Shown here: positions 1 through 64,000 of the stretch, in pieces
Numbering within the stretch: the first letter of the stretch is position 1
Layout: each line of letters opens with the position of its first letter
Assembly: GCF_003086695.1 (NCBI RefSeq)
Contig: NZ_CP025999.1
Span: 2,335,680-2,399,679 of the forward strand
DNA: 64,000 bases
Reading direction: 5' to 3'
DNA from: Stenotrophomonas sp. SAU14A_NAIMI4_8
GTDB taxonomy: Bacteria; Pseudomonadota; Gammaproteobacteria; Xanthomonadales; Xanthomonadaceae
Program-made: the position numbers and the translations under genes
Notes under the pieces: generated by a model
Told to the model about the DNA's origin: nothing
The model's input: the letters and a program-made list of their open reading frames with translations, nothing else
Databases searched by the model: none

Positions 1-2
1 TC

Positions 3-989
3 ACCGGCCAGGCCGATGAAGCAGGCCCAGCGCAAGCACCGCAGGATACGGCGGCCGCCACCTCGCGCGGGCAGATGCGTGAACCGTTCGAGTATGGGCA
101 GATCCTGCGCGCGGCCGGGCTGGATCTGGATGACGACCAGATCGCCATCCGCTACTACCGCGAACGCGCGCTTCCGCACCTGATCCGCTACCCCAGCGCG
201 CCGCAGCCGCAGGCACTGGAAGCACTGCCCGAAGGCCTGGAACCGTGGGAGCCGGGCGATGCACTGGATGCGGTGGACTGGCTGCAGTCGGTACTGCAAT
301 CGCCGCACGTCATCCCCGGGGTCACCACCGTGCAGCGGGTGTACGGGCTCGCGCCCGGCCACGAGTCGGCGGCCGAGCCCATCGATCTGGATCTGTACGT
401 GGACAGCTCGGGCTCGATGCCCAACCCGCAGCAGCACACTTCCTACCTGGCCTTGGCCGGTGCCATCATTGCGTTGTCGGCGCTGCGCGCCGGCGCGCGC
501 GTGCAGGCCACGCTGTGGAGCGGCACTCACCAGCACCTGCATACCGATGGCTTCGTGCGCGCCGAAGACCCCATCCTGCACGTGCTGACCGGGTACTTCG
601 GCGGCGCCACCGCCTTCCCGATCCATCGCCTGCGCGACACCTATGCCGCGCGCACGCCGCGCGACCGCGCCGTGCACATCCTGCATATCTCCGACGACGG
701 CATCACCACCCTGTTCGACCAGGACGAACGTGGCGGCAGCGGCTGGGACATCGCCCGCCATGCGCTGCAGGCCGCGCGCGGTGGCGGCACCATGGCGCTG
801 AACCTGTACAGCCCGCTGCCGGCACGCCTGGCCGATGCCGCGGCCACCGGCTGGACCGCCGACCTGCTGCGCGCGCGCGACGCCGGCTGGGATATCCACG
901 TAGTGCGCGACATGGCGGATCTGCTGCAGTTCGCGCGCGTCTTTGCCCAGCGCCACTACGCGCCGGGCCCGGCCGGTCCACGACCGTGA
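3..989 (+). CDS. VWA-domain protein, 5' partial
   Basis: The reading frame is open from the left edge, so the gene probably begins upstream. The first internal ATG is at 75, but the codons before it read through without a stop. From the 75 ATG the visible part has 304 residues. A metal-ion-dependent adhesion motif, DxSGSM (Asp near residue 110 from the 75 ATG, in YVDSSGSMP), identifies a von Willebrand factor A fold. The later stretch HILHISDDGI fits the further VWA metal site. Such proteins usually work with an AAA/MoxR ATPase, which would lie outside the window. The stop (987-989) overlaps the GTG of the radical SAM gene, so the two are translationally coupled. The cellular role is unknown; the inference is that it serves the biosynthetic cluster that follows. 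Confidence 0.8.
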   Translation, partial: TGQADEAGPAQAPQDTAAATSRGQMREPFEYGQILRAAGLDLDDDQIAIRYYRERALPHLIRYPSAPQPQALEALPEGLEPWEPGDALDAVDWLQSVLQSPHVIPGVTTVQRVYGLAPGHESAAEPIDLDLYVDSSGSMPNPQQHTSYLALAGAIIALSALRAGARVQATLWSGTHQHLHTDGFVRAEDPILHVLTGYFGGATAFPIHRLRDTYAARTPRDRAVHILHISDDGITTLFDQDERGGSGWDIARHALQAARGGGTMALNLYSPLPARLADAAATGWTADLLRARDAGWDIHVVRDMADLLQFARVFAQRHYAPGPAGPRP

Positions 990-1954
990 TCGTGCTGTGG
1001 CGGCTGACCACGCTGTGCAACCTGGCCTGTGGGTTCTGTGCCTACGACCGCCGCGTCCGCCAGCCCCGCGTGCACATGCCGGCCGCAGAGGTGGAGCGTG
1101 TCGCGGACCTGTTCGTGCGCTACCAGCAGGGCAGCGACCAGCCGGTACTGCTGAGCTGGCTGGGTGGCGAGCCGCTGCTCTGGCCCGGCCTGCTGCCGCT
1201 GTCGCAGCAACTACGTCGACAGGGCCTGCGGATCAGCATGACCAGTAACGGCACCCGCGCCTGGCAACCAGGTGCTGCGCAGGCGTTGGCCGAGGCCTTC
1301 GACGAGATCACCTTCAGCATCGATGCCCCGGGCCCCGTGCACGATGCGCTGCGCGGCTGGCCCGGCGGTGCGCGCAGGCTGGAACAGGCGATCCGCGCCC
1401 TTGCTGGCCTACGCGCCAGCGGCAACCAGAACCGCCCGCGCCTGCGTGCCAACGTGGTGCTCATGCACCCCACCCTCGAACACTTCTCCGATCTGTGCCT
1501 GCAGTTGGCCGACTGGGGCGTGGATGAGATCACCTTCAACCAGCTGGGTGGCCGCGACCGCCCGCTGTTTCACCGCCAGCACGCACTGACGGCCGCCGAT
1601 GTGGCACAGCTGCGTCATGCCCTGCCCGCGCTGGCCGTTCAACTGGCCGAGCGCGGCGTGCAGCTGCATGCCCAGCCGGCCTACCTGGACCGCTTCCATG
1701 CCAGCGCCATCGGCGCCGCGCTGCCGGTGCTCGATTGCGAGGCCCGCCGCCCGACCCTGTTCATCGACGAACACGGCCGCATCGGCGCCTGCAGTTTCAC
1801 CGTCGACACCCACGCCATCGACAGCCGCGACCTGCGCCAGCCCGACGACCTCGATACGCTGCGCGAGCGGCTGCGGCAACAGCGCCTGCAGACGCCGGCC
1901 GCGGTCTGCGGTGATTGTCCTTCCACCCTGGTGTTTGCAAAATTCGGAACATGA
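986..1954 (+). CDS. radical SAM protein with SPASM/twitch-like C-terminus
   Basis: This encodes about 322 residues. The canonical radical SAM cluster motif CxxxCxxC is at residues 11-18 (CNLACGFC), very close to the N-terminus, followed by a glycine-rich SAM-binding segment LGGEPLLW. The C-terminal part has further cysteines (LDCEARR, GACSF, VCGDC), consistent with an auxiliary iron-sulfur twitch/SPASM site as in peptide-modifying or cofactor-maturing enzymes. I chose the GTG at 986 because it overlaps the preceding TGA (GTGA) and gives the usual short lead to the first cysteine; the frame is open further upstream, but that part is the shadow of the VWA gene. The stop overlaps the next ATG (ATGA). 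The substrate is not known. No obvious short precursor peptide is visible nearby. Confidence 0.88.
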   Translation: MIVLWRLTTLCNLACGFCAYDRRVRQPRVHMPAAEVERVADLFVRYQQGSDQPVLLSWLGGEPLLWPGLLPLSQQLRRQGLRISMTSNGTRAWQPGAAQALAEAFDEITFSIDAPGPVHDALRGWPGGARRLEQAIRALAGLRASGNQNRPRLRANVVLMHPTLEHFSDLCLQLADWGVDEITFNQLGGRDRPLFHRQHALTAADVAQLRHALPALAVQLAERGVQLHAQPAYLDRFHASAIGAALPVLDCEARRPTLFIDEHGRIGACSFTVDTHAIDSRDLRQPDDLDTLRERLRQQRLQTPAAVCGDCPSTLVFAKFGT

Positions 1955-2538
1955 CCATGACCGCTGGCCCCGACCTTGATGTCCTGCTGCGCCGTCTGCT
2001 GGAGACCCCGCCGGATTTCCTCGCCGTACCACGCCGTGCCGGCCAGGGCGGCGTGCATGTGGCAGCCGTGGTCGGCGATGTGTTCGCCCAGCACGGCCTG
2101 GATCTGCCGCCCGCACTGCGCGCCACCCTGTCCGGCGATCTGCCGGGCGTGGGCGCCAACCAGCTCAGCGTGGCCGCCGTTGCCGCCTGGCTGATGGCCG
2201 ACCCGCACTGGCAGCAGATCGCCCTGCAGAAGGAACGCTGGCAAGGCCTGTTCGCAGACGCCATCCCCGCGTTGGCGGCCAGCGCCCCGGCCGATCAGTT
2301 CGTGTTCGAGGCCGACCGCCGCGAAGAACTGGCGCGCACCACCATTGCCCGCCTGGGCCTGCTGCCGGACGGGGAAACCGCCGCCCAGGCCGCCGACCGC
2401 CTGGCCCGCATCAGCGGGGTGGAACGGCAGCGCCTGCTCGACGCCAGCCGCGCCACCGAGGCGCGCGCCCGCGCGATCCGCGAAGCGCTGGCGCGCAAGG
2501 CCGCCGAAGAATCGGCCGACAAGTGGACGCGCGAGTAA
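1951..2538 (+). CDS. unrecognised helical protein in radical SAM cluster
   Basis: A 195-residue protein I do not recognise. The start is the ATG at 1951, which overlaps the radical SAM stop (ATGA); a second ATG two codons on is also possible. It has no signal peptide, membrane segment or cysteine-rich motif. The second half is alanine- and arginine-rich and strongly helical (charged heptad-like run between residues 140 and 195), ending in a Lys/Glu-rich tail. It sits between the radical SAM enzyme and the adenylate-forming enzyme and ends 10 nt before the latter. It may be a scaffold, a substrate-presenting protein or the modified substrate itself; that is inference only from position. Confidence 0.75.
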   Translation: MTMTAGPDLDVLLRRLLETPPDFLAVPRRAGQGGVHVAAVVGDVFAQHGLDLPPALRATLSGDLPGVGANQLSVAAVAAWLMADPHWQQIALQKERWQGLFADAIPALAASAPADQFVFEADRREELARTTIARLGLLPDGETAAQAADRLARISGVERQRLLDASRATEARARAIREALARKAAEESADKWTRE

Positions 2539-2548
2539 CCCGGTGGCG

Positions 2549-3898
2549 ATGAACACCGAACCGACCGAGGCCGATCGCTACCCCACCCTGAGCGATGACG
2601 GCCGCGCGATGCTGCGGCTCATGCGCGAGCACCCGGCCGCGCCGCTGTTCCGCAACGCCAGCGGCAACCGTCTGTTGGCCGATGAAGTGGCCGCGCTGCG
2701 CGTCTACGAACGCGACATCGCCCAGGCGCGGTTCGACTGGCAGCCCGGCAGTCCGCCGCCGTGGCTGGACGCGTTCGTGGCAGACACCTTCGCCCAGGTG
2801 CCGCACTACCGGGCACTGGGTCGCCCGCCAGCGTTCCAGGACATCCACAGCGTGCACCGCGGCGACCTGGCCGCCGACGTGGCCCGCTTCGTGCCCGACC
2901 CGGTGCCGCTGCAGCGGATGATCAACTTCCGCACCACCGGCACCACCGGCCATCCGCTGGTGCTGCCCTCGCACCCGGTGGTGGCCGCGCGCTATCTGGC
3001 CTACCACAAGCGCGCGCTGCACCGCTTCGGCATCACCCTGCAGCACGGCGCCGGGCAGATGGGGGTGATGCTGCTGGGCATGCAGCAGCGCTGCTTCACC
3101 TATGTGTCGGTCACCCCCAGCATGGGCGAATCGGGGTTGGCCAAGATCAACCTGCACCCGGACGACTGGCGCCATCCCGATGATCGCGCGCGCTACATCG
3201 ACCAGATGCAACCGGAAGTGATCGCCGGCGATCCGATCTCATTTGCCGCGCTGCTGCAGTTGCCGGTGCAGCACCGCCCACGCGCGCTGCTGTCGGTGTC
3301 GATGGCCCTGTCACACGGGCTGCGCACGCAGCTGGCCGAGCGCTTCGCTTGCCCCGTGCTGGATCTGTATTCCATGAACGAGGCCGGGCCGCTGGCGGTA
3401 TTCGATGCCGAGGCCGGCGGCCACGTGCTGCTGCAGCCGGGCATGTACGTGGAAATCCTGGATGCCGACGGCACCGCACTGCCGGCCGGGCAGACCGGCG
3501 AGATCACGCTCAGCGGCGGCTTCAACTTCTGCCTGCCACTGCTGCGCTACCGCACCGGTGATCGCGGTGCCCTGGCCATGGCCGGTGACACCCCGATGAT
3601 CGTCGGGCTGCAGGGGCGCCGCCCCCTGCGCTACCGAACCGCGCAGGGGCAGTGGATCAACAACATCGACCTGACCCATGCGTTGGCGCCATTGCCGCTG
3701 TCACGATTCGTCGTGCACCAGCACGCCGATGGCAGCGTGCAGCTGTCGCTGCCATCGGGCGAACTGCAGCATGCCGACGACGCTGCACGGCGGCTGGCCG
3801 CGGCGCTGGTCGGCCAGCCCGTGCAGGTCGTTCCGCTGCAGCACGAGGACAAAGTCCTGCAGTACAGCAGCGATCTTGCCGGCAGCCACGCGCAGTAG
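2549..3898 (+). CDS. PaaK-like adenylate-forming enzyme
   Basis: About 449 residues, similar to the phenylacetate-CoA ligase/CapK branch of AMP-forming synthetases. The Ser/Thr/Gly phosphate-binding loop is FRTTGTTGHPL (about residue 128 onward). The later adenylation motifs SMNEAGPL, GTALPAGQTGEITLSG and LLRYRTGDRG follow in the expected order. The family activates a carboxylate as an acyl-adenylate and then transfers it to a thiol or amine. The start is ATG 2549; the in-frame GTG at 2543 is an alternative. It is the last gene of the four-gene cluster. TraX-like DNA on the other strand begins 4 nt later, so transcription converges here. The acyl substrate cannot be read from the sequence. 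Confidence 0.82.
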   Translation: MNTEPTEADRYPTLSDDGRAMLRLMREHPAAPLFRNASGNRLLADEVAALRVYERDIAQARFDWQPGSPPPWLDAFVADTFAQVPHYRALGRPPAFQDIHSVHRGDLAADVARFVPDPVPLQRMINFRTTGTTGHPLVLPSHPVVAARYLAYHKRALHRFGITLQHGAGQMGVMLLGMQQRCFTYVSVTPSMGESGLAKINLHPDDWRHPDDRARYIDQMQPEVIAGDPISFAALLQLPVQHRPRALLSVSMALSHGLRTQLAERFACPVLDLYSMNEAGPLAVFDAEAGGHVLLQPGMYVEILDADGTALPAGQTGEITLSGGFNFCLPLLRYRTGDRGALAMAGDTPMIVGLQGRRPLRYRTAQGQWINNIDLTHALAPLPLSRFVVHQHADGSVQLSLPSGELQHADDAARRLAAALVGQPVQVVPLQHEDKVLQYSSDLAGSHAQ

Positions 3899-3902
3899 CC
3901 GC

Positions 3903-4568
3903 TCAGCGCAGCAGCTGTGCGTATGCCGCCAACACCGCCAGATGTCCCACGTAGTACACGTAGAACCACCAGCGCGTGCGCGCAATGGCCCAAGGCCAGC
4001 GCGCCATCAGCCACAGCACCGGCACCGCCAGCAGCGCCCACGCGTTGCCGTTGAACCAGCACAGCGCGGCCAGCGCCGGCAGCGGCAGCCACCACACCCG
4101 GTGGCGGAACGCGATCCAGCACAGCAGCACCAGCCCCACGCCGGCCCAGCGGTAATCCACGAAGAACGGCAACACACCGGCGGCCAGCAACAGCCACCAC
4201 GGTCGATTCCGTGCAAGCGCCTGAATGGCCAGGGCCGCCAGGGCAAAGGTCAGCAGGATGTTCACCGGCAGCCAGCCGCCGAACGCCCAGGCATGCACCG
4301 GCTGCGCCAGCACGCCCCACAGGGCCAGGCGGCGGATCGACTTGCCCAGGTCTGCGCCGGGCTGGGCCAGGTTGCAGGCCATCACCGCCGCAAACAGCGG
4401 GAATGCGATACGCCCCAGCTCGCTCACCACCGGCACGTAGCCACCATGGACCACCTTGGCCACGTGGTCGCCGGTCATCAACAGCAGCGCCAGCCACTTC
4501 AACGCCTCGCGCGCCCCGCTGGGCAGCACGTAGGGATCGGCGGTCGGGGCTGCGGTTGCATCCTGCAT
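3903..4568 (-). CDS. TraX-family membrane protein
   Basis: About 221 residues with roughly seven to eight hydrophobic segments. It matches the TraX family, named for the F-plasmid pilin N-acetylase, through the N-terminal stretch REALKWLALLLMTGDHVAKVV and the motif ELGRIAFPLFAAVMACNL. Chromosomal TraX-like proteins of this size are common in gammaproteobacteria without any conjugation genes, and none are present here, so they are thought to acylate or modify other substrates; the substrate is unknown. I use ATG 4568; a GTG at 4607 would add 13 residues, and neither has a strong ribosome site. Convergent with the adenylate-forming enzyme and divergent from pip. Confidence 0.85.
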   Translation of the reverse strand: MQDATAAPTADPYVLPSGAREALKWLALLLMTGDHVAKVVHGGYVPVVSELGRIAFPLFAAVMACNLAQPGADLGKSIRRLALWGVLAQPVHAWAFGGWLPVNILLTFALAALAIQALARNRPWWLLLAAGVLPFFVDYRWAGVGLVLLCWIAFRHRVWWLPLPALAALCWFNGNAWALLAVPVLWLMARWPWAIARTRWWFYVYYVGHLAVLAAYAQLLR

Positions 4569-4647
4569 GGAGGTTGGGTTTCTGGTTGCGCCCCAAAATC
4601 TTGCCACGGCTGGCTATGCTTGTGCGTCCTGCACGTGAGGCACCGCC

Positions 4648-5601
4648 ATGCGCACCCTGTATCCATCCATCGAACCCTACCGCCAGCACAGCCTGGCCGT
4701 GGATGCACTGCACACCCTGCATATCGAGGAATGCGGCAACCCACAGGGCCAGCCCGTGGTGTTCCTGCACGGTGGGCCCGGTGCGGGCGTTTCGCCGGTG
4801 CACCGCCGCTTCTTCGACCCAGCCCGCTACCGCATTGTGCTGATCGACCAGCGTGGCTGTGGCCGCTCCACGCCCTTTGGCGAACTGCGCGACAACACCA
4901 CCGCGCACCTGGTGGCCGACATCGAGCAGGTGCGCGCACACCTGGGCATCGAGCGCTGGCTGGTGTTCGGTGGCTCGTGGGGCTCCACGCTGGCACTGGC
5001 CTATGCGCAGGCGCACCCGCAGCGCGCCACCGGGGTGATCGTACGCGGGGTCTATCTGGGCCGTGCGGAAGAAAACCGCTGGTTCGCCGAAGCCGACGGC
5101 GGCGCACGCTGGATCTTCCCGGAGCGCTGGGCACGCTACGAGGCCTTCATTCCCGAAGACGAGCGCGGCGACATGATCGCGGCGTACTGGAAGCGCCTGG
5201 ACAGCCCGGACCTGTCCGTTCGCATTGCCGCCGCGCAGGCCTGGCTGGGCTGGGAAGACAGCGCGGCCACCCTGCTGCACGACGTCAACGCCGCCTCCGA
5301 TGAAGACCCGCAGCAGACCCTGGCCAAGGCCCGCATCGAAGCGCACTACTTCCGCCACAACGCATTCCTGGAACACGGCCAGCTGCTGCGCAACCTCGAC
5401 CGCATCCGTCACCTGCCCGGCGTAATCGTGCAGGGCCGCTACGACATCATCTGCCCCGCCCGCAGCGCCTGGGATCTGGCCCAGGCCTGGCCCGAAGCAC
5501 GGCTGGAAATGGTGCTGTCCGGCCACAGCGCCACCGAAGCGGCCACCACCGATGCACTGATCCGCGCCACCGATGCGGCCCTCGGCAGCCACGCCGGCTG
5601 A
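4648..5601 (+). CDS. pip: prolyl iminopeptidase
   Basis: A 317-residue alpha/beta-hydrolase of peptidase family S33, which removes N-terminal proline from peptides in the cytoplasm. The oxyanion motif HGGPGAG is near residue 41, the family motif DQRGCGRS near 70, and the nucleophile elbow GGSWGS places Ser110. Asp266 (RYDIICP) and His293 (SGHSA) complete the triad. Length and motif order match full-length Pip. ATG 4648 is preceded by GAGG. It stands alone: TraX is divergent upstream and a SMAG repeat follows 22 nt after the stop. Confidence 0.95.
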   Translation: MRTLYPSIEPYRQHSLAVDALHTLHIEECGNPQGQPVVFLHGGPGAGVSPVHRRFFDPARYRIVLIDQRGCGRSTPFGELRDNTTAHLVADIEQVRAHLGIERWLVFGGSWGSTLALAYAQAHPQRATGVIVRGVYLGRAEENRWFAEADGGARWIFPERWARYEAFIPEDERGDMIAAYWKRLDSPDLSVRIAAAQAWLGWEDSAATLLHDVNAASDEDPQQTLAKARIEAHYFRHNAFLEHGQLLRNLDRIRHLPGVIVQGRYDIICPARSAWDLAQAWPEARLEMVLSGHSATEAATTDALIRATDAALGSHAG

Positions 5602-5623
5602 CCCTGGCGCACGCGCCGCCCTG

Positions 5624-5683
5624 GTAGCGTCGAGCTTGCTCGACTGCCGCACGCCAACAGCCGTCGAGCAAGCTCGACGCTAC
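5624..5683. repeat. SMAG/REP palindrome pair
   Basis: Two inverted copies of the GTAGCGTCGAGCTTGCTCGA element, head at 5624 and mirrored CTAC end at 5683, joined by a short spacer. It lies 22 nt after the pip stop and could act as a 3'-end hairpin. From 5684 to 5938 I see no convincing gene or regulatory site apart from the ribosome site before the next ORF. Confidence 0.9.
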
Positions 5684-5938
5684 GAAAGCCTCGCACCACC
5701 CGCACGCGCGGATATACCCACGTATACCCGCGCTGTACCACGGGCCTCTAGGCCGGGCAGGACCACCGGCGGACAATACCGGCCTGCATCCACTGCGGAA
5801 TTGAAGATGGATCCCGATCCTGTCCGGTGCGCTGCGCGCGCGCCCTGCCCCCTTGTCCCTCTCTGCTGGTGCCTGGCAGCCGGTTCGCATCACCTTGCGT
5901 GACCGGGGCTGCGGGCATCACCTGCCCGGAGCCCACCC

Positions 5939-6238
5939 ATGTCCTACAAGATCCTCTACATCACCCTGCGCCGCCTGATCGGTGAACGCGCGGTACCGGC
6001 GCTGCGCAGCCAGCTGCTGCAGCACGGCCCGGTGCTGTTTGCGCGTGCGCTGGCGCTGGGCTCACCCCGCGTGGTGGCCGACGCACTGTCGCTGCTGCCA
6101 ATGAGCGAACGCATCACGGTACTGCGCCACCTGCCTGCGCCACTGCGCGAAACCATGAAGCCGCTGTGCATCGGCAGCAGTCCGCGTGTCCGCCTGCAGC
6201 TGGGCGCAGCCGCCGCACTCGCACTTCATCACACCTGA
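5939..6238 (+). CDS. small hypothetical protein upstream of mgtC
   Basis: A 99-residue protein that I do not recognise. ATG 5939 is preceded by CGGAG about 10 nt upstream. It is leucine- and arginine-rich with alternating amphipathic helices (for example LRSQLLQHGPVLFARALALG) and no clear signal peptide or membrane anchor. It ends 30 nt before the MgtC-family gene on the same strand, so the two may be co-transcribed. The coding frame shows the same third-position GC bias as its neighbours, which supports a real gene. Confidence 0.6.
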   Translation: MSYKILYITLRRLIGERAVPALRSQLLQHGPVLFARALALGSPRVVADALSLLPMSERITVLRHLPAPLRETMKPLCIGSSPRVRLQLGAAAALALHHT

Positions 6239-6268
6239 GCGGCGTCAATCCGTGGAGGGCTACACCCC

Positions 6269-7006
6269 ATGAATCTCGATCTGCACCTGCCGGCATTCGA
6301 TGCCGGCGCCACCCTGGCATCCCTGCTCAGCCTGTCCACCGCCTTTGTGCTGGGTGGCGCCATCGGTCTGGAACGGCAGGTTCGCCAGCGCACCGCCGGT
6401 CTGCGTACCAACACCCTGGTCGCGGTGAGCGCGGCGGTGTTCGTCGATCTGGCCGTGCGCTATCACGGCCTGCACGGCGGCACGCCGTCACCGCTGCACG
6501 TGGTCGCCTACGTGATTTCCGGCGTGGGCTTCCTCGGCGCCGGCGCCATCATGAAGGACGGCGCCCAGATATCGGGCCTGAACACCGCCGCGACACTGTG
6601 GGGTTCGGCCGCAGTCGGGGCCTGTGCGGGGCTGAAGCTGTTCCCCGAAGCGCTGCTGGCCGCCGTCTTCGTCCTCGCCTCGAACACCCTGCTGCGGCCG
6701 GTGGTCAACCGTATCCAGCGCCAGCCGCTGCCGGAAACCTTCAGCGAAGCAACCTACGCCATCAACGTGGTGTGCCAGCGCGAACAGCAGGCCGAGGTGC
6801 TGGACCGTCTGCTGCTGTTGCTGGAACAGGCCCAGTACCCGGTGCGTGCGGTGGACCAGCGCCCGTTCGGCGAGCGCGACGTGGAGATCGAAGCGGTGCT
6901 GTACGCCACTACCGTCGATGGCACCGAACTGGACGCCGTGCTGGCCGAGCTGGCGGCGCAACCGGGCATGTTGCAGGGGTTCTGGAATGCCACTCTGGAA
7001 GAATGA
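6269..7006 (+). CDS. mgtC: MgtC/SapB family membrane protein
   Basis: A 245-residue inner-membrane protein. The N-terminal half has four to five membrane segments with the MgtC signatures FVLGGAIGLERQ, GLRTNTLV and GVGFLGAGAIMKDG followed by GLNTAATLW. The C-terminal 85 residues form the soluble ACT-like domain found in the longer MgtC proteins. In pathogens MgtC supports growth at low magnesium and inside macrophages and modulates the F-type ATP synthase; here only the family assignment is sure. ATG 6269 has GGAGG upstream. I looked in the upstream 300 nt for an M-box magnesium riboswitch and found no convincing match. Confidence 0.9.
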   Translation: MNLDLHLPAFDAGATLASLLSLSTAFVLGGAIGLERQVRQRTAGLRTNTLVAVSAAVFVDLAVRYHGLHGGTPSPLHVVAYVISGVGFLGAGAIMKDGAQISGLNTAATLWGSAAVGACAGLKLFPEALLAAVFVLASNTLLRPVVNRIQRQPLPETFSEATYAINVVCQREQQAEVLDRLLLLLEQAQYPVRAVDQRPFGERDVEIEAVLYATTVDGTELDAVLAELAAQPGMLQGFWNATLEE

Positions 7007-7079
7007 CTGGGGCGCTGCCCGCCAGCGCCCCCAACAGCCTTTGCTATCCTCGCGCCTGCCCGCCCGGGAACCGTTGCCG

Positions 7080-8150
7080 ATGCCCCGCCCCCCGCTCCGC
7101 CGCCCGCTGGCCCACCTGGCCCTGATCGTCGCCATGACGGCGATCTTCCTGGTCGACACCTTCAGTGACTATGCCGTCGCCGCCGCCTGCTTCTACGCCG
7201 CGCTGATCCTGGCCATGTCGCGGCGGCTGCTGCCCCGCCCGCTGCTGGGCCTGGCCCTGGCCTGCGTCGCCCTGACCATCACCAGCTTCCTGCTCACCCG
7301 CGCCGGGGCCTATCGCATCGGCCTGGTGAACACCGCCATCGGCATCCTGGTCATCGGCATCACCACCTACCTGTCGTTGAAGATGGAGGCAGCCAAGGCC
7401 GCCGTGCACGACGCGCAGACGCGGCTGCTGCGGGTGGCCCGTGCGTCTACCGTGGGCGAGCTCACCACGTCCATCGCGCACGAGGTGAACCAGCCCCTGG
7501 CCGCCATCGCCAGCAGTGCCGAGGCCGCCCAGCGCTGGCTGGCCCAGCAGCCGGCCAACGTGGACCGCGCGCAGCAGGCACTGACGCGGATCCTGGCCGA
7601 CGCGCACCGTGCCAGTGACGTGATCGCCCGGGTGCGCGGACTGACCCGCGGCGCAGCGCCACAGCGCGAAGTGTTCGACCTGAACCAGGCCGTGCAGGAC
7701 ATGCTTGCCCTGTCGCAGGCCGAACTGGAGCGCCAGCACATCACCGTGGCCGCGCTGCTGGACCCGGCCCTGCCCACGGTGCTGGCCGATCGCGTGCAAG
7801 TGCAGCAGGTGATCGGCAACCTGCTGCTGAACGCCATCGAATCCATGGCCAGCACGCCGCTGCCCGAGCGCCGCCTGTCGGTGCTCACCCACGCCCGCGA
7901 CCAGCACGTGCGCCTTAGCGTGCGCGACCGCGGCGCCGGCCTGCCCAGCGAAGACCTCGAGCAGGTGTTCGACGCCTTCTGGACCACCAAGCCCGACGGC
8001 CTGGGGCTGGGCCTCAGCCTGAGCCGCAGCATGCTGGAAGCAAACGGCGGCCGCATCCACGCCGAGCGCGCCAGTGGCGGCGGTGCCTGCTTCATCATCG
8101 AACTGCCTGCCATTGAGGACGCCGCACATGACCCGCGCCGCGCACACTGA
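7080..8150 (+). CDS. sensor histidine kinase (FixL/NtrB-like)
   Basis: A 356-residue kinase. Residues 1-100 hold four or so closely packed hydrophobic segments with almost no periplasmic loop, so sensing is probably in the membrane or through a partner. A short coiled linker leads to the dimerisation/phosphoacceptor box IAHEVNQPL with His134, the form used by FixL-type kinases. The ATPase part has the N box NLLLNAIESM, G1 DRGAGLP and G2 GLGLGLSLSRSMLEANGG. It overlaps the downstream response-regulator gene by 23 nt, so the pair is co-translated. No PAS or haem-binding domain is visible, so oxygen sensing should not be assumed. Confidence 0.9.
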   Translation: MPRPPLRRPLAHLALIVAMTAIFLVDTFSDYAVAAACFYAALILAMSRRLLPRPLLGLALACVALTITSFLLTRAGAYRIGLVNTAIGILVIGITTYLSLKMEAAKAAVHDAQTRLLRVARASTVGELTTSIAHEVNQPLAAIASSAEAAQRWLAQQPANVDRAQQALTRILADAHRASDVIARVRGLTRGAAPQREVFDLNQAVQDMLALSQAELERQHITVAALLDPALPTVLADRVQVQQVIGNLLLNAIESMASTPLPERRLSVLTHARDQHVRLSVRDRGAGLPSEDLEQVFDAFWTTKPDGLGLGLSLSRSMLEANGGRIHAERASGGGACFIIELPAIEDAAHDPRRAH

Positions 8151-8763
8151 ACCCGATGCCGTGGTCTACGTCGTGGATGACGACGCTTCGGTGCGTGCGG
8201 CATTGGAGGATCTGCTGGCCTCGATGGGGCTGCAGGTGCGCAGCTTTGCTTCAACCCAGGCGTTCCTGGACGCGGCGCGCGACGATGCGCCGGCGTGCCT
8301 GGTGCTGGACGTGCGCATGCCCGGCCAGAGCGGCCTGGACTTCCACCGGCAGATGGCTGGCCACGGGCTGTACCTGCCGGTGGTGTTCATCACCGGCCAC
8401 GGCGATATCGCCATGGGCGTGAATGCCATCAAGGATGGCGCGCTGGAATTCCTGACCAAGCCGTTCCGCGACCAGCAGTTGCTGGACGCCATCCAGAAAG
8501 GCATCGCACAGGACCGGCAGCGCCGCAGCGAGCACAACGAAACGGCCGCCCTGCAGGCACGCTGGGCCACCCTCAGCGCCGGCGAGCGCGAGGTCGCCCA
8601 GGGCGTGGTTGCCGGCCGCTTGAACAAGCAGATTGCCGCCGATCTGGGCGTCAGCGAAATCACGGTGAAGGTCCGGCGCGGCCAACTGATGCGCAAGCTG
8701 GGCGCACGCACCCTGATCGACCTGGTCCGCCTCTACGACCGCGTGCAGCCCGAACACCCGTAG
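8128..8763 (+). CDS. FixJ/TodT-like response regulator
   Basis: A 211-residue regulator with an N-terminal receiver (acidic pocket VVDDDA; phosphoacceptor Asp61 in LVLDVRMPG; Lys in FLTKPF) and a C-terminal LuxR-type helix-turn-helix (LSAGEREVAQGVVAGRLNKQIAADLGVSEITVKVRRG). ATG 8128 lies inside the end of the kinase gene. Cognate partner of the preceding kinase by position. The target genes are not evident. Its TAG stop codon (8761-8763) is contributed by the GTAG head of the adjoining SMAG element. Confidence 0.92.
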   Translation: MTRAAHTEPDAVVYVVDDDASVRAALEDLLASMGLQVRSFASTQAFLDAARDDAPACLVLDVRMPGQSGLDFHRQMAGHGLYLPVVFITGHGDIAMGVNAIKDGALEFLTKPFRDQQLLDAIQKGIAQDRQRRSEHNETAALQARWATLSAGEREVAQGVVAGRLNKQIAADLGVSEITVKVRRGQLMRKLGARTLIDLVRLYDRVQPEHP

Positions 8764-8819
8764 AGTCGAGCTTGCTCGACTGCTCCACGCGAAAATCCGT
8801 CGAGCAAGCTCAACGCTAC
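8760..8819. repeat. SMAG/REP palindrome pair fused to a stop codon
   Basis: Inverted pair of SMAG arms from the GTAG at 8760 to the CTAC ending at 8819. The first GTAG provides the stop of the response-regulator gene. One arm carries a G-to-A change (AAGCTCAACGC). Confidence 0.9.
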
Positions 8820-8858
8820 GAAGCCACCGCACGCCTACGGTGCTTCAATTCCGGACCG

Positions 8859-8893
8859 GTCCTAATTCAGCGAACGGCCGCAACACCTAGCAT
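8859..8893 (+). promoter_or_regulatory. GTCC-N23-CCTAGCAT adhesin-type promoter, copy 1
   Basis: GTCC at 8859-8862 lies within the palindrome GGACCGGTCC. Exactly 23 nt follow, then CCTAGCAT (8886-8893), whose TAGCAT fits a TAnnnT -10 element. The start codon of the secreted protein is 31 nt downstream, with a good ribosome site at 8914-8918. The same layout occurs before both trimeric autotransporters and the fimbrial operon. Confidence 0.6.
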
Positions 8894-8923
8894 CGCCGCT
8901 GACTCTTGCTTCCGGAGGCACCC

Positions 8924-9535
8924 ATGCGTGCCCAACCTCGGCGCTGCGCACTGCTTGCGCTGGCCTGCAGCGCGGCATTGCTCGTGACCGCACACCTCGC
9001 TTCCGATGCTGATCCCACGCCCATCGTGCGCGCCGCACTGCAGCGTGACGACCTGCTGTGCCTGGGGCTCACACAATGGCCGCTCGATGTCGTCCAGGAA
9101 GGCCCACAGGCCCGCCAGGCGGCCGCACTGGCTGCGCTTGGATTGCTGCTTTCCGAAGAGATGGAGCTGGATCCATTGGCGGACGGCCATCGGGTCATGG
9201 GTATCCGCTATGTTCCAACGGACGCTGCCACCCCATATCTGCATACGCGCAGCATCGAACAACCCACGCTGATGGGCACCGAGGCGCGCGCCCTGCAGGA
9301 CATCTGCTGGGGCCGCAAGGCGTTGGATGCCGTCACCGAGTGGACAACGACCACGCCGCCGTTCGCGCGCGGTCGCGCGGTGTACAGCTACCACCTTGAA
9401 CTGGCGCCGTGGGCTACGCACCCCCGTGTGCTTGAAGCGTTCCCCGGTATTGGCCACGCACGATCCCAGGCCTCACACCCAGCGATTCTGTACCTGCAGC
9501 AGGACAGTCGCGGCTGGCGCGCCGTGCCCGAATAA
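8924..9535 (+). CDS. secreted or periplasmic hypothetical protein
   Basis: About 203 residues. ATG 8924 follows GGAGG with ideal spacing. An arginine-rich n-region and the hydrophobic stretch ALLALACSAALLVTAHLAS form a signal peptide or N-terminal anchor. The mature part has two cysteines (LLCLGL and DICWG), a conserved-looking central run on substrate or partner unknown, and no family motif I recognise. It is followed by a strong terminator. Its promoter carries the same box as the adhesin genes, so it is probably co-regulated with them and could be an accessory surface or matrix protein. That role is inference. Confidence 0.75.
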   Translation: MRAQPRRCALLALACSAALLVTAHLASDADPTPIVRAALQRDDLLCLGLTQWPLDVVQEGPQARQAAALAALGLLLSEEMELDPLADGHRVMGIRYVPTDAATPYLHTRSIEQPTLMGTEARALQDICWGRKALDAVTEWTTTTPPFARGRAVYSYHLELAPWATHPRVLEAFPGIGHARSQASHPAILYLQQDSRGWRAVPE

Positions 9536-9555
9536 GCCACACAGCGCATGCACCG

Positions 9556-9595
9556 AAACGCAGAACAGCGCCCGAGGGCGCTGTTCTGCGTTTTT
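9556..9595. terminator. intrinsic terminator between convergent genes
   Basis: A GC-rich stem of about 15 bp (CGCAGAACAGCGCCC pairing with GGGCGCTGTTCTGCG) with a very short loop is followed by TTTTT on the plus strand. On the minus strand the tract is weaker. It sits 20 nt after the secreted-protein gene and 18 nt from the end of the convergent adhesin gene, so it may serve both. Confidence 0.85.
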
Positions 9596-9612
9596 CCTCA
9601 ATGTGTCTGGAC

Positions 9613-12600
9613 TCAGTCGAACGCCATGCCAAAGCCAATGTTGAACAACGCTTGGTCACCCCGCGACATGGCCACACCGGCATTGAGGTTGAATCGACCG
9701 GACCGGCTCCAGCGCGACACACCCAGCGCGAAGGCCGATTCCCCCCGGTAGGTCGCCGTGCCCAGGTTCAGTGTCACTTTCCCCGGCAGGTTAGGCGTGA
9801 CCTGCACCAGCGCCGCCGAGGCAGCGATACCGCGATTGATCTGTCGCGACATATTCGACGCCTGTGCGCCAATGGCCTGCTCCATCGCTTCAACGCGCTG
9901 GTCGGTGTAACGATTCACCGACGCCATCTGCTCCTGCAGCTGCGCCACGTTGACCGCGTCGGTATCGGCGCTGCCAGCGGCAACATGGGCAATCTGGCGC
10001 TCGCCCCCGGCGTGCCCGACCGACACGCTGTCAGCGCGATCGGCGATGGCATCGGAACCGAGCGCCACGCTGTTGTCTGCACTCGCCTGTGCGCCGGAAC
10101 CGGCTGCCACGGCGCCCTGGCCCGTGGCTTCAGCCGGCGCACCATTGGCCACCAGCGCCTCGTTGCCGGTAGCGCCGTAGTACGGAAGATCCGCCCCCGC
10201 ACCACCGCCCGGTTGGCCTTCCAGCACCCCGACACGATCCTGCAGTCCATCCAACTGGCGGCCGATGCCTTCGCCAATGGCCGACAACTGGCCACCATTG
10301 ACCACCTCGCGGCTGCCCAGCTGTACGCGACCGTCGGCGACGTTGGCCAGCACGGTGCCTGCGGCCCCACCGAACATCACCTGGCTGCGATCGCTGCCCG
10401 CCACATAGCCAACCGTCTCCATGACATCACCATTGTCGCCCACCAGCCCCGCCTGCTTCAGCTGGCGCAGATTGATGGCGTCGGTGTCGTCGCTCGCATC
10501 GGCCACGTGGGTGATCTGGCGCTCGGCACCATCACGCCCGATCGATACGGCGTTGGCACGGTCGGCCACCGACCCTGCGCCCAGTGCAATGGAACCGTCC
10601 ACAGAAGCCTGTGCGCCCTGACCCAACGCGATGGCCCCGGCACCTTCAGCCTGCGCAGACGCACCGATGGCCAGCGCCCCACCGCCGCTGATCGAGGCAT
10701 CGTCGCTGCCATCACCACGGCCATCGACCTTCAGATAGCGGCTGTCCTCTGGCTGCGCCATCGACAGGCCGTCCTGCATCTGTGCCAGGGTCACTGCATC
10801 GGTCGCGTCATCGGCAGCCGCCAGGCCCTTCAACTGCCGCGCACCCGTCGACCCTGTCAGGTCGACCACGCTACCGGCACGGCCGGCCGCCACGGCAATG
10901 TCGCCGCTGGCGGCATCCTGGCGTACCAGGCCTGCGTCGCCGTCGTTCCACGCATCGATCTGGCGCTGCGTGTCCAGCACGTCGTCTTCGGTATGGGTGA
11001 CCCGCTGGTCCAACAGCTGCAGCTGCCCGTCCACTGCACCCAGCGCGGAACCCGCATCGTGGAAACGGCTGCCCTGCACGACATAGGTCGGGCCTGTCAC
11101 GATACCGGTGGCCGCGTCCACCTGCGCACCGCCACCGAGGGCGGCGACCGTGGCCTGCAACTGCTGCAGGTTGACCACATCGGTCGCGTCAGTGCCGTTG
11201 GCCACGTTGATCAACTGGCGCGTACCCACAGTGCCGCCGCCAAGGGACAGCACCTGGTCGCGATCCGCAACCGAGCCGGCGCCCAGCGCCACCGCGTTCT
11301 CACCGTTGGCGCGCGCGCCGGCACCGATGGCGACGCTGTCCTGCCCGGCCGCACGCGCGTCGGCACCCACGGCCAGTGAATGTTGACCGCCCGCTGCGGC
11401 CGCACTGCCCAGCGCCGTGCTGCCGGTAGCGCCGGTGGTCGCGGGCGTATCGACATCACCGGCTGCTGCCTGGAAGTAGCGCTGGGCAACCACCATATCG
11501 CTGCCCAGATCGACCAGTCCGGCACGCTGCGCGCGGTCTTCCGCATCCAGTGCGTGCAGTGCGTCACCGGTGCTGTGCACGGTGGTACCCAGCACATTGA
11601 AGTCCGGTGCCCGCAACGTGCCATCTGCAGCCACGCCTGCGCCAGCGCCCAGCGCCGTCGCCACACTGGCCACGGCGGCGTCGGCCTGCGCCTTGTTGAT
11701 GGCCTCGTCGCCGGCGGCCGCATCGGCAACACCGCCCAGACGGCGGGCATCCGCCGTTCCAGCCATGCCAATGGCGGCGCCATCACGATCCGCGCCGACG
11801 GTCAGGTCGGCGCCGGCCGTGGCCTGCTGGACCATGCCGATGGTGCCCTGGCTGACACGCGTGTGCAGATCATTCACCGACACTTCGACGCTGGACAGGC
11901 CGCCGTCCAGCCCGGTGAGCGCGCTGCCGATGCTGGTATGGGTTCCGCCGTGGGCGAGATCGAAGCCGGGGGCGATGACAGTGCCGTCGGCCGACAACGC
12001 ACCACCGGTCGCCTGCAGAAGTCCCTGCAGCTGCTGCACGCTGACCGCGTCATTGTCCTGGGTGCCATCGGCCATGTTCTCGATGCCACGGCGTGCCGTG
12101 GTTGAACCCAGGGCAACCGTGGCGTTGCCGCGGCTGACCGAACCGGCGCCGATGGCAACACTGTTGGCGTGCGTCGCACGGGCACCTGCGCCGATCGCGG
12201 AGGAATACTGCCCGCTGGCCGTCGCTGCACGGCCGAGAGCGATGCCGCGCTCGCCCGTGGCCACCGCCGCTGAACCCAATGCGGTTACCACCGTACCGGC
12301 GCCATTGGCCTGGAAGCCGATCGCGGTCGCGTTCCAGGTGGTGCGGGTGCTGGCGCCCAGCGAGGTCGCGCCGCTGGTACCCGAGCCGTTCTGGCTGTCG
12401 GACGTGGCACCGTAGCCGATCGAGACGGCGTTGGTGCCGGCGGCCAGCGTGTTGCTGCCCAGTGCGATGGCACCGTTGTTGGCGCCATTGCTGGCCGGTC
12501 GTGCAACGGCATTGCTGCCGATGGCAATCATGTTGATACCGTTGACGCTGGCGGCCGTGGCGTTGCTGCCGGCGTTGACCACCAGCAGGCTGTCATCGGT

Positions 12601-12843
12601 TGCGGCCAGCGGCAGGACGCCACGCAGCGCAGTCGGGTCCACGCAGGCCCCCTGCTGCAGTTCGTCCAGCGCATTGCACAGTGCCTGCTGGATTTCGTTG
12701 GCCAGCACGTTCGGAGCAATCATCGCGAGCAGTACGGCGGCAACGCCCGCGCACATGCGACGGCGACGGCCCTGGGCCAGTTCCGAGGCGACGACCCACT
12801 TGCCGGTGGCCGCGTTCCAGACAATGCGATAGATGCAGTTCAT
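9613..12843 (-). CDS. trimeric autotransporter adhesin (YadA/Hia-like) 1
   Basis: About 1076 residues, type Vc secretion. The start is ATG 12843 (CGGAG upstream): it begins with the extended signal peptide region, containing IYRIVWNAA and GKWVVASELA, typical of very large outer-membrane proteins. The head consists of many 14-residue YadA-like repeats (patterns such as AIGSNA and SVAIGAGS), with neck motifs of the type NVANGTDATDVVNLQQL between blocks. The last 90 or so residues are a coiled coil (YTDQRVEAMEQ) and the four-strand YadA anchor ending in FGMAFD. The protein should form a trimeric surface fibre for attachment. The neighbouring gene 13039-16347 is a paralogue. A distinctive promoter box lies at 12908-12942. 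Confidence 0.95.
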   Translation of the reverse strand: MNCIYRIVWNAATGKWVVASELAQGRRRRMCAGVAAVLLAMIAPNVLANEIQQALCNALDELQQGACVDPTALRGVLPLAATDDSLLVVNAGSNATAASVNGINMIAIGSNAVARPASNGANNGAIALGSNTLAAGTNAVSIGYGATSDSQNGSGTSGATSLGASTRTTWNATAIGFQANGAGTVVTALGSAAVATGERGIALGRAATASGQYSSAIGAGARATHANSVAIGAGSVSRGNATVALGSTTARRGIENMADGTQDNDAVSVQQLQGLLQATGGALSADGTVIAPGFDLAHGGTHTSIGSALTGLDGGLSSVEVSVNDLHTRVSQGTIGMVQQATAGADLTVGADRDGAAIGMAGTADARRLGGVADAAAGDEAINKAQADAAVASVATALGAGAGVAADGTLRAPDFNVLGTTVHSTGDALHALDAEDRAQRAGLVDLGSDMVVAQRYFQAAAGDVDTPATTGATGSTALGSAAAAGGQHSLAVGADARAAGQDSVAIGAGARANGENAVALGAGSVADRDQVLSLGGGTVGTRQLINVANGTDATDVVNLQQLQATVAALGGGAQVDAATGIVTGPTYVVQGSRFHDAGSALGAVDGQLQLLDQRVTHTEDDVLDTQRQIDAWNDGDAGLVRQDAASGDIAVAAGRAGSVVDLTGSTGARQLKGLAAADDATDAVTLAQMQDGLSMAQPEDSRYLKVDGRGDGSDDASISGGGALAIGASAQAEGAGAIALGQGAQASVDGSIALGAGSVADRANAVSIGRDGAERQITHVADASDDTDAINLRQLKQAGLVGDNGDVMETVGYVAGSDRSQVMFGGAAGTVLANVADGRVQLGSREVVNGGQLSAIGEGIGRQLDGLQDRVGVLEGQPGGGAGADLPYYGATGNEALVANGAPAEATGQGAVAAGSGAQASADNSVALGSDAIADRADSVSVGHAGGERQIAHVAAGSADTDAVNVAQLQEQMASVNRYTDQRVEAMEQAIGAQASNMSRQINRGIAASAALVQVTPNLPGKVTLNLGTATYRGESAFALGVSRWSRSGRFNLNAGVAMSRGDQALFNIGFGMAFD

Positions 12844-12907
12844 GGTCGTTCTCCGAGGGCGGGACGCCCGTTGGGGGTAGGCAGCAGGTCGTTGCAGCCA
12901 TGACTGG

Positions 12908-12942
12908 ATGCTAGGCAAGCGCCCCCCGCTGGCGTATCGGAC
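12908..12942 (-). promoter_or_regulatory. GTCC-N23-CCTAGCAT promoter, copy 2
   Basis: On the minus strand GTCC (12942-12939), 23 nt, then CCTAGCAT (12915-12908). GTCC is followed by GAT and preceded by TTTAGGCCGC. The predicted transcript would have a leader of about 58 nt before the first trimeric autotransporter. Confidence 0.65.
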
Positions 12943-13000
12943 GCGGCCTAAAGCGCGCCCGGATACACCCGTGGAATGGTTTGTGATTCAGCAGGTTGCG

Positions 13001-13031
13001 GCGGGGTGCGCGCTGAACTCGCGCACCCCGC
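13001..13031. terminator. terminator-like hairpin after adhesin 2
   Basis: A perfect 12-bp stem, GCGGGGTGCGCG with CGCGCACCCCGC around a 7-nt loop, starts 8 nt beyond the stop of the second trimeric autotransporter. There is no T tract on either strand, so termination may need Rho or the hairpin may protect the 3' end. Confidence 0.55.
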
Positions 13032-13038
13032 GCCGGTC

Positions 13039-16000
13039 TCAGTCGCCCAGCACCACGCCGACGCCCATGCGGAAGATCGGCTTGTCGCCGCGCGCCATGG
13101 ACGCGCCACCGTTGACATTGACGCGCCCGTTGTCGCTCCAGCGCGACACGCCCACGCCCATCGCCGTTTCGCTGCGGTAATTGGCCAGGTTGGCGTTGAT
13201 CGTGGTCTTGCCCGGCAGGTACGGCGTCATCGGTGCCAGCGCAGCGGCTGCGGCGATGCCCCGGTTGGCCTGGCGGTTGACCTGGTCCAGGCGCTGCTCC
13301 ATGCCGCTCCAGGCATCCTGCACACGCTCGTCGGCATACGCCTTGGCGTCGTGCACACCCTGTTGCAGCTGGCCCACGTTCACCGCATCGGTGGCCTGCA
13401 CGCCGGCCGCCACGTGGGTGATCTGGCGCACGCCGCCTTCGCGGCCGACCGACACGCTGTTGTCGCGGTCGGCCAACGAACCGGCACCCAGCGCAACGCT
13501 GTTGTCAGCTCGGGCCTCTGCACCGGCACCCGCCGCCACGCTGCCCTGGCCGACGGCCTGGGCCGGGTTGTCACCGGCCTGATCGCCGGGCTGCGGATTC
13601 GCACCGTAGTACGGCGGATTGCCGCCGCTGCCACCGCCGGCATCGCCGGCTTCCAGGGCACCGACGCGGCCATCCAGCTCGCCGATGCGGCCCTGCAGCT
13701 GGTCGCGCAGCGCGGCCAGCTGGCCACCGTTCACGGCCTCGCGGCTGCCTGCACCCACACGACCATCGGCCACGTTGGACAGTACGGTGCCATTGGCGCC
13801 GCCGAAGGTGACCTGTGCACGCTGGCTGCCGGCATCGTAGGTCACCGCATCCAGCATCTGCCCCCCATCGCCGACCAGCCCGGCCGCCTTCAGCTGGCGC
13901 AGGTTCACCGCATCGGTATCCTCGCTGCCATCGGCCACATGGGTGATCTGGCGTTCGGCACCGGCCGCACCGACCGACACGCTGTTGGCGCGATCGGCAA
14001 CGGCGCCCGCGCCCAGCGCCACGCTGTTGTCAGCCTGTGCCACCGCACCCTGGCCCAATGCCACGCTGCCCGCACCATTGGCCTGGGCCGATGCACCTAC
14101 CGCCATCGCGCCCTGCCCGTTGGCCTGCGCATCATCACTGCCATCGCCTGCACCATCCACCCGCACATAGCGGTTGCCGGTGGCGCGAAGGTCATCGACG
14201 GCCGAGGCCAGCTGGCCCAGGTTCACCGCATCATTGGCGTCGGTGCCCGCGGCCACGCCCTTGAGCTGGCGTTCGCCGTCGGTACCGCGCAGGTCCACCA
14301 CGGCGCCACCGGTACCGGCACCGATCGTCACAGCGGCGTCCGCGGCCGCCTGCTGCACCAGGCCGGCTTCGCCATTGCCCAGTTCCACCAGCTGCTGACG
14401 CAACTGGGTGATATCGCCTTCGTTGCGGGTCACGCGGCCGTCGATCACGGTCAGGCCACCATCCACCGAAGACAGCGCATCGCCCACGTTGTCGAAGGTC
14501 TGGCCCTGCACGCTGTACTGCGGGCCGGTCACCGTGCCAGTCGACGCGTTGTGCGCGGCGCCGCCGCCTAGGCCATCGATGACCGGACGCAGCTGCTGCA
14601 CGTTCACCGCATCCGCCGCGTCGGTGCCGTTGGCCACGTTGATGACCTGGCGGGTGCCGTTACCGCCCATGCCCCAGCCAACCGACACGACGTTGTCGCG
14701 GTCTGCTACCGCCTCGGCACCCAGCGCCACCGAATTCTCACCCGTGGCGCGCGCATTCGCACCGAGGGCAATCGCACCGTCACCATTGCTCGCGCGCGCG
14801 CCCCAGCCGATTGCCACGCCGTGTTCAGCGCTGGCGGCGGCACTGGCACCCGCAGCGATGCTGCCCGAACCCGTTGCAGCCGCCTCGTCGGCCACGCCCG
14901 AACCGTCCGCCTTGAAATAGCGGCTGCCTGCATCCAGTGCGTCGCGCAGGTCGGCCAGGTCCTGGCCGGTGCCGCCGACACGGCCGTCCAGCGCCGTCAA
15001 TGCATCGCCCACGTTGCCGTAGTTGCTGCCACCCACGGTGTAGGTGGGTGCACCGATGCGCCCCTGCGCATCGGCAACGCTGCCACCGCCAAGCGCATCG
15101 GCCACCGACGCCGAAGATGCCTGCAGCTGCGCCAGCGTCACGGCTTCGTCGGCCGAGGCGGCATCGGCCACGCCACGGAGGCGACGCGCCCCGGCAGTGC
15201 CACTGAAGTCCACCGCCGCACCGTCGGTGCTGGCGCCCACGGTCAACTCGGCACCCGGTGCCGCCTGCTGCACCAGGCCCACGGTGCCGTTGTCCAGCGA
15301 AGTGCTCAACTGGTTCAGGGTCGTGGTGGTGGTGGTCAGGCCATCGTCCAGCGCTTCCAGCGCGCTGCCAACGGTGGTGTGGGTGCCGCCATGGCCGAGC
15401 ACGTAGCTGGGCGCAGTGATGCTGCCGTTGGCGGCAACGTCGGCGCCGCCGCCCAGCGCCTGCACGCCCGCCCGCAGCTGCTGCACGATCACCGCATCAT
15501 TGGCCTGCGTACCCGCGGCGACATTGACGACCTGGCGGCGCAGCGTGCCGCTGCCGACCGACACCGTATTGGCGCGGTTGGCGACCGACGCACGGCCGAT
15601 CGCCACCGCACCGGCAGCCGTGACCTGCGACGAGCCACCGAGGGCGACGCCGCCTTCGGCGCTGACCGAACTGTTGTCACCCATTGCCACTGCTTCGGAA
15701 GCGCTGCCGCGCGCACCGCGGCCCACGGCCACCGCCCCCGAGCCGCTGGCATTGGTGTTGTAGCCCACGGCCACGCTGTTCCAGCCGCCGGCGTTGGCAT
15801 TGGCGCCCACGGCCAGCGAGCCTGCCGCGCCCTGTGCGTTCTGGCTGTTGGCGCTGGCGCCCATGCCGATGGCCACCGCATTGTTGCCCTGGGTGCTGGC
15901 GTTGGCGCCCATCGCGATGGCGTTGTCGGCGTTGCCGTCCGCATCGGCCAACGCGCGTGCGTTGTTGCCGATGGCGATCGCGCCCACCCCTGCGGCCGTG

Positions 16001-16347
16001 GCGGCGGCACCCGAGCCATTCACCTTCACATACTGGTCGTCGACGGCGGCCTGCACACCGATGGTGCGGGCCTGCGGCGACACCCCGGCGCCAGCGTCGG
16101 CATCGGCATCGGGCGCGACGCAGCGGCCCTGCGCATCGAGCACGCCCGGCTGGCCCTGGGCCAGGACACAGGTGGTGCCGTTGTCCTCGGCCGCCCACAG
16201 CGGCACGGCGAGCGTCAGCAGGCCCAGCGCAGCAAGTGCGCGTGCAGCCCCCTTGGTGCCCTTCTTGCTGCGGCCCGTGGCCAGTTCCGAGGCGACCACC
16301 CACTTGCCGATGGCCGCATTCCAGACAATCCGATAGATGCTGTTCAT
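13039..16347 (-). CDS. trimeric autotransporter adhesin (YadA/Hia-like) 2
   Basis: About 1102 residues. The start at ATG 16347 opens with an ESPR almost identical to that of the first adhesin (one residue differs in each half) although the following signal-peptide core differs. YadA-head repeats (for example AIGMGASANSQN and SVAVGYNTNASG), neck motifs (NVANGTDAADAVNVQQL) and stalk segments alternate through the passenger. The C-terminal anchor (RQANRGIAAAAALAPMTPYLPGK onward) ends in VVLGD. Six or so short neck/stalk modules are repeated within the protein and shared with the paralogue, so recombination between the two genes is plausible. It has its own promoter box at 16422-16456 and a terminator-like hairpin, so the tandem genes appear to be separate transcription units. 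Confidence 0.95.
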   Translation of the reverse strand: MNSIYRIVWNAAIGKWVVASELATGRSKKGTKGAARALAALGLLTLAVPLWAAEDNGTTCVLAQGQPGVLDAQGRCVAPDADADAGAGVSPQARTIGVQAAVDDQYVKVNGSGAAATAAGVGAIAIGNNARALADADGNADNAIAMGANASTQGNNAVAIGMGASANSQNAQGAAGSLAVGANANAGGWNSVAVGYNTNASGSGAVAVGRGARGSASEAVAMGDNSSVSAEGGVALGGSSQVTAAGAVAIGRASVANRANTVSVGSGTLRRQVVNVAAGTQANDAVIVQQLRAGVQALGGGADVAANGSITAPSYVLGHGGTHTTVGSALEALDDGLTTTTTTLNQLSTSLDNGTVGLVQQAAPGAELTVGASTDGAAVDFSGTAGARRLRGVADAASADEAVTLAQLQASSASVADALGGGSVADAQGRIGAPTYTVGGSNYGNVGDALTALDGRVGGTGQDLADLRDALDAGSRYFKADGSGVADEAAATGSGSIAAGASAAASAEHGVAIGWGARASNGDGAIALGANARATGENSVALGAEAVADRDNVVSVGWGMGGNGTRQVINVANGTDAADAVNVQQLRPVIDGLGGGAAHNASTGTVTGPQYSVQGQTFDNVGDALSSVDGGLTVIDGRVTRNEGDITQLRQQLVELGNGEAGLVQQAAADAAVTIGAGTGGAVVDLRGTDGERQLKGVAAGTDANDAVNLGQLASAVDDLRATGNRYVRVDGAGDGSDDAQANGQGAMAVGASAQANGAGSVALGQGAVAQADNSVALGAGAVADRANSVSVGAAGAERQITHVADGSEDTDAVNLRQLKAAGLVGDGGQMLDAVTYDAGSQRAQVTFGGANGTVLSNVADGRVGAGSREAVNGGQLAALRDQLQGRIGELDGRVGALEAGDAGGGSGGNPPYYGANPQPGDQAGDNPAQAVGQGSVAAGAGAEARADNSVALGAGSLADRDNSVSVGREGGVRQITHVAAGVQATDAVNVGQLQQGVHDAKAYADERVQDAWSGMEQRLDQVNRQANRGIAAAAALAPMTPYLPGKTTINANLANYRSETAMGVGVSRWSDNGRVNVNGGASMARGDKPIFRMGVGVVLGD

Positions 16348-16421
16348 GAAATTCTCCGTAGGCGAAGTGCCTGGTTGGTCGAACGGGTCGAAAGGCGGCC
16401 AGGGCCGCGTCCACGGGGAAA

Positions 16422-16456
16422 ATCGTAGGAAAGACAAGGCCCGGGCCGAATCGGAC
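16422..16456 (-). promoter_or_regulatory. GTCC-N23-CCTACGAT promoter, copy 3
   Basis: On the minus strand GTCC (16456-16453), 23 nt, then CCTACGAT (16429-16422), in which TACGAT fits TAnnnT. The upstream half reads AATTAGGCCCG before GTCCGATT. It precedes the second trimeric autotransporter with a leader of about 68 nt. Confidence 0.65.
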
Positions 16457-16517
16457 CGGGCCTAATTGCGGTGTGGCGTGGCAAACGCGTGGGCGGCGTT
16501 CAGCGCAATGAGGAGGG

Positions 16518-17006
16518 CTAGTTGTAGGTCATCGAGACCGTGATCGGCCGGCTGACCGTACCCGCGGACACTGCGGCCGCACTCTGTACGAACCGCGCGC
16601 GGAACGCATGAGTGCCGGCCGCAGTGGTCATCTGCGTCCATCCTCCCGGCCGCAGGCGTGCCCCGCTGCTGGTGCGCTGCAGCTCAATGCCGATGCCGGC
16701 CACGCCCTGGAACAGGGTCGCATCGTTGACGTCGGCACTGCCGTCGAAGTGCAGCCCGACGCGGGTGATCAACGGATCGCACTGGCTGACCACCACGTTG
16801 ATGTTCTGGAACGGCGTAGTGAACGCACCGGTGAACTGGGTCGACTGGTAGGTGCCAAGGTCGACGTCGGCCACGGCGATCCGGCATACCCCGGGCAGGA
16901 TGGTGCCGGTGACGTTGAAATTGGTGGTGGTGGCGGTCTGTGCCTGCGCGGCAGCAGCGCACAGCAACAGGCCGGACATCAGCAACAGGGAGCGGAAACG
17001 ACGCAT
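16518..17006 (-). CDS. minor fimbrial subunit 3
   Basis: A 162-residue fimbrial-type protein, exported through a signal peptide (MRRFRSLLLMSGLLLCAAAAQA). The mature protein has the pilin pattern: an early cysteine (GVCRIAV), a second cysteine (VSQCDPL) that should form the subunit disulfide, and a terminal beta strand ending SAGTVSRPITVSMTYN for donor-strand exchange. It is the last gene of the seven-gene operon, 9 nt after the preceding subunit. It is clearly paralogous to the gene at 17016-17495, suggesting a local duplication. Probably a tip or adaptor subunit. Confidence 0.85.
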   Translation of the reverse strand: MRRFRSLLLMSGLLLCAAAAQAQTATTTNFNVTGTILPGVCRIAVADVDLGTYQSTQFTGAFTTPFQNINVVVSQCDPLITRVGLHFDGSADVNDATLFQGVAGIGIELQRTSSGARLRPGGWTQMTTAAGTHAFRARFVQSAAAVSAGTVSRPITVSMTYN

Positions 17007-17015
17007 GGCGGGCCC

Positions 17016-17495
17016 TCAGTTGTAGGACAGCGAGACGGTGATCGGCCGGGTCACCCGGCCCGCCCCCACGCTGGCGGCAGACTGCAGGAAGCGCGCACGG
17101 AACGGATAGCTGCCGGCTGCGGTCACGTACTGCGTGCGGCTTCCCGGCGGAATCGGCACGGGCGTGCTGCCAACCACACGCACCAGCTCGATGCCCACCC
17201 CCTTCACGCCCTGGAACAGCTGAGCGTTGTCGGCGTCGGCGCTGCCGTCGAAGGTCATCGCCACGCGCGTCACCAGCGGGTCGCAATCGCTGACCGTGCC
17301 GTTGAAATCCACGTAGGGCGTGCCAAAGCTTCCGGTGAACAGGGTCGCCGAATGCGAGCCCAGATCGACATCGGGGAACGAAACGCGGCAGGCACCGGGC
17401 AGGATTTCGCCGGAGACGGAAAAGGGTTGGCTGTCCTGTGCCTGCACGTTCGCAGTGGCCAGGGCCAGCATCAGCACAACGGTCGAACGATGCAT
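17016..17495 (-). CDS. minor fimbrial subunit 2
   Basis: A 159-residue paralogue of the downstream subunit. The signal peptide ends at NVQA. The two pilin cysteines are in GACRVSF and VSDCDPL, and the C-terminus AGRVTRPITVSLSYN fits the donor-accepting last strand. Alignment with the neighbour is nearly gap-free in the central portion (TLFQG, VGIEL). It lies 9 nt from the genes on each side, all on the minus strand. It is probably assembled at the fimbrial tip together with the two other minor subunits. Confidence 0.85.
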   Translation of the reverse strand: MHRSTVVLMLALATANVQAQDSQPFSVSGEILPGACRVSFPDVDLGSHSATLFTGSFGTPYVDFNGTVSDCDPLVTRVAMTFDGSADADNAQLFQGVKGVGIELVRVVGSTPVPIPPGSRTQYVTAAGSYPFRARFLQSAASVGAGRVTRPITVSLSYN

Positions 17496-17504
17496 GGTGG
17501 TTTC

Positions 17505-17993
17505 TCAGTTGTAGGTGACCTGGACGGTCACCGGGGTACGAAGGGTGCCGGCCGATACCGTGCCGGTACGGATCAGCTGCGCGTAGAGCAGATAGCCACC
17601 GGCCGCCGAGCCGCTGGTGTACCAGTCGAATCCAGGCTGGTTGGGCGCCAGCGTCTGCCGCCCCGATGTGTACAGATGCACGGCCAGGCCGCGCACGCCG
17701 CCGTTGGCGGGCACCGCAAAGTAGCGCGCATCACTGCTGTCGGCATTGCCGGCCAGACGCACATGCAGCACCCGCAGGTCGGCGGCGCAGCTGCTGCGGT
17801 TGAGTACGAAGCTGACCGCGGGCGAGCTGGGGTTGCTGCTGAAGTACGGCGCCTCGAAGGTGCCCACGTCGACATCGGCCACGCTGAACTGGCAGGTGCC
17901 CGGCTGGAAGCGTCCGCTGAAGCGCACGGTCAGGTCCGCTGCCTGCAGCGGGAGCGCGGACAGCAGCAGCGCGATGGCGAGCAGCAGGCGCAT
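17505..17993 (-). CDS. minor fimbrial subunit 1
   Basis: About 162 residues. The ATG at 17993 lies one base after the stop of the adhesin gene, so translation is coupled. The signal peptide (MRLLLAIALLLSALPLQA) precedes a pilin-type domain with cysteines in GTCQFSV and SSCAADL and a C-terminal strand LRTPVTVQVTYN. More divergent than the two downstream subunits. The pattern of one two-domain adhesin and three minor subunits suggests a composite tip. Confidence 0.85.
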   Translation of the reverse strand: MRLLLAIALLLSALPLQAADLTVRFSGRFQPGTCQFSVADVDVGTFEAPYFSSNPSSPAVSFVLNRSSCAADLRVLHVRLAGNADSSDARYFAVPANGGVRGLAVHLYTSGRQTLAPNQPGFDWYTSGSAAGGYLLYAQLIRTGTVSAGTLRTPVTVQVTYN

Positions 17994-17994
17994 C

Positions 17995-19068
17995 TCAGTT
18001 GTACTCCAGGGTGATCGTGGCAGCACCGTTGGCCTGCCCCGACGATGCGGCGGCATTCAGCCGGTAGTAGCGTGCCCGCAGCATCAGCGTGTACTGCGCG
18101 TTGTTGACCTCGGTCAGTGCCAGGCCGGAATCGCGCATGGCATTGAAGCCCACCGAGTCCTGGGTCTGCGTACCGATCTGGATTCCGATGCCGGTTGCGG
18201 TCAAGTTGACCCCGTCGTCCTGCAGCGCCATGACCGATTGGGTGCGATCGGCCACGGCCGTGACCGGATCGACCCGGAAGCGGATGCTGTTGTCGACCCG
18301 TCCGTTGGCGGTCTGCACGGTCCCGGTGGTCAGGTGGCCGCGGTAGCGGCCGAAGAACGCGGGGCAGTTGCGCAGCACCACCGGCACGTTCACCCAGCCG
18401 GTGCCGCTGCCGACCGTGGGAATCTCGCTCATCTGATGCGTTCCCAGGTCGATCGGCACGTCACTGGTCGAGCAGGTGCGCGAGACGATGCTCAGGTTGC
18501 CCTGCACGCGGCCGCTCCACAGCAGCACGTTGCGGTTGACCCCGGTCATGCGGTACTCGAACTGCGGCAGGTTGGCGCCGGTCACGGTTCCCGCACTGAT
18601 GGGGCCGATCTTGATCAGGCTAACGTCGTAGGACTGCATCGGCCAGTACTGGAAGACAGTGGGTGGCTGCACCTGGGTGTCACCTTCGGTGACGATGGGA
18701 AAGCCGCTGCCGTTGAACCACACTGCCACGCCGACGCCCGGCACGTTGGTTTCATACACCGTGCCGTAGCGCGGGTGCACGTAGCCGGACGCGCGGTAAG
18801 GCAGCGAGGTGTACTGGCGGATGCGGTCAAGCCGTCCTGCGGTGCAGTTGACCAGATTGCTGGGGCCGGCATAGTAGGTCGCCCGGAAGATCTCGGTCCC
18901 CACCGACACGTCGGGGCCGACCGTGATCGAGCCGTTGAGATTGGCGATGTTGACCAGCGCGCTGTTGCCATCGGCCATCCGGCAGTTCTGCGCGGACGCC
19001 GAGCTGCTGGCCCAGGCGAGCGCCAGGACTGCCAGCAGCAGGCGAATCACGAATTGAAAGGCGTTCAC
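17995..19068 (-). CDS. two-domain fimbrial tip adhesin
   Basis: A 357-residue protein with a signal peptide ending SSASA. Its length is twice that of a pilin, as in FimH-like tip adhesins: an N-terminal putative receptor-binding domain (residues about 27-190, with cysteines in NCRMADG and VNCTAGR) and a C-terminal pilin domain (cysteines in RTCSTSD and RNCPAFF; final strand AATITLEYN). The GTG start overlaps the usher stop (GTGA). The ligand is unknown; the first domain does not obviously match FimH or MrkD. Confidence 0.85.
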   Translation of the reverse strand: MNAFQFVIRLLLAVLALAWASSSASAQNCRMADGNSALVNIANLNGSITVGPDVSVGTEIFRATYYAGPSNLVNCTAGRLDRIRQYTSLPYRASGYVHPRYGTVYETNVPGVGVAVWFNGSGFPIVTEGDTQVQPPTVFQYWPMQSYDVSLIKIGPISAGTVTGANLPQFEYRMTGVNRNVLLWSGRVQGNLSIVSRTCSTSDVPIDLGTHQMSEIPTVGSGTGWVNVPVVLRNCPAFFGRYRGHLTTGTVQTANGRVDNSIRFRVDPVTAVADRTQSVMALQDDGVNLTATGIGIQIGTQTQDSVGFNAMRDSGLALTEVNNAQYTLMLRARYYRLNAAASSGQANGAATITLEYN

Positions 19069-21743
19069 GGAGCGTTCTCCAGCGCGGCCAGCGGTGGCGG
19101 CGCAGCGGGGTGCGAATTCGCGGTGGGCGTCGGTCGCAGGCAGCGTCCGTCAATCACGGTGTAGCCATCGGTGGAACGGGCAGCGGGAATCTGCACCTGC
19201 AGCACGCACTGCTGGTCCGCGCCGGTGCCCCACTGCACCTGCACCGGTCCGGAGTCCTGCAGGCCGCTCAACAGCAGGCGACTGCCCTGCCCGACCATGC
19301 CGACGTTGCTGCCGGCCGCATCGGTGGCCTCGGCGCCGAACGGCAGCGGCCGGCCGTCCTCGGTGCGCGCATCGACCATCAGGCCGTGGCTGCTGCGGGT
19401 GCTGAAATCCAGCCGCACCATCGCACCGGCACGCGGCGCGACGCTGCGTGCAGTCTCCTGCAGTTCCACATTGAAACCGGTGCCCTTCGGATCGATCGAG
19501 ATGGTGTTCAGCTGGTAAGGCGTCAGGAACGGCACCACCGCATAGCCTCGCTTGTCCAGCCGCGCGCCTCCCCCGTTCTCGATGCGCGCGCCCGTCGCAC
19601 CGGCCGCGTGTACCAACGCCACCGTGTCACCCAGCGGCGGCGACAGGGTCAGTCCGTCGCCGTGCAGCACCGCGCCGCCGGAGGCGCCCAGGCCCAGCTG
19701 CGTGTAGCTGCTGCCGTTGCTGATGCTGGCCGCCCACTGTCCGCGTGCGCCGCGATAGCCGGTATTGAGATCAACACTGTTGCTGCCCGCGATGCGCGAC
19801 AGGGTCGCGCCATAACTGAAACGGTCATCCAGCGAGGAGATTCCGTTGGTCGACAGCTGGGTGGCAGGTTCGCCGTTGCGGCTGCGGGTATGCATCAGGT
19901 TGCCCAGCGGGGCCCGTGCCGAGCGGCCCAGCGGCAGCGACACCATCAGCATCAGTCGATTGTCCACGCGGGCGTCCTGCGCACGTGCCACTGGCAGATC
20001 CGCACCCGGCACGCGGTCCTGCAGGTAGCCGCGGCCGAAATCGATCGAATCGCGGGTGCGCTGGAAATTCAGGCTGTAGCTCAGCGATTTCCACTGGTTG
20101 CTGTAGCCGATGCTCAGATCCAACTGGCGACCCGGCGCGTTCCAGAAATCGCGACGGGTTCCGATGACGAACAGCTGTCCGCCGCGCTCGCCCAGCTGCT
20201 GGTTCATGCTCAGGTCCATGCGGTTACGCTGCCGCGCCACGCTGTCGGCGTCCTGGTCGCGGGCGCGGGCATCGCGCAGCGAGGCCCAGTCGCGCAGGCT
20301 CACGTAGTCGCGCGTGGCATAGCGGTACGCGGCCACGGCGAAGCTGGTGCCGGTGCGCACCACGTTACGGTTGTAGGCGAGCCGGAAGCTGCTGCCTGAC
20401 ATCACCGGCAGGCCCTGCACGGCGGTGCGCGCCAGCGAGACATCGGCCGCCAGGGCGCCCCACGCGGTATTGAAAGCGGCACCGGCCACCGCCGTGCGGT
20501 AGTCTTCGCCGGCCGACACGCCGCCGTAGGCGCTGAGCGCATTGTTGAGGCCTCGCTGGTACTGCAGCTGCAGCAGCCCCGGGGCATCGCTCAGGCCGTT
20601 CTCATCAACCTGGCCCAGGCCCGCGCTCCAACGCGACTGGCCCGGTCGCAGCAGCTGCGGTACCGCCGAATACGGCACGCTGAAGCGGCGCGAGCGGCCA
20701 TCGGCCTCGCGCACTTCCACTTCCAGATCGCCGGCGTAGCCGGTCGGGTACAGATCGGTCAGCTCGAACGGGCCGGGTGCCACGCTGGCCTCGTGCAGCA
20801 CCGCGCCGCGCTGGCGCACGATCACCCGCGCGTTGCTTTCGGCCACACCGCGCACGACCGGCGCGAAACCGCGCTGCGACTGCGGCAGCATCCGGTCATC
20901 GCTGCCCAGCAGTACGCCACGAAGGCGCACGCTCTCGAACAGGTCACCGGGGGTCGCGGTATCGCCCACGGTCAGCTGCGCCTTCCACGGCACGACGTCA
21001 TGCTGCAGGTAAGCGGCACTGGAGCGGTAGCGTTGCGGCTGGCTGCCGCCGAGCGTCAGCGCACCCTGGTGCACCAGCTGCCAGCCAGCCACACGACCGC
21101 TGGCGTTGAGGCCGACGAAACCCGAATAGCGCGCACGACTGCCGTTGTTGTAGTGGTAGGCATTGGCGTTGTAGCCCACCGCCAGCGCCGGAATGCCCGC
21201 ATCCCATTGGCTGGGATCGACATAGCCGCGTGCCTCATTGCGCAGGTACAGCTGGGGCACCTGCAGATCCAGGGTCTGTGTGCCAGCGTCGAAGACCGCC
21301 GTGGCGCCCGGAACCAGATCGCCCAGCGGCTCACAGTATTCGCCCTGCGGCCACGGCCGCAGCGGTGCCTGAGCCGGGTCGGCCAGCAGCCGCGAGGGTG
21401 CGATGCCATAACCCTGCAGGCGTTCGGCGTCCAGGCACAGGCGCGAGCTGCCATCCACCTCGCGATAGACGATATCGGTGCGTGCCTGCCATTGGCCATT
21501 GAGGCGGATGTCCCCACGGTAGGTTCCTGGCGCCACGTAGTCCGCCTGGGTGAAGCGCTCCAGGTCCAGCCGCGCCGAAGCGCCGACCGGCAGGAATGCG
21601 GCATCGAAGGACACTTCATCGTCTGCCGTCGACGCGGACGACGTCGTTGCACGGGCGAACAGGATGGCCGCCACCAGTATCGGCAGCCGGGCACGCAGCG
21701 GGCGGCAGGCGCCGTTGCCCGGCGCCCGGTTCGGGGCGTTCAT
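19065..21743 (-). CDS. fimbrial usher (FimD/PapC family)
   Basis: An 892-residue outer-membrane usher. After the signal peptide come the N-terminal chaperone-subunit binding domain (FDAAFLPVG..LDLERF), a 24-strand beta barrel with the plug segment (typical usher motifs such as GPFELTDLYP, DLEVEVREADG), and two C-terminal domains including GSRLLLSGLQDSGPVQVQWG and the final cysteine pair region QQCVLQVQ. Length and order match full ushers. It takes chaperone-subunit complexes from the periplasm and extrudes the fimbria. A gap of 18 nt separates it from the chaperone gene, and its stop overlaps the adhesin start. Confidence 0.95.
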   Translation of the reverse strand: MNAPNRAPGNGACRPLRARLPILVAAILFARATTSSASTADDEVSFDAAFLPVGASARLDLERFTQADYVAPGTYRGDIRLNGQWQARTDIVYREVDGSSRLCLDAERLQGYGIAPSRLLADPAQAPLRPWPQGEYCEPLGDLVPGATAVFDAGTQTLDLQVPQLYLRNEARGYVDPSQWDAGIPALAVGYNANAYHYNNGSRARYSGFVGLNASGRVAGWQLVHQGALTLGGSQPQRYRSSAAYLQHDVVPWKAQLTVGDTATPGDLFESVRLRGVLLGSDDRMLPQSQRGFAPVVRGVAESNARVIVRQRGAVLHEASVAPGPFELTDLYPTGYAGDLEVEVREADGRSRRFSVPYSAVPQLLRPGQSRWSAGLGQVDENGLSDAPGLLQLQYQRGLNNALSAYGGVSAGEDYRTAVAGAAFNTAWGALAADVSLARTAVQGLPVMSGSSFRLAYNRNVVRTGTSFAVAAYRYATRDYVSLRDWASLRDARARDQDADSVARQRNRMDLSMNQQLGERGGQLFVIGTRRDFWNAPGRQLDLSIGYSNQWKSLSYSLNFQRTRDSIDFGRGYLQDRVPGADLPVARAQDARVDNRLMLMVSLPLGRSARAPLGNLMHTRSRNGEPATQLSTNGISSLDDRFSYGATLSRIAGSNSVDLNTGYRGARGQWAASISNGSSYTQLGLGASGGAVLHGDGLTLSPPLGDTVALVHAAGATGARIENGGGARLDKRGYAVVPFLTPYQLNTISIDPKGTGFNVELQETARSVAPRAGAMVRLDFSTRSSHGLMVDARTEDGRPLPFGAEATDAAGSNVGMVGQGSRLLLSGLQDSGPVQVQWGTGADQQCVLQVQIPAARSTDGYTVIDGRCLRPTPTANSHPAAPPPLAALENAP

Positions 21744-21761
21744 CAGGAGGTTCTCCGGGGA

Positions 21762-22502
21762 TCAGGGCTGCAGGGCCACCTGGGTCGGCACCAGCGCACC
21801 AAAATCATTGATCACGGTGACCGCGCCTTTCAGTTCACCCGGCGGACGTCCGCTCACCCCGTCGAGCAGGAACTCGGCCTGCGCGAACGGCGCGACCATG
21901 CCGCCTCCCTGGCTGCCCAGCTCCTTGCCTGCGACAAGCAGGCCGACGCTGGCGAAATTGACGTAGTACGGGGTCGGGTTATCGGCCCGCAGCAGCAGCC
22001 CCTTGGGCCCGGACTGCAACGACCACCGCAGCTTCTGGTGCGCCAGCACCGGCTCGCCCGTCAGGTTCGGCGGACGGTAGAAGACCTTGATGCGGGTGCG
22101 GAAGGCGAATTGCAGGATGTTGGCGCCGTTGCTGCCGGTCTTGGGCGGAATCTCCAGCATGTTGAGCCAGTACAGCGTTTCGCGGTCAGCGGCCAGCGCT
22201 GCACCGGTGAACATGATGCGCGCGGTCTGCTGCTTCTTCGGGTCCAGCCGGAACACCGGAGGCGCCACGGCGAACGGGGCACGGGCGGTATCGGGCGTCG
22301 ACTGGTCGTCGCCATCATCCAGCCACACCTGGACCAGCGCTGCGCGCTCGCCCTCGTTCATGAATTTGAGGGTGACTTCCTTGTCCTGCGCGGGATAGAC
22401 CACGCGGGTGCCACCAATCACCACCGATGCGTCGGCAGCCTGGGCGAACAAAGTGCCAATGGCGAGCGCGCCGGCACACAGCATGCGGTTGAAGGAAAGC
22501 AT
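21762..22502 (-). CDS. periplasmic fimbrial chaperone
   Basis: A 246-residue PapD/FimC-type chaperone with a signal peptide ending in AADA. The G1 edge strand GANILQFAFRTRIKVFYRP, the conserved Arg-Val-Val-Tyr-Pro (TRVVYPAQDKEVTLKF) and the motif LYWLNMLEIPPK are characteristic. It donates a strand to unfolded subunits in the periplasm and delivers them to the usher. It follows the major subunit by about 64 nt, a gap long enough for a processing hairpin that would favour high major-subunit expression, although I see no decisive structure. Confidence 0.95.
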   Translation of the reverse strand: MLSFNRMLCAGALAIGTLFAQAADASVVIGGTRVVYPAQDKEVTLKFMNEGERAALVQVWLDDGDDQSTPDTARAPFAVAPPVFRLDPKKQQTARIMFTGAALAADRETLYWLNMLEIPPKTGSNGANILQFAFRTRIKVFYRPPNLTGEPVLAHQKLRWSLQSGPKGLLLRADNPTPYYVNFASVGLLVAGKELGSQGGGMVAPFAQAEFLLDGVSGRPPGELKGAVTVINDFGALVPTQVALQP

Positions 22503-22566
22503 GGATCACCTCATGGATGAGGCCGGCCACAGGGCCGCCGGCATGCGCCGACGGCCCCGCGCGGCA

Positions 22567-23130
22567 TCAGTTGTAGACAACCTTGTAGTTGACGTACGAC
22601 TGCACGAAGCCGGGCGCAGCCGCGCCATTGACGGCGACGTACTGGCTGGCCATGTCAATCACGGCGGTGTTGTTGGCGATGGTCACCGGATCGGTCTTGA
22701 AGGACGGATCGCGCAGGTCCACCACGGCGTTCTTGTACAGCACCTGGATCTGGGTGTTGACGGCCGGCGCATTGGCTTCCTGGTTGCGCAGGTTGCCGTT
22801 GCCGGCGTCCACCTGGCCCGCAGTCGGGTCGAAGTACAGCTCGGCGATCTTGCCGTTCTGGCAGGTACCCTGGCCCGGGCCGCCAATGACCAGCTGGAAC
22901 GGGTGCAGACCGGCGATGTCACCGGCGGCTGCCAGCTGGTTGGCCTGGACCGCGTCCATCGGCACGGTGATGTTGGTGGTGCCGATGGCACCTGCACCGC
23001 CGGAAATCGTGCAGGTCAGGTCGGTCACTTCGCCGGTGAACTCAATGATGCCCGAGCCGTAGGACTGGGCATTGGCGGCCGCAGCGGCCAGCAGCAGGGT
23101 TGCAGCGGAAGCAATCGGGAGGAGCTTCAT
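22567..23130 (-). CDS. major fimbrial subunit
   Basis: About 187 residues with a signal peptide ending in AAANA at the ATG 23130. The pilin has cysteines in DLTCTISGG and GTCQNGK and ends SYVNYKVVYN. It is first in the operon, followed by chaperone and usher, as in SMF-1/Cup-like chaperone-usher systems of Stenotrophomonas and Pseudomonas. I cannot tell from the sequence alone whether it is the orthologue of S. maltophilia SMF-1, so I give no symbol. The promoter box at 23278-23312 implies a leader of about 140 nt. Confidence 0.9.
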   Translation of the reverse strand: MKLLPIASAATLLLAAAAANAQSYGSGIIEFTGEVTDLTCTISGGAGAIGTTNITVPMDAVQANQLAAAGDIAGLHPFQLVIGGPGQGTCQNGKIAELYFDPTAGQVDAGNGNLRNQEANAPAVNTQIQVLYKNAVVDLRDPSFKTDPVTIANNTAVIDMASQYVAVNGAAAPGFVQSYVNYKVVYN

Positions 23131-23277
23131 GGTGTTGGATTCTTCTTCACAGGTGTGATCCGCGCGAGGCGGAGGAATGGCCCCGCCGCCGGGGAGAGCG
23201 GCGGGGCCGGGAACGGGCGGGACACCTGGGGAATAAGCGTCCTTCCCGGCAGGCCGGTTCATTGGCCTACGGGAGGA

Positions 23278-23312
23278 ATGCTAGGAATCTAAGTCGATGG
23301 CCTCCATCGGAC
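23278..23312 (-). promoter_or_regulatory. GTCC-N23-CCTAGCAT promoter, copy 4 (fimbrial operon)
   Basis: On the minus strand GTCC (23312-23309) followed by GATGG, then 23 nt in total to CCTAGCAT (23285-23278). This is an exact match to the spacing of the promoters of both trimeric adhesins. It precedes the seven-gene fimbrial operon. Confidence 0.65.
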
Positions 23313-23358
23313 CCGGCCGAGATTTCGGCCACGGGCGCAGACCGCGCCTTACCCGGGA

Positions 23359-23547
23359 TCACACGTCATCGCCATCGTCCTCGGCGGGCGCCTGCAGGTG
23401 CCAATGACGGCGTAGCTGGCTGCGGCGCTTCGGCGAGGCAAACAGGTAGTGGTTCAACAGTTCGAGGAAGTGCGCCTGCGCCGCTGCCGGCAGCCGGGTG
23501 AAGTGCAGCAGCAGGGTAGTCAATCGGGGGTCGTCTCGAACGGGCAC
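23359..23547 (-). CDS. possible small protein between fimbriae and regulators
   Basis: A 62-residue reading frame starting at GTG 23547. It reads as a short basic helix-rich protein (HFTRLPAAAQAHFLELLNHYLF) with an acidic tail (AEDDGDDV). The start lacks a clear ribosome site. What supports it is the fifth, weaker copy of the adhesin-type box about 30 nt upstream. I do not recognise the family; a small regulator of the fimbrial switch is one possibility but is not shown by the sequence. Confidence 0.45.
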   Translation of the reverse strand: MPVRDDPRLTTLLLHFTRLPAAAQAHFLELLNHYLFASPKRRSQLRRHWHLQAPAEDDGDDV

Positions 23548-23577
23548 GTCATCACCGCAGCAAGGGGTCCGTCTCCG

Positions 23578-23611
23578 AGCCTAGACATGGACGATGCCGG
23601 GTCCATCGGAC
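23578..23611 (-). promoter_or_regulatory. weaker GTCC-N22-TCTAGGCT box, copy 5
   Basis: On the minus strand GTCC (23611-23608), 22 nt, then TCTAGGCT (23585-23578). The upstream part (GACCGGTCCGATGG) is as good as in the other copies, but the spacer is one base shorter and the -10-like octamer differs at four positions, although TAGGCT still fits TAnnnT. It lies just beyond the stop of the response regulator and points at the 62-residue frame. Confidence 0.4.
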
Positions 23612-23621
23612 CGGTCTTCAA

Positions 23622-24311
23622 TCAGTCGGTGGATCCTTCACCGCCTGCGCCTGCGCGTGCGTTCTGTGACGCCTGCACAAGGCCATGCGTCAGCGCGTAC
23701 TCGAAAATGTCCGCATCGCGCTGCAATCCAAGCTTGCGCATCGCTGCAACCTTCTGCGTACTGACGGTCTTGCGGCTGCGTCCAACGCGCTCGGCAATCT
23801 GCATCACGCTCAGCCCTTCGGCAAACATCCGCAGCACCTCCGACTCACGCTTCGACAGCCCTCCGGCCACCTGCACCTCACCCCGAAGGCCGTCCCCGGC
23901 GATCAGCCGCGCGATCTCCGCCGAGATGTAGGCCTGCCTGCAGCTGGCGGCGTGTACCGCTGGCACCAGCTGTTCAAGGGGGTCACTCTTGCTGACGATG
24001 CACGACACCCCGGCCCGCTGGATCGAGCGTAGCACCAAGGGGCTTTCCATGCCGGTCAGCACCACCAGGTGCAGGGCCGGGAAGCGGCGCTGCAGGAAGC
24101 GCAGCAGCGTGACGCCATCCCCGTAACGGCCGTTGGGCATCGAGAAATCACAGACCGCCACGTCGACGGCTGTACGGCTGAGCAGATCGACCAGTTCGGT
24201 GGAGTCCCGCACCAGCCCGACAACAGCCAGGCCCGGCACAGCCTGCAGCAGGTGTTCCATGCCGGCCAGCAGGACCGGATGGTCATCGGCCACAACGATG
24301 TTCAACGGCAT
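23622..24311 (-). CDS. NarL/RcsB-like response regulator A
   Basis: A 229-residue regulator. Receiver: acidic pair in VVADDHPVLLAG, phosphoacceptor Asp55 in VAVCDFSMPNG, and Ser-Lys-Ser in IVSKSDP. LuxR-type helix-turn-helix: LSKRESEVLRMFAEGLSVMQIAERVGRSRKTVSTQKVAAMRKLG. The DFSMP/GDG pattern after the phosphoacceptor and the KTVSTQK recognition helix are those of RcsB/RocA/BvgA relatives. It is divergent from regulator B (115 nt between start codons) and points towards the fimbrial operon. A candidate activator of the fimbrial and adhesin promoters. Confidence 0.92.
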   Translation of the reverse strand: MPLNIVVADDHPVLLAGMEHLLQAVPGLAVVGLVRDSTELVDLLSRTAVDVAVCDFSMPNGRYGDGVTLLRFLQRRFPALHLVVLTGMESPLVLRSIQRAGVSCIVSKSDPLEQLVPAVHAASCRQAYISAEIARLIAGDGLRGEVQVAGGLSKRESEVLRMFAEGLSVMQIAERVGRSRKTVSTQKVAAMRKLGLQRDADIFEYALTHGLVQASQNARAGAGGEGSTD

Positions 24312-24426
24312 GCTTGCTTCCTCCGGTGATGGCGCGCCGCACGGCCTGCCAGAGCAGGGGCGGCTGCCTTATAGTGGTCAACGCAAACTACGGCAATTTC
24401 TGTCGGCCTACTCAACAGGGTCTCCC

Positions 24427-25083
24427 ATGTCCCATCCCGTCATACGCGTTGCCATCGCCGACGATCATCCGGTCATCCGCATGGGCATCGAAGCCGCCAT
24501 CGACGAAGTACCTACCCTGTCCTGCATCGGCGCGGTGGGCGATTCCTCTGCGCTGGTCACGTTGCTCGAGCAGACCGCCTGCGACGTGGTGGTGACCGAC
24601 TACGCGATGCCAGGCGGCGCCTTCGGTGACGGGTTGCAGCTGCTTGACCATCTGCGCACGCACTTTCCGGACCTGCGTCTGATCGTGATGACCGGCCTGG
24701 ACCAGCCGGCGATGATCCAGGCGCTGCACGCCAGCGGCATCGACCACATCCTGAGCAAGGCCGACGACACCAGCCACGTGCCGGCGGCGATTGCGGCCGC
24801 TTGGGCCAACCGTCGCTACCTGTCGCCGTCGATCGCCCAGCTGCTCCCCACACGCAGGGCGCCACGTGCCACTGCGGCGCTTTCGCCGCGCGAGCACGAG
24901 GTGCTGGCGTTGTTCGTGTCGGGGCTTAGCATCAATGAAATCGCAGCCCGGCTGGACCGCCGCAAGCAGACGATCAGTACCCAGAAGACCGCAGGAATGG
25001 CCAAGCTCGGCATCGACAAGGATGCCGATCTGTTCAAGTTCGCCAGCGAGCTGGGGCTGCGCACCGCCAAGCCGGATACTTGA
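24427..25083 (+). CDS. NarL/RcsB-like response regulator B
   Basis: A 218-residue paralogue of regulator A. Receiver: AIADDHPVIRMG, phosphoacceptor Asp58 in VVVTDYAMPGG, and Lys in ILSKADD. Helix-turn-helix: LSPREHEVLALFVSGLSINEIAARLDRRKQTISTQKTAGMAKLG. ATG 24427 was chosen over the longer frame because the receiver begins at residue 6. The gene converges on the sensor-kinase operon, with only 14 nt between the two stops. One of the two paralogues may antagonise the other, as in the Roc systems; this is inference. Confidence 0.92.
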   Translation: MSHPVIRVAIADDHPVIRMGIEAAIDEVPTLSCIGAVGDSSALVTLLEQTACDVVVTDYAMPGGAFGDGLQLLDHLRTHFPDLRLIVMTGLDQPAMIQALHASGIDHILSKADDTSHVPAAIAAAWANRRYLSPSIAQLLPTRRAPRATAALSPREHEVLALFVSGLSINEIAARLDRRKQTISTQKTAGMAKLGIDKDADLFKFASELGLRTAKPDT

Positions 25084-25097
25084 TAGCGGCAGCCTGC

Positions 25098-28000
25098 TCA
25101 CGCTTCGTCCCGCAGGCCATCGCGATAGGCTTCGATCAGATGGCGCAGATCGGACAGCAGCGCGATGCGTTCGTGTTCCGGCAGCGCCTGTCCTTCGCGC
25201 AGCAAGCGCTCGGCATCGCCGAAGCGGGCGCCAAGCGGCTTTTCCCCCATCATCAGCAGTACGCCCTTCAGCGCATGCAGCTGTTCCAGCAACGCCGCGT
25301 CGTCGCGGCGCTCGCCTGTGGCCTGCATCCTGTCGAGGTCGCGGGTACTGGTTTCCACGAATAGTGCACGCAGCTTGTGCGGCTTGTCCTTTCCTGCGAC
25401 AGCGCACAGCCGTGGCGACGATGCTGGCGCCTGCAGGTAGCGGTCCAGCATCGCCTGCAGCCGGGCAAGGTCCAGTGGCTTCAGCAGCAGGTCGTCGATG
25501 CCCGCCGCGCGACAGCGTTCGCGTTCACTGGCCAGCGCAGTAGCCGTTACGGCCAGGATCGGCAGCGTTTCGCCGCGACCCCGCAGCGCCCGTGCAAGCT
25601 GGTAGCCATCAAGGACCGGCATGTTGATGTCGGTCATCACGATATCCCATAGTCCGGATCGCCAGTCAGTCAGAGCCACCTGCCCGTTTTCCATCGCATC
25701 GACCTGGCAGTCCAGCTCCTCCAGCTGCTGCTGGATCAGTTCCCGATTGACCGGGTTGTCCTCCACCAGAAGAACGCGGCCCCTCGTGCGGCGTGCTCCG
25801 GCCTGCGGCACCGCACCGTGCGTCCGCAGCACGGGCATCCCATCCCCGCGCAGCGCCTGCAGCAGTGCCGGACTGGCGTAGCAGGAGACGTGCACCGCAT
25901 CATCGCGTTGCTCAGGCGACAACGGTCCCCTGGGATAGGCTCGCAGTACCCTGGCATAGCTGGGCAGTACCGCCAGCTCTTCATCCTCGGTCCAGGCCCG
26001 GCGCTCGCCGACGATCACCAGCGCGGCCCCCGCGGCGCCATCCGCAGGCCGCTCGATCACCGTCACCTCGGCGCCCCAGCGGTGCAGCAACTGCCCTATC
26101 TCCTGCCGCCACTCCTGCGCCGACGACAGCAGGGAAATGCGGCAGCCGGACAGCGGCTGGTCCGGCGCCGCCGCAACCGTTGAACGCTGAACGGGGACGT
26201 CAAGAGTGAACACGCTACCCACGCCCAAGGTGCTCTGCACATGGATGCTGCCGCCGAGCAGCTGCGCCAGCTGCCGGCACAACGCCAGCCCAAGCCCGCT
26301 GCCGCCATAGCGGCGGGACACGCTGGCATCACCCTGCTGGAAAGGTCGAAACAGCGAGGCGACCTGTTCTTCTGAAAGGCCAATGCCCGAATCGATCACC
26401 TGCAAGCGCAGCTGCCGTTCCCCGCCTGCTCCACCAGCATCCTCGGCGCGCAGGGTGATGCGACCGGATGCGGTGAACTTCACCGCATTGCTCAGAAGAT
26501 TGTTGAGGATCTGGCGGATACGATGCACGTCGCCGATGAAGACCTCATCCAGCGCGGGATCAATGGCGAAGTACAGCTTTACGTCCTTGCGCTGGGCCTC
26601 CGGGGCGTACAGCAGCGCAGCCTGTTCGATCAGCGCACGCAGCGCGAACGGCAGCGGATCGATATCGAGCTGCCCCGCTTCTATTTTGGAAAAGTCCAGC
26701 ACGTCGCTGATGATCGCCATCAGTGAATCGGCCGACAGACGAATCCGCTGCAGGCGCTCGTGCTGGTCCGGCTGCAGCGGCGAACGGGCCAGCAGCTCAA
26801 GATGTCCCAGCACGCCATTGAGCGGCGTGCGGATCTCATGGCTCATCGTCGCCACGAACGCGGTCTTGGCGCGGCTGGCTGCCTCGGCCGCTTCGCGCGC
26901 GCGCTCCGAATCCTGCCGCGCCTGCTGCAGCGTTTGCTGAAGCTCGACCTGCGCGGTGGCATCGCGCATCGCGCACACCCAGACGGCCTGGTCGCGGTAG
27001 CTGGCTGCCGCCAGGGCGACCTGCAGCTGGCGGGCGTCGTTGGTACCGGCGTCGAGCGCCCAGTTGAATTCACCGCCACGGGCCGGCAGCAGCCCGCGCG
27101 CGTGCGCGACCAGTTGGGCATAGAGCTCCGGCACGGCTGCTTCCTGGCCGGATTCGCCGACCAGTTCGCGCGCCACCTGGTTCTGCAGCAGTGCGGCACC
27201 ATCACGGCGGCGCAGCAGCGCCAAGCCAACCGGCGCGGTACCAATGATGGCCTGGCTCAGCGCTTCGCTCTCATATACCCGCGAGGCATCGGCCAGCGCC
27301 GGTGCGAAGACGCGACGGTCCATCCGCCACAGCAGCATCCACAGTGCAGCCAGGATCAGCAGTGCGGTGAACACCCGCAGCAGGATCGCCGCGTGCTGCT
27401 CGCGCCACAGGTCCGCCCAGCCGTACAGATGCGTAAGGCGCCAATCCACCCCGCGCAGTGGACCGCTGACCAGGAACCATCCATCGTGGTACTGGCGCTG
27501 CCCAGCGGCGGACGACGCATCCGACAGCGCTGCAGCCAGCGTTGCGGGTGACTGCGCGAGCGGACCGCCTGCCATCACCACGCGCCCGTCACCGGTGGTC
27601 ACCAGGTAACTGCCAGGATCGGTAGCCTCCAGTCGTTCCTTGAGGTTGTCGATGGATTCGAACACCACGCGCCGGAAGTACGGCACGTCGGCGCGGGCCA
27701 TCGTCATCACGCCGATCAGTGCCGGTTGACCGTTTAGTGGATTGTCACCGAGGAATGACACCAGGCGGCGCCCCTGCGCGGCGCTCGCCACCGGGCCCGG
27801 CGCGGGCGTCCGATCACCCACCGAGGCTTCCATCTGCATCAGCTTCTCGAACGCTTGGGCACGGGTCGGCACACGCAGGGTCTGCAGCAGCTGGGCCTCG
27901 TCGATCACACCGGCTACGGCCAGCAGCCGCCCCTTGGGCTCATACGCGTACATGATGATCGGCCCCTGCGTCTGCAAGGCAGTGATGGTCCCGGCCGTAT

Positions 28001-28454
28001 AGGCCGAATACTCGTGCAGCATGCCCAGGTAGGCTTCGAGCTCGCCTGCCGGCATCGGCTGTGCGGTATTGCCAAGTACCAGCCACGGCACCGACGCTCG
28101 TCCTTCGGCGCGTACCACCAGCTGTTGTCCCTGCGCGTGGAAAGAGGGCAGCAACGGCGCGCCCAGTCGCCGCAGCTCGTCGCGCTGGTCCGTCCACAAG
28201 GCGTCGTTGGCATTGATGCTGTTGGCATAGGCACGGTCGCGCTGGGACAGGAAGTAATCCAGTGCCGACTGCGCCTCCTGGAAGGTCTGCCGCTCGCGTG
28301 AATGGAAGGCGCCGATGCCACCGACGAGACTGGCTACGGCCGTCAGCACGATCAGGATGCTGATCAGGCCGCCCCCGCCGAACAGCAGGCGTCGCTGCAG
28401 CCTGCGCAGTGCGTCGATCTGGTTGCTGTTCGCTGCAGGCACGGCCGGAAGCAT
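25098..28454 (-). CDS. unorthodox hybrid sensor kinase (HisKA-HATPase-REC-Hpt)
   Basis: About 1118 residues from ATG 28454. Membrane segments near residues 25-48 and 358-378 enclose a 310-residue periplasmic sensor of unknown fold. A PAS-like region follows, then the phosphoacceptor box [10 protein letters not shown] with His539, the ATPase (N box NNLLSNAVKF; G boxes DSGIGLS and GSGLGLALCR), a degenerate receiver-like region, a true receiver (VLLVEDNPVNREL, Asp941 in VMTDINMP) and an Hpt domain (His1060 in QLHALKG). Full BvgS/RcsC-like phosphorelay that should hand phosphate to an RcsB-type regulator; both adjacent regulators qualify. It is downstream of a second kinase gene (46 nt gap). Confidence 0.92.
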   Translation of the reverse strand: MLPAVPAANSNQIDALRRLQRRLLFGGGGLISILIVLTAVASLVGGIGAFHSRERQTFQEAQSALDYFLSQRDRAYANSINANDALWTDQRDELRRLGAPLLPSFHAQGQQLVVRAEGRASVPWLVLGNTAQPMPAGELEAYLGMLHEYSAYTAGTITALQTQGPIIMYAYEPKGRLLAVAGVIDEAQLLQTLRVPTRAQAFEKLMQMEASVGDRTPAPGPVASAAQGRRLVSFLGDNPLNGQPALIGVMTMARADVPYFRRVVFESIDNLKERLEATDPGSYLVTTGDGRVVMAGGPLAQSPATLAAALSDASSAAGQRQYHDGWFLVSGPLRGVDWRLTHLYGWADLWREQHAAILLRVFTALLILAALWMLLWRMDRRVFAPALADASRVYESEALSQAIIGTAPVGLALLRRRDGAALLQNQVARELVGESGQEAAVPELYAQLVAHARGLLPARGGEFNWALDAGTNDARQLQVALAAASYRDQAVWVCAMRDATAQVELQQTLQQARQDSERAREAAEAASRAKTAFVATMSHEIRTPLNGVLGHLELLARSPLQPDQHERLQRIRLSADSLMAIISDVLDFSKIEAGQLDIDPLPFALRALIEQAALLYAPEAQRKDVKLYFAIDPALDEVFIGDVHRIRQILNNLLSNAVKFTASGRITLRAEDAGGAGGERQLRLQVIDSGIGLSEEQVASLFRPFQQGDASVSRRYGGSGLGLALCRQLAQLLGGSIHVQSTLGVGSVFTLDVPVQRSTVAAAPDQPLSGCRISLLSSAQEWRQEIGQLLHRWGAEVTVIERPADGAAGAALVIVGERRAWTEDEELAVLPSYARVLRAYPRGPLSPEQRDDAVHVSCYASPALLQALRGDGMPVLRTHGAVPQAGARRTRGRVLLVEDNPVNRELIQQQLEELDCQVDAMENGQVALTDWRSGLWDIVMTDINMPVLDGYQLARALRGRGETLPILAVTATALASERERCRAAGIDDLLLKPLDLARLQAMLDRYLQAPASSPRLCAVAGKDKPHKLRALFVETSTRDLDRMQATGERRDDAALLEQLHALKGVLLMMGEKPLGARFGDAERLLREGQALPEHERIALLSDLRHLIEAYRDGLRDEA

Positions 28455-28500
28455 GGAGATTCCCCTTGAATGAAGTCGTGCGGTGTCGCCCGCGATGAAT

Positions 28501-31185
28501 CTAGTCCAAGCCCTGCCCGACCGCCAGCAGCCGCTGCCCTGGTCGGGCCGGTGCCTGCAGCGCCTGCAGCAGCGACTCGCCGGAATAGCAGGATACCCGC
28601 CACGTGGATCCCCGCCGCTGCGCTCGCAGGGGGCCATTGGCACTCACCCGGACCACGCAGCGCCCGTCCTCGACGGCGGCGGGCAGTTCCCGACCTGGCC
28701 CCCGCTCGAACAGCACCAGCGGCGTAGCCGCATCGACATCGTGCTGGGCCAGCAGCGCGGGATCATCGAACACCTGCACATGGGCGCCCCATGCCTGCAG
28801 GCGTCGGCTCAGTTCCTCGCTCCAGCCGGCCGCCGCCGAGACGAGTACCACGCTGCGTCCTGCAAGCGGCCGAGGCGCGGCGCCAGCCACACGCCCCACC
28901 GGTACCGCGAAGGTGAACACGCTGCCGACCGCAGGCGTGCTGCGCGCATGGATCTCCCCGCCTAGCCGCATGCACAGTTCGCGGCACAGCGACAGCCCCA
29001 GGCCGGACCCACCGAAGCGGCTGATGATGCTGGCATCGGCCTGCACGTAGGGCTGGAACAATCGCTCCAGCTGCAACGGGTCCAAACCGATACCTGAGTC
29101 AGCCACCTCCACCTGCAGCAACAGTGTTTCGCCCTGAAGTTCCACCCGCGCACGCAGCGCGATGCGGCCGGACAGGGTGAACTTCACTGCATTGCTGACC
29201 AGGTTGCGCAATACCTGCTCGATGCGCGCCTGCGGGCCTTCCACCTGGGCAGGCACGGACGCATCCACTGACAGGTCCATCACCAGTCCCTTGGCTTCGG
29301 CCAGCGGCGCGAACAGCAGGGCAACCCGTTCCAGCAGGACGATCGGCTCAAACGTTTCGGTGTGCAGCTCCAGCTGGCCCGCCTCTGCACGGGAGTAATC
29401 CAGCACGTCGTTGATGATCTGCAACAGCGAGTCGGCCGATTGGTTGATGCGACGCAGTCGGGCCTGTTGATCCTCATCGAGCGAGGAGCGGCCCAGCAGT
29501 TCCAGGTGTCCAAGGATGCCGTGCAGTGGCGTGCGGATTTCGTGGCTCATCGTCGCCAGGAAGATGCCCTTGGCCTGGCTTGCCGCTTCGGCCGCCTGGC
29601 GTGCCTGCGCCTGCTGCTGCTCAAGCTCCACTCGCGCACTGAGATCGCGCAGTGCGCACAGCAGTACGCTGCGCCCCTGGTAGGTGGCGCCCACCGCACC
29701 CACCAGCAGTTGCTGGCCGGGTGATGTATCGTTTGCCGGAACAGGCAGCTCGAACTCCACCGGCGCCTGGAACGTGCCGGCGCCCGATTCGTGCTCGGAT
29801 GCCAGCTGCACCAGTTGCAGGTACAGCGGCATGCCGCTGCGCTCAGCCGCGGCCGCATAGTGGCGCATCAGCTCGTTCTGCAGGACAGGACGGGCCTCGC
29901 CGCGGTCGATCAGGCACAGGCCCACCGGCGACAACTGGATGAGGGAACGGCTGAGCTGCTCTCCCTGGTAGACCCGCGCGGCACGCGCCAGCGCCGGGCC
30001 GAATACACGCCAGTGCAGCCAGGCAAGCAACGTCCAGAGGCCCAGCAGCAACCCACCTCCCAGCGCGGCAGCCACACCATACAGTCGCCGGCCATCATGA
30101 GCGATGTCGCCCACGCAATAGGTGTTCACCAGCAGCCAGTCGGTGCCGGCGACACGCAGCGCCTGATAGAAGCGGAGCCCTCGCCGGAACGCCACCACGG
30201 CCCCATCACCCTGCCTGCCTGCGCGCAGTCCACGCACCGCATTAGCCAGTGGCAGTTCCGCCGCGTCCGCAGTACCCGCAACCACCCGGCCATCAGCGGC
30301 AACCACAAATGACGTGCCACGATCAGCAGCCATCATCACCCCTACCAGCCGGTCCGTGGGCTCCAGGGTCACGAAGGTACCGATTGCACCTGTCTTGTCG
30401 TGCGCTGAAAGCCGCACGGCGATCGAAGGTGCGGCGTACACGGGATCGCGCACCAGTGCGATCTGCATCGCACCATCGCCGCCCCGCGCAGCGGCGCCCG
30501 ACGCGTTCCCGGCATCTGCGGAGGACGAGGACAGCAATTGCAGTTGCTGGAACAATCCAGCGCGATGCTCGGCGCCGGTGGCCGCAAGCAGGCGCTGTTC
30601 GGTCAGGCCATCTCCAAGCACCAGGAACTGGTGGCTCGGGTCGAAGAAGAAACCGCTGGCAGCGGTATCCGCTTCCCCTTGCGGCGTGCTCAGCCTGCGG
30701 ATCACCGACAGCGAATGGGCCAACGTGAGATAGCGGTCGAGACGGGCAAGCGGCCAGGTCTCGGTCCCCACCCCCAACACCATCTGCGGAGCGCTCTCAG
30801 GCCCGGCGCTGACGATCATCCGCTGGCCGCCGGCCAGGTAGCGCTGCCGCTCTGCCAGTCGGGTAGCGGCGTCGCTGTCCGGACGATGTCGCCAGGCATA
30901 CTCGGCCATGTTCAGCATGCGCTGGTGGGCCGCGTCCGCCGCCACCAGATGCGCCTCGACAGCGGCATGGGTGCGCTGCAGCCCCTCCAGGCGACGTGTC
31001 TGGAAGCCGCTGGCATGCAGCAGCACCAACGCGACCACACCCGCAACGACGGCGAAGCTGAGCAGGCACCCGCCCCACAGCAGCACGCGGTGCTGGTATC
31101 GGCGCAGCGCACTGACATCGCAGTCTTCACCGTCGAAGGAGGCGCGTCCGCGCAACAGAGCTGGAAGGGAGGAAAACCAGTGCAT
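28501..31185 (-). CDS. sensor kinase paralogue lacking REC and Hpt domains
   Basis: An 894-residue kinase, first gene of the sensor operon. It shares the layout of its neighbour: a cytoplasmic start with the ALRRYQHR motif, membrane segment near residue 35-58, a long periplasmic region, second membrane segment near 360-380, PAS-like region and [10 protein letters not shown] with His548, and ATPase boxes ([27 protein letters not shown]). The C-terminus is a receiver-like fold ([28 protein letters not shown]) without the acidic pocket or a phosphoacceptor Asp, and it stops there. It may phosphorylate the receiver/Hpt of the neighbour in a heteromer, or act as a phosphatase or input subunit. The TM and family assignments are firm; the partnership is inference. 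Confidence 0.9.
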
Positions 31186-31545
31186 GGAAGGTGAAGCAGG
31201 CGCCAGCGACGCACCGCGTCGGGGCGGCGCGCTCGTGGAGGGCCGGTGGTGGGTTCACGAGGTTATCGGTGCTTTGACCTCCCTCCCCATAGGACACGGC
31301 TGAGTTCGATCCGCCACCACCGGACTGGCGGCCCTGCGGCCAGCAGAGGCGTCTATGGCAGAACGAAGCCGAGCACCACCAGCCCCGCCGCCCACACCAG
31401 GAGCGATCGCGGCGCGTTGCCGTAGACCGCGCACTTGTAGCGACGTAATGCAGCCGTCCGCCAGCGATCTGCTTGCTTGGCGCTTGTGACTGGCATGCCA
31501 GCGACGCTGTAGCGTGCAGCTAGTCCTTCCCAGGCTGATCGGGAG
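31186..31545. other. intergenic stretch without a recognisable gene
   Basis: About 360 bases between the start of the sensor operon and a SMAG pair. It should contain the sensor-operon promoter. I see no open frame with convincing start and composition, no hairpin with a T tract and no copy of the adhesin-type box. Confidence 0.5.
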
Positions 31546-31605
31546 GTAGAGTCGAGCTTGCTCGACTACCCCACGCGAAAATTCGTCGAGCAAGCTCGAC
31601 GCTAC
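31546..31605. repeat. SMAG/REP palindrome pair fused to a stop codon
   Basis: Inverted SMAG arms from GTAG at 31546 to CTAC ending at 31605. The terminal GTAG on the minus strand supplies the TAG stop (31604-31602) of the TetR gene. Confidence 0.9.
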
Positions 31606-32144
31606 GGCTTCGCCAACAACCCAGCAATGCGCTCGGCCACCTGCGCGCGCAGCGCCGGCTCCAGCTTGCCTTCATACATGGCTTCATAGATCCACAGCCC
31701 ATCGGCAGCCAGCCGCGCCACGAAATTGTCCAGCGCCGCAGGATCGTCGCTGCCGGCGGCCGGTGGCGCCGGCGCCCAGCGCTCCATCACCGGCGCCCAC
31801 GGGCGTTCACCGGCCTCCGGGTCCATCGATTCCAGCATGAACAACAGCTCGGCCCGCGTAGCACTCTGCGCTGAAACGCGCACGAACGTCTGGTAACGCT
31901 CCAGCGCACTGGCTTCTTCGGCGCGCTTGCCCAGCAGCACCTCCATCGACGCTTCCCACTGCTGCACCAGATGCTCGTCGATCCCACGCAGCAGCGCCTC
32001 GCGCGATGGAAAGTGGTACAGCAACCCGCCGCGGGTCAACTGCGCTTCGGCAGCCACCGATTCGAAGGTGACCGCGCGCACGCCCTCGCGATTGATGACG
32101 GCCACGGCCGCGTCGAGGATGCGTTGGCGCTTGCTGGTTCTCAT
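31602..32144 (-). CDS. TetR-family repressor of the adjacent efflux pump
   Basis: A 180-residue regulator with an N-terminal TetR helix-turn-helix (RILDAAVAVINREGVRAVTFESVAAEAQLTRGGLLYHFPSREAL). The C-terminal helical domain carries the FVARLAADGLWIYEAM pattern seen in TetR regulators of drug-efflux genes. It starts 5 nt after the stop of the DHA2 transporter gene on the same strand, so the two form an operon with the regulator second. The palindrome at 33711-33738 upstream of the transporter is its likely operator, giving autoregulation. The ligand is unknown. Its TAG stop lies inside a SMAG element. Confidence 0.92.
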   Translation of the reverse strand: MRTSKRQRILDAAVAVINREGVRAVTFESVAAEAQLTRGGLLYHFPSREALLRGIDEHLVQQWEASMEVLLGKRAEEASALERYQTFVRVSAQSATRAELLFMLESMDPEAGERPWAPVMERWAPAPPAAGSDDPAALDNFVARLAADGLWIYEAMYEGKLEPALRAQVAERIAGLLAKP

Positions 32145-32149
32145 TCGCG

Positions 32150-33679
32150 CTACTTTACGCGATCAGCCGCGGCCTCGCGGCTGCCGGCGCGGCCACGCAG
32201 CAGTCGGCCGGTGATGATCGCGCCGACCGCCAGCACCACGGCCACCACCCACAGCACGATGCGGTAGCTGCGGTCGTAGGCCGCCGTGGCCTGCGCGAAC
32301 CAGGCCTCCGGCCCGCTCTGTCGGGCCACATGCACAGCCTGCACGAAGCCCTCCCGAGCAGCATCGGGCAGCCCCCTCGCCGGCAGGAACGCGCCGTACA
32401 GGGCCGCGCTCAGGCTGCCCAGCAGGGCCACCGCCAGCAGGCCGCCGAACTCGTAGGACACCTCTTCCACCGACGATGCCATGCCGGCACGGTGGGCCGG
32501 CACGTTGTTGAGGATCGCCGCCGACGCCACCGAGATTGCCGCACCCATGCCGAAACCGGTGATGGCCATACCGGCGATCACCCAGCCCAGCCCCAGCGGG
32601 AAGCCGAACGCGACCACCGCCACACCCACCGCACCAATGCCCAGACCACCTGCGATCAGCGGCCGCAGGCCCAGCCGATGCACCAGGCTGCCGCCCAGCA
32701 GGGCACTGGGCAGGCTGCCGAGCGCGGCCACCGACACCAGCAGCCCCGCATGCAACGGGCTGAAGCCGGCCACCAGCTGGAAGCGCTGGGTGGTGACCAG
32801 CTGCAGGCCGGCCAGCGCAAACAGCGTGAAAACCGCCGACAAGGTGCCGGCCAGGAACGCCGGGTTCTGGAACACGCTGAAATCCAGCAAGGGGTACGGC
32901 AGTCGACGCTGTCTGCGCACGAACGCGTAGCCGGCTACCGCGGCCAGCAGCAGCGCCGCGGCGCCCACGGCATAGGCCGGCGGCGCGGCAATCCACGACT
33001 TGATCGCCAACACCAGGCCCGACAGCGCGGCCAGCGCCAGCAGCGACGACCACAGATCCCACGGGCGCGAGTGATCGCGCTGGCCCTCAGGCGCCAGCAC
33101 AAGCGTGGCCACGAAAGCGACCACGACCACCGGCACGTTCACCAGGAACACCGAACCCCACCAGAAATGCTGCAGAAGCCAGCCACCGATGATCGGCCCC
33201 AGCGCCGCACCCACCAGCGACACCGAGCCCCAGATCGCAATGGCCATCGTGCGCTCGCGCGGGTCGTGGAAGCTGAGCCCGATCAGCGCCAGGGTGGCCG
33301 GCATCATCGCCGCCGCGCCCACCGCCAGCAGCGCCCGCGCGGCGATCAACTGTGCGGCGCTGCCCGCATAGGCGGCCACGATCGAGGCCAGCCCGAATAC
33401 CACCAGCCCGATCAGGAACATGCGGCGGTGGCCGATGCGGTCGCCCAGCGTACCGGCGCCCAGCAGCAGGCCCGCCATCACCAGCGGATAGGCATTGATG
33501 ATCCACAGCGCCTGCGCCGGCGTGGCCGCCAGCGCCTCGCTCAGGGTGGGCAGCGCGGTGTACAGCACCGAATTGTCCAGGGTGACCAGCAACAGGCCTG
33601 CGGCCACGGTGAACAGCAGCGCCCAGCGCCGGGCACGCGACAGGGCCGGGGCACCGGCCAGAGACTGGGAAACCGCCAT
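32150..33679 (-). CDS. DHA2-family multidrug efflux MFS transporter
   Basis: About 509 residues from ATG 33679, with 14 predicted membrane segments, as usual for the drug:proton antiporter-2 family. Motif C (GAALGPIIGGWLLQHFWWGSVFLVNVP), motif A (GTLGDRIGHRRMFLIG) and the N-terminal D1 motif LDNSVLYTALPTLSEAL are clear; the last is typical of SmvA/QacA-like pumps. It probably exports cationic biocides or antibiotics from the cytoplasm. An in-frame GTG upstream (33754) would place the operator inside the coding region and is rejected. TetR-controlled. Confidence 0.93.
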   Translation of the reverse strand: MAVSQSLAGAPALSRARRWALLFTVAAGLLLVTLDNSVLYTALPTLSEALAATPAQALWIINAYPLVMAGLLLGAGTLGDRIGHRRMFLIGLVVFGLASIVAAYAGSAAQLIAARALLAVGAAAMMPATLALIGLSFHDPRERTMAIAIWGSVSLVGAALGPIIGGWLLQHFWWGSVFLVNVPVVVVAFVATLVLAPEGQRDHSRPWDLWSSLLALAALSGLVLAIKSWIAAPPAYAVGAAALLLAAVAGYAFVRRQRRLPYPLLDFSVFQNPAFLAGTLSAVFTLFALAGLQLVTTQRFQLVAGFSPLHAGLLVSVAALGSLPSALLGGSLVHRLGLRPLIAGGLGIGAVGVAVVAFGFPLGLGWVIAGMAITGFGMGAAISVASAAILNNVPAHRAGMASSVEEVSYEFGGLLAVALLGSLSAALYGAFLPARGLPDAAREGFVQAVHVARQSGPEAWFAQATAAYDRSYRIVLWVVAVVLAVGAIITGRLLRGRAGSREAAADRVK

Positions 33680-33710
33680 GGAACACGCCCGCAAGGAGAA
33701 TTGACGGCCA

Positions 33711-33738
33711 TAACTATACAGGACGTCCGGTATAGTTA
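33711..33738. promoter_or_regulatory. TetR-type operator palindrome
   Basis: A 28-bp inverted repeat with outer arms TAACTATAC and GTATAGTTA (perfect) and an inner GGACGTCC palindrome; only one base pair is unmatched. It lies 32 nt upstream of the efflux ATG and includes TATAGT-like -10 sequence, so repressor binding would block the promoter. The size and symmetry fit a TetR-family site. Confidence 0.8.
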
Positions 33739-33765
33739 GATGAACCCAACCCACCCCTGGGCCCC

Positions 33766-33968
33766 GTAGAGTCGAGCTTGCTCGACTGCTCCGCGCTCTT
33801 CGTAGAGTCGAGCTTGCTCGACTGCTCCGCGCTCTTCGTAGAGTCGAGCTTGCTCGACTGCTTCGCGCCCTTCGTAGAGTCGAGCTTGCTCGACTGCTTC
33901 GCGCCCTTCGTAGAGTCGAGCTTGCTCGACTGCTCCTGCCAAAAGCAGTCGAGCAAGCTCGACTCTAC
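33766..33968. repeat. SMAG tandem array, five direct copies plus one inverted
   Basis: The head GTAGAGTCGAGCTTGCTCGA recurs at 33766, 33802, 33838, 33874 and 33910 with an exact 36-nt period. The spacers are two variants (CTCCGCGCTCTT twice and CTTCGCGCCCTT twice). A mirrored arm closes the array at 33968, so the last direct copy and the inverted one form a normal SMAG hairpin. Frames through it translate into repeated peptides but are not genes. Confidence 0.95.
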
Positions 33969-33969
33969 G

Positions 33970-34215
33970 ACGCCTCGTTTCCGATCATCGCCGCCCGACA
34001 CGTCACGACACCTCGTTTCCGATCATCGCCGCGCCCGACACGTCACGACGCCCCGTTTCCCATCATCGCAACGCCCGAAAGGTCGCGGCACCGCGTTTTC
34101 CCATCATCGCGTCGCCCGAACGGTCGCCGCACCCCAATCCCCACCATCGCGACGCCCCAAAGATCATCGCACCTCGATCCACATCATCTCGGCCCTCAAC
34201 AGGTCACCACACACC
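33970..34215. repeat. degenerate ~40-bp tandem repeat, six units
   Basis: Six units start near 33973, 34011, 34051, 34091, 34132 and 34172 (period 38-41). Each has a C-rich lead (CCTCGTTTCC in units 1 and 2), an ATCATCGC-like core and a GCCCGA..GTC segment. Similarity decays from left to right. It is distinct from the adjacent SMAG array and has no obvious protein-coding role. It separates the efflux promoter from the end of the zinc-uptake operon. Confidence 0.7.
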
Positions 34216-34220
34216 CCACC

Positions 34221-34832
34221 TCACGGCGCCACCACCACCAGCTCCCCATCCCCCACCTCATACGACGCACTGGCGATATCCGCATCGAACCGCTGCACCC
34301 GCAGCGTGCCGGTCAACCGATACGCATCCCACAACGCCCCGGGCGCCATCGGCTGCGCCAGGCGCACATGAATCACCTGGTTAGGCGGTGGCGGTGGCAC
34401 ATGGATGCACGCGCCGTAGAACGGTACGAACAATCCCTCGCTCACCCGCCCGGCATCGTCGCCGCCCAGCGGCACCAGATAGCCCTGCAGGCGCACCGGT
34501 CTACCGTCCACCGCCTCCACCACCGCCGACGAACCAAACTGCTTGGCGCGCACCGGGCTGGAATGGTCGATCACCGTTCCCGGCGCACTGCCGGCACCGC
34601 TGTCATCGATCAGCCCGCCAATGCCCTGCATCCCATTGCCGCGTGCAACACCGATCTGCGGCGGGGGGCGCTGGAAGACATCCTGGTCCGGCATCAAGCT
34701 GTCCCATTGCGCGATCACCGCAGCCTCGGGAGGACTGCTCGGCGCCGCGGCAGCACTGGGCGCCACGGCCGGTTCGCGCCCGCAGGCTCCCAGCAGACCC
34801 AGCATCGCGATCAGCAAGCATCTAGGGTTCAT
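34221..34832 (-). CDS. DUF3299-type lipoprotein (ZrgE/D-like)
   Basis: A 203-residue protein with a lipoprotein signal (LLGACGRE, lipid-anchored Cys17). The conserved DUF3299 core LQGYLVPL..FVPFYGACIHVPPPPPNQVIHV, with Cys and His that could bind metal, is in the second half. It is the last gene of a five-gene operon like Vibrio zrgABCDE for zinc uptake; it overlaps the preceding paralogue by 11 nt. Predicted to lie in the periplasm anchored to a membrane. The exact biochemical function of this family is not known to me. Confidence 0.85.
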   Translation of the reverse strand: MNPRCLLIAMLGLLGACGREPAVAPSAAAAPSSPPEAAVIAQWDSLMPDQDVFQRPPPQIGVARGNGMQGIGGLIDDSGAGSAPGTVIDHSSPVRAKQFGSSAVVEAVDGRPVRLQGYLVPLGGDDAGRVSEGLFVPFYGACIHVPPPPPNQVIHVRLAQPMAPGALWDAYRLTGTLRVQRFDADIASASYEVGDGELVVVAP

Positions 34833-35364
34833 AAGGCCTCAACCTCGGTTCGCGCATGCTGTAGGCCGACCCACCCAGATCGTCGTCCACCCGCTCGGCC
34901 TGCAGATGCCCTGCAAGAAAATACGGCGCATACATGTCCGGCATCGCGATGGGTTCCGGCAGCCGCACATGCACGATCTGGTTCGGCGGCGGTGGTGGCA
35001 CGTGGATGCACGCGCCGTAATACGGCACGAACAGGAACTCACTCAAGCGCCCGTCCGCCGCGGTGCCCAGCGGTACCACGTAGCCCGGCAACCGCACCGG
35101 TCGCTGCAGCACCGCGTCGACCGTGCGGAACGTACCGAACTGCGCCATGCGCCGGTTACCGCTGTGCTGCACCTGCGGCCCGTCGCCGCGCTCCAGCGCT
35201 GCCAGCTCGTCGGGCGGCAGCATCTGCAGCCAATCCAGTTCCTGTTCGACCGCCGCCGCAGCGGCAGGCGCATCCTGCGGTAGCGCCGTCACGCCGGTAT
35301 CCACCGGACGCTGGCAGGCCGCCAACAGCAGCAACGACAACGCAAACACGTGGCGCATGTTCAT
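34822..35364 (-). CDS. DUF3299-type lipoprotein, paralogue
   Basis: A 180-residue protein from ATG 35364. Lipobox LLLLAACQR (Cys17). Same core as its downstream neighbour: LPGYVVPLG..FLFVPYYGACIHVPPPPPNQIVHV. The start overlaps the stop of the permease gene (ATGA), so the genes are coupled. Having two paralogues in tandem is the same as in the Zrg-type zinc systems. The lipoproteins may pass metal to or gate the permease; inference. Confidence 0.85.
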   Translation of the reverse strand: MNMRHVFALSLLLLAACQRPVDTGVTALPQDAPAAAAAVEQELDWLQMLPPDELAALERGDGPQVQHSGNRRMAQFGTFRTVDAVLQRPVRLPGYVVPLGTAADGRLSEFLFVPYYGACIHVPPPPPNQIVHVRLPEPIAMPDMYAPYFLAGHLQAERVDDDLGGSAYSMREPRLRPYEP

Positions 35365-36614
35365 AGCGCCGGCGCCAGGCCATCGGCCAGCGTGCGCCGA
35401 TAAGCCAGCAGCGCCGGCACCAGCCCGGCCACTGCACTCAGCGCCACCACCGCCGCCACCCAGGCTAGTTCGCGCAGATCCGGCCACACATGCGTGATCG
35501 AAAGCCCGTAGTGGGCCAATGCCCACTCGCGTCCAGCCAGGCTGACGGCCGCCAAGACGCCCAGCGCCAGCACGACGGCCACCGTGCTGCTGGCCACCGC
35601 TTCCAGCACCAGCCGTCCGGCCACCGCGACCGGGCGCGCACCGCAGGCGCGCAGCACCGCCATCTCGCGGCGGCGCTCCTGCAGCGTGCTGACCAGCATC
35701 GCCACCAGCGACACCAGCCCCAGCAGCACCACCATCGCGCTGATCAGCCGCAGCGCCTGCTCGGCACCGCCCAGGCTCTGCCACAGCTGCTGCAGCGTCA
35801 CCCCCGGAAGAATCGCCATCAATGCCTCATCGGGGTACTCGTTGATGCGCCGCTGCACCGCAAACGTCGCCACCCGCGAATGCAGGCCCAGCATGAACGC
35901 GGTGATGCTGGTCGGGGTCAGGTCGCTGTGGCGCGCCGCCTCGGCACTGATCTGCTGGCTGCGCATCGGCACGCCCGAGCGCCAATCCAGATGGATCGCT
36001 TCGATCGCCGGCAGTGACACCAGCACCGACGAATCCACCGGCGTGCCGGTACGCTGCAGCACGCCGCTGACCCGGAAAGGCTTGTCGGCATGCGTGGTCA
36101 GGGTCACCGCAGCGGTACCGTGGGCCACCACCAGCGTATCGCCCACCCCCACCCGCTGTGCGCGCGCCACATCGGCGCCCAGCACGGCGTCGTACAGATC
36201 ATCGAAGACCCGGCCATCGGCAAGCTGCAGGGCATGGCCGGCGCCATAGCGGTAGTGGTCGAAGTAGCCGGCCGTGGTGCCGATCACCCGGTAGCCACGC
36301 CACGAATCGCCCAGCGACAGCGGCACCGCCCACTTCACCTGCGGCAACGCGGCCAGCTCCTGGTAGGACTGCCAGGACACGTTGTTGGTCGCATCGCCCA
36401 TGTGGAATACCGAATACAGCAGCAGGTTCACCGGCCCCGAGCGTGCGCCCACGATCAGGTCGGTGCCCGACACCGTGCTGGCGAAACCTTCATGCGCCTG
36501 CGTGCGTACCCGCTCCACGCCCAGCAGCAGGGTCACGCTCAGGGCAATGACCAGCATCGTCAGGCCCGCGCCCAGCGCACGACTGCGCAGGCTGGCCCAG
36601 GCCAGTTCAAGCAT
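35361..36614 (-). CDS. MacB/LolC-like ABC transporter permease
   Basis: About 417 residues from ATG 36614. One N-terminal membrane segment, a large periplasmic MacB-PCD domain (residues about 45-270) and three C-terminal segments in the FtsX fold (SLVAMLVSTLQERRREMAVLRACGARP motif). This topology belongs to mechanotransducing ABC systems rather than classic importers. It overlaps the ATPase gene by 8 nt and the lipoprotein gene by 4 nt. Within a ZrgABCDE-like operon it should be the permease. Confidence 0.88.
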   Translation of the reverse strand: MLELAWASLRSRALGAGLTMLVIALSVTLLLGVERVRTQAHEGFASTVSGTDLIVGARSGPVNLLLYSVFHMGDATNNVSWQSYQELAALPQVKWAVPLSLGDSWRGYRVIGTTAGYFDHYRYGAGHALQLADGRVFDDLYDAVLGADVARAQRVGVGDTLVVAHGTAAVTLTTHADKPFRVSGVLQRTGTPVDSSVLVSLPAIEAIHLDWRSGVPMRSQQISAEAARHSDLTPTSITAFMLGLHSRVATFAVQRRINEYPDEALMAILPGVTLQQLWQSLGGAEQALRLISAMVVLLGLVSLVAMLVSTLQERRREMAVLRACGARPVAVAGRLVLEAVASSTVAVVLALGVLAAVSLAGREWALAHYGLSITHVWPDLRELAWVAAVVALSAVAGLVPALLAYRRTLADGLAPAL

Positions 36615-37302
36615 GGGCCACCCCCGCGTGGTTGATCGCCTTAAGGTCCAGCACCTGGTCGAACAGCGCCGGCAGGCTGTCATCGTGGCTGACCACCACC
36701 GCCGTGGTTCCGGCCGCCTGGCATTGCGCGGTCATCAGCCGCAGGAAGGCATTCGCTGCCTCGCGGTCCAGCGCCGAGGTCGGCTCATCGGCCAGCAGCA
36801 CGGCGGGCCGACCGATCAGCGCACGTGCCGCGGCCACACGTTGCTGCTGGCCCACGCTGAGTGTTCCGGCGCGCCGCTGCATCACTGCCGGGTCCAGCTG
36901 CAGCGCCTGCAACAGCCGCGCGATCTCAGCGGTCAGGCCGCCCTGCACGCGGGCGCTGCGTGCCCTCGAAAAGCGCACGCCCAGCGCCACGTTGTCGTGC
37001 ACGCTCAGGAACGGCAACAGGTTGAACTGCTGGAAAACCACGCCCAGCTGGTCGGCACGGAAACGATCGCGGGCCGCTCCACCCAGTGCGCGCAGCGCGT
37101 GCCCGGCCACCTGCACGCTGCCCTGCTGCACCCGTAGCACCCCGGACAACAGGCCCAGCAGCGTGCTCTTGCCCGAGCCGCTGGCCCCGCGCAGCAACAC
37201 GCTGCTGCCGGCGGCAATGTGCAGCTGGGGTATATCCAGCACCGCGTGCGCGCCGTAACCGAAGCGCACCGCGTCCAGAGCGATGATGGGCGTGCCGGTC
37301 AT
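36607..37302 (-). CDS. ABC transporter ATPase (zinc-uptake type)
   Basis: A 231-residue ATPase of the LolD/MacB class from ATG 37302. Walker A GASGSGKSTLL, Q-loop VVFQQFNLLPFLSV, signature LSVGQQQRVAAARAL, Walker B VLLADEPTSALD and H-loop VVSHD are all present. It forms the cytoplasmic engine for the adjacent permease. The start overlaps the stop of the DUF2796 gene by 4 nt, completing a fully coupled operon. Confidence 0.92.
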   Translation of the reverse strand: MTGTPIIALDAVRFGYGAHAVLDIPQLHIAAGSSVLLRGASGSGKSTLLGLLSGVLRVQQGSVQVAGHALRALGGAARDRFRADQLGVVFQQFNLLPFLSVHDNVALGVRFSRARSARVQGGLTAEIARLLQALQLDPAVMQRRAGTLSVGQQQRVAAARALIGRPAVLLADEPTSALDREAANAFLRLMTAQCQAAGTTAVVVSHDDSLPALFDQVLDLKAINHAGVAHA

Positions 37303-37841
37303 GGCGCCAGCACCACCCGCAGATTGTCCGGCGTCACGATACTGCGCCCCTGGCCGGCGGCCGTGGCCGTGTTGACGATGACCTCGCGCAGACCCGGGAA
37401 CACGGTGGGCAGCGTGACCAGCACCACCCGCAGCGCCGCCGGGTTGGCGCAGCGGTACGCCAGCGATGCAGTAAAGCCCGCATGGGCGTGCGTGGTGCTG
37501 CCGGTGTTGGCGGTGTTGGCGGTCTGTGGCTGGAAGCCCTCGGCCTGTGCATCGGCGCGGATGCGTGTGCACTGCGCGGCGCTGGGCAGGGTCAACCAAC
37601 GCCCCTCACGCAGCACCGTCAGGGCGCGCTGCAGCGCCGCGCGCTCGGCTTCGTTCGTCGGCGGACGTTCGTAATCCAGCACGCCCATGCCCGGCGCGGC
37701 CAGGGTCAGCTCCAGGGCGCCGTTGTCCACGGCCAGATCAACATTGGCCTGGCCGTGCACGTGCGCGCCCAGCTGTCGGTGGTCATGTGCGTGCGCCGTT
37801 GGCAAGGCACTCAGCAGCAGGAAGGCAAAGGTGTACTTCAT
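37299..37841 (-). CDS. DUF2796 periplasmic zinc protein (ZrgA-like)
   Basis: A 180-residue secreted protein with a signal peptide ending in TAHA and a histidine-rich start (HDHRQLGAHVHGQANVD) typical of ZrgA/DUF2796. Further histidines occur in a short loop (THAHAG). In Vibrio the family protein is the periplasmic component of the Zur-controlled ZrgABCDE zinc uptake system; here the same order of partners follows. AGGA lies before ATG 37841. A Zur-like palindrome directly upstream supports zinc-starvation induction. Confidence 0.85.
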   Translation of the reverse strand: MKYTFAFLLLSALPTAHAHDHRQLGAHVHGQANVDLAVDNGALELTLAAPGMGVLDYERPPTNEAERAALQRALTVLREGRWLTLPSAAQCTRIRADAQAEGFQPQTANTANTGSTTHAHAGFTASLAYRCANPAALRVVLVTLPTVFPGLREVIVNTATAAGQGRSIVTPDNLRVVLAP

Positions 37842-37855
37842 GATCGATCCTATTT

Positions 37856-37868
37856 GTTACTATGTAAC
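37856..37868. promoter_or_regulatory. Zur-like operator between divergent genes
   Basis: A perfect inverted repeat GTTAC-TAT-GTAAC within an AT-rich patch (the surroundings are over 60% GC), flanked by TTT on one side and ATTATG on the other. Zur boxes of proteobacteria are AT-rich palindromes with GTTA/TAAC arms. It lies 14 nt from one start codon and 3 nt from the other, so a bound repressor would block both genes. Confidence 0.65.
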
Positions 37869-37871
37869 ATT

Positions 37872-38333
37872 ATGGACCACATCACCACGCTTCCCGCAAG
37901 CCACGCCCCCCAACCGCCAGCATCGGCACGCTGGCATGCCCGCTTCGATTTCGGTGCTGCCTGGCTGGCCATGGCCTGCGCCGCGCACTGCATCACCTTG
38001 CCGCTGCTGCTGGCCTTCGTGCCTGCGGCACTGATGGCGCTGCGCTCTTTCCAGCACCCTGCGCACAGCCTGATGACCGCCTTGCTGGTCATGTCGCGCT
38101 GGGAATGGGTGTTCGCGCTCTTGGCCACGGTGTTGGCGATGGCCAGCACCACGTTGGGGCGGCGCCGGCATCATCGGCGCCTGCCGCAGGGCTTGGCGTT
38201 TGCGGGCGCGTTGTTGCTGATGCCTTCGGCGCTGTATCTGCCGCTGAAGGAATCGCTGCTGTGGCATGGCCTGCTGACCGCATGCGGTGGCATGCTGCTG
38301 GCCGCCGCGCATATCGCAAACCGCCGCGCGTGA
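37872..38333 (+). CDS. MerC-domain membrane protein
   Basis: A 153-residue protein with four hydrophobic segments. The MerC signature Cys pair is in WLAMACAAHCITLPLL (Cys36, Cys40). MerC imports mercuric ion in mer operons, but no other mer gene is present and lone MerC-like proteins often belong to zinc regulons. The ATG is only 3 nt after the palindrome, so the messenger would be leaderless or nearly so; no ribosome site fits. A role in metal uptake under zinc limitation is inferred from the shared operator. Confidence 0.8.
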   Translation: MDHITTLPASHAPQPPASARWHARFDFGAAWLAMACAAHCITLPLLLAFVPAALMALRSFQHPAHSLMTALLVMSRWEWVFALLATVLAMASTTLGRRRHHRRLPQGLAFAGALLLMPSALYLPLKESLLWHGLLTACGGMLLAAAHIANRRA

Positions 38334-38350
38334 TCGACCGCTCATGATCC

Positions 38351-39610
<1,260 letters not shown>

Positions 39611-39634
39611 TCCGCCTCCGACAACAGGAGCTGG

Positions 39635-40573
39635 CTACGGAACCGCGCGCAGCGCGTCCGGCGCCAGCCCCGCGGCATCGCGTTCGCGCTGCAGATCGGT
39701 GAACGCCTTCAGCGCCGGTGGCACGTGCCGGTGCCCGGGGAAGTACAGGTACAAGCCCGGGAACGGCGGGCACCACGCGTCCAGCACCGGCACCAGCGCG
39801 CCGCTGTCCAGGTCGTCACGGATGTGCCATTCGGACAGGAATGCCAGGCCCACGCCGGCCAGCGCGGCCGCGCGCGCCGCCTGCAGTTCGGCCACCACCA
39901 GCCGCGCCGGCGGGTCCACCTGCAGCACCTGGCCACGATGCTCCAGCTCCCAGCGGTACAGCCCACCGTGCGACAGGCGCATGCGGATCGCCGCGTGCGT
40001 GGCCAGCGCGTCCGGCGTGTCCGGCGTGCCGTGCGCGGCCAGATAGCCCGGCGCGGCCACCACGCGCATGCGCTGCTGGCGGTACAGCGGCACCGCCACC
40101 ATGTCCTGCGGCACCTGCTCGTGCAGGCGCACGCCGGCATCGAAACCATCGGCCACGATATCCACCAGCCGCGCCTCGGCGGCCATCTCCAGCCGCACGC
40201 GCGGGTAGCGCTGCACGAACTCGGCCACCAGCCCACACAGCATGCGCGTGCTTTCCGGCGGCACGTTGATGCGCAAGGTGCCGCCGGGGTCACGCTCATC
40301 CTCGTGAAGCGCGTCGCCTGCGCCGCGGATCGCCTCCACCGCCGGCCCCACCTGCGCCACATAACGCGCGCCGGCCTCGGTCAGCGCCACGCTGCGCGTG
40401 GTGCGGTGGAACAGACGTGCCTGCAGCCGCGCTTCCAGGCTGGCCACCGCATGGCTGAGCGCCGAGGTGGACATGCCCAGCTCGCGCGCCGCCGCGCGGA
40501 AGCTGCCACGCCGGGCCACGGCCAGTACGGCCTCCAGCTCCACCAGTCCGGATCGATGCACGGTCGCACTCAC
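39635..40573 (-). CDS. LysR-family transcriptional regulator
   Basis: About 312 residues with the LysR winged helix ([56 protein letters not shown]) and an inducer-binding domain ([15 protein letters not shown].. DGFDAGVRL). I prefer GTG 40573, which gives the usual ten residues before the first helix; ATG 40600 would add nine residues and run through a palindrome (40576-40594). Divergent from the aldehyde dehydrogenase gene, which it probably regulates. It converges on the beta-lactamase gene but there is no sign that it controls it. Confidence 0.9.
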
Positions 40574-40575
40574 AT

Positions 40576-40594
40576 AGTCCCGGAAATCGGGACT
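40576..40594. promoter_or_regulatory. palindrome in LysR/aldehyde dehydrogenase gap
   Basis: AGTCCCG-GAAAT-CGGGACT, a 7-bp perfect inverted repeat with a 5-nt centre, immediately upstream of the preferred LysR start and 80 nt before the dehydrogenase. A reasonable operator for the LysR regulator, although it does not have the textbook T-N11-A form. Confidence 0.5.
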
Positions 40595-40673
40595 CCCCAT
40601 CCACCATAAACCGGATTCCCAGCACGGTCGAGCGGGCACAGACTGGCCGCACCTTCCCAACGGATTCCTCGCC

Positions 40674-42095
40674 ATGCAGCGCATCGAGCAGCACTACATC
40701 AACGGCGCCTTCGTCGCCTCGCACGGCCAGCAGCTGGCCGACCTGCACAACCCCGCCACCGAAGCGGTGATCGGCCAGGTGCGGCTGGGCGACGCGGTAG
40801 ACGCAGAGCGCGCCATCGCCGCGGCCCACGCCGCACTGCCGGCCCAGGCCGCGCGTAGCGTGGAAGAACGACTGGCCCAGCTGGGTCGTTTCCGCGATGC
40901 CATGGCCGCCCGCCGCGATGACCTGCATGCTGCCGTGCTGGCCGAGTACGGCGCACCTTCGGCGCGCTCGCGCTGGATGGTGGAGCACCCGGTGCAGGTG
41001 ATCGACGACGCCATGAAGGTCCTGTCCGACTTCCCGTTCCAGCGCAGTGTCGGCCAGGCCCAGGTGCACTACCTGCCGGTGGGTGTGGCCGGCATCATCA
41101 CACCCTGGAACAGCAACGCCGCCTTCATCTGCGCCAAGCTGGTCACCGCGCTGGCCGCCGGTTGCACGGCCGTGGTCAAGCCCAGCGAACTGTCGGGCCT
41201 GCAGACCCAGGTGGTGATGCAGGCACTGCACGCCGCGCAGTTGCCGCCGGGCGTGGCCAACATCGTCAACGGCGCCGGGCACGATGTCGGTGCCGCGCTC
41301 AGTGCCTCGCCGCAGGTGGCCAAGATCTCCTTCACCGGCTCCACCGGCACCGGCCGCGCGATCCTGCGCGCGGCCGCGGACAGCTTCAAGCGGGTCACTC
41401 TGGAACTGGGCGGCAAGTCGCCCACGATCATCCTCGACGACGCCGACGCGGACAGCGCCGCCGCCTTGGCGGTGCAGGCCGGCTTCATCAACAGCGGCCA
41501 GGCCTGCGTGGCCGGCACCCGCATCCTGGTGCCGGAATCCCGCCGTGCCGAATTCGAGGACGCCCTGGCGCGTGCGGTGAAGGCCGTGCGCAGCGGTGAC
41601 CCGCAGGATCCCGCCACCCAGGTCGGGCCGATGGTCAGCCAACGGCAGTGGGAGCGCGTGCAGGGCTACATCCGCACCGGCCTGGGCGAAGGCGCGCGGC
41701 TGCTGGCCGGTGGCGAAGGCCGCCCCGACGGCCTGCAGCGCGGCTGGTTAGTACGCCCCACGCTGTTCACCGATGTGCGGAACGATATGACCGTGGCCCG
41801 CGAGGAAATCTTCGGGCCCGTGCTGTGCATCATCGGCTACCGCGACGAGGCCGATGCCGTAGCGATTGCCAACGACAGCCCCTATGGCCTGAGTGCCCTG
41901 GTGATCGGCGCTGACACCCCGCGCGCCACCGCCGTAGGCCGGCAGATCCAGTCCGGCCGCGTGCTGGTGAATACCCTGCTGCACGAATCGCTGGCCCCGT
42001 TTGGCGGCATGAAGCAATCGGGCATTGGCCGCGAAAGCGGCCAGTGGGGCCTGGAAGCGTTCCTGGAACCGCAGACCGTAATGGCCGCCCAGTAA
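40674..42095 (+). CDS. NAD(P)-dependent aldehyde dehydrogenase
   Basis: A 473-residue cytoplasmic oxidoreductase of the ALDH superfamily. The cofactor region is ITPWNSNAAF..KPSELSG and GSTGTGRAI. The general base Glu244 lies in LELGGKSP and the catalytic Cys278 in NSGQACVAG. The C-terminal motif EIFGPVLCI and final SGIGRESG complete the family. The substrate is not evident; overall pattern is that of broad aliphatic or aromatic aldehyde dehydrogenases (DhaS-like). Divergent from LysR, which suggests inducible expression. Confidence 0.92.
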   Translation: MQRIEQHYINGAFVASHGQQLADLHNPATEAVIGQVRLGDAVDAERAIAAAHAALPAQAARSVEERLAQLGRFRDAMAARRDDLHAAVLAEYGAPSARSRWMVEHPVQVIDDAMKVLSDFPFQRSVGQAQVHYLPVGVAGIITPWNSNAAFICAKLVTALAAGCTAVVKPSELSGLQTQVVMQALHAAQLPPGVANIVNGAGHDVGAALSASPQVAKISFTGSTGTGRAILRAAADSFKRVTLELGGKSPTIILDDADADSAAALAVQAGFINSGQACVAGTRILVPESRRAEFEDALARAVKAVRSGDPQDPATQVGPMVSQRQWERVQGYIRTGLGEGARLLAGGEGRPDGLQRGWLVRPTLFTDVRNDMTVAREEIFGPVLCIIGYRDEADAVAIANDSPYGLSALVIGADTPRATAVGRQIQSGRVLVNTLLHESLAPFGGMKQSGIGRESGQWGLEAFLEPQTVMAAQ

Positions 42096-42130
42096 CCCGA
42101 CCAACGGATGGGGCGGCACGCCTCTGCCTT

Positions 42131-42294
42131 GGTAGGTGCCCACCTTGGTGGGCACGCCTCTGCCCGGTAGGTGCCGACCTTGGTCGGCGCGCCTCTGCCT
42201 TGGTAGGTGCCGACCTTGGTCGGCACGCTTGTGCCCACCAAGGTGGGCACCTACCAGAGCGGATTCCTTGTGCCCACCAGGGTGGGCACCTACC
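42131..42294. repeat. second GTAG repeat family, five arms
   Basis: Elements of the form GGTAGGTGCCCACCTTGGTG or GGTAGGTGCCGACCTTGGTC: three direct copies (42131, 42166, 42201) followed by two inverted ones ending at 42252 and 42294. Inside each arm the palindrome core is compensated (CACC..GGTG or GACC..GGTC), showing covariation. It occupies the gap between the aldehyde dehydrogenase stop and the mannosidase stop. Confidence 0.9.
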
Positions 42295-42321
42295 GAAGCA
42301 GTTTCCGCCCTTTCGCCGCGG

Positions 42322-44673
42322 TTACCGGCTCATCGAATACGGCGCCTGCGCGCCCTGCCCCGGCCAGTCCTTGTTCGGCTCGGCCTGCATGGTGAACCGC
42401 AGCTCGCCTCCGGCCAGAATCTCGTCGTGGCGCAGGAACGTGCGCTGCAGCGGCTTGCCGTTCAACATCACACCGCCCACATAGGTGTGCTTGTCATCCA
42501 GCCCGTCGGCCACGATGGTGAACGTCTTGCCATTGGGCAGGCGCATCGCAGTCTTCGGCAGGAACGGCCGGCCCAGGATGTACTCGCCCGAGCCCGGCGC
42601 CACCGGGTAGAAGCCCAGCGCGGTGAACACGTACCACGCCGACATCTGGCCCACGTCATCATTGCCGGCCAGGCCATCGGGGCGGTCGGCATACTGGGTG
42701 TCCATGATCTGCTTCAAGCGCGCCTGCGTGCGCCACGGCTGCCCGGCATACGAATACAGGTAGGCCACATGGTGGCTGGGCTCGTTGCCATGCGCGTACC
42801 AGCCGATCAGCCCGGTGATGTCTTCCATGTGCTCGAAGATCGCCGGATCGACCTTGGCGTTGAACACCTCGTCCAACCGCGCCAGCAGCTTGTCGCTGCC
42901 ACCGTGCGCAGCGGCCAGGCCGGCCACGTCCTGCGGCACGTACCACGAATACTGCCAGGCGTTGCCTTCGGTGTAGTCGGTGCCGTAACCGCTGGCGCTG
43001 GGGTCGAACGGGGTACGGAAGCTGCCATCGCGCTTGCGTGCGCGCATGAAGCCGGTGTCCTTGTCGAAGGCGTTGCGCCAGTTGCCGGCGCGCTTGTCGA
43101 AGGTCGCCGCCACTTCAGTCTTGCCCATCGCCTGGGCCATGCGCGCGATGGTCCAGTCGTCGAACGCATATTCCAGCGTCTTGCTGGCCGCTTCGCCTTC
43201 TTCATCAATCGGCACGTAACCCAGCTCGCGGTACTGCGCGATGCCGTCATAGGGGCCGTAGTTGGCGGTCTCCACCATCGCCTTCAACGCCTTGTCGGCA
43301 TCGAAGCCACGAATGCCCTTCACGTAGGCATCGGCGATCACCGGTACGGCGTGGTAGCCGATCATGCACCAGTCCTCCAGCCCGTGGAACGACCACACCG
43401 GCAGCATGCCGTAGGGGCTGTGCTCATGATGGGCCAGCATCGAGTTGATGAAATCGCTGTTGCGCTTTTCCGGCTGCACCAGGGTCAGCAGCGGGTGCAG
43501 TGCCCGGTAGGTATCCCACAGCGAGAACGTGGAATAGTTCGTGTAGCCCTCGGCCTTGTGTACGGCGTTATCCGGGCCGCGGTACTGGCCATCGGCATCC
43601 ATGAACAGCGTCGGCCCCAGCAGCGTGTGGTACAGCGCGGTGTAGGCGCTGCGGCGCGCATGCTCGGGCGCGTCGATATCCAGCACCGACAGCGCCTGCG
43701 TCCACTCCTGCTTGGCCTGCGCACGCACGCGGTCGAAATCGAAGTCGGCCACTTCGGCATCCAGGTTGGCCATCGCACCGGCCTCGCTCACCGGCGAAAT
43801 CGCCACCTTCACCACCAGCGGCGCGTCCAGCTTGCCGAAGTCGAAGGTGCCGACCAGCTGCCGGCCTTCAATCTGTGCGCGCTGCTTCGGGTCCTGGTGG
43901 CCCGGCGGCGGGAAGCCCTTGTAGGCGATGTCCTGCTCGGTGTTGTGCAGTTCGTGGGCGGCCAACGGGCGCGAGAAGCGCATGGCGAAGTACAGCTGGC
44001 GGCCCGGCGCCCAGCCGCGGGTTTCACGGAAGCCGGTGATGGTGCCATCGGCACGCACACGCACCCGCGACCACAGCACCTTGCCCGGGTAGTCGTACAT
44101 GCTGGTGCGCATGTCCAGCAGCACCTTGGCATCGGCGCCCTTGGGGAAGGCGTAACGGTGCACGCCCACGCGCGCGGTGGTGGTCAGCTCGGCGCGCACC
44201 TTGTAGTCGTCCAGGGTAACCGCGTAGTAGCCCGGCTCGGCCTTTTCCTCGTCATGGCGGAAGCGCGAGGCATAGCCACTGCGCGGCTTCTCCGGGTCGC
44301 CGCGCTCCAGGCCCGGAGTGCCGGTGAACGGCATCACCAGGATGTCGCCCAGATCGGAATGGCCGGTGCCGGAAAAATGCGTGTGCGAGAAGCCGACGAT
44401 GCTGCTGTCGTCGTAGCGGTAGCCCGCGGCCCAGCCATAGGCCTTCTCGCGCGGCTGGATGCGCGTGTCCGGGCTGAGCTGGACCATGCCGAACGGCAGC
44501 GTGGCGCCCGGGTAGGTGTGGCCTTCCCCGCCGGTGCCGATGAACGGGTCCACCGAGGCATAGGCCTTGTCGGCGGCGGTTCGGGCCGGGGCCGCACTGG
44601 CCAGGCCGGAAGCGAACATCGCCGTGGCGGCGACAGCGATCAGGAGACGACGGTCCAGCATGGGCATCGGCAT
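42322..44673 (-). CDS. GH92 alpha-mannosidase, secreted
   Basis: A 783-residue glycoside hydrolase family 92 enzyme with a signal peptide (about 27 residues, ending SAA). Diagnostic segments are PFIGTGGEGHTYPGATLPFGMVQLSP at the start, SSIVGFSHTHFSGTGHSDLGD, NYSTFSLWDTYRALHPL, CMIGYHAVPVIADAY and GNDDVGQMSAWYVFTALGFYPV. GH92 enzymes are exo-acting calcium-dependent mannosidases acting on N-glycans or other mannosides. Three ATG codons lie within the first 13 bases of the coding region; I use the outermost. It is monocistronic, and a small palindrome upstream may be a carbohydrate-repressor site. Confidence 0.93.
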   Translation of the reverse strand: MPMPMLDRRLLIAVAATAMFASGLASAAPARTAADKAYASVDPFIGTGGEGHTYPGATLPFGMVQLSPDTRIQPREKAYGWAAGYRYDDSSIVGFSHTHFSGTGHSDLGDILVMPFTGTPGLERGDPEKPRSGYASRFRHDEEKAEPGYYAVTLDDYKVRAELTTTARVGVHRYAFPKGADAKVLLDMRTSMYDYPGKVLWSRVRVRADGTITGFRETRGWAPGRQLYFAMRFSRPLAAHELHNTEQDIAYKGFPPPGHQDPKQRAQIEGRQLVGTFDFGKLDAPLVVKVAISPVSEAGAMANLDAEVADFDFDRVRAQAKQEWTQALSVLDIDAPEHARRSAYTALYHTLLGPTLFMDADGQYRGPDNAVHKAEGYTNYSTFSLWDTYRALHPLLTLVQPEKRNSDFINSMLAHHEHSPYGMLPVWSFHGLEDWCMIGYHAVPVIADAYVKGIRGFDADKALKAMVETANYGPYDGIAQYRELGYVPIDEEGEAASKTLEYAFDDWTIARMAQAMGKTEVAATFDKRAGNWRNAFDKDTGFMRARKRDGSFRTPFDPSASGYGTDYTEGNAWQYSWYVPQDVAGLAAAHGGSDKLLARLDEVFNAKVDPAIFEHMEDITGLIGWYAHGNEPSHHVAYLYSYAGQPWRTQARLKQIMDTQYADRPDGLAGNDDVGQMSAWYVFTALGFYPVAPGSGEYILGRPFLPKTAMRLPNGKTFTIVADGLDDKHTYVGGVMLNGKPLQRTFLRHDEILAGGELRFTMQAEPNKDWPGQGAQAPYSMSR

Positions 44674-44740
44674 TTGGATCGATTCAGGTGGTGGTCAGAG
44701 AGTAGCACCGCCCCACGCCGGTGGCATGTTGCGCTGCGGC

Positions 44741-44751
44741 TGAACCGTTCA
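44741..44751. promoter_or_regulatory. small inverted repeat upstream of mannosidase
   Basis: TGAAC-C-GTTCA, about 70 nt upstream of the mannosidase start, next to the minus-strand TTGAAC that could serve as a -35. A sugar-responsive LacI-type regulator is one possibility. The rest of the gap 44674-45024 contains no gene I can support; only the ribosome site (AGGAG) before the autotransporter is clear. Confidence 0.35.
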
Positions 44752-45024
44752 ATACGCGACAGGACCTTTCCGGATTCGACTGCAACTTTTTGTATGGATC
44801 GATCCAGCCCCTCCCCCAAAACTGCACAGGTGCCTTAACGGCGCAGCGGAGCCGACGGTGGCCTGGACGGACACCTGCCGGGACGGGACGCGATCTCCGC
44901 TGCGCCACCCGGCAGGCAAGAACACCCGGATCACAGTGGCTTCACAGCCTTTTAGCGTGTGATGCGCGCTGACGCAGTGCGTACGGGTGTCTTCCTGAAG
45001 TTTTGAATCAACAGGAGTTCCGTC

Positions 45025-47370
45025 ATGAAAATCGCTGTTCGTCGTTCCCTCGCGCTGGCTGTGGCCAGTTCTCTCTCCCTGTGGGCCCCCGCATATGCCG
45101 GGACGCTCGATCCTGGCCAGTCCGATACCGTAGAGCCAGGCGACGTGAGCGAGTCGTGGTTTCTGCGCACCGCCAGGTTGACGGTCAATCCGGGCGGGCA
45201 GACCCAGGATATCTTTGCCGGATCTGCATCCACGTTGGTACTTGCAGGCGCAACGACGACCGGAAGCCTCACCAGAGGTGCTGTTGTTCTCAATAACAGC
45301 ACCGCCGACATCAGCGATTCAACCATCAGCAGCACGCTCGGACGAGCTCTTACCCTGTCCGACGACAACGTGGGTGGCGGGGGCAGGCCTGCCGCAACAG
45401 CCACCGTTCGCCGGAGTGATCTGGTGGGATTGGGGGTGGGCGCCAGCGTGACCACTACCCAAGCCGGTCAAAGAGCGACTCTCGTGCTGGACGCAACGCG
45501 CGTCGAGGCGCTGTCCAACATCAGCGCAGCTCCTGCTCTTGGCGGTAACGGGCTGCTGTTGATCGGGACCGCCGATGTCTCCATTCAGAACGGCAGCAAC
45601 GTCATAGGCGCACAGAACGGCATCTTTGCGATTGATACCGATGTCGATGGTGCATCCAACGTCATCATCGACAATGCACGGGTGGAGGGCCGCTCCGCTG
45701 CGGCCATCCACGTTGCGCCCTCGCGTGCACCGACGGAGCCGAGGACCAGCGTGAACTTCACGGTCCAGAACAATGGCGAGCTCGTCGGTGGAGACGGCAA
45801 CCTGCTGTTCGTTGAGGCGCCCGATGCCACGGTCGGCCTGGATGTCGATGACTCGCGTCTTACCGGAAACATCGTCAACACGGCTGGAAGCACGCTGGAC
45901 GTCAATCTCTCCAACAACGCCAGCATCACCGGTGCGATGACCAATGTCACCAGCCTCGCATTGGATTCTGCTACCTGGAACGTGACTGGCAACTCCTCGG
46001 TTGGCACGCTCGACCTTGGCAACGGCACCGTTTCGCTGGGCAACGGCTCCGCCTTCAACACCGTCACCGTGGCCGGTAACTTCACCGGCGCTGACGGAAC
46101 GATCGTGTTCAACACGGTGCTGGCCGGCGATAGCTCGGCTTCGGACAAGCTGGTCATCGGCGGCGACACCAGCGGCACCGCCAATGTGCGCGTAAACAAC
46201 GTCGGTGGTGCCGGCGCGCAGACCAGCCAGGGCATCGAGCTGATCTCGGTCGGCGGCGCCTCCAACGGCCAGTTCAATCTGGCAGGTCGTGCGGTGGGCG
46301 GTCAGTACGAGTACTTCCTGTTCAAGGGCACTGGCGCCGATGGCAACTGGTACCTGCGCTCGCAGCTGCCGACCCAGCCGGACCCCTGCGATACCGACCC
46401 GACGCTGCCCGAGTGCAACCCGGTGCTGCCGGGCCCGGATCCGGATCCGGTACTGCGCCCCGAACCCGGCGCCTACCTGGCCAACCTGCAGGCCGCGCAG
46501 AGCATGTTCCGCATCGGCTACCACGACCGTCATGACGGCCAGAATGCCGGCCGTGCCTGGGCGCGCGTGGATGGCTCGCGCAGCGGCTTCGATGCGATCA
46601 GCCGCCAGCTCGACATCCGTGGCAACAGCCAAGCGTTGACCGTCGGCGCCGACCTGTGGCGTCACGATTCGGGCAGCAGCGTTGGCGTGATGCTGTCCAC
46701 AGGCAATGCCAGCAGCACCTCCACCAATGAACTGACCGGCTATTACGCCCGCGGCAAGGTGAAGGGCGAAGCGCTGGGCGTGTACGGCACGTGGCGCGGC
46801 GGCAACGGCGGCGATCCGTATGTCGGCTTCTACGTGGATGGCTCGGTGCAGCGTGCCCAGTTCCGCAACCGCGTGGAAGGCATCGGCCTGGCCGATGAGC
46901 GCTACGACAGCCGTGCCTGGCAGGGTGCGGTGGAAGGCGGCTACGCCTTCCGCGTGGGCGGCGCGAGCAACGGCGGCATTTACCTGGAACCGCAACTGCA
47001 GGTCGGCTACAGCCGCTGGGATGATTATCGCCATACCGAAACCAACGGCACGGTGGTCGGTGCCGAAAACGCCGATGGCCTGTTCGGGCGTGCGGGCGTG
47101 CGTCTGTCTGGCGTGACCCGCTGGGGCAATGGTGCGGTGGATGTGCAGCCCTATGTGGCCGCCAACTGGCTGCATACCCGCAGCGAATCGCAGATCCGCA
47201 TGGATGATGAGGTGGTGGATGCGCGCATTCCGCGCAATCGCGGCGAGTTCAGTGCCGGCGCGTCGTTGAAGTTTGCCAACGGCGTGGGCGCGTGGGGTGG
47301 GCTGTCGCTGCAGAAGGCGAGCGGCTTCCACCAGACGAGTGCGCAGGTGGGTGTGAGTTATAGCTGGTAA
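45025..47370 (+). CDS. classical (type Va) autotransporter
   Basis: A 781-residue protein with a cleavable signal peptide ending PAYAG. The passenger, about residues 26-490, is Gly/Ser/Thr/Asn-rich with repeating short beta strands (for example GSTLDVNLSNNASITG), consistent with a right-handed beta helix of the pertactin kind; no protease motif is visible. A proline-rich hinge (PGPDPDPVLRPEPG) leads into a C-terminal beta-barrel of about 280 residues (typical SRWDDYRHTE and last strand QVGVSYSW). It has a good ribosome site. Likely a surface adhesin or matrix protein. Its promoter does not contain the adhesin-type box found elsewhere in the window. Confidence 0.93.
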   Translation: MKIAVRRSLALAVASSLSLWAPAYAGTLDPGQSDTVEPGDVSESWFLRTARLTVNPGGQTQDIFAGSASTLVLAGATTTGSLTRGAVVLNNSTADISDSTISSTLGRALTLSDDNVGGGGRPAATATVRRSDLVGLGVGASVTTTQAGQRATLVLDATRVEALSNISAAPALGGNGLLLIGTADVSIQNGSNVIGAQNGIFAIDTDVDGASNVIIDNARVEGRSAAAIHVAPSRAPTEPRTSVNFTVQNNGELVGGDGNLLFVEAPDATVGLDVDDSRLTGNIVNTAGSTLDVNLSNNASITGAMTNVTSLALDSATWNVTGNSSVGTLDLGNGTVSLGNGSAFNTVTVAGNFTGADGTIVFNTVLAGDSSASDKLVIGGDTSGTANVRVNNVGGAGAQTSQGIELISVGGASNGQFNLAGRAVGGQYEYFLFKGTGADGNWYLRSQLPTQPDPCDTDPTLPECNPVLPGPDPDPVLRPEPGAYLANLQAAQSMFRIGYHDRHDGQNAGRAWARVDGSRSGFDAISRQLDIRGNSQALTVGADLWRHDSGSSVGVMLSTGNASSTSTNELTGYYARGKVKGEALGVYGTWRGGNGGDPYVGFYVDGSVQRAQFRNRVEGIGLADERYDSRAWQGAVEGGYAFRVGGASNGGIYLEPQLQVGYSRWDDYRHTETNGTVVGAENADGLFGRAGVRLSGVTRWGNGAVDVQPYVAANWLHTRSESQIRMDDEVVDARIPRNRGEFSAGASLKFANGVGAWGGLSLQKASGFHQTSAQVGVSYSW

Positions 47371-47453
47371 AGCGGCGTGCTGGTGGAGCCGGGCGAATCC
47401 CGGCTCCACAACGTCTCAGACCACATGGAGCCTTGTTCGACAACCGTTGGCCC

Positions 47454-47579
47454 GTAGAGTCGAGCTTGCTCGAATGGCTTTTCGCGGGCAACCGGGCCAT
47501 GCCCGGCTGCGCGGCACCCCGTGGTAGAGCCGAGCCATGCTCGGCTGGTTTTGAAGCAGTCGAGCAAGCTCGACTCTAC
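47454..47579. repeat. mixed SMAG cluster
   Basis: A standard arm at 47454, a short degenerate pair (CCGGGCATGCCCGG-like), a variant arm GTAGAGCCGAGCCATGCTCG at 47524 and a mirrored standard arm ending at 47579. The variant has compensatory changes on both sides of its stem. The following 250 nt (47580-47829) hold no supported feature. Confidence 0.85.
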
Positions 47580-47829
47580 AAAAGCGTGGTCGGCGGCGTC
47601 GCTTCTGGCGTGGGAATTACTGCTTGGGGAACGAAAGCCGTCTCAGCCTCCACGCAACGCACCGCACGGGCCGGCCTACATGTGCCTTATTGTGACGCTT
47701 CCACCCCGCTGCGTCTCAACCACGCTTGACCGCCTGCGCTTCATCCAGGCAACACCACGCAAACCCATGGCAATGCCCATCAGAACCTGCGCACGATGCC
47801 CCCGCAGCGGATACACCGCTGCCGGGTGT

Positions 47830-47932
47830 GGAACCCCGAAATGAACTACACGAGCTGCCTGCCGTAACTACGGCGGGCGGTGCGCGGCGGCCTTATGGCC
47901 CTCGGCCTTTCGTGTAGCTCAGCCGAAGTTCC
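47830..47932. ncRNA. possible structured RNA or cloverleaf inverted repeat
   Basis: Nested helices: GGAAC (47830-47834) with GTTCC (47928-47932), CTACACGA (47846-47853) with TCGTGTAG (47910-47917), an internal 8-bp hairpin (47857-47864 with 47871-47878, one G.T pair) and a second hairpin GGCC-TTAT-GGCC (47889-47900). Together they make a four-helix, cloverleaf-like fold. It ends 55 nt before the small gene at 47987. No known riboswitch class comes to mind; it could also be a mobile DNA palindrome. Confidence 0.4.
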
Positions 47933-47986
47933 AACCCCGCATCGCCCGCCACCTTACCGGTGGCCTGTCCTGCCAGGAGCCATCAC

Positions 47987-48235
47987 ATGTCACCGCAACC
48001 GCCTGTCCTGACCCCGGAAGTGGAATCCCTGCTGTCCCGTATCGACCACGCCCTCAGTTCGGCCGAGGGCATGGCCTTGATGATCAGCGACAACGAACCG
48101 GCCGACCCCACCGCGCACACGCGGCCGGGCTACAACGTGCAGAAGATCAGCGTGGCGATGATGGCGCTCAGCCAGCATGGCCGCCGGCTGCTGAACGAGC
48201 TGCGCCAGCAGTACCTGAAGGTCACCCTGCATTGA
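47987..48235 (+). CDS. small hypothetical protein
   Basis: An 82-residue protein from ATG 47987 with AGGAG eight bases upstream. It has no signal peptide. The N-terminal half is acidic and helical (LTPEVESLLSRIDHALSSAEGMAL), the C-terminal half basic (QHGRRLLNELRQQYLKV). I do not recognise a family with confidence. It follows the structured element at 47830-47932 and converges on the SnoaL-like gene, 24 nt from its stop. Confidence 0.65.
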   Translation: MSPQPPVLTPEVESLLSRIDHALSSAEGMALMISDNEPADPTAHTRPGYNVQKISVAMMALSQHGRRLLNELRQQYLKVTLH

Positions 48236-48259
48236 ACCGCTGGGCAACCGGATCCGTCC

Positions 48260-48661
48260 TCAGCCGCCTACCGCCGCGATCCAGTGCGGCAGGTTGTAGT
48301 AGTTGGTGATGCGCGCCACCTTGCCATCACGAATCTCGAAGAAGGCGCCGGCCGGCAGCACGTGGGCCTGGCCGGTGGCTTCGGGCAGGCCTTCGTCGGT
48401 GGCCAGGTACTGGCCGTTCACGGTGAACTCGGCCGCCCCGCGGGTACCGTCGGCATTGCCGAACACCACGATATCGGTCAACTGCTCACGGTAGGAGCGG
48501 GCCATCTTCCGGCAGAACGCACGGAACGCGTCCTTGCCCACCTCGCGGCCACCCTGGTTGATGTCGTGCACCACATCGTCGGTCACCTGGGCCACGAAGG
48601 CCTCGATATCCCCGCTGTTGAAGGCGGCATAGTAAGCATGGATGACGTCGGTGGCGCTCAT
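48260..48661 (-). CDS. SnoaL-like (NTF2 fold) protein
   Basis: A 133-residue cytoplasmic protein of the ketosteroid-isomerase/SnoaL superfamily. The pattern IHAYYAAFNSGDIEAFVAQVTDDVVHDINQGG at the N-terminus and FFEIRDGKVARITNYYNLPHW at the C-terminus are characteristic. Members bind or isomerise small hydrophobic molecules; the substrate is unknown. Start ATG 48661 has GGA upstream. Divergent from the GNAT gene, with a 75-nt gap that must carry both promoters. Confidence 0.85.
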   Translation of the reverse strand: MSATDVIHAYYAAFNSGDIEAFVAQVTDDVVHDINQGGREVGKDAFRAFCRKMARSYREQLTDIVVFGNADGTRGAAEFTVNGQYLATDEGLPEATGQAHVLPAGAFFEIRDGKVARITNYYNLPHWIAAVGG

Positions 48662-48736
48662 GGGGGTGTCCTGAGGGTGGGCGGGCTGCGGAGCATAGCC
48701 TATACTCACCCCCAGTATCCATGGGCTTGAGCGATC

Positions 48737-49327
48737 GTGCGCATCACCACGCTGCAGGGGGCCGCCGCCGCCCCGTATCTGGACGACCTGGCGCGCCTGC
48801 GCATCGGCGTCTTCCGCGACTTCCCCTACCTGTACGAAGGCGACCTGGGCTACGAGCGCGACTACGTGGCCACCTACGCCGCCGCCCCCGGCAGCATCAT
48901 CGTGCTGGCCCAGGACGGCGACACCGTGGTGGGCGCGTCCACTGCCCTGCCCCTGTGCGAAGAAACCGCAGAATTCCAGGCGCCCTTCCTCAGCGGCCCA
49001 TGGGACCCGCAGCGCATCTTCTACTTCGGCGAATCGGTGCTGCTGCCGGCCTACCGCGGCCAGGGACTGGGCGTGCGTTTCTTCGAAGCACGCGAAGCGC
49101 ATGCGCGCCAGGCCGGCGGTTTCGACATCTGCTGCTTCAGCGCCGTGCAGCGCCCATTGGACCACCCCGCCCGCCCGCGCGACTACGTTCCGCTGGACAC
49201 GTTCTGGCACAAGCGCGGCTATGTGCACCACCCGGAACTGCACACCACCTTCCGCTGGCGCGACGCGGGCGAAGACCACCCAAGCGCCAAGCCGATGTCG
49301 TTCTGGCTGAAGGAGCTGCGCGCATGA
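48737..49327 (+). CDS. GNAT-family acetyltransferase
   Basis: A 196-residue N-acetyltransferase starting at GTG 48737. The acetyl-CoA binding motif is ESVLLPAYRGQGLGVRFFEAREAHAR (about residues 96-121), with the expected strand before it. Its stop overlaps the start of the carbon-nitrogen hydrolase gene (ATGA). Fused GNAT/carbon-nitrogen hydrolase proteins are known in other bacteria (YhcX of Bacillus subtilis), so the two products probably act on the same substrate. Confidence 0.9.
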   Translation: MRITTLQGAAAAPYLDDLARLRIGVFRDFPYLYEGDLGYERDYVATYAAAPGSIIVLAQDGDTVVGASTALPLCEETAEFQAPFLSGPWDPQRIFYFGESVLLPAYRGQGLGVRFFEAREAHARQAGGFDICCFSAVQRPLDHPARPRDYVPLDTFWHKRGYVHHPELHTTFRWRDAGEDHPSAKPMSFWLKELRA

Positions 49328-50211
49328 TCCGCTTCGCCGCCAGCCAGTACGCCATCGAGCTGATTGAACAGTGGGACGACTACGCCGCCCATCTGGATGC
49401 ACACGTGGCCGAAGCTGCCGCCGCCGGCGCGCAGCTGGTGCTGCTGCCCGAGTACGCGGCCATGACTCTGACCGGTCAGCTGCCCGCCGCGCAGCGCAGC
49501 GATCTGGCCGCATCGATCGCCGGCATGCAGGCACTGCTGCCGCGCTGGCAGGCACTGTGCGAACAGATCGCGCGGCGCCACCAGATCTGGTTCTGCCCCG
49601 GCTCGGCACCCGTACTGGACGATGATGGGTGCTATCGCAACCGCGCCTTCCTGTGCGGCCCGGACGGTCTGCTGGGCCACCAGGACAAGCAGATCATGAC
49701 CCGCTTCGAGCGCGAGGAATGGAATATCGCCGGTGGTCGCGAGGGGCTGCGTGTGTTCGAAACGCCCCTCGGCACCTTGGCCATCCTGATCTGCTACGAC
49801 ACCGAATTCCCGATGCTGGCGCGGCGGTTGGCCGAAGCCGGCGTGGACCTGCTGCTGGCACCCAGTTGCACCGACACCGAAGCCGGTTACCACCGCGTGC
49901 GCATCGGTTCGCAGGCGCGAGCGCTGGAAAACCAGATGCCGGTACTGGTATCGGCCACCGCCGGCCGGGCACCGTGGAGCCCCTCGGTAGACGTTAACTT
50001 CGGCCGCGCCGCGCTGTACGTACCGGCGGACCGGGGCATGCCGGCCAATGGCGTGCTGTGCGAAAGCGAAGCGGTGTTCACCGAACAGAGCCTCTGGGTG
50101 ATCGGGCAGATTGATGCGAAATCCGTGGCCGCCGTGCGCCGCGAAGGCCAGGTCGCCCTGTACCGCGACTGGCCGGAGCAGCTCAACATACACGTGCACC
50201 CCGCCCCGTAG
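49324..50211 (+). CDS. carbon-nitrogen hydrolase (nitrilase superfamily)
   Basis: A 295-residue amidase-type enzyme with the full catalytic triad: Glu43 (LLPEYA), Lys122 (GHQDKQIMTRFE) and Cys157 (ILICYDTEFP). The fold and length match the nitrilase superfamily branch that occurs with GNAT domains. The substrate is an unknown amide or amine conjugate. It is translated together with the preceding acetyltransferase. Its TAG stop (50209-50211) is part of the SMAG head that follows. Confidence 0.92.
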   Translation: MIRFAASQYAIELIEQWDDYAAHLDAHVAEAAAAGAQLVLLPEYAAMTLTGQLPAAQRSDLAASIAGMQALLPRWQALCEQIARRHQIWFCPGSAPVLDDDGCYRNRAFLCGPDGLLGHQDKQIMTRFEREEWNIAGGREGLRVFETPLGTLAILICYDTEFPMLARRLAEAGVDLLLAPSCTDTEAGYHRVRIGSQARALENQMPVLVSATAGRAPWSPSVDVNFGRAALYVPADRGMPANGVLCESEAVFTEQSLWVIGQIDAKSVAAVRREGQVALYRDWPEQLNIHVHPAP

Positions 50212-50361
50212 AGTCGAGCTTGCTCGACTGCTCCGGTAGAGTCGAGCTTGCTCGACTGCCGCTATCTGTAGAGCCGAGCCATGCTCGGCTGAAGAGCAAA
50301 TGCAGTCGAGCAAGCTCGACTCTACGCAAAGGCAAGAACAGTCGAGCAAGCTCGACTCTAC
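50208..50361. repeat. SMAG cluster supplying stops to two convergent genes
   Basis: Direct arms at 50208 and 50237, a variant arm pair (GTAGAGCCGAGCCATGCTCG) near 50270 and two mirrored arms ending at 50325 and 50361. The outermost GTAG on each strand is the stop context of a gene: the hydrolase on the plus strand and the Sel1-like gene on the minus strand. The entire gap between the two genes is thus repeat sequence. Confidence 0.93.
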
Positions 50362-52352
50362 AGAACCCCGTCGCTTACGCGCTCCAGTGCCTGTCGGTAG
50401 CGTCGGCTGCCAAACAGGCCGCGCTGCAGGTCAGCCCGCAGCGCCAGCACGTCATCGTCTTCCGGCTGCTGCGCGCACGCGCGCTCGACCCACACTACCG
50501 CGCGATCAAACTCACTATCGCTACGTGAGGCGTAGTACTGCGCCAGCATCCAGGCCGCCCGTGTCCAATCGTGGTCTGCCCAGAAACCCAGCGTCTCCAG
50601 CAGACGCGGCAGGCGGCCTTCGGCAGGCACCTGCGTGCGCAGGTAATAGCCCACCCCGGCCACGCAGCTGCGCACGCGGCGCTGCATGCGCTCACCCCAC
50701 CCCGCCTCCGTCGCCGCCAGTTCCAGGCAGCGCAACTCGCAGGCGTTGGACAGGTGCACCAGCGCGCCAACGTCGATGCCGGCAATGCCGCCCTCCTCCA
50801 GACCCCGGTCGTAGATCAGGCTGAGGTTGTAAAGCGCGCGCCCACTGTCCTGCGCGGCAGCACGGCTGTACCACTGAATGGCCAGCGCCGGGTCGTACGC
50901 CGGCGCATGCTCAAAATAGTGGTACCCCAGCGCTGCCTGCATTTCCGGGAAGCCCAGCTCCGCGCCTACCTGCGCCATATGCAGCAGCGCGCCGTGCTGC
51001 TCGGCATCGTCGAAGGTGTAATACACGTCGTTGAACGGGCAGTCCGCGCCCGGCTCAGGCACAGCCATCAGCACGCCCGCCTGCCGGTACGCGGCCTCGG
51101 CCTGCGCCGTATCACGCAGAGCTCCGCACCAGCCGGTGTCCAGCAGCACGCCGTGCAACACCGCTGCCCACGCGGACGTGCGCCACTGCCGGGCCACCAC
51201 CGGCGCCAGCCAGTCGCCCATGCCGGTCGCGGCGGCCGAGTGCAGCATGCGCATCAACTGATGATCGTCAAACCCACGCGGAACACTGGGGTCGGCTGCC
51301 GCAGCGTAGTGCGCTGCCGCCACCTCTGTGTTGTCCACCCGCGCGGCCAGTTCGGCCAACTGCAGATGGATGCCGGTACGCTCCAGCGCCGACTGCGGCT
51401 GCGCCAACAGCGCCATGCCCCGGGCAAAGGCCTGCTGCACGGCGCCGCGATCGTCGGTGTCGATGCTGTCCACGTCAATGGCATCCAGCCAGGCGATCAT
51501 CCGCAGCTGGTTGCGTTGCGATGCATCCAGACCCTCAGCCAATGGACCGTCGGCCAAGGCAAGGATCTCCTCATGGCTGCCGCCCCATCGAGGTGTGCGC
51601 AGACGCGCATAGGTATCCAGCAGCGGCAGGCCATGCCCTGCGGCCTGAAGTCCCATCTGCAACCAGGCCAGTGTGACCTCGCGCGATGCGTCCTCTCCAT
51701 CGTCGATAACCTCGCCGTCCGCATCAAACTCCGGCGGCCGAGGAATGGCGGCTGCCCACGCGCTGGGCATCTGCGCCGGCAAGGCAGGCAAGCGAGGCGC
51801 GTCGGCCATCCACGCATCCAGCAGCGACTGCATGTCGCGCCATGGGCCAGCGCCGTCGGCCGGGTGAAAACCATCGTGCATCCAGTCGCTCATCCACACC
51901 GGAACACCCAGCGCTGCCACGCTGCGCATCAGCTGGTGCAGCAGCGGCCAGCACAGCGGCCCGCGATCGGCCAGGGCGACGGCATGCACGAACAACGCGG
52001 TCTGCGCGGCCTGCACCGTGGACCATGCGCCCTCGCCCACCGCAGACGACCAGCCCGAGCCGCGCGCATCCACCGCGATGCGGTCCCAGACCAGCGCAGC
52101 CAGCAGCGACGGTTCATCGGCCTGCGGCGATTGCTGTTGCCACACCGTCAGCGCCTGCCAGAGAGCGTTGATCGGCTGCAACGGCGGCGGTACAAGCACG
52201 GCCAGCGCGTGCGCGCCACCTTCAGCGTCCTGCCTGGCAAGCAGATCTGGCAACGCGGCTTGGACGTTTGCGAAGCGCTGGGCGAGCAGGTCATCCCAGA
52301 GTGCGGGCGCGGCAAGGCGCCGCGGCGGTTCAGCGGAAAGCGGAGAGTTCAT
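50358..52352 (-). CDS. large soluble protein with Sel1-like repeats
   Basis: A 664-residue protein without signal peptide or membrane segments. The C-terminal half has Sel1/TPR-like helical repeats (for example QAALGYHYFEHAPAYDPALAIQWYSRAAAQDSGRALYNLSLIYDRG). The N-terminal 300 residues are Trp- and Ala-rich and not recognised. Such repeats mediate protein-protein contacts, so a scaffold role is likely. The gene stands alone with a SMAG cluster at each end, and its TAG stop (50360-50358) is inside the repeat. Confidence 0.8.
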   Translation of the reverse strand: MNSPLSAEPPRRLAAPALWDDLLAQRFANVQAALPDLLARQDAEGGAHALAVLVPPPLQPINALWQALTVWQQQSPQADEPSLLAALVWDRIAVDARGSGWSSAVGEGAWSTVQAAQTALFVHAVALADRGPLCWPLLHQLMRSVAALGVPVWMSDWMHDGFHPADGAGPWRDMQSLLDAWMADAPRLPALPAQMPSAWAAAIPRPPEFDADGEVIDDGEDASREVTLAWLQMGLQAAGHGLPLLDTYARLRTPRWGGSHEEILALADGPLAEGLDASQRNQLRMIAWLDAIDVDSIDTDDRGAVQQAFARGMALLAQPQSALERTGIHLQLAELAARVDNTEVAAAHYAAAADPSVPRGFDDHQLMRMLHSAAATGMGDWLAPVVARQWRTSAWAAVLHGVLLDTGWCGALRDTAQAEAAYRQAGVLMAVPEPGADCPFNDVYYTFDDAEQHGALLHMAQVGAELGFPEMQAALGYHYFEHAPAYDPALAIQWYSRAAAQDSGRALYNLSLIYDRGLEEGGIAGIDVGALVHLSNACELRCLELAATEAGWGERMQRRVRSCVAGVGYYLRTQVPAEGRLPRLLETLGFWADHDWTRAAWMLAQYYASRSDSEFDRAVVWVERACAQQPEDDDVLALRADLQRGLFGSRRYRQALERVSDGVL

Positions 52353-52417
52353 TGGAATTCAAGCAGAGCGACAGCACGGGTGGATTATAGCGCCGCCAGT
52401 CAGCGCCCCACGCGGCG

Positions 52418-52512
52418 GTAGAGTCGAGCTTGCTCGACTGCTTTTGCTCTTGCCATTGCGTAGAGCCGAGCCATGCTCGGCTGGAAGAGCAGTCGAGCAA
52501 GCTCGACTCTAC
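52418..52512. repeat. SMAG cluster fused to the thioredoxin-like stop
   Basis: A standard direct arm at 52418, a variant arm (GTAGAGCCGAGCCATGCTCG) and a mirrored standard arm ending at 52512. The terminal GTAG on the minus strand provides the TAG stop (52511-52509) of the thioredoxin-like gene. Confidence 0.92.
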
Positions 52513-52832
52513 GTCGGCAGCGCTGCCTGCAGCGTGGACAGATCCGCACTCTCCACCGGCCGCACCACCCGCGCCATCTCCTGGCCATCGCGCAACAACA
52601 CCACCGTTGGCCACAGCTTCACCGCAAAAGCGCGCCCCAGCGGCCGCCCCTTGCCATCCTCGATCTTCCAATGCGCCAGGTCGTGCGCATCCACAAACGC
52701 CTGCAACGCTGGTTGCGCGGCCTGGCAGTGACCACACCACGGCGCGCCGAACTCCAACAACAGCCAGCCCGCCTGCGCCTGCACATCGGCAGGCGCAGGT
52801 TCGGCAGCAAGATGGCTGCGCATGAACGGCAT
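52509..52832 (-). CDS. thioredoxin-like protein
   Basis: A 107-residue thioredoxin-fold protein. The redox motif is WCGHC (Cys33 and Cys36), preceded by LLEFGAP, and the cis-proline is in KLWPTVVLL. There is no signal peptide, so it acts in the cytoplasm. WCGHC instead of WCGPC is found in protein disulfide isomerase and in divergent bacterial thioredoxins and should make it more oxidising. It starts 3 nt after the stop of the host-attachment gene and is probably co-transcribed with it. Confidence 0.88.
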   Translation of the reverse strand: MPFMRSHLAAEPAPADVQAQAGWLLLEFGAPWCGHCQAAQPALQAFVDAHDLAHWKIEDGKGRPLGRAFAVKLWPTVVLLRDGQEMARVVRPVESADLSTLQAALPT

Positions 52833-52835
52833 GGC

Positions 52836-53252
52836 TCAGGCCGCAACGGCGCGCTGGATGTCTTCCAGCGGCGCGTTGGTGAAGTTCTTGGCGATGTCAT
52901 CCAGCAACCGCGCCTGGGTTTCCTTGTGCAGCAGCGGGCGAATGCGCCCCAGCGTGATCGGGTCGGCCACCAGGATCAGATGCGAGAACCGGTTGTTCAG
53001 CGCATCATCGTTCAACTGCTCGGCCACCTGCTTGGCAAAGGTCGCTTCATTCAACTGCGAGATCGACATGTCCTTCGGCACGGCGCCAGACGGCCCCTGT
53101 CCGGACACGCCCTGTTCGCTGATATCGGCCAGGCGCAGCTCACCTTCCTGCTTCAGGGTGATCTGGTGCTCGGTGCCAACGTTGGTGAATACACGTGCGG
53201 AACCACCATCGGTCACCACCACCAGGGTGCCTTCGGGAATGCGTCGGGTCAT
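52836..53252 (-). CDS. host-attachment (Host_attach/baeRF-like) family protein
   Basis: A 138-residue protein of the family annotated as required for attachment to host cells, structurally related to eRF1-like folds. Characteristic are the start GTLVVVTDGGSARVFTN, the central DALNNRFSHLILVADPITLGRIRPLLHKET and the end. ATG 53252 follows AAGGA. The annotation derives from plant-associated bacteria and the molecular function is uncertain; cytoplasmic by sequence. It is followed by the thioredoxin-like gene. Confidence 0.85.
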   Translation of the reverse strand: MTRRIPEGTLVVVTDGGSARVFTNVGTEHQITLKQEGELRLADISEQGVSGQGPSGAVPKDMSISQLNEATFAKQVAEQLNDDALNNRFSHLILVADPITLGRIRPLLHKETQARLLDDIAKNFTNAPLEDIQRAVAA

Positions 53253-53771
53253 GCGATGTTCCTTCTGGTTACGTTTCAGCTCCACCGTAGAAAAACGCAT
53301 GTGAGCGGCACGAGCACAGAGCGTTCAATCGTTGTCAGCATGAACAGGCGCGATGGAACACAGCGTCTGGTTCGGCCGTATTGTCGGCACGCTCACGTTG
53401 TAACCGTTATCATGAACGGATGATCGACACGACCCACTGCGTAATGGGCATTCCCGTTACGTGGAAAGCACTGCCGACCGGCGCTTCGCCTGCCGCAACC
53501 GCATCCGCCCCGAAATTCCACCGCCTGGCGCTGGATCCCGGCGGATGATGGTGCAGGCCTGATCCTACGCTTGCGCGGGTTTTAGCCGCGTCGTTTCTCT
53601 GTGTTTCGCGCCTTGGTCGAGCGAGCTCGACCCTGCTGCTGCGCGCTTTCTTGGCCGTTTGGCCTCCCGCCCCGATGCCCCTGCGCCAGTTGCGCCCGCA
53701 TCGCCGTTTCCGTTTTTCGGGACACACCACACCGTCTATTCCGCACTGCATTCACTAAACAAGGAGTCCCC
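53253..53771. other. long intergenic region before proP
   Basis: About 520 bases with no frame I would call a gene. It contains a lone TCGAGCGAGCTCGA palindrome near 53615 that resembles a decayed SMAG arm, AT-rich patches around 53330-53420 that may hold promoters, and the AAGGAG ribosome site at 53761-53766. The long leader of the transporter gene could be regulatory, but I see no strong hairpin. Confidence 0.5.
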
Positions 53772-55259
53772 ATGCAGGACAACTCCGATGCCCATGCCCA
53801 TTTCGGCTGGTTCAAACGCCGCCGCCATCTGAACGTCGACGAGATCACGGTTGTCGACAAGCCCATGCTCAAGCGCGCCGTGGGCGCCGCTGCACTGGGC
53901 AACGCGATGGAATGGTTCGATTTCGGTGTCTACGGCTATCTGGCCGTCACCATCGGCCAGGTCTTCTTCCCCTCCAGCAACCCCACCGCGCAGGTCATTG
54001 CGGCCTTTGCCACGTTCACCGTGGCGTTCCTGGTGCGCCCGCTGGGCGGCCTGGTATTCGGTCCGCTCGGCGACCGCTATGGGCGGCAGAAGGTATTGGC
54101 CTTCACCATGATCCTGATGGCGCTGGGCACCTTCGCCATCGGTCTGATTCCGTCCTACGAGCGCATTGGCATCTGGGCACCGGTGCTGTTGCTGCTGGCG
54201 CGCATCGTGCAGGGCTTTTCCACCGGTGGTGAGTACGGCGGCGCGGCCACTTTCATTGCCGAATATTCCACCGACCGCAACCGCGGCCTGATGGGCAGTT
54301 GGCTGGAGTTCGGCACGCTGGGCGGTTACATCGCCGGTGCCGGCACGGTGACCGCACTGCACATGCTGTTGAGCAGCGAAGACATGCTGGATTGGGGCTG
54401 GCGCATTCCGTTCCTGATTGCCGGCCCGCTGGGCCTGTTGGGTCTGTACATGCGCATGAAGCTGGAGGAGACCCCGGCGTTCCGCGCTTTCGCCGAAGAA
54501 GCGGACAAGCGCGAGCATGAGCGCCCGGGCCTGGGCGCGCTGTTCCAGGTACACGGCCGCCAGTTGCTGGTGTGCATGGGCCTGGTGCTGGTCTTCAACG
54601 TGACCGACTACATGCTGCTGACCTACATGCCCAGCTACCTGAGCGTGACCATGGGCTACGCCGAGAGCAAGGGTCTGCTTCTGATCATCATCGTGATGCT
54701 GGTGATGATGCCGTTGAACGTGGTCGGCGGGCTGTTCAGTGACAAGCTGGGCCGCCGCCCGATGATCATCGGTGCCTGCATCGCGCTGCTGGTGCTGGCC
54801 GTGCCGTGCCTGCTGCTGGTCGGCAGCGGCAATGACTGGCTGATCTTCCTGGGCCTGATGCTGCTGGGCCTGGCGCTGGTGTGCTTCACCAGTTCGATGC
54901 CGTCCACCCTGCCGGCGCTGTTCTATACCCCGGTGCGCTACAGCGCGCTGTCGATTGCGTTCAACGTGTCGGTGTCGCTGTTTGGTGGCACCACGCCGCT
55001 GGTCACCGCCTGGCTGGTGGAACGCACCGGCGACCCGCTGGTGCCGGCGTACTACCTGATGGGCGCAGCGGTGATCGGCCTGATCACCATGCTGTTCGTG
55101 AAGGAAACCGCCGGCCTGCCGCTGCGCGGTTCACCGCCGGCGGTGGGCAGCGACCGCGAAGCTGCTGCGTTGCTGAAGAGCGACATCCCGGTGACGGTCG
55201 ACCCGACCCTCCCGCCGCTGCCGGAACCGGCCGAGCCGGAACAAGCGCGCCCGGCCTGA
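53772..55259 (+). CDS. proP: ProP-like MHS-family solute:proton symporter
   Basis: A 495-residue major-facilitator protein of the metabolite:H+ symporter family, 12 membrane segments. NAMEWFDFGVYGYLA in the first segment, GPLGDRYGRQKVLAFTMILMA (motif A), IVQGFSTGGEYGGAATFIAEYSTDRNRGLMGSW and VVGGLFSDKLGRRPMI are nearly diagnostic of ProP, which imports proline, betaine and related osmolytes during osmotic stress. Unlike E. coli ProP the C-terminal tail lacks a coiled coil and is a proline/glutamate-rich segment (LPPLPEPAEPEQARPA). The symbol is a family-level call. Confidence 0.88.
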   Translation: MQDNSDAHAHFGWFKRRRHLNVDEITVVDKPMLKRAVGAAALGNAMEWFDFGVYGYLAVTIGQVFFPSSNPTAQVIAAFATFTVAFLVRPLGGLVFGPLGDRYGRQKVLAFTMILMALGTFAIGLIPSYERIGIWAPVLLLLARIVQGFSTGGEYGGAATFIAEYSTDRNRGLMGSWLEFGTLGGYIAGAGTVTALHMLLSSEDMLDWGWRIPFLIAGPLGLLGLYMRMKLEETPAFRAFAEEADKREHERPGLGALFQVHGRQLLVCMGLVLVFNVTDYMLLTYMPSYLSVTMGYAESKGLLLIIIVMLVMMPLNVVGGLFSDKLGRRPMIIGACIALLVLAVPCLLLVGSGNDWLIFLGLMLLGLALVCFTSSMPSTLPALFYTPVRYSALSIAFNVSVSLFGGTTPLVTAWLVERTGDPLVPAYYLMGAAVIGLITMLFVKETAGLPLRGSPPAVGSDREAAALLKSDIPVTVDPTLPPLPEPAEPEQARPA

Positions 55260-55271
55260 CCGCCCCGCTCT

Positions 55272-55389
55272 GGTAGGTGCCAACCTTGGTTGGCACTTTG
55301 GTAGGTGCCAACCTTGGTTGGTATTTTGGTAGGTGCCAACCTTGGTTGGTATTTTGGTAACCGCGCGCCAACCAAGGTTGGCGCCTACC
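55272..55389. repeat. second GTAG repeat family, three direct arms and one inverted
   Basis: Direct arms GGTAGGTGCCAACCTTGGTT at 55272, 55300 and 55328 (28-nt period, separated by a short TTTG-type spacer) and one mirrored arm ending at 55389. The stems carry AACC..GGTT, a third sequence variant of the palindrome core seen at 42131-42294. It follows the proP stop by 13 nt. Confidence 0.9.
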
Positions 55390-55401
55390 AGGGAGGTCGA
55401 G

Positions 55402-55459
55402 GTAGAGTCGAGCTTGCTCGACTGCACGTGCACCGCCAGTCGAGCAAGCTCGACTCTAC
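55402..55459. repeat. SMAG/REP palindrome pair
   Basis: Inverted SMAG arms from GTAG 55402 to CTAC 55459, directly after the other repeat family and 27 nt before the end of the broken gene on the minus strand. Confidence 0.9.
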
Positions 55460-55486
55460 AAAAGCGGGTTGGCCCCGCCCATTCCG

Positions 55487-56098
55487 TCAATCGGCGCGGG
55501 CCAGCTTCCCTGCGGTCCAGGCATAGGTCCAGGTGTGCCGCCCATCAGGTGGGCAGGCCATTCGCCCCTTGCCAGCCCCACACAGCCGGGTGGGCCGTGC
55601 ACTGCTGAATGCCACCACGATCCGCCCCGCGTCGAACGTCACGCTTTCCACTTCGCCGGGCACATGCACGCTCGCATCGTCCGCGTACCCCGATGCACGG
55701 ATCAGCGCATAGGTCTCATCGTCGTACAGGCTCTTGCCGGGGGCGGGTGCCTGCGCGCGCGGGTCGTTGTCGGCCAGCGCGGTCATCACCACCAGTTAGT
55801 TCAACTGCTGCGCCGTGCCGGTCTGCGCGGCCGTGTACACATAGACGATCTCCGGGCGGCCATCGCCATCCAGATCGGCATTGCCGGCCCACAGCGGGCG
55901 GTAGTCGTAGGTGCTGTCGGTGGCCGGGTGCAGCCGCAGCGAGGCCTCGGCGGTGCGCCGTGCCTTGTCATAGCTGATGCCCTCGACCGGCGCGGCCGCC
56001 CCTTCTGCCGGCGCAGTCTGTGCCACCGCCGTGGCCGCCAGCATCATCAACATCACGGCGCACGCGGCCTGCAACGGCCCCTGCCTGCGTTCTTTCAT
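55487..56098 (-). pseudogene. secreted FG-GAP-like protein interrupted by one stop codon
   Basis: Two consecutive segments in one frame. The first (56098-55796) has a signal peptide (ATG 56098, GGGAG upstream; cleavage near AVAQ) and a calcium-loop-like motif DLDGDGRPEIVYVYTA as in VCBS/FG-GAP repeats, and ends at TAA (55798-55796). Without any frame change the next codon is CTG, and the frame continues for about 100 residues (LVVMTALADNDPRAQ onward) to 55487. A single base change (for example CAA to TAA) explains the break. The second half could instead be translated from GTG/ATG near 55792-55786 as a separate coupled protein. The full-length product would be about 203 residues, periplasmic, of unknown role. 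Confidence 0.65.
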
Positions 56099-56226
56099 TA
56101 CAGCTCCCTTGGCAATGCCATCCATGCGCCGATGATCGCACACGATCCACCCCGCATTTGACCCAGATCACGGCCCGCAGGCGCCGTTGCTGCCACCCTG
56201 AAGTCCCCACACCGCACCACGGTCTT

Positions 56227-56682
56227 ATGTCTTCTCTGCCTCCAGCCGCCCCCGTGGCGGTTGCAACCCCCGGTTCCAGCTTCGCCCTGCAGGTCATCAG
56301 CCTGGATGGCCTGCACTGGGACGGCGATGTGCGCGAAGCCAGCGTGCCCGGCGCCGCCGGCCGCCTCGGCTTCCTGCCCGGCCACACGCCATTGATGGCG
56401 CCGTTGTCCGCCGGCCTGGTGCGGCTGTTTCCCGCCGACAATACCGCCACGGTGGAAATCCACGTGAGCGGCGGCTACGTGGAAGTGCAGCCGGACCGGG
56501 TGATCGTGCTGGCCGACCTGGCCGCGCGCAGCGATTCACTGGACGAGGCCCTCGCCGAAGAGGCCCGTGCCGCCGCGCACTCGCCCATGGCCGCAGCCTT
56601 CACCGATGTGGACTACGCGCAGCTGCATGCCGAACTGGCCGCGCAGCTGGCCCAGGCCGCGCGCCTGTCACGCCCGCGCTGA
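56227..56682 (+). CDS. orphan ATP synthase epsilon-subunit-like protein
   Basis: A 151-residue homologue of AtpC. The beta-sandwich domain has the epsilon signatures GRLGFLPGHTPLMAPLSAGLVRL and VSGGYVEVQPDRVIVLADLAARSDSLDEA, and the C-terminal helical hairpin contains VDYAQLHAELAAQLAQA, close to the E. coli sequence. A 15-residue Ala/Pro-rich extension precedes the domain. None of the other F1Fo genes is near, so it is not the normal atp operon. It could be an extra epsilon subunit or have another regulatory role. It is followed 63 nt later by a transporter gene. Confidence 0.85.
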   Translation: MSSLPPAAPVAVATPGSSFALQVISLDGLHWDGDVREASVPGAAGRLGFLPGHTPLMAPLSAGLVRLFPADNTATVEIHVSGGYVEVQPDRVIVLADLAARSDSLDEALAEEARAAAHSPMAAAFTDVDYAQLHAELAAQLAQAARLSRPR

Positions 56683-56745
56683 TCGCCCGTGCCATCATGG
56701 CGCGGCAGGTGCCGTGCCCTCCCCTCATCCGGTAAGGAAGCAACG

Positions 56746-58251
56746 ATGCTCGAACGCATCAAGGCCGCACTGCAGTACTTCAACCAGGCCGTTCCGTTCC
56801 GCCTGGTGCCCGCCCTCATCACCACGGCGGTGCTGGTCACCCTGTTGCTGCTGCCTTGCCCGCAGGGCCTGACCGCCGATGGCTGGCGGCTGGTAGCCAT
56901 CTTCCTGACCACCATCGTGGCGATCATCCTGAAAGTGATGCCAATCGGGGTGATGGCGATGATGGCCATCGTCATCGTTTCGCTTTCGCAGGTCACCTCC
57001 AACAGCTCCAAGGGCGCCATCACCGATGCACTGAGCAGCTTCGCCAGCCCGCTGATCTGGTTGATCGTGGTGGCCATCCTCATCTCCCGCGGCCTGAAGA
57101 AAACCGGGCTGGGCAACCGCATCGGTCTGATGTTCATTGCGCTGCTGGGCAAGCGCACGGTGGGCATCGGCTACGGCCTGGCGGTGTGCGAATTGCTGCT
57201 GGCGCCGTTCACCCCCAGCAATACCGCGCGTGGTGGCGGCATCGTGCATCCGGTCATGCGCTCGATCGCCACCGCCTTCGATTCCGATCCGGCCAAGGGC
57301 ACCCAGGGCAAGGTCGGCACCTACCTGGCATTGGTGAATTACCACGCCAACCCGATCACCTCGGCCATGTTCCTGACCGCCACCGCGCCCAACCCGCTGG
57401 TGGTGGATTTCGTGGCCAAGGCCAGCGGCCAGCAGCTGCAGTTGAGCTGGACCACCTGGGCGCTGTGCATGCTGCTGCCCGGCCTGCTGTGCCTGTTGCT
57501 GATGCCGCTGGTGGTATACCTGCTCAGCCCACCGCAGTTGAAGCACACCCCCGACGCGGTCACCTTTGCGCGCAGCGAACTGGCCGCGATGGGCCCGCTG
57601 GCCGCCAAAGAGAAAGTCATGCTGGGCACCTTCGGCCTGCTGTTGCTGCTGTGGGCGAACGTGCCGGCGATGATCTTCGGCCCCGCCTGGACTCTGGATC
57701 CGACCGTGGTCGCCTTCGTCGGCTTGTTCGTGCTCATCATCACCGGCACGATCAACTGGGACGATGTGCTTTCCGAAAAGAGCGCCTGGGACACCCTGAT
57801 CTGGTTCGGCGCGCTGGTAATGCTGGCCGAGCAGTTGAACAAGCTGGGCGTGATCGACTGGTTCTCGCAGGGCATGAAGGGCGCCATCGCCAGCAGCGGC
57901 ATGGGCTGGCAGGCCATCGCCGCGGTGCTGGTGCTGGCCTTCGTGTTCTCGCATTACCTGTTCGCCAGCACCACCGCGCATATCAGCGCCATGCTGCTGG
58001 CCTTCCTGGGCGTGGGCGTGCAGCTGATTCCCGGCGAGTACATGGTGCCGTTCCTGCTGATGATGACGGCCGGCTCGGCCATCATGATGACCCTGACCCA
58101 CTACGCGACCGGCACCTCGCCCATCATCTTCGGCAGCGGCTACGTCACCCTGGGCACCTGGTGGCGGGTGGGCTTTGTGATGTGCGTACTGGAACTGCTG
58201 GTGTTCGCCCTGGTCGGCAGCGCGTGGTGGAAGCTGCTGGGCATGTGGTGA
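56746..58251 (+). CDS. DASS-family (SLC13/CitT-like) dicarboxylate transporter
   Basis: A 501-residue membrane protein with about 12-14 segments from ATG 56746 (GGAAG upstream). The family motif SNTARGGGIVHPV (substrate/sodium binding) is around residue 158, and TSPIIFGSGYVTLGTWWRVGFVM in the C-terminal repeat corresponds to the second conserved loop. It resembles the CitT/TtdT/SodiT branch that exchanges or imports di- and tricarboxylates such as citrate, malate or tartrate. The precise substrate is unknown. Converges on the Lrp gene with 7 nt between stops. Confidence 0.9.
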   Translation: MLERIKAALQYFNQAVPFRLVPALITTAVLVTLLLLPCPQGLTADGWRLVAIFLTTIVAIILKVMPIGVMAMMAIVIVSLSQVTSNSSKGAITDALSSFASPLIWLIVVAILISRGLKKTGLGNRIGLMFIALLGKRTVGIGYGLAVCELLLAPFTPSNTARGGGIVHPVMRSIATAFDSDPAKGTQGKVGTYLALVNYHANPITSAMFLTATAPNPLVVDFVAKASGQQLQLSWTTWALCMLLPGLLCLLLMPLVVYLLSPPQLKHTPDAVTFARSELAAMGPLAAKEKVMLGTFGLLLLLWANVPAMIFGPAWTLDPTVVAFVGLFVLIITGTINWDDVLSEKSAWDTLIWFGALVMLAEQLNKLGVIDWFSQGMKGAIASSGMGWQAIAAVLVLAFVFSHYLFASTTAHISAMLLAFLGVGVQLIPGEYMVPFLLMMTAGSAIMMTLTHYATGTSPIIFGSGYVTLGTWWRVGFVMCVLELLVFALVGSAWWKLLGMW

Positions 58252-58258
58252 TGCCGCG

Positions 58259-58723
58259 CTAGAGCGGCAGTTCGGTGGTCTGCTTCACCCTCTGCATGGG
58301 GATTTCGGTCTTGGTGTTCTGCACCCCGGCAATGCGGTTCAAGTGCTGGATCTGGAACTGCCGGTAGGCATCCAGGTCGGCCACGGCCACCCGCAGCAGG
58401 AAATCGCAGTCACCGGCCATCAGGTGGCACTCCAGCACTTCCGGGAAGGATTTGACGCTGTTGATGAAGTGGTTGGTGGTGTCCTCATCCTGCCCGCGCA
58501 GCCACACCCGCACGAACACCGTGAACCCGCGCCCGACCTTGGCCGAATTCAGCAGGGCCACGTAGCGGTCGATGTAGCCGCCCTCTTCCAGCAGGCGCAC
58601 GCGCCGCAGGCAGGCCGAGGGTGAGAGGCCCACCTGCCGCGCCAGTTCCAGGTTCTGCAGGCGGCCATCGTGCTGCAGGGCCTGCAGGATGCGCTTATCC
58701 AGGTTGTCCAGGGCGTCAAGCAT
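58259..58723 (-). CDS. Lrp/AsnC-family regulator
   Basis: A 154-residue regulator with an N-terminal helix-turn-helix (LDKRILQALQHDGRLQNLELARQVGLSPSACLRRVRLLEEGGYI) and a C-terminal RAM effector domain (VLECHLMAGDCDFLLRVAVADLDAYRQF). Such proteins sense amino acids. It is divergent from azlCD, and in Bacillus azlB, an Lrp-type gene, represses the azl operon; the same relation is likely here. A palindrome (58759-58773) lies between the two. Confidence 0.92.
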   Translation of the reverse strand: MLDALDNLDKRILQALQHDGRLQNLELARQVGLSPSACLRRVRLLEEGGYIDRYVALLNSAKVGRGFTVFVRVWLRGQDEDTTNHFINSVKSFPEVLECHLMAGDCDFLLRVAVADLDAYRQFQIQHLNRIAGVQNTKTEIPMQRVKQTTELPL

Positions 58724-58758
58724 CGGATTCCATCATTTCGCGGTCTTGACGCATCATA

Positions 58759-58773
58759 TGCGGAAATTCCGCA
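58759..58773. promoter_or_regulatory. candidate Lrp operator
   Basis: TGCGGAA-A-TTCCGCA, a 7-bp perfect inverted repeat with one central base, midway in the 124-nt gap between the divergent lrp-type and azlC genes. Its AT-rich centre and position fit an operator for the Lrp-family regulator. Confidence 0.5.
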
Positions 58774-58847
58774 CAACTGCCGCATCAACGCAACCCGATT
58801 CTGCGCCGCGCCCGCTAGCATGGGCCACCCCCACGCAAGCACGCTCC

Positions 58848-59582
58848 ATGGACGCCCGCACCACCCTGCCCCTGCCCGACCCCGCCTGCCAGACCAGCAC
58901 CCGCAGCGAATTCCTGCGCGGGCTGCGCGCCGCCGTTCCGGTGATGATCGGCTTCCTGCCCTTTGCCCTGGTGCTGGGCGCACAAGCCGCACAGAAGGGC
59001 CTGAGCGCGCTGGAAGTGCCCTTGATGACCGGCCTGAACTTCGCCGGCGGCTCAGAATTTGCTGCCGTTGAGCTGTGGACCTCGCCGCCGCATATCGCGC
59101 TGATCGTGGCCATCACCGCGCTGGTCAACAGCCGCCACCTGCTGATGGGCGCCAGCCTGGCCCCCCTGCTGCAGCACCTGCCGCGCCGCCGCGTGCTGCC
59201 GGCGCTGTTCTTCATGTGCGATGAAAGCTGGGCACTGGGCGTGGCCGACGCGCGCCGGCGCGCCCTGGGGTTCAGCCTGGCCTACTACCTGGGTGTTTCG
59301 GCCGGCCTGTATACGGTGTGGGTGCTGTGCACCTGCATCGGCGCACTGGTAGGCCCGCTGCTGGGCGACATCCACGCCTACGGTTTCGACATGGCCTTCC
59401 CGGCGGTGTTCCTGGTGCTGCTGCGCGGCATGTGGCAGGGCCTGCGCGCGGCGCGCCCGTGGCTGGTCAGCCTGGTAGTGGCGGCGGCCACTTACCTGCT
59501 GGTGCCGGGTGCCTGGTACGTGGCCAGCGGCGCGCTGGCTGGCCTGGCCGCCGCGTGGTGGCTGGCAGGAGACGAGGCATGA
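58848..59582 (+). CDS. azlC: branched-chain amino acid exporter, large subunit
   Basis: A 244-residue AzlC-family protein with about seven membrane segments. Family motifs: FLRGLRAAVPVMIGFLPFALVLGAQA, FAGGSEFAAVELW and VNSRHLLMGASLAPLL near the start. With AzlD it exports valine-type branched amino acids or related compounds. Start ATG 58848; stop overlaps the azlD start (ATGA). Regulated by the divergent Lrp-type gene, by inference. Confidence 0.93.
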   Translation: MDARTTLPLPDPACQTSTRSEFLRGLRAAVPVMIGFLPFALVLGAQAAQKGLSALEVPLMTGLNFAGGSEFAAVELWTSPPHIALIVAITALVNSRHLLMGASLAPLLQHLPRRRVLPALFFMCDESWALGVADARRRALGFSLAYYLGVSAGLYTVWVLCTCIGALVGPLLGDIHAYGFDMAFPAVFLVLLRGMWQGLRAARPWLVSLVVAAATYLLVPGAWYVASGALAGLAAAWWLAGDEA

Positions 59583-59893
59583 TCTTCGACGGCCTGCTGC
59601 ACTGGACCTCGCTGCTGACCATCGTGCTGATGGCTGCGGTGACCTACCTGACCCGCATCGTCGGCTTCCTGGCACTACGCAACCGCACCCTGAGCAAGCG
59701 CGCGGTGACCGTAATGGAAGCAGCGCCGGGCTGCGTGCTGATCTCGGTGATCGCACCGGACTTCGTGGCCAACAACCCGGCCGACCTGGCCGCGCTGGCC
59801 ATCACCCTTCTGGCCGCAACGCGCTGGTCGATGCTGCCCACCGTGCTGATCGGCGTGGTTGCAGCGGGCGTGCTGCGTTACGTGCTTGGGTAA
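59579..59893 (+). CDS. azlD: branched-chain amino acid exporter, small subunit
   Basis: A 104-residue AzlD-family membrane protein with three to four segments and the motif TYLTRIVGFLALRNRTLSKRAVTVMEAAPGCVLISVIAP. It forms the export complex with AzlC. Translation is coupled through the overlapping ATGA. It is convergent with glgX, 50 nt away. Confidence 0.92.
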   Translation: MIFDGLLHWTSLLTIVLMAAVTYLTRIVGFLALRNRTLSKRAVTVMEAAPGCVLISVIAPDFVANNPADLAALAITLLAATRWSMLPTVLIGVVAAGVLRYVLG

Positions 59894-59920
59894 AGCGCCC
59901 GCCGGGCATGGCCCGGCGCT
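59894..59920. terminator. hairpin between convergent azlD and glgX
   Basis: CGCCGGGC-ATG-GCCCGGCG gives an 8-bp perfect stem with a 3-nt loop directly after the azlD stop; outer AGC/GCT bases could extend it. No T tract. Possible bidirectional 3'-end structure. Confidence 0.5.
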
Positions 59921-59943
59921 GCCGGCCCACAACGGTCACGCCA

Positions 59944-62064
59944 TCACGCGGCGCTGCTCGATGCCAACAGGCACAGACTGCGCGCCGGCAGCGTCCACTG
60001 CCCCTCTTCATCCATGTCCAGTGGCGCCTCATCGGTCTGCAGCACCACCCGGCGGAACGAAAGCACCTGGTCGGACGGGCGGAACCGCTGCGGCTGGTCA
60101 CTCGGGTTCAGCAGCAGGGCCAGGCTGACGTGGCGCCCCGGTTCCCGTAGGCCACTGTCAGGGCTGCGGCCATCGAGCACGATCAGCAGGGCGCGCTGTT
60201 CCGCATCGTGCCAATCACTTTCGCCCATCGGCTCGCCATCCGGCCGCCGCCACTCGATGTCACGCATGCCCAGGGATGCGTCGTAGTCACCGGTCAGGAA
60301 GCGATTGCGCCGCAGCAGGCCGTAGCGCCGCCTCAGCGCAAGGACGCGCCGCACGAACGCTGCCTGCGCCTGCGGGCCGGGTTGCGCCGCGCGTTCCCAG
60401 TCGATCCAGCTCAGCGGATTGTCCTGGCAGTAGGCATTGTTGTTGCCGCGCTGCGAATGGCCGAACTCATCGCCGGCCAGCAGCATCGGCGTGCCCTGCG
60501 CCAGCAGCAGCGTGGCCAGCAGATTACGCATCTGCCGCGCACGCAGGGTCAGGATGCCTTCGTCGTCTGTATCGCCTTCCACGCCGTGGTTCCACGACAG
60601 GTTGTGCGAATGGCCGTCGCGGTTGTCCTCGCCGTTGGCCTCGTTGTGGCGGTCGTTGTAGCTCACCAGATCATGCAGCGTATACCCGTCGTGGGCGGTG
60701 ACCAGGTTGATGCTGGCCGACGGCCGGCGGCCGTGATGGTCAAACAGATCGGCCGATCCGGTAAAGCGCGCCGCAAACTCCGGCAGCTGCCCGGCATCAC
60801 CGCGCCACAGCGCACGGGTGGTGTCACGGAAACGGTCGTTCCATTCGGCCCAGCCCGGCGGGAACTGACCAAGCTGGTAGCCGCCCGGGCCGATATCCCA
60901 CGGTTCGGCAATCAGTTTCACCTGGCTCAGCACCGGGTCCTGGCGCACGGCATCAAGGAAGCTGCCCGACGGATCAAACCCATGGCGTTCGCGGCCGAGA
61001 ATGGTGGCCAGGTCGAAACGGAAGCCATCCACGCGCATCTCGGTCACCCAATAGCGCAGCGAATCCATGACCATGCGCAAGGCACCGGCATTGGTCAGGT
61101 CGAAGGTGTTGCCGGTGCCGGTATCGTTGATGTAATAGCGACGGTCTTCGGCAAGGCGGTAGTAACTGGCGTTGTCGATGCCCTTGAACGACAGCGTGGG
61201 CCCCAGCTCGTTGCCTTCGGCGGTGTGGTTGTAGACCACATCCAGAATCACCTCGATGCCCGCGCTGTGCAGGCGCGCCACCATCTGCTTGAATTCGGCA
61301 ACAGTTTCCAGCGACAGGTAGCGCGGTTGCGGCGCGAAGAAGCCGATCGTGTTGTAGCCCCAGTAATTGCGCAGACCGCGTTCCAGCAGTTGCTGGTCAT
61401 CCACGTAGGCGTGCACGGGCAGCAGCTCGATCGCGGTCACTCCCAGGTACGCCAGGTGGTCCACCACCGCGTCGTGGCGTAGCGCCGAGAACGTGCCGCG
61501 CTCGGCCGGCGGTACGCCGGGGTGCTGCATGGTCAGGCCACGCACGTGTGCCTCGTAGATCACCGATCGGTCCCAGGCTGTCGCCGGTGCGCGCTCGCCG
61601 CCCCAGCTGAAGGCCGGATCGATCACTGCACAGCGCGGCATGTACGGCGCGCTGTCGCGACGGTCGAAACTCAGGTCCGCATCGCGGTGGCCCAAGGTGT
61701 AGCCGAACAGGTGCGGCGCCCACTTGATTTCACCCACGATCTGCTTTGCATACGGATCCAGCAGCAGCTTGTTGGGGTTGAAGCGATGCCCGTCCGCCGG
61801 CGCGTACGGTCCATGCACGCGGTAGCCGTAGCGCTGGCCCGGCCGCACATCCGGCAGATAGCCGTGCCACACCTCGTTGGTGTATTCGGGCAGCACGATC
61901 CGTTCGACTTCCCGGTTGCGCGCATCGAACAGGCACAGTTCCACCTTGGTGGCATGCCGCGAGTACAGCGAGAAGTTCACTCCCAGGCCGTCCCAGGTCG
62001 CGCCCAGCGGGAAGGGGCGGCCTTCGCGCACGCGCGAGGTCTGGGTCCACTTACGCGTTGCCAT
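59944..62064 (-). CDS. glgX: glycogen debranching enzyme (GlgX/TreX)
   Basis: About 706 residues, GH13 isoamylase-type enzyme from ATG 62064. N-terminal CBM48-like domain (PFPLGATWDGLGVNFSLYSRHATKVELCLFD), GH13 barrel with conserved regions VILDVVYNHTAEG, GFRFDLATIL (nucleophile Asp), AEPWDIGPGGYQLG (acid Glu) and VTAHDGYTLHD. It hydrolyses alpha-1,6 branches of glycogen or limit dextrins. With treY directly upstream it probably acts as TreX of the TreXYZ trehalose route. It overlaps the DUF2934 gene by 14 nt. Confidence 0.95.
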   Translation of the reverse strand: MATRKWTQTSRVREGRPFPLGATWDGLGVNFSLYSRHATKVELCLFDARNREVERIVLPEYTNEVWHGYLPDVRPGQRYGYRVHGPYAPADGHRFNPNKLLLDPYAKQIVGEIKWAPHLFGYTLGHRDADLSFDRRDSAPYMPRCAVIDPAFSWGGERAPATAWDRSVIYEAHVRGLTMQHPGVPPAERGTFSALRHDAVVDHLAYLGVTAIELLPVHAYVDDQQLLERGLRNYWGYNTIGFFAPQPRYLSLETVAEFKQMVARLHSAGIEVILDVVYNHTAEGNELGPTLSFKGIDNASYYRLAEDRRYYINDTGTGNTFDLTNAGALRMVMDSLRYWVTEMRVDGFRFDLATILGRERHGFDPSGSFLDAVRQDPVLSQVKLIAEPWDIGPGGYQLGQFPPGWAEWNDRFRDTTRALWRGDAGQLPEFAARFTGSADLFDHHGRRPSASINLVTAHDGYTLHDLVSYNDRHNEANGEDNRDGHSHNLSWNHGVEGDTDDEGILTLRARQMRNLLATLLLAQGTPMLLAGDEFGHSQRGNNNAYCQDNPLSWIDWERAAQPGPQAQAAFVRRVLALRRRYGLLRRNRFLTGDYDASLGMRDIEWRRPDGEPMGESDWHDAEQRALLIVLDGRSPDSGLREPGRHVSLALLLNPSDQPQRFRPSDQVLSFRRVVLQTDEAPLDMDEEGQWTLPARSLCLLASSSAA

Positions 62065-62224
62065 CGTGCTCGTCCTCAGCCGCATGCAGGGCCGCCATTT
62101 CTGCTTCAACAAGGCGTTCGGCCATGTGCCAATGCCGCTGCTGCTGGTCATCCGGGCGCCCTTCGGCCTCCCAGATCTGGTGCGCCAACAATTCGATGCG
62201 GCGTCGCCGCTCACTGCTGTCCAT
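62051..62224 (-). CDS. small DUF2934-like protein
   Basis: A 57-residue protein from ATG 62224. The pattern RIELLAHQIWEAEGRPDDQQQRHWHMAERLV is that of the DUF2934 family, short helical proteins often found beside trehalose/glycogen genes. It overlaps the treY end by 14 nt and the glgX start by 14 nt, so all three are translated as a coupled unit. The function is unknown; it may be a regulator or assembly factor of glycogen enzymes. Confidence 0.85.
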   Translation of the reverse strand: MDSSERRRRIELLAHQIWEAEGRPDDQQQRHWHMAERLVEAEMAALHAAEDEHDGNA

Positions 62225-64000
62225 CTGCCCCACTCTCCTGGCTGATCCACACCGCCACCGGGCTGCCTGCAAACAGCAGCGCGTCGGTGGCGGAACCGTT
62301 GAACATCTGCGTGCGACCATCCAGCACGTTGCGCATGCGTCGCTGCGGGACCCCTGCCACCCCCTGCTGCGCGGCGTCCTGCCAGGCAAGGCCCGGGCCG
62401 GCAGGCTGTTCCATCCCCGCCCGCCTGACTGCCACCAGCAACTGCTGCCCCCTGTACTCACGTACGAACACCAGGCGCGAGCACCCCGGTTCGGACAGCC
62501 TGCGCAGCGTGCCCTGCAGGAACAGCGGGGCATTGTTGCTGCGCAGTCGCAGCAGCGCGGCCAGCAGCCGCAGCTTGGGCAATCCGCTGTGCCAGTCCTG
62601 CAGCAACGCTGCCCACGATCGATCATCGGCCAGTGCATGTGCGCGCTGCGCGAAATCGACCGCGCGCCGATTGTCCGGGTCGACCAGGCTCAGATCCCAG
62701 AACTCGGTGCCCTGGTAGATGTCCGGGACACCTGGCAGACACAGCTGCAGGCACAGTTGTGCCAGCCCGTTGCTTGCGCCGGCAGGCGCGATGCGTTCAA
62801 CAAATGCGGCCAGCGCGGCGCGGACATCCTGCAGGCGGCTGCCGGCAAGCAATGACTGCAGCCACGCACAGGCCGCATCTTCCAACGGCAGATCGGGGTC
62901 GAGCCAACTGCTGATCCGCTTGCCCTCGCGCAGGGCCTTGCGCAGCCACTGCTGCATCCGCCCTGCGAAATCCGCCTCTGGCTTGCCCTGCATCGGCCAC
63001 GCTGCGACCAGCGCCTGCCAGAGCGCATAGGCTTCGGCAGCGGGCAATGGCATGGCCATGCCCGCCGCATCACAGCGCCGTTCCCAGTCCGCCAGCGCTG
63101 CCTGCCACGCCGCCACATCGCTGCTCAGCAGCGCCAGGCGCGCCCGGGCATCCGGTCCACGCTTGTGGTCATGCGTGGCCAACGCCAGCATCGCCAGCGG
63201 GTGCTGCCGCGCACGCGCCTGTGCCAGCGCAAGCAGCTCGCTGCCATCAAGACCGTTCCGTTGCGCGTCGCTGCCCACTTCATTGCGCGACAGCAGGCGG
63301 AAGTAGCGATAGAAGGCGGTATCCTCCACCGCCTTGGCGTTCAGTGGTGCCGAGAGCTGGCCAAAGCGCACGCGCAGCGCGTCCGCATCCGGAGCCTGCA
63401 AGGCATCCACCAGAAGGCGCAACGCTGTGCGTGCGGCTTCATCCAGCCCTTCGGCAGCTGCTTCACTGGCGCGCTGCAAGGCATCGCGCTCGGCTTCGGT
63501 CTGCAGATGATACGGCCGATACACCGGGTAGCAGCGCAGCAGCGCACACACCGCCCTGCGCAGCGTTGCGTCGGTCACATCGGCCTGCCGTGCCGCTGCG
63601 CCCAGCACCTGCCGCACGCAGACCCGCAGTCGCTGCAGATCCGCATGCAGGGAGCCGTCCAACAGCGCGTCGCGGGCCGCCCGTTGCACCTCATCAACCG
63701 TACGCCGGTCCCCGGCACGGGCCTGCCACTGTGCCGTCAGCGCGTCGGACCCTGCATCGTCATGCAGCCATGCGCCCACCTGGTCCATGAAGTCGTAGCC
63801 GGTAGTGCCATCGCAGCACCACCGTTCTGGCAAGGATTCGCCCTCGGCCAGGATCTTCTCCACGTGCAGGGTGATCTCATTGCCCGCGCGGCCGCCCTCT
63901 ACCGCCGCCGCGTCAAGGCAGGCGCGCAACCGCGCCAGATAGCCACCTGGGTCGGACAGCCCATCAACGTGGTCGATGCGCAGCCCGTCCACCCGGCCCT
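62211..64000 (-). CDS. treY: maltooligosyl trehalose synthase, 5' partial
   Basis: The C-terminal 596 or so codons of TreY; the frame continues past the right edge. At the edge is the GH13 motif VDGLRIDHVDGLSDPGGYL with the nucleophile Asp. Further motifs are VEKILAEGESLPERW, GTTGYDFMDQV, VEDTAFYRYF, ATHDHKRGPDARARL and PGVPDIYQGTEFWDLSLVDPDNRRAVDF, all characteristic of TreY. It converts the reducing end of maltodextrins into a trehalose unit. It is followed in the operon by a DUF2934 gene and glgX; treZ would lie beyond the window. Confidence 0.95.
   Translation of the reverse strand, partial: GRVDGLRIDHVDGLSDPGGYLARLRACLDAAAVEGGRAGNEITLHVEKILAEGESLPERWCCDGTTGYDFMDQVGAWLHDDAGSDALTAQWQARAGDRRTVDEVQRAARDALLDGSLHADLQRLRVCVRQVLGAAARQADVTDATLRRAVCALLRCYPVYRPYHLQTEAERDALQRASEAAAEGLDEAARTALRLLVDALQAPDADALRVRFGQLSAPLNAKAVEDTAFYRYFRLLSRNEVGSDAQRNGLDGSELLALAQARARQHPLAMLALATHDHKRGPDARARLALLSSDVAAWQAALADWERRCDAAGMAMPLPAAEAYALWQALVAAWPMQGKPEADFAGRMQQWLRKALREGKRISSWLDPDLPLEDAACAWLQSLLAGSRLQDVRAALAAFVERIAPAGASNGLAQLCLQLCLPGVPDIYQGTEFWDLSLVDPDNRRAVDFAQRAHALADDRSWAALLQDWHSGLPKLRLLAALLRLRSNNAPLFLQGTLRRLSEPGCSRLVFVREYRGQQLLVAVRRAGMEQPAGPGLAWQDAAQQGVAGVPQRRMRNVLDGRTQMFNGSATDALLFAGSPVAVWISQESGADGQQ

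Follow-up and report, generated by a model that had tools for sequence, protein, structure and literature searches.

A phased dyad before adhesin, fimbrial and sensor-kinase genes as a candidate operator of an RcsB-like regulator in Stenotrophomonas

Adhesins, regulators and a small protein at the locus

The window, that is, the whole 64,000-nt stretch of DNA analyzed here, belongs to a 4.48-Mb genome that was scanned in full. It codes for two paralogous trimeric autotransporter adhesins, TAA1 (9613..12843, minus strand) and TAA2 (13039..16347, minus strand), each combining ESPR, YadA_head, YadA_stalk and YadA_anchor domains, and for a chaperone-usher fimbrial operon (16518..23130, minus strand). 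The operon comprises fimA (22567-23130, minus; fimA profile and a sub-threshold match to PF16970, FimA), a fimbrial chaperone (21762-22502, minus), an usher (19065-21743, minus; usher profile), a fimbrial adhesin (17995-19068, minus; PF00419) and three further fimbrial subunits (16518-18002, minus), the chaperone and these three subunits being called from sequence together with synteny. A further gene (8924..9535, plus strand) encodes a lineage-specific secreted protein with, by reading, a signal-peptide-like start; no Pfam or NCBIfam family matched it, and its N-terminal 93 aa found no relative in the other 90 genomes of the genus sample (1/91, its own). Hairpin repeats of the form TCGAGC..GCTCGA are abundant in the window.

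The regulatory genes include two divergent response regulators of Response_reg + GerE architecture, RR-A (23622..24311, minus) and RR-B (24427..25083, plus), which the earlier note had put forward as candidate regulators. This candidacy is upheld by profile searches, in which both score best against the RcsB equivalog NF008098, albeit under its cut-off of 235 bits (RR-A 155.4, RR-B 154.3); the best PDB match of RR-A is likewise RcsB (E 1.8e-39). The genome holds seven relatives of RR-A at E<=1e-20. HK1 (25098..28454, minus) is an unorthodox sensor kinase (HisKA-HATPase-REC-HPt) whose best profile is RcsC, although at 396.7 bits it stays under the cut-off of the RcsC equivalog NF008099 (920 bits). 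HK2 (28501..31185, minus) is a HisKA-HATPase sensor kinase in which a domain scan found neither REC nor HPt; it scores 259 bits with TorS and 244 bits with RcsC (244.1 against NF008099), both under cut-off. A FixJ-like regulator is encoded at 8074-8763.

A small conserved protein of 62 aa (23359..23547, minus), with a GTG start inferred from relatives, is given in database records as a 54-aa form with a TTG start. Its structural model consists of three helices (pLDDT 82.9). Searches outside its own family returned nothing usable: Foldseek found a single match (E 9.7), its profile reached at best E 0.31 against the PDB, and in Pfam nothing beyond weak matches to DUF3106 came up, in 11 of 43 family members (best E 1.1e-4). 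It represents an undescribed family with a predicted three-helix fold.

A dyad in fixed phase with a presumed -10 element

In the window and its relatives, we recovered a 6-2-6 near-palindrome, TMGGAC-NN-GTCCKA, whose right arm carries GTCC and stands 22-23 nt before a CCTAG-type -10 element. The GTCC box described in the earlier note is real, but it is only the right arm of this larger dyad. The dyad is asymmetric, with a near-invariant right arm and a variable left arm, and one copy is perfect (TCGGACGCGTCCGA). If TANNNT is the -10, the center of the dyad would lie at -42.5 (N23) or -41.5 (N22). The proposal of an activator at a promoter without a good -35 can be kept, with the amendment that a center near -42 fits class II activation and not a substitute for the -35.

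All four N23 copies reported earlier were located exactly where claimed. These are box 1 (8851..8893, plus; right arm GTCCTA, N23, CCTAGCAT) upstream of the secreted-protein gene, box 2 (12908..12950, minus; TAGGCC-GC-GTCCGA, N23, CCTAGCAT) upstream of TAA1, box 3 (16422..16464, minus; TAGGCC-CG-GTCCGA, N23, CCTACGAT) upstream of TAA2, and box 4 (23278..23320, minus; TCGGCC-GG-GTCCGA, N23, CCTAGCAT) upstream of the fimbrial operon. Their fixed spacing is indeed unlikely by chance: 100 dinucleotide shuffles gave a mean of 0.07 matches and a largest count of 1, against the four observed. Box 5 (23578..23619, minus; right arm GTCCGA, N22, TCTAGGCT), upstream of the small-protein gene, had been listed as a weaker copy at 23611 on the minus strand; the copy and its N22 spacing are genuine, but it proves to be the best conserved of all, GTCCGAT being identical in 17/17 loci. 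The earlier list had missed a sixth copy at 31295 on the minus strand. This box 6 (31262..31303, minus; TCAGCC-GT-GTCCTA, N22, CCGATAAC) precedes HK2 and retains the dyad; its -10 is less typical and not CCTAG-like. Beyond the adhesins, the boxed genes therefore include those for the small protein and a sensor kinase.

Scanning the complete genome with GTCC-N22..24-CCTASSAT gave six matches, four of them the window copies, all N23; the other two (one N24, one N22) fall within long open frames. With a profile of 16 sites (four from this genome and 12 from relatives), the four N23 copies rank at the top of the genome (E 1.3e-7 to 3.5e-4), and the three remaining matches (E 0.04, 0.68 and 2.4) lie, by reading, within long open frames. 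The scan proposed earlier for the pattern inside versus upstream of genes therefore places the full box upstream of genes and the other matches in open frames. Held-out profiles recover part of the set in the same genome. R2, built from eight sites, all of other species, ranks box 2 (12942, minus) first (E 0.014) and box 4 (23312, minus) second (E 0.107), followed by genome position 2216300 (E 0.65), and misses boxes 1 and 3 at E<=10. R3, a profile of small-protein promoters without the window sites, ranks box 4 first and box 6 second, and misses boxes 1, 2, 3 and 5 at E<=10.

The box across the genus and family

The genus sample comprised 91 genomes, 17 of which have RR-A (17 species, one genome each). 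Matches to the R1 profile occur in 16 of these 17 as against 3 of the 74 others; the exception among the former (G088) has the small-protein box only. In the held-out Fisher test, one genome (G068) that nearly duplicates the one analyzed here was dropped; a stricter version, with the matches of G011 and G050 also discounted, gives 3/5 versus 2/74 (p=0.0012). Among the 12 R1 matches that are neither training sites nor near-copies from G068, six precede fimbrial or TAA genes, one HK2 and one the small-protein gene; of the remaining four, one precedes a signal peptidase gene and three are, by reading, without a promoter role. The box also stands before unrelated, non-orthologous fimbrial operons, one of them 1.2 Mb from RR-A, and, at the same phase, before one further TAA in relatives. 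The comparison of upstream regions suggested earlier thus bears out a box that follows RR-A across the genus.

The phase is fixed: out of 91 GTCC[GT]AT words in RR-A loci, CTA[GC] follows at N22 in 11 and at N23 in 12, while any other spacing from 8 to 44 has at most one. The dyad is likewise in excess, with 23 occurrences against a mean of 1.35 and a maximum of 4 in 20 second-order Markov simulations, and 2 in a reversed control. For one box count, a backward control gave nine matches versus 12, so that count by itself is no evidence.

The footprint of the small-protein promoter was drawn with four of the 20 RR-A loci omitted (L052, L054, L055, L056), in which RR-A is distant and the small protein was not found (it was not seen in L052 and L054) or has another orientation. 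Across the 17 loci the spacer is N22 in 14 and N23 in three. Departures from the pattern also occur: in two genomes (G042, G043) that carry both regulators together with the small protein, the GTCC[GT]A box at this phase was not found in the stretches read, and the box before HK2 is absent on the coding strand in two of the eight sequences read (L061, L063). We considered the K/Q difference at the residue matching RcsB K180 as the cause of the box variants and rejected it, as boxes persist with Q.

Family-wide, R1 matched in 8 of 297 genomes, six of them outside the genus. Three of these belong to one genus (g45): in two of them N23 is kept exactly before a frame that reads as lipoprotein-like, in the third it is not. 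None of the remaining three was judged a promoter.

A predicted surface-attachment regulon and its relation to known systems

Taken together, the sequence evidence makes it likely that the box is an operator-plus-promoter module, the predicted target of RR-A, which would turn on the fimbriae and TAAs together with the small protein and the operon of the sensor kinase, all within a single regulon for surface attachment. The earlier idea of an adhesion regulon under an RcsB-like regulator is in this sense supported. Most likely RR-A, perhaps with RR-B, is a predicted class II activator binding around -42. Phosphate from HK1 and HK2 would reach RR-A through the HPt domain that HK1 carries; an RR-A dimer, or RR-A with RR-B, would occupy the dyad and contact RNA polymerase where a good -35 is missing. 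The box before HK2 would close a positive loop, and the three-helix protein, as the most constantly boxed target, might tune or limit the response. A more elaborate version is conceivable, if rather doubtful: a genus-wide switch in which an RR-A/RR-B heterodimer reads the asymmetric dyad, the 22-nt phase serves the loop by which the system controls itself (small protein, kinase), adhesins are served by the 23-nt phase, the three-helix protein is a built-in feedback partner, and the box has persisted while the adhesins under its control were replaced.

The same box and regulon could be wired otherwise, with RR-B or an unlinked RcsB- or FixJ-like regulator as the true binder and RR-A acting elsewhere. 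RR-B is as RcsB-like as RR-A (154 versus 155 bits) and divergent to it in 17/17 close loci, in one genome (G048) the box has another RcsB-like regulator as its neighbor, at a distance of about 1.3 kb, and the FixJ-like gene adjoins box 1. We nevertheless hold this unlikely, given that the small-protein box lies immediately behind RR-A in 17/17 loci. In the window as well as in 16 loci, RR-B carries Q where RcsB has K180; this argument against it is weak, since RR-A also has Q there in 7 of these 17.

That GTCC and CCTAG are instead the two elements of an alternative-sigma-factor promoter, needing no activator, would agree with the near-constant distance that separates two conserved blocks. It appears very improbable: the block further upstream forms a dyad, which is perfect in one of the copies; GTCC lies 25 nt from TAGCAT, whereas elements of sigma-70-family promoters are spaced by about 16-19 nt; the spacing can be either 22 or 23 nt, a variation of one; and the copies track a NarL/FixJ-type regulator. 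The paralogy of TAA1 and TAA2 and the hairpin repeats filling the window might suggest that the likeness has no regulatory meaning and stems from duplication of the upstream DNA, from a repeat scattered through the genome or from chance. However, the box-to--10 spacers are unrelated among the window copies, those of the small-protein promoters are only 0.30 identical beside an invariant GTCCGAT, and the full box is rare elsewhere in the genome and not dispersed there, leaving this reading with next to no plausibility.

For 17 species, each represented by one genome, the predicted RR-A module yields an operator that can be tested, along with a candidate phosphorelay and a candidate regulon. Regulator and box stay put while adjacent fimbrial operons are swapped, and the small-protein family now has a name, so that its function can be sought. 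Literature searches, limited to papers outside subscription, returned no regulator described for these Stenotrophomonas fimbriae and trimeric adhesins and no title on this box or the small protein in the genus. The S. maltophilia factors SMF-1 fimbriae, BfmAK, FsnR and BsmR likewise concern surface attachment or biofilm, and how these are regulated, within this genus, but in the accessible parts of the sources no RcsB-like phosphorelay that uses this box is described among them (PMC11089167, PMC5498567). Of the proteins with a solved structure, E. coli RcsB comes closest to RR-A; RR-A and RR-B fall under the equivalog cut-off. As far as the available text goes, the RcsB half-sites of the E. 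coli RcsAB box, TTAGGAA and TCTAAGA, resemble the arms found here in position and TAGG core, and the 6-2-6 geometry is alike, whereas the inner bases differ (GGAC/GTCC here) (PMC5829831).

The nearest known systems are RcsCB/PvrSR-CupD and Roc of P. aeruginosa. As with these, an RcsB-like REC-HTH regulator lies beside a chaperone-usher operon together with a sensor bearing REC and HPt (HK1); an antagonistic EAL-domain response regulator, as in those clusters, was not found, RR-A and RR-B being REC+GerE proteins and the scanned subset of window proteins giving no EAL match. In Roc (RocS/RocA/RocR), going by the portion of the account available, a sensor network similarly drives cup fimbriae and further surface or secretion genes, and several RcsB-type RocA regulators have very similar in vitro motifs; RocR, in contrast, is an EAL protein, and that portion describes no small-protein partner (PMC12051241). 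RcsCB/PvrSR, which controls CupD fimbriae in strain PA14, shares, in the parts consulted, the RcsB-like HTH regulator, the unorthodox HPt sensor, the second sensor and the adjacent chaperone-usher operon (PMC2696094, PMC3842833). Its second regulator is the EAL protein PvrR in place of the HTH regulator RR-B, and PvrS has a receiver, while none was found in HK2 (PMC2696094, PMC3842833). Compared with RcsCB/PvrSR as there described, the box reported here stands in addition before genes for trimeric adhesins, for a small protein and for a kinase, and across many species its phase is strictly 22/23 nt.

Architecture and phase of the box

Alignment of the window copies with those of relatives made two blocks visible: an upstream near-palindrome, TMGGAC-NN-GTCCKA, in which GTCC is invariant across the 16 sites and the left arm is less strict, and a downstream CCTAG-like block, separated from GTCC by 22 or 23 nucleotides (hereinafter N22 and N23). 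One copy, from another genus of the family, is a perfect palindrome (TCGGAC-GC-GTCCGA, N23, then CCTAGCAT); in that genus the same dyad with the exact N23-CCTAGCAT stands ahead of a lipoprotein-like frame (L135 and L136; genomes G134 and G335). If TANNNT is the -10 element (-12 to -7), then the dyad is centred at -42.5 (N23) or -41.5 (N22). Such a location is usual for class II activators, and the box dyad would, judging from sequence, sit at the class II position.

Chance was gauged on 20 stretches of 18-20 kb each around relatives of RR-A, one of the two RcsB-like response regulators of the window; many of the sites are orthologues of one another and are therefore not independent. The dyad alone occurs 23 times in these stretches, against a mean of 1.35 and a maximum of 4 in 20 second-order Markov simulations of them and 2 occurrences of the reversed pattern. 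Following the 91 GTCC[GT]AT words of the stretches and the window cluster, CTA[GC] is found at N22 in 11 and at N23 in 12, with at most one case at any other spacing from 8 to 44. Likewise, 26 dyads picked without regard to the -10 carry NCTANNNT at N23 in 15 cases, at N22 in one and nowhere else, and GTAGCAT at N23 in four more, six having neither element. Across the 91 genomes of the genus, CTAGG-N8..32-dyad gave 12 matches in eight genomes, 10 of them at the N23 phase; because the backward control yielded 9 matches against these 12, the evidential weight lies in phase and not in match count.

The box in its own genome and across the genus

The four copies claimed in the earlier note lie exactly where it placed them, 0.07 being expected from shuffles. 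A pattern search of the whole 4,479,100-base genome for GTCC-N22..24-CCTASSAT returned six matches, namely the four window copies, every one at N23, and two others (N24 and N22) within open frames 781 and 402 codons long; the outcome which that note held would count against it, a pattern as frequent inside genes as upstream of them, was thus not seen in this genome. Profile R1 (16 sites: four from the window, 12 from relatives) ranked the window copies at the top of the genome, the next three matches lying, as read by eye, inside long open frames. Two held-out profiles, whose E-values, like those of R1, are rough, recovered part of the set: R2 (eight sites, all from other species) placed box 2 (upstream of the first trimeric autotransporter adhesin, TAA) first and box 4 (fimbrial operon) second, boxes 1 (secreted protein) and 3 (second TAA) not being recovered at E<=10; R3 (13 promoters of small-protein and kinase genes, all taken from other species, with zero window sites) placed box 4 first and box 6 (sensor kinase HK2) second, without recovering boxes 1, 2, 3 and 5. 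Box 1 is a putative regulatory site. Another two-component pair, a sensor kinase and a FixJ-like regulator read by eye at 6846-8763, sits immediately upstream of box 1 and the secreted-protein gene.

As the earlier note's pairing of the box with RcsB-like regulators would have it, the box tracks RR-A in other genomes. RR-A relatives (at least 52% identity) occur in 17 of the 91 genomes, each with a divergent RR-B relative beside it (17/17; the window pair was seen directly), and R1 at E<=0.05 matched 16 of these 17 genomes versus 3 of the remaining 74 (Fisher 6e-14, shared ancestry unaccounted for). Six RR-A genomes had given zero training sites; with G068 set aside as a near-copy, four of the remaining five have a match (p 1e-4), or three of five versus 2/74 once matches without a promoter role are discounted (p 0.0012), kinship being ignored in both values. 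The 31 genus-wide matches comprise the 16 training sites, three near-identical G068 orthologues and 12 others.

Genes behind the box

Among these 12, R1 matches stand before a fimA in a new place (G062), a TAA (G027), HK2 (G027 again, in the kinase promoter), the small protein (G023) and, at N23, a gene for a signal peptidase (Peptidase_S26) some 144 kb away from RR-A (L114, G062:C40:243313). Further fimbrial cases are G048 (L101, G048:C7:21332; N23, PF00419), where no close RR-A is present and the box adjoins another RcsB-like regulator; G089, on a separate contig from RR-A, where the fimbrial call depends on a fimA-like second gene, Pfam having given no match for the first; G071, with the dyad present and the -10 absent at N23; and G069, 1.2 Mb from its RR-A, with a FimA match under cut-off. 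No promoter role was seen by eye for the matches in G000, G050 and G011. Pattern search added a boxed FimA/chaperone operon in G052. In the boxed fimbrial operons of L046-L048, L050, L051 and L053, chaperones share 34-42% and ushers 37-40% identity with those of the window; at such low identity these operons are probably not its orthologues, from which we infer that the genes under the box have been exchanged while box and regulator endured.

Box 5 precedes a frame of 62 aa between RR-A and the fimbrial operon. Relatives of this small protein lie near RR-A in 16 of 22 loci by tblastn and in three more by motif (L040, L041, L049). Its promoter keeps GTCCGAT identical in the window and in all 16 close loci (17/17), spaced at N22 in 14 and N23 in three, with a spacer identity of 0.30. 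NCBIfam gave zero matches for the window protein, Pfam similarity of the family is weak at most, and databases, where they name it, call it hypothetical; the predicted model has three helices (pLDDT 82.9). Box 6, at 31295 (-), lies upstream of HK2, which starts at 31185. A coding-strand GTCC[GT]AT box precedes the kinase gene in six of the eight sequences read, i.e., the window, S. sepilia (L057), S. chelatiphaga (L058), S. pennii (L059), Dyella (L060) and Stenotrophomonas sp. BIGb0135 (L065), and was not found there in L061 and Dyella L063; few have CCTAG-like -10 elements, Dyella L060 showing N23-CCTAGCCT. Dyella sp. RRB7 (L060) holds RR-A, RR-B, two kinases, the small protein and several GTCC[GT]A boxes, and the presence of the full set in this member of another family of the order means that the system is not restricted to Stenotrophomonas.

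Hairpin repeats ending in GTAG, with TCGAGC..GCTCGA arms, are numerous in the window (5629, 8765, 31551, 33771-33963, 38400-38664, 47460-47574, 50213-50356, 52423-52507, 55407-55454), one lying immediately beyond either end of the adhesin-kinase cluster; they resemble the SMAG repeats of S. maltophilia.

Regulators and known systems

RR-A and RR-B both have REC+GerE domains and RcsB, under cut-off, as best NCBIfam profile; RcsB is also the nearest solved relative of RR-A. HK1 combines HisKA, HATPase, REC and HPt (best profile RcsC), and in HK2 HisKA and HATPase only were found (TorS, then RcsC). The available part of one account has K180 and S184 making the base contacts of RcsB (PMC5829831). 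By alignment to RcsB in 17 loci (the window plus 16 close ones), the K180 equivalent is K in 10 and Q in seven RR-A and Q in all RR-B, and that of S184 is T in both; each regulator is a candidate box binder.

No description of such a system in Stenotrophomonas was found in the literature open to search. As far as the accessible portions of their descriptions go, the RcsCB/PvrSR-CupD (PMC2696094, PMC3842833) and Roc (PMC12051241) systems of P. aeruginosa likewise join a phosphorelay and an RcsB-like activator to adjoining chaperone-usher fimbriae; unlike them, the Stenotrophomonas system has a second HTH regulator where they have an EAL one, a different target set, a conserved small protein and a strict two-phase box.
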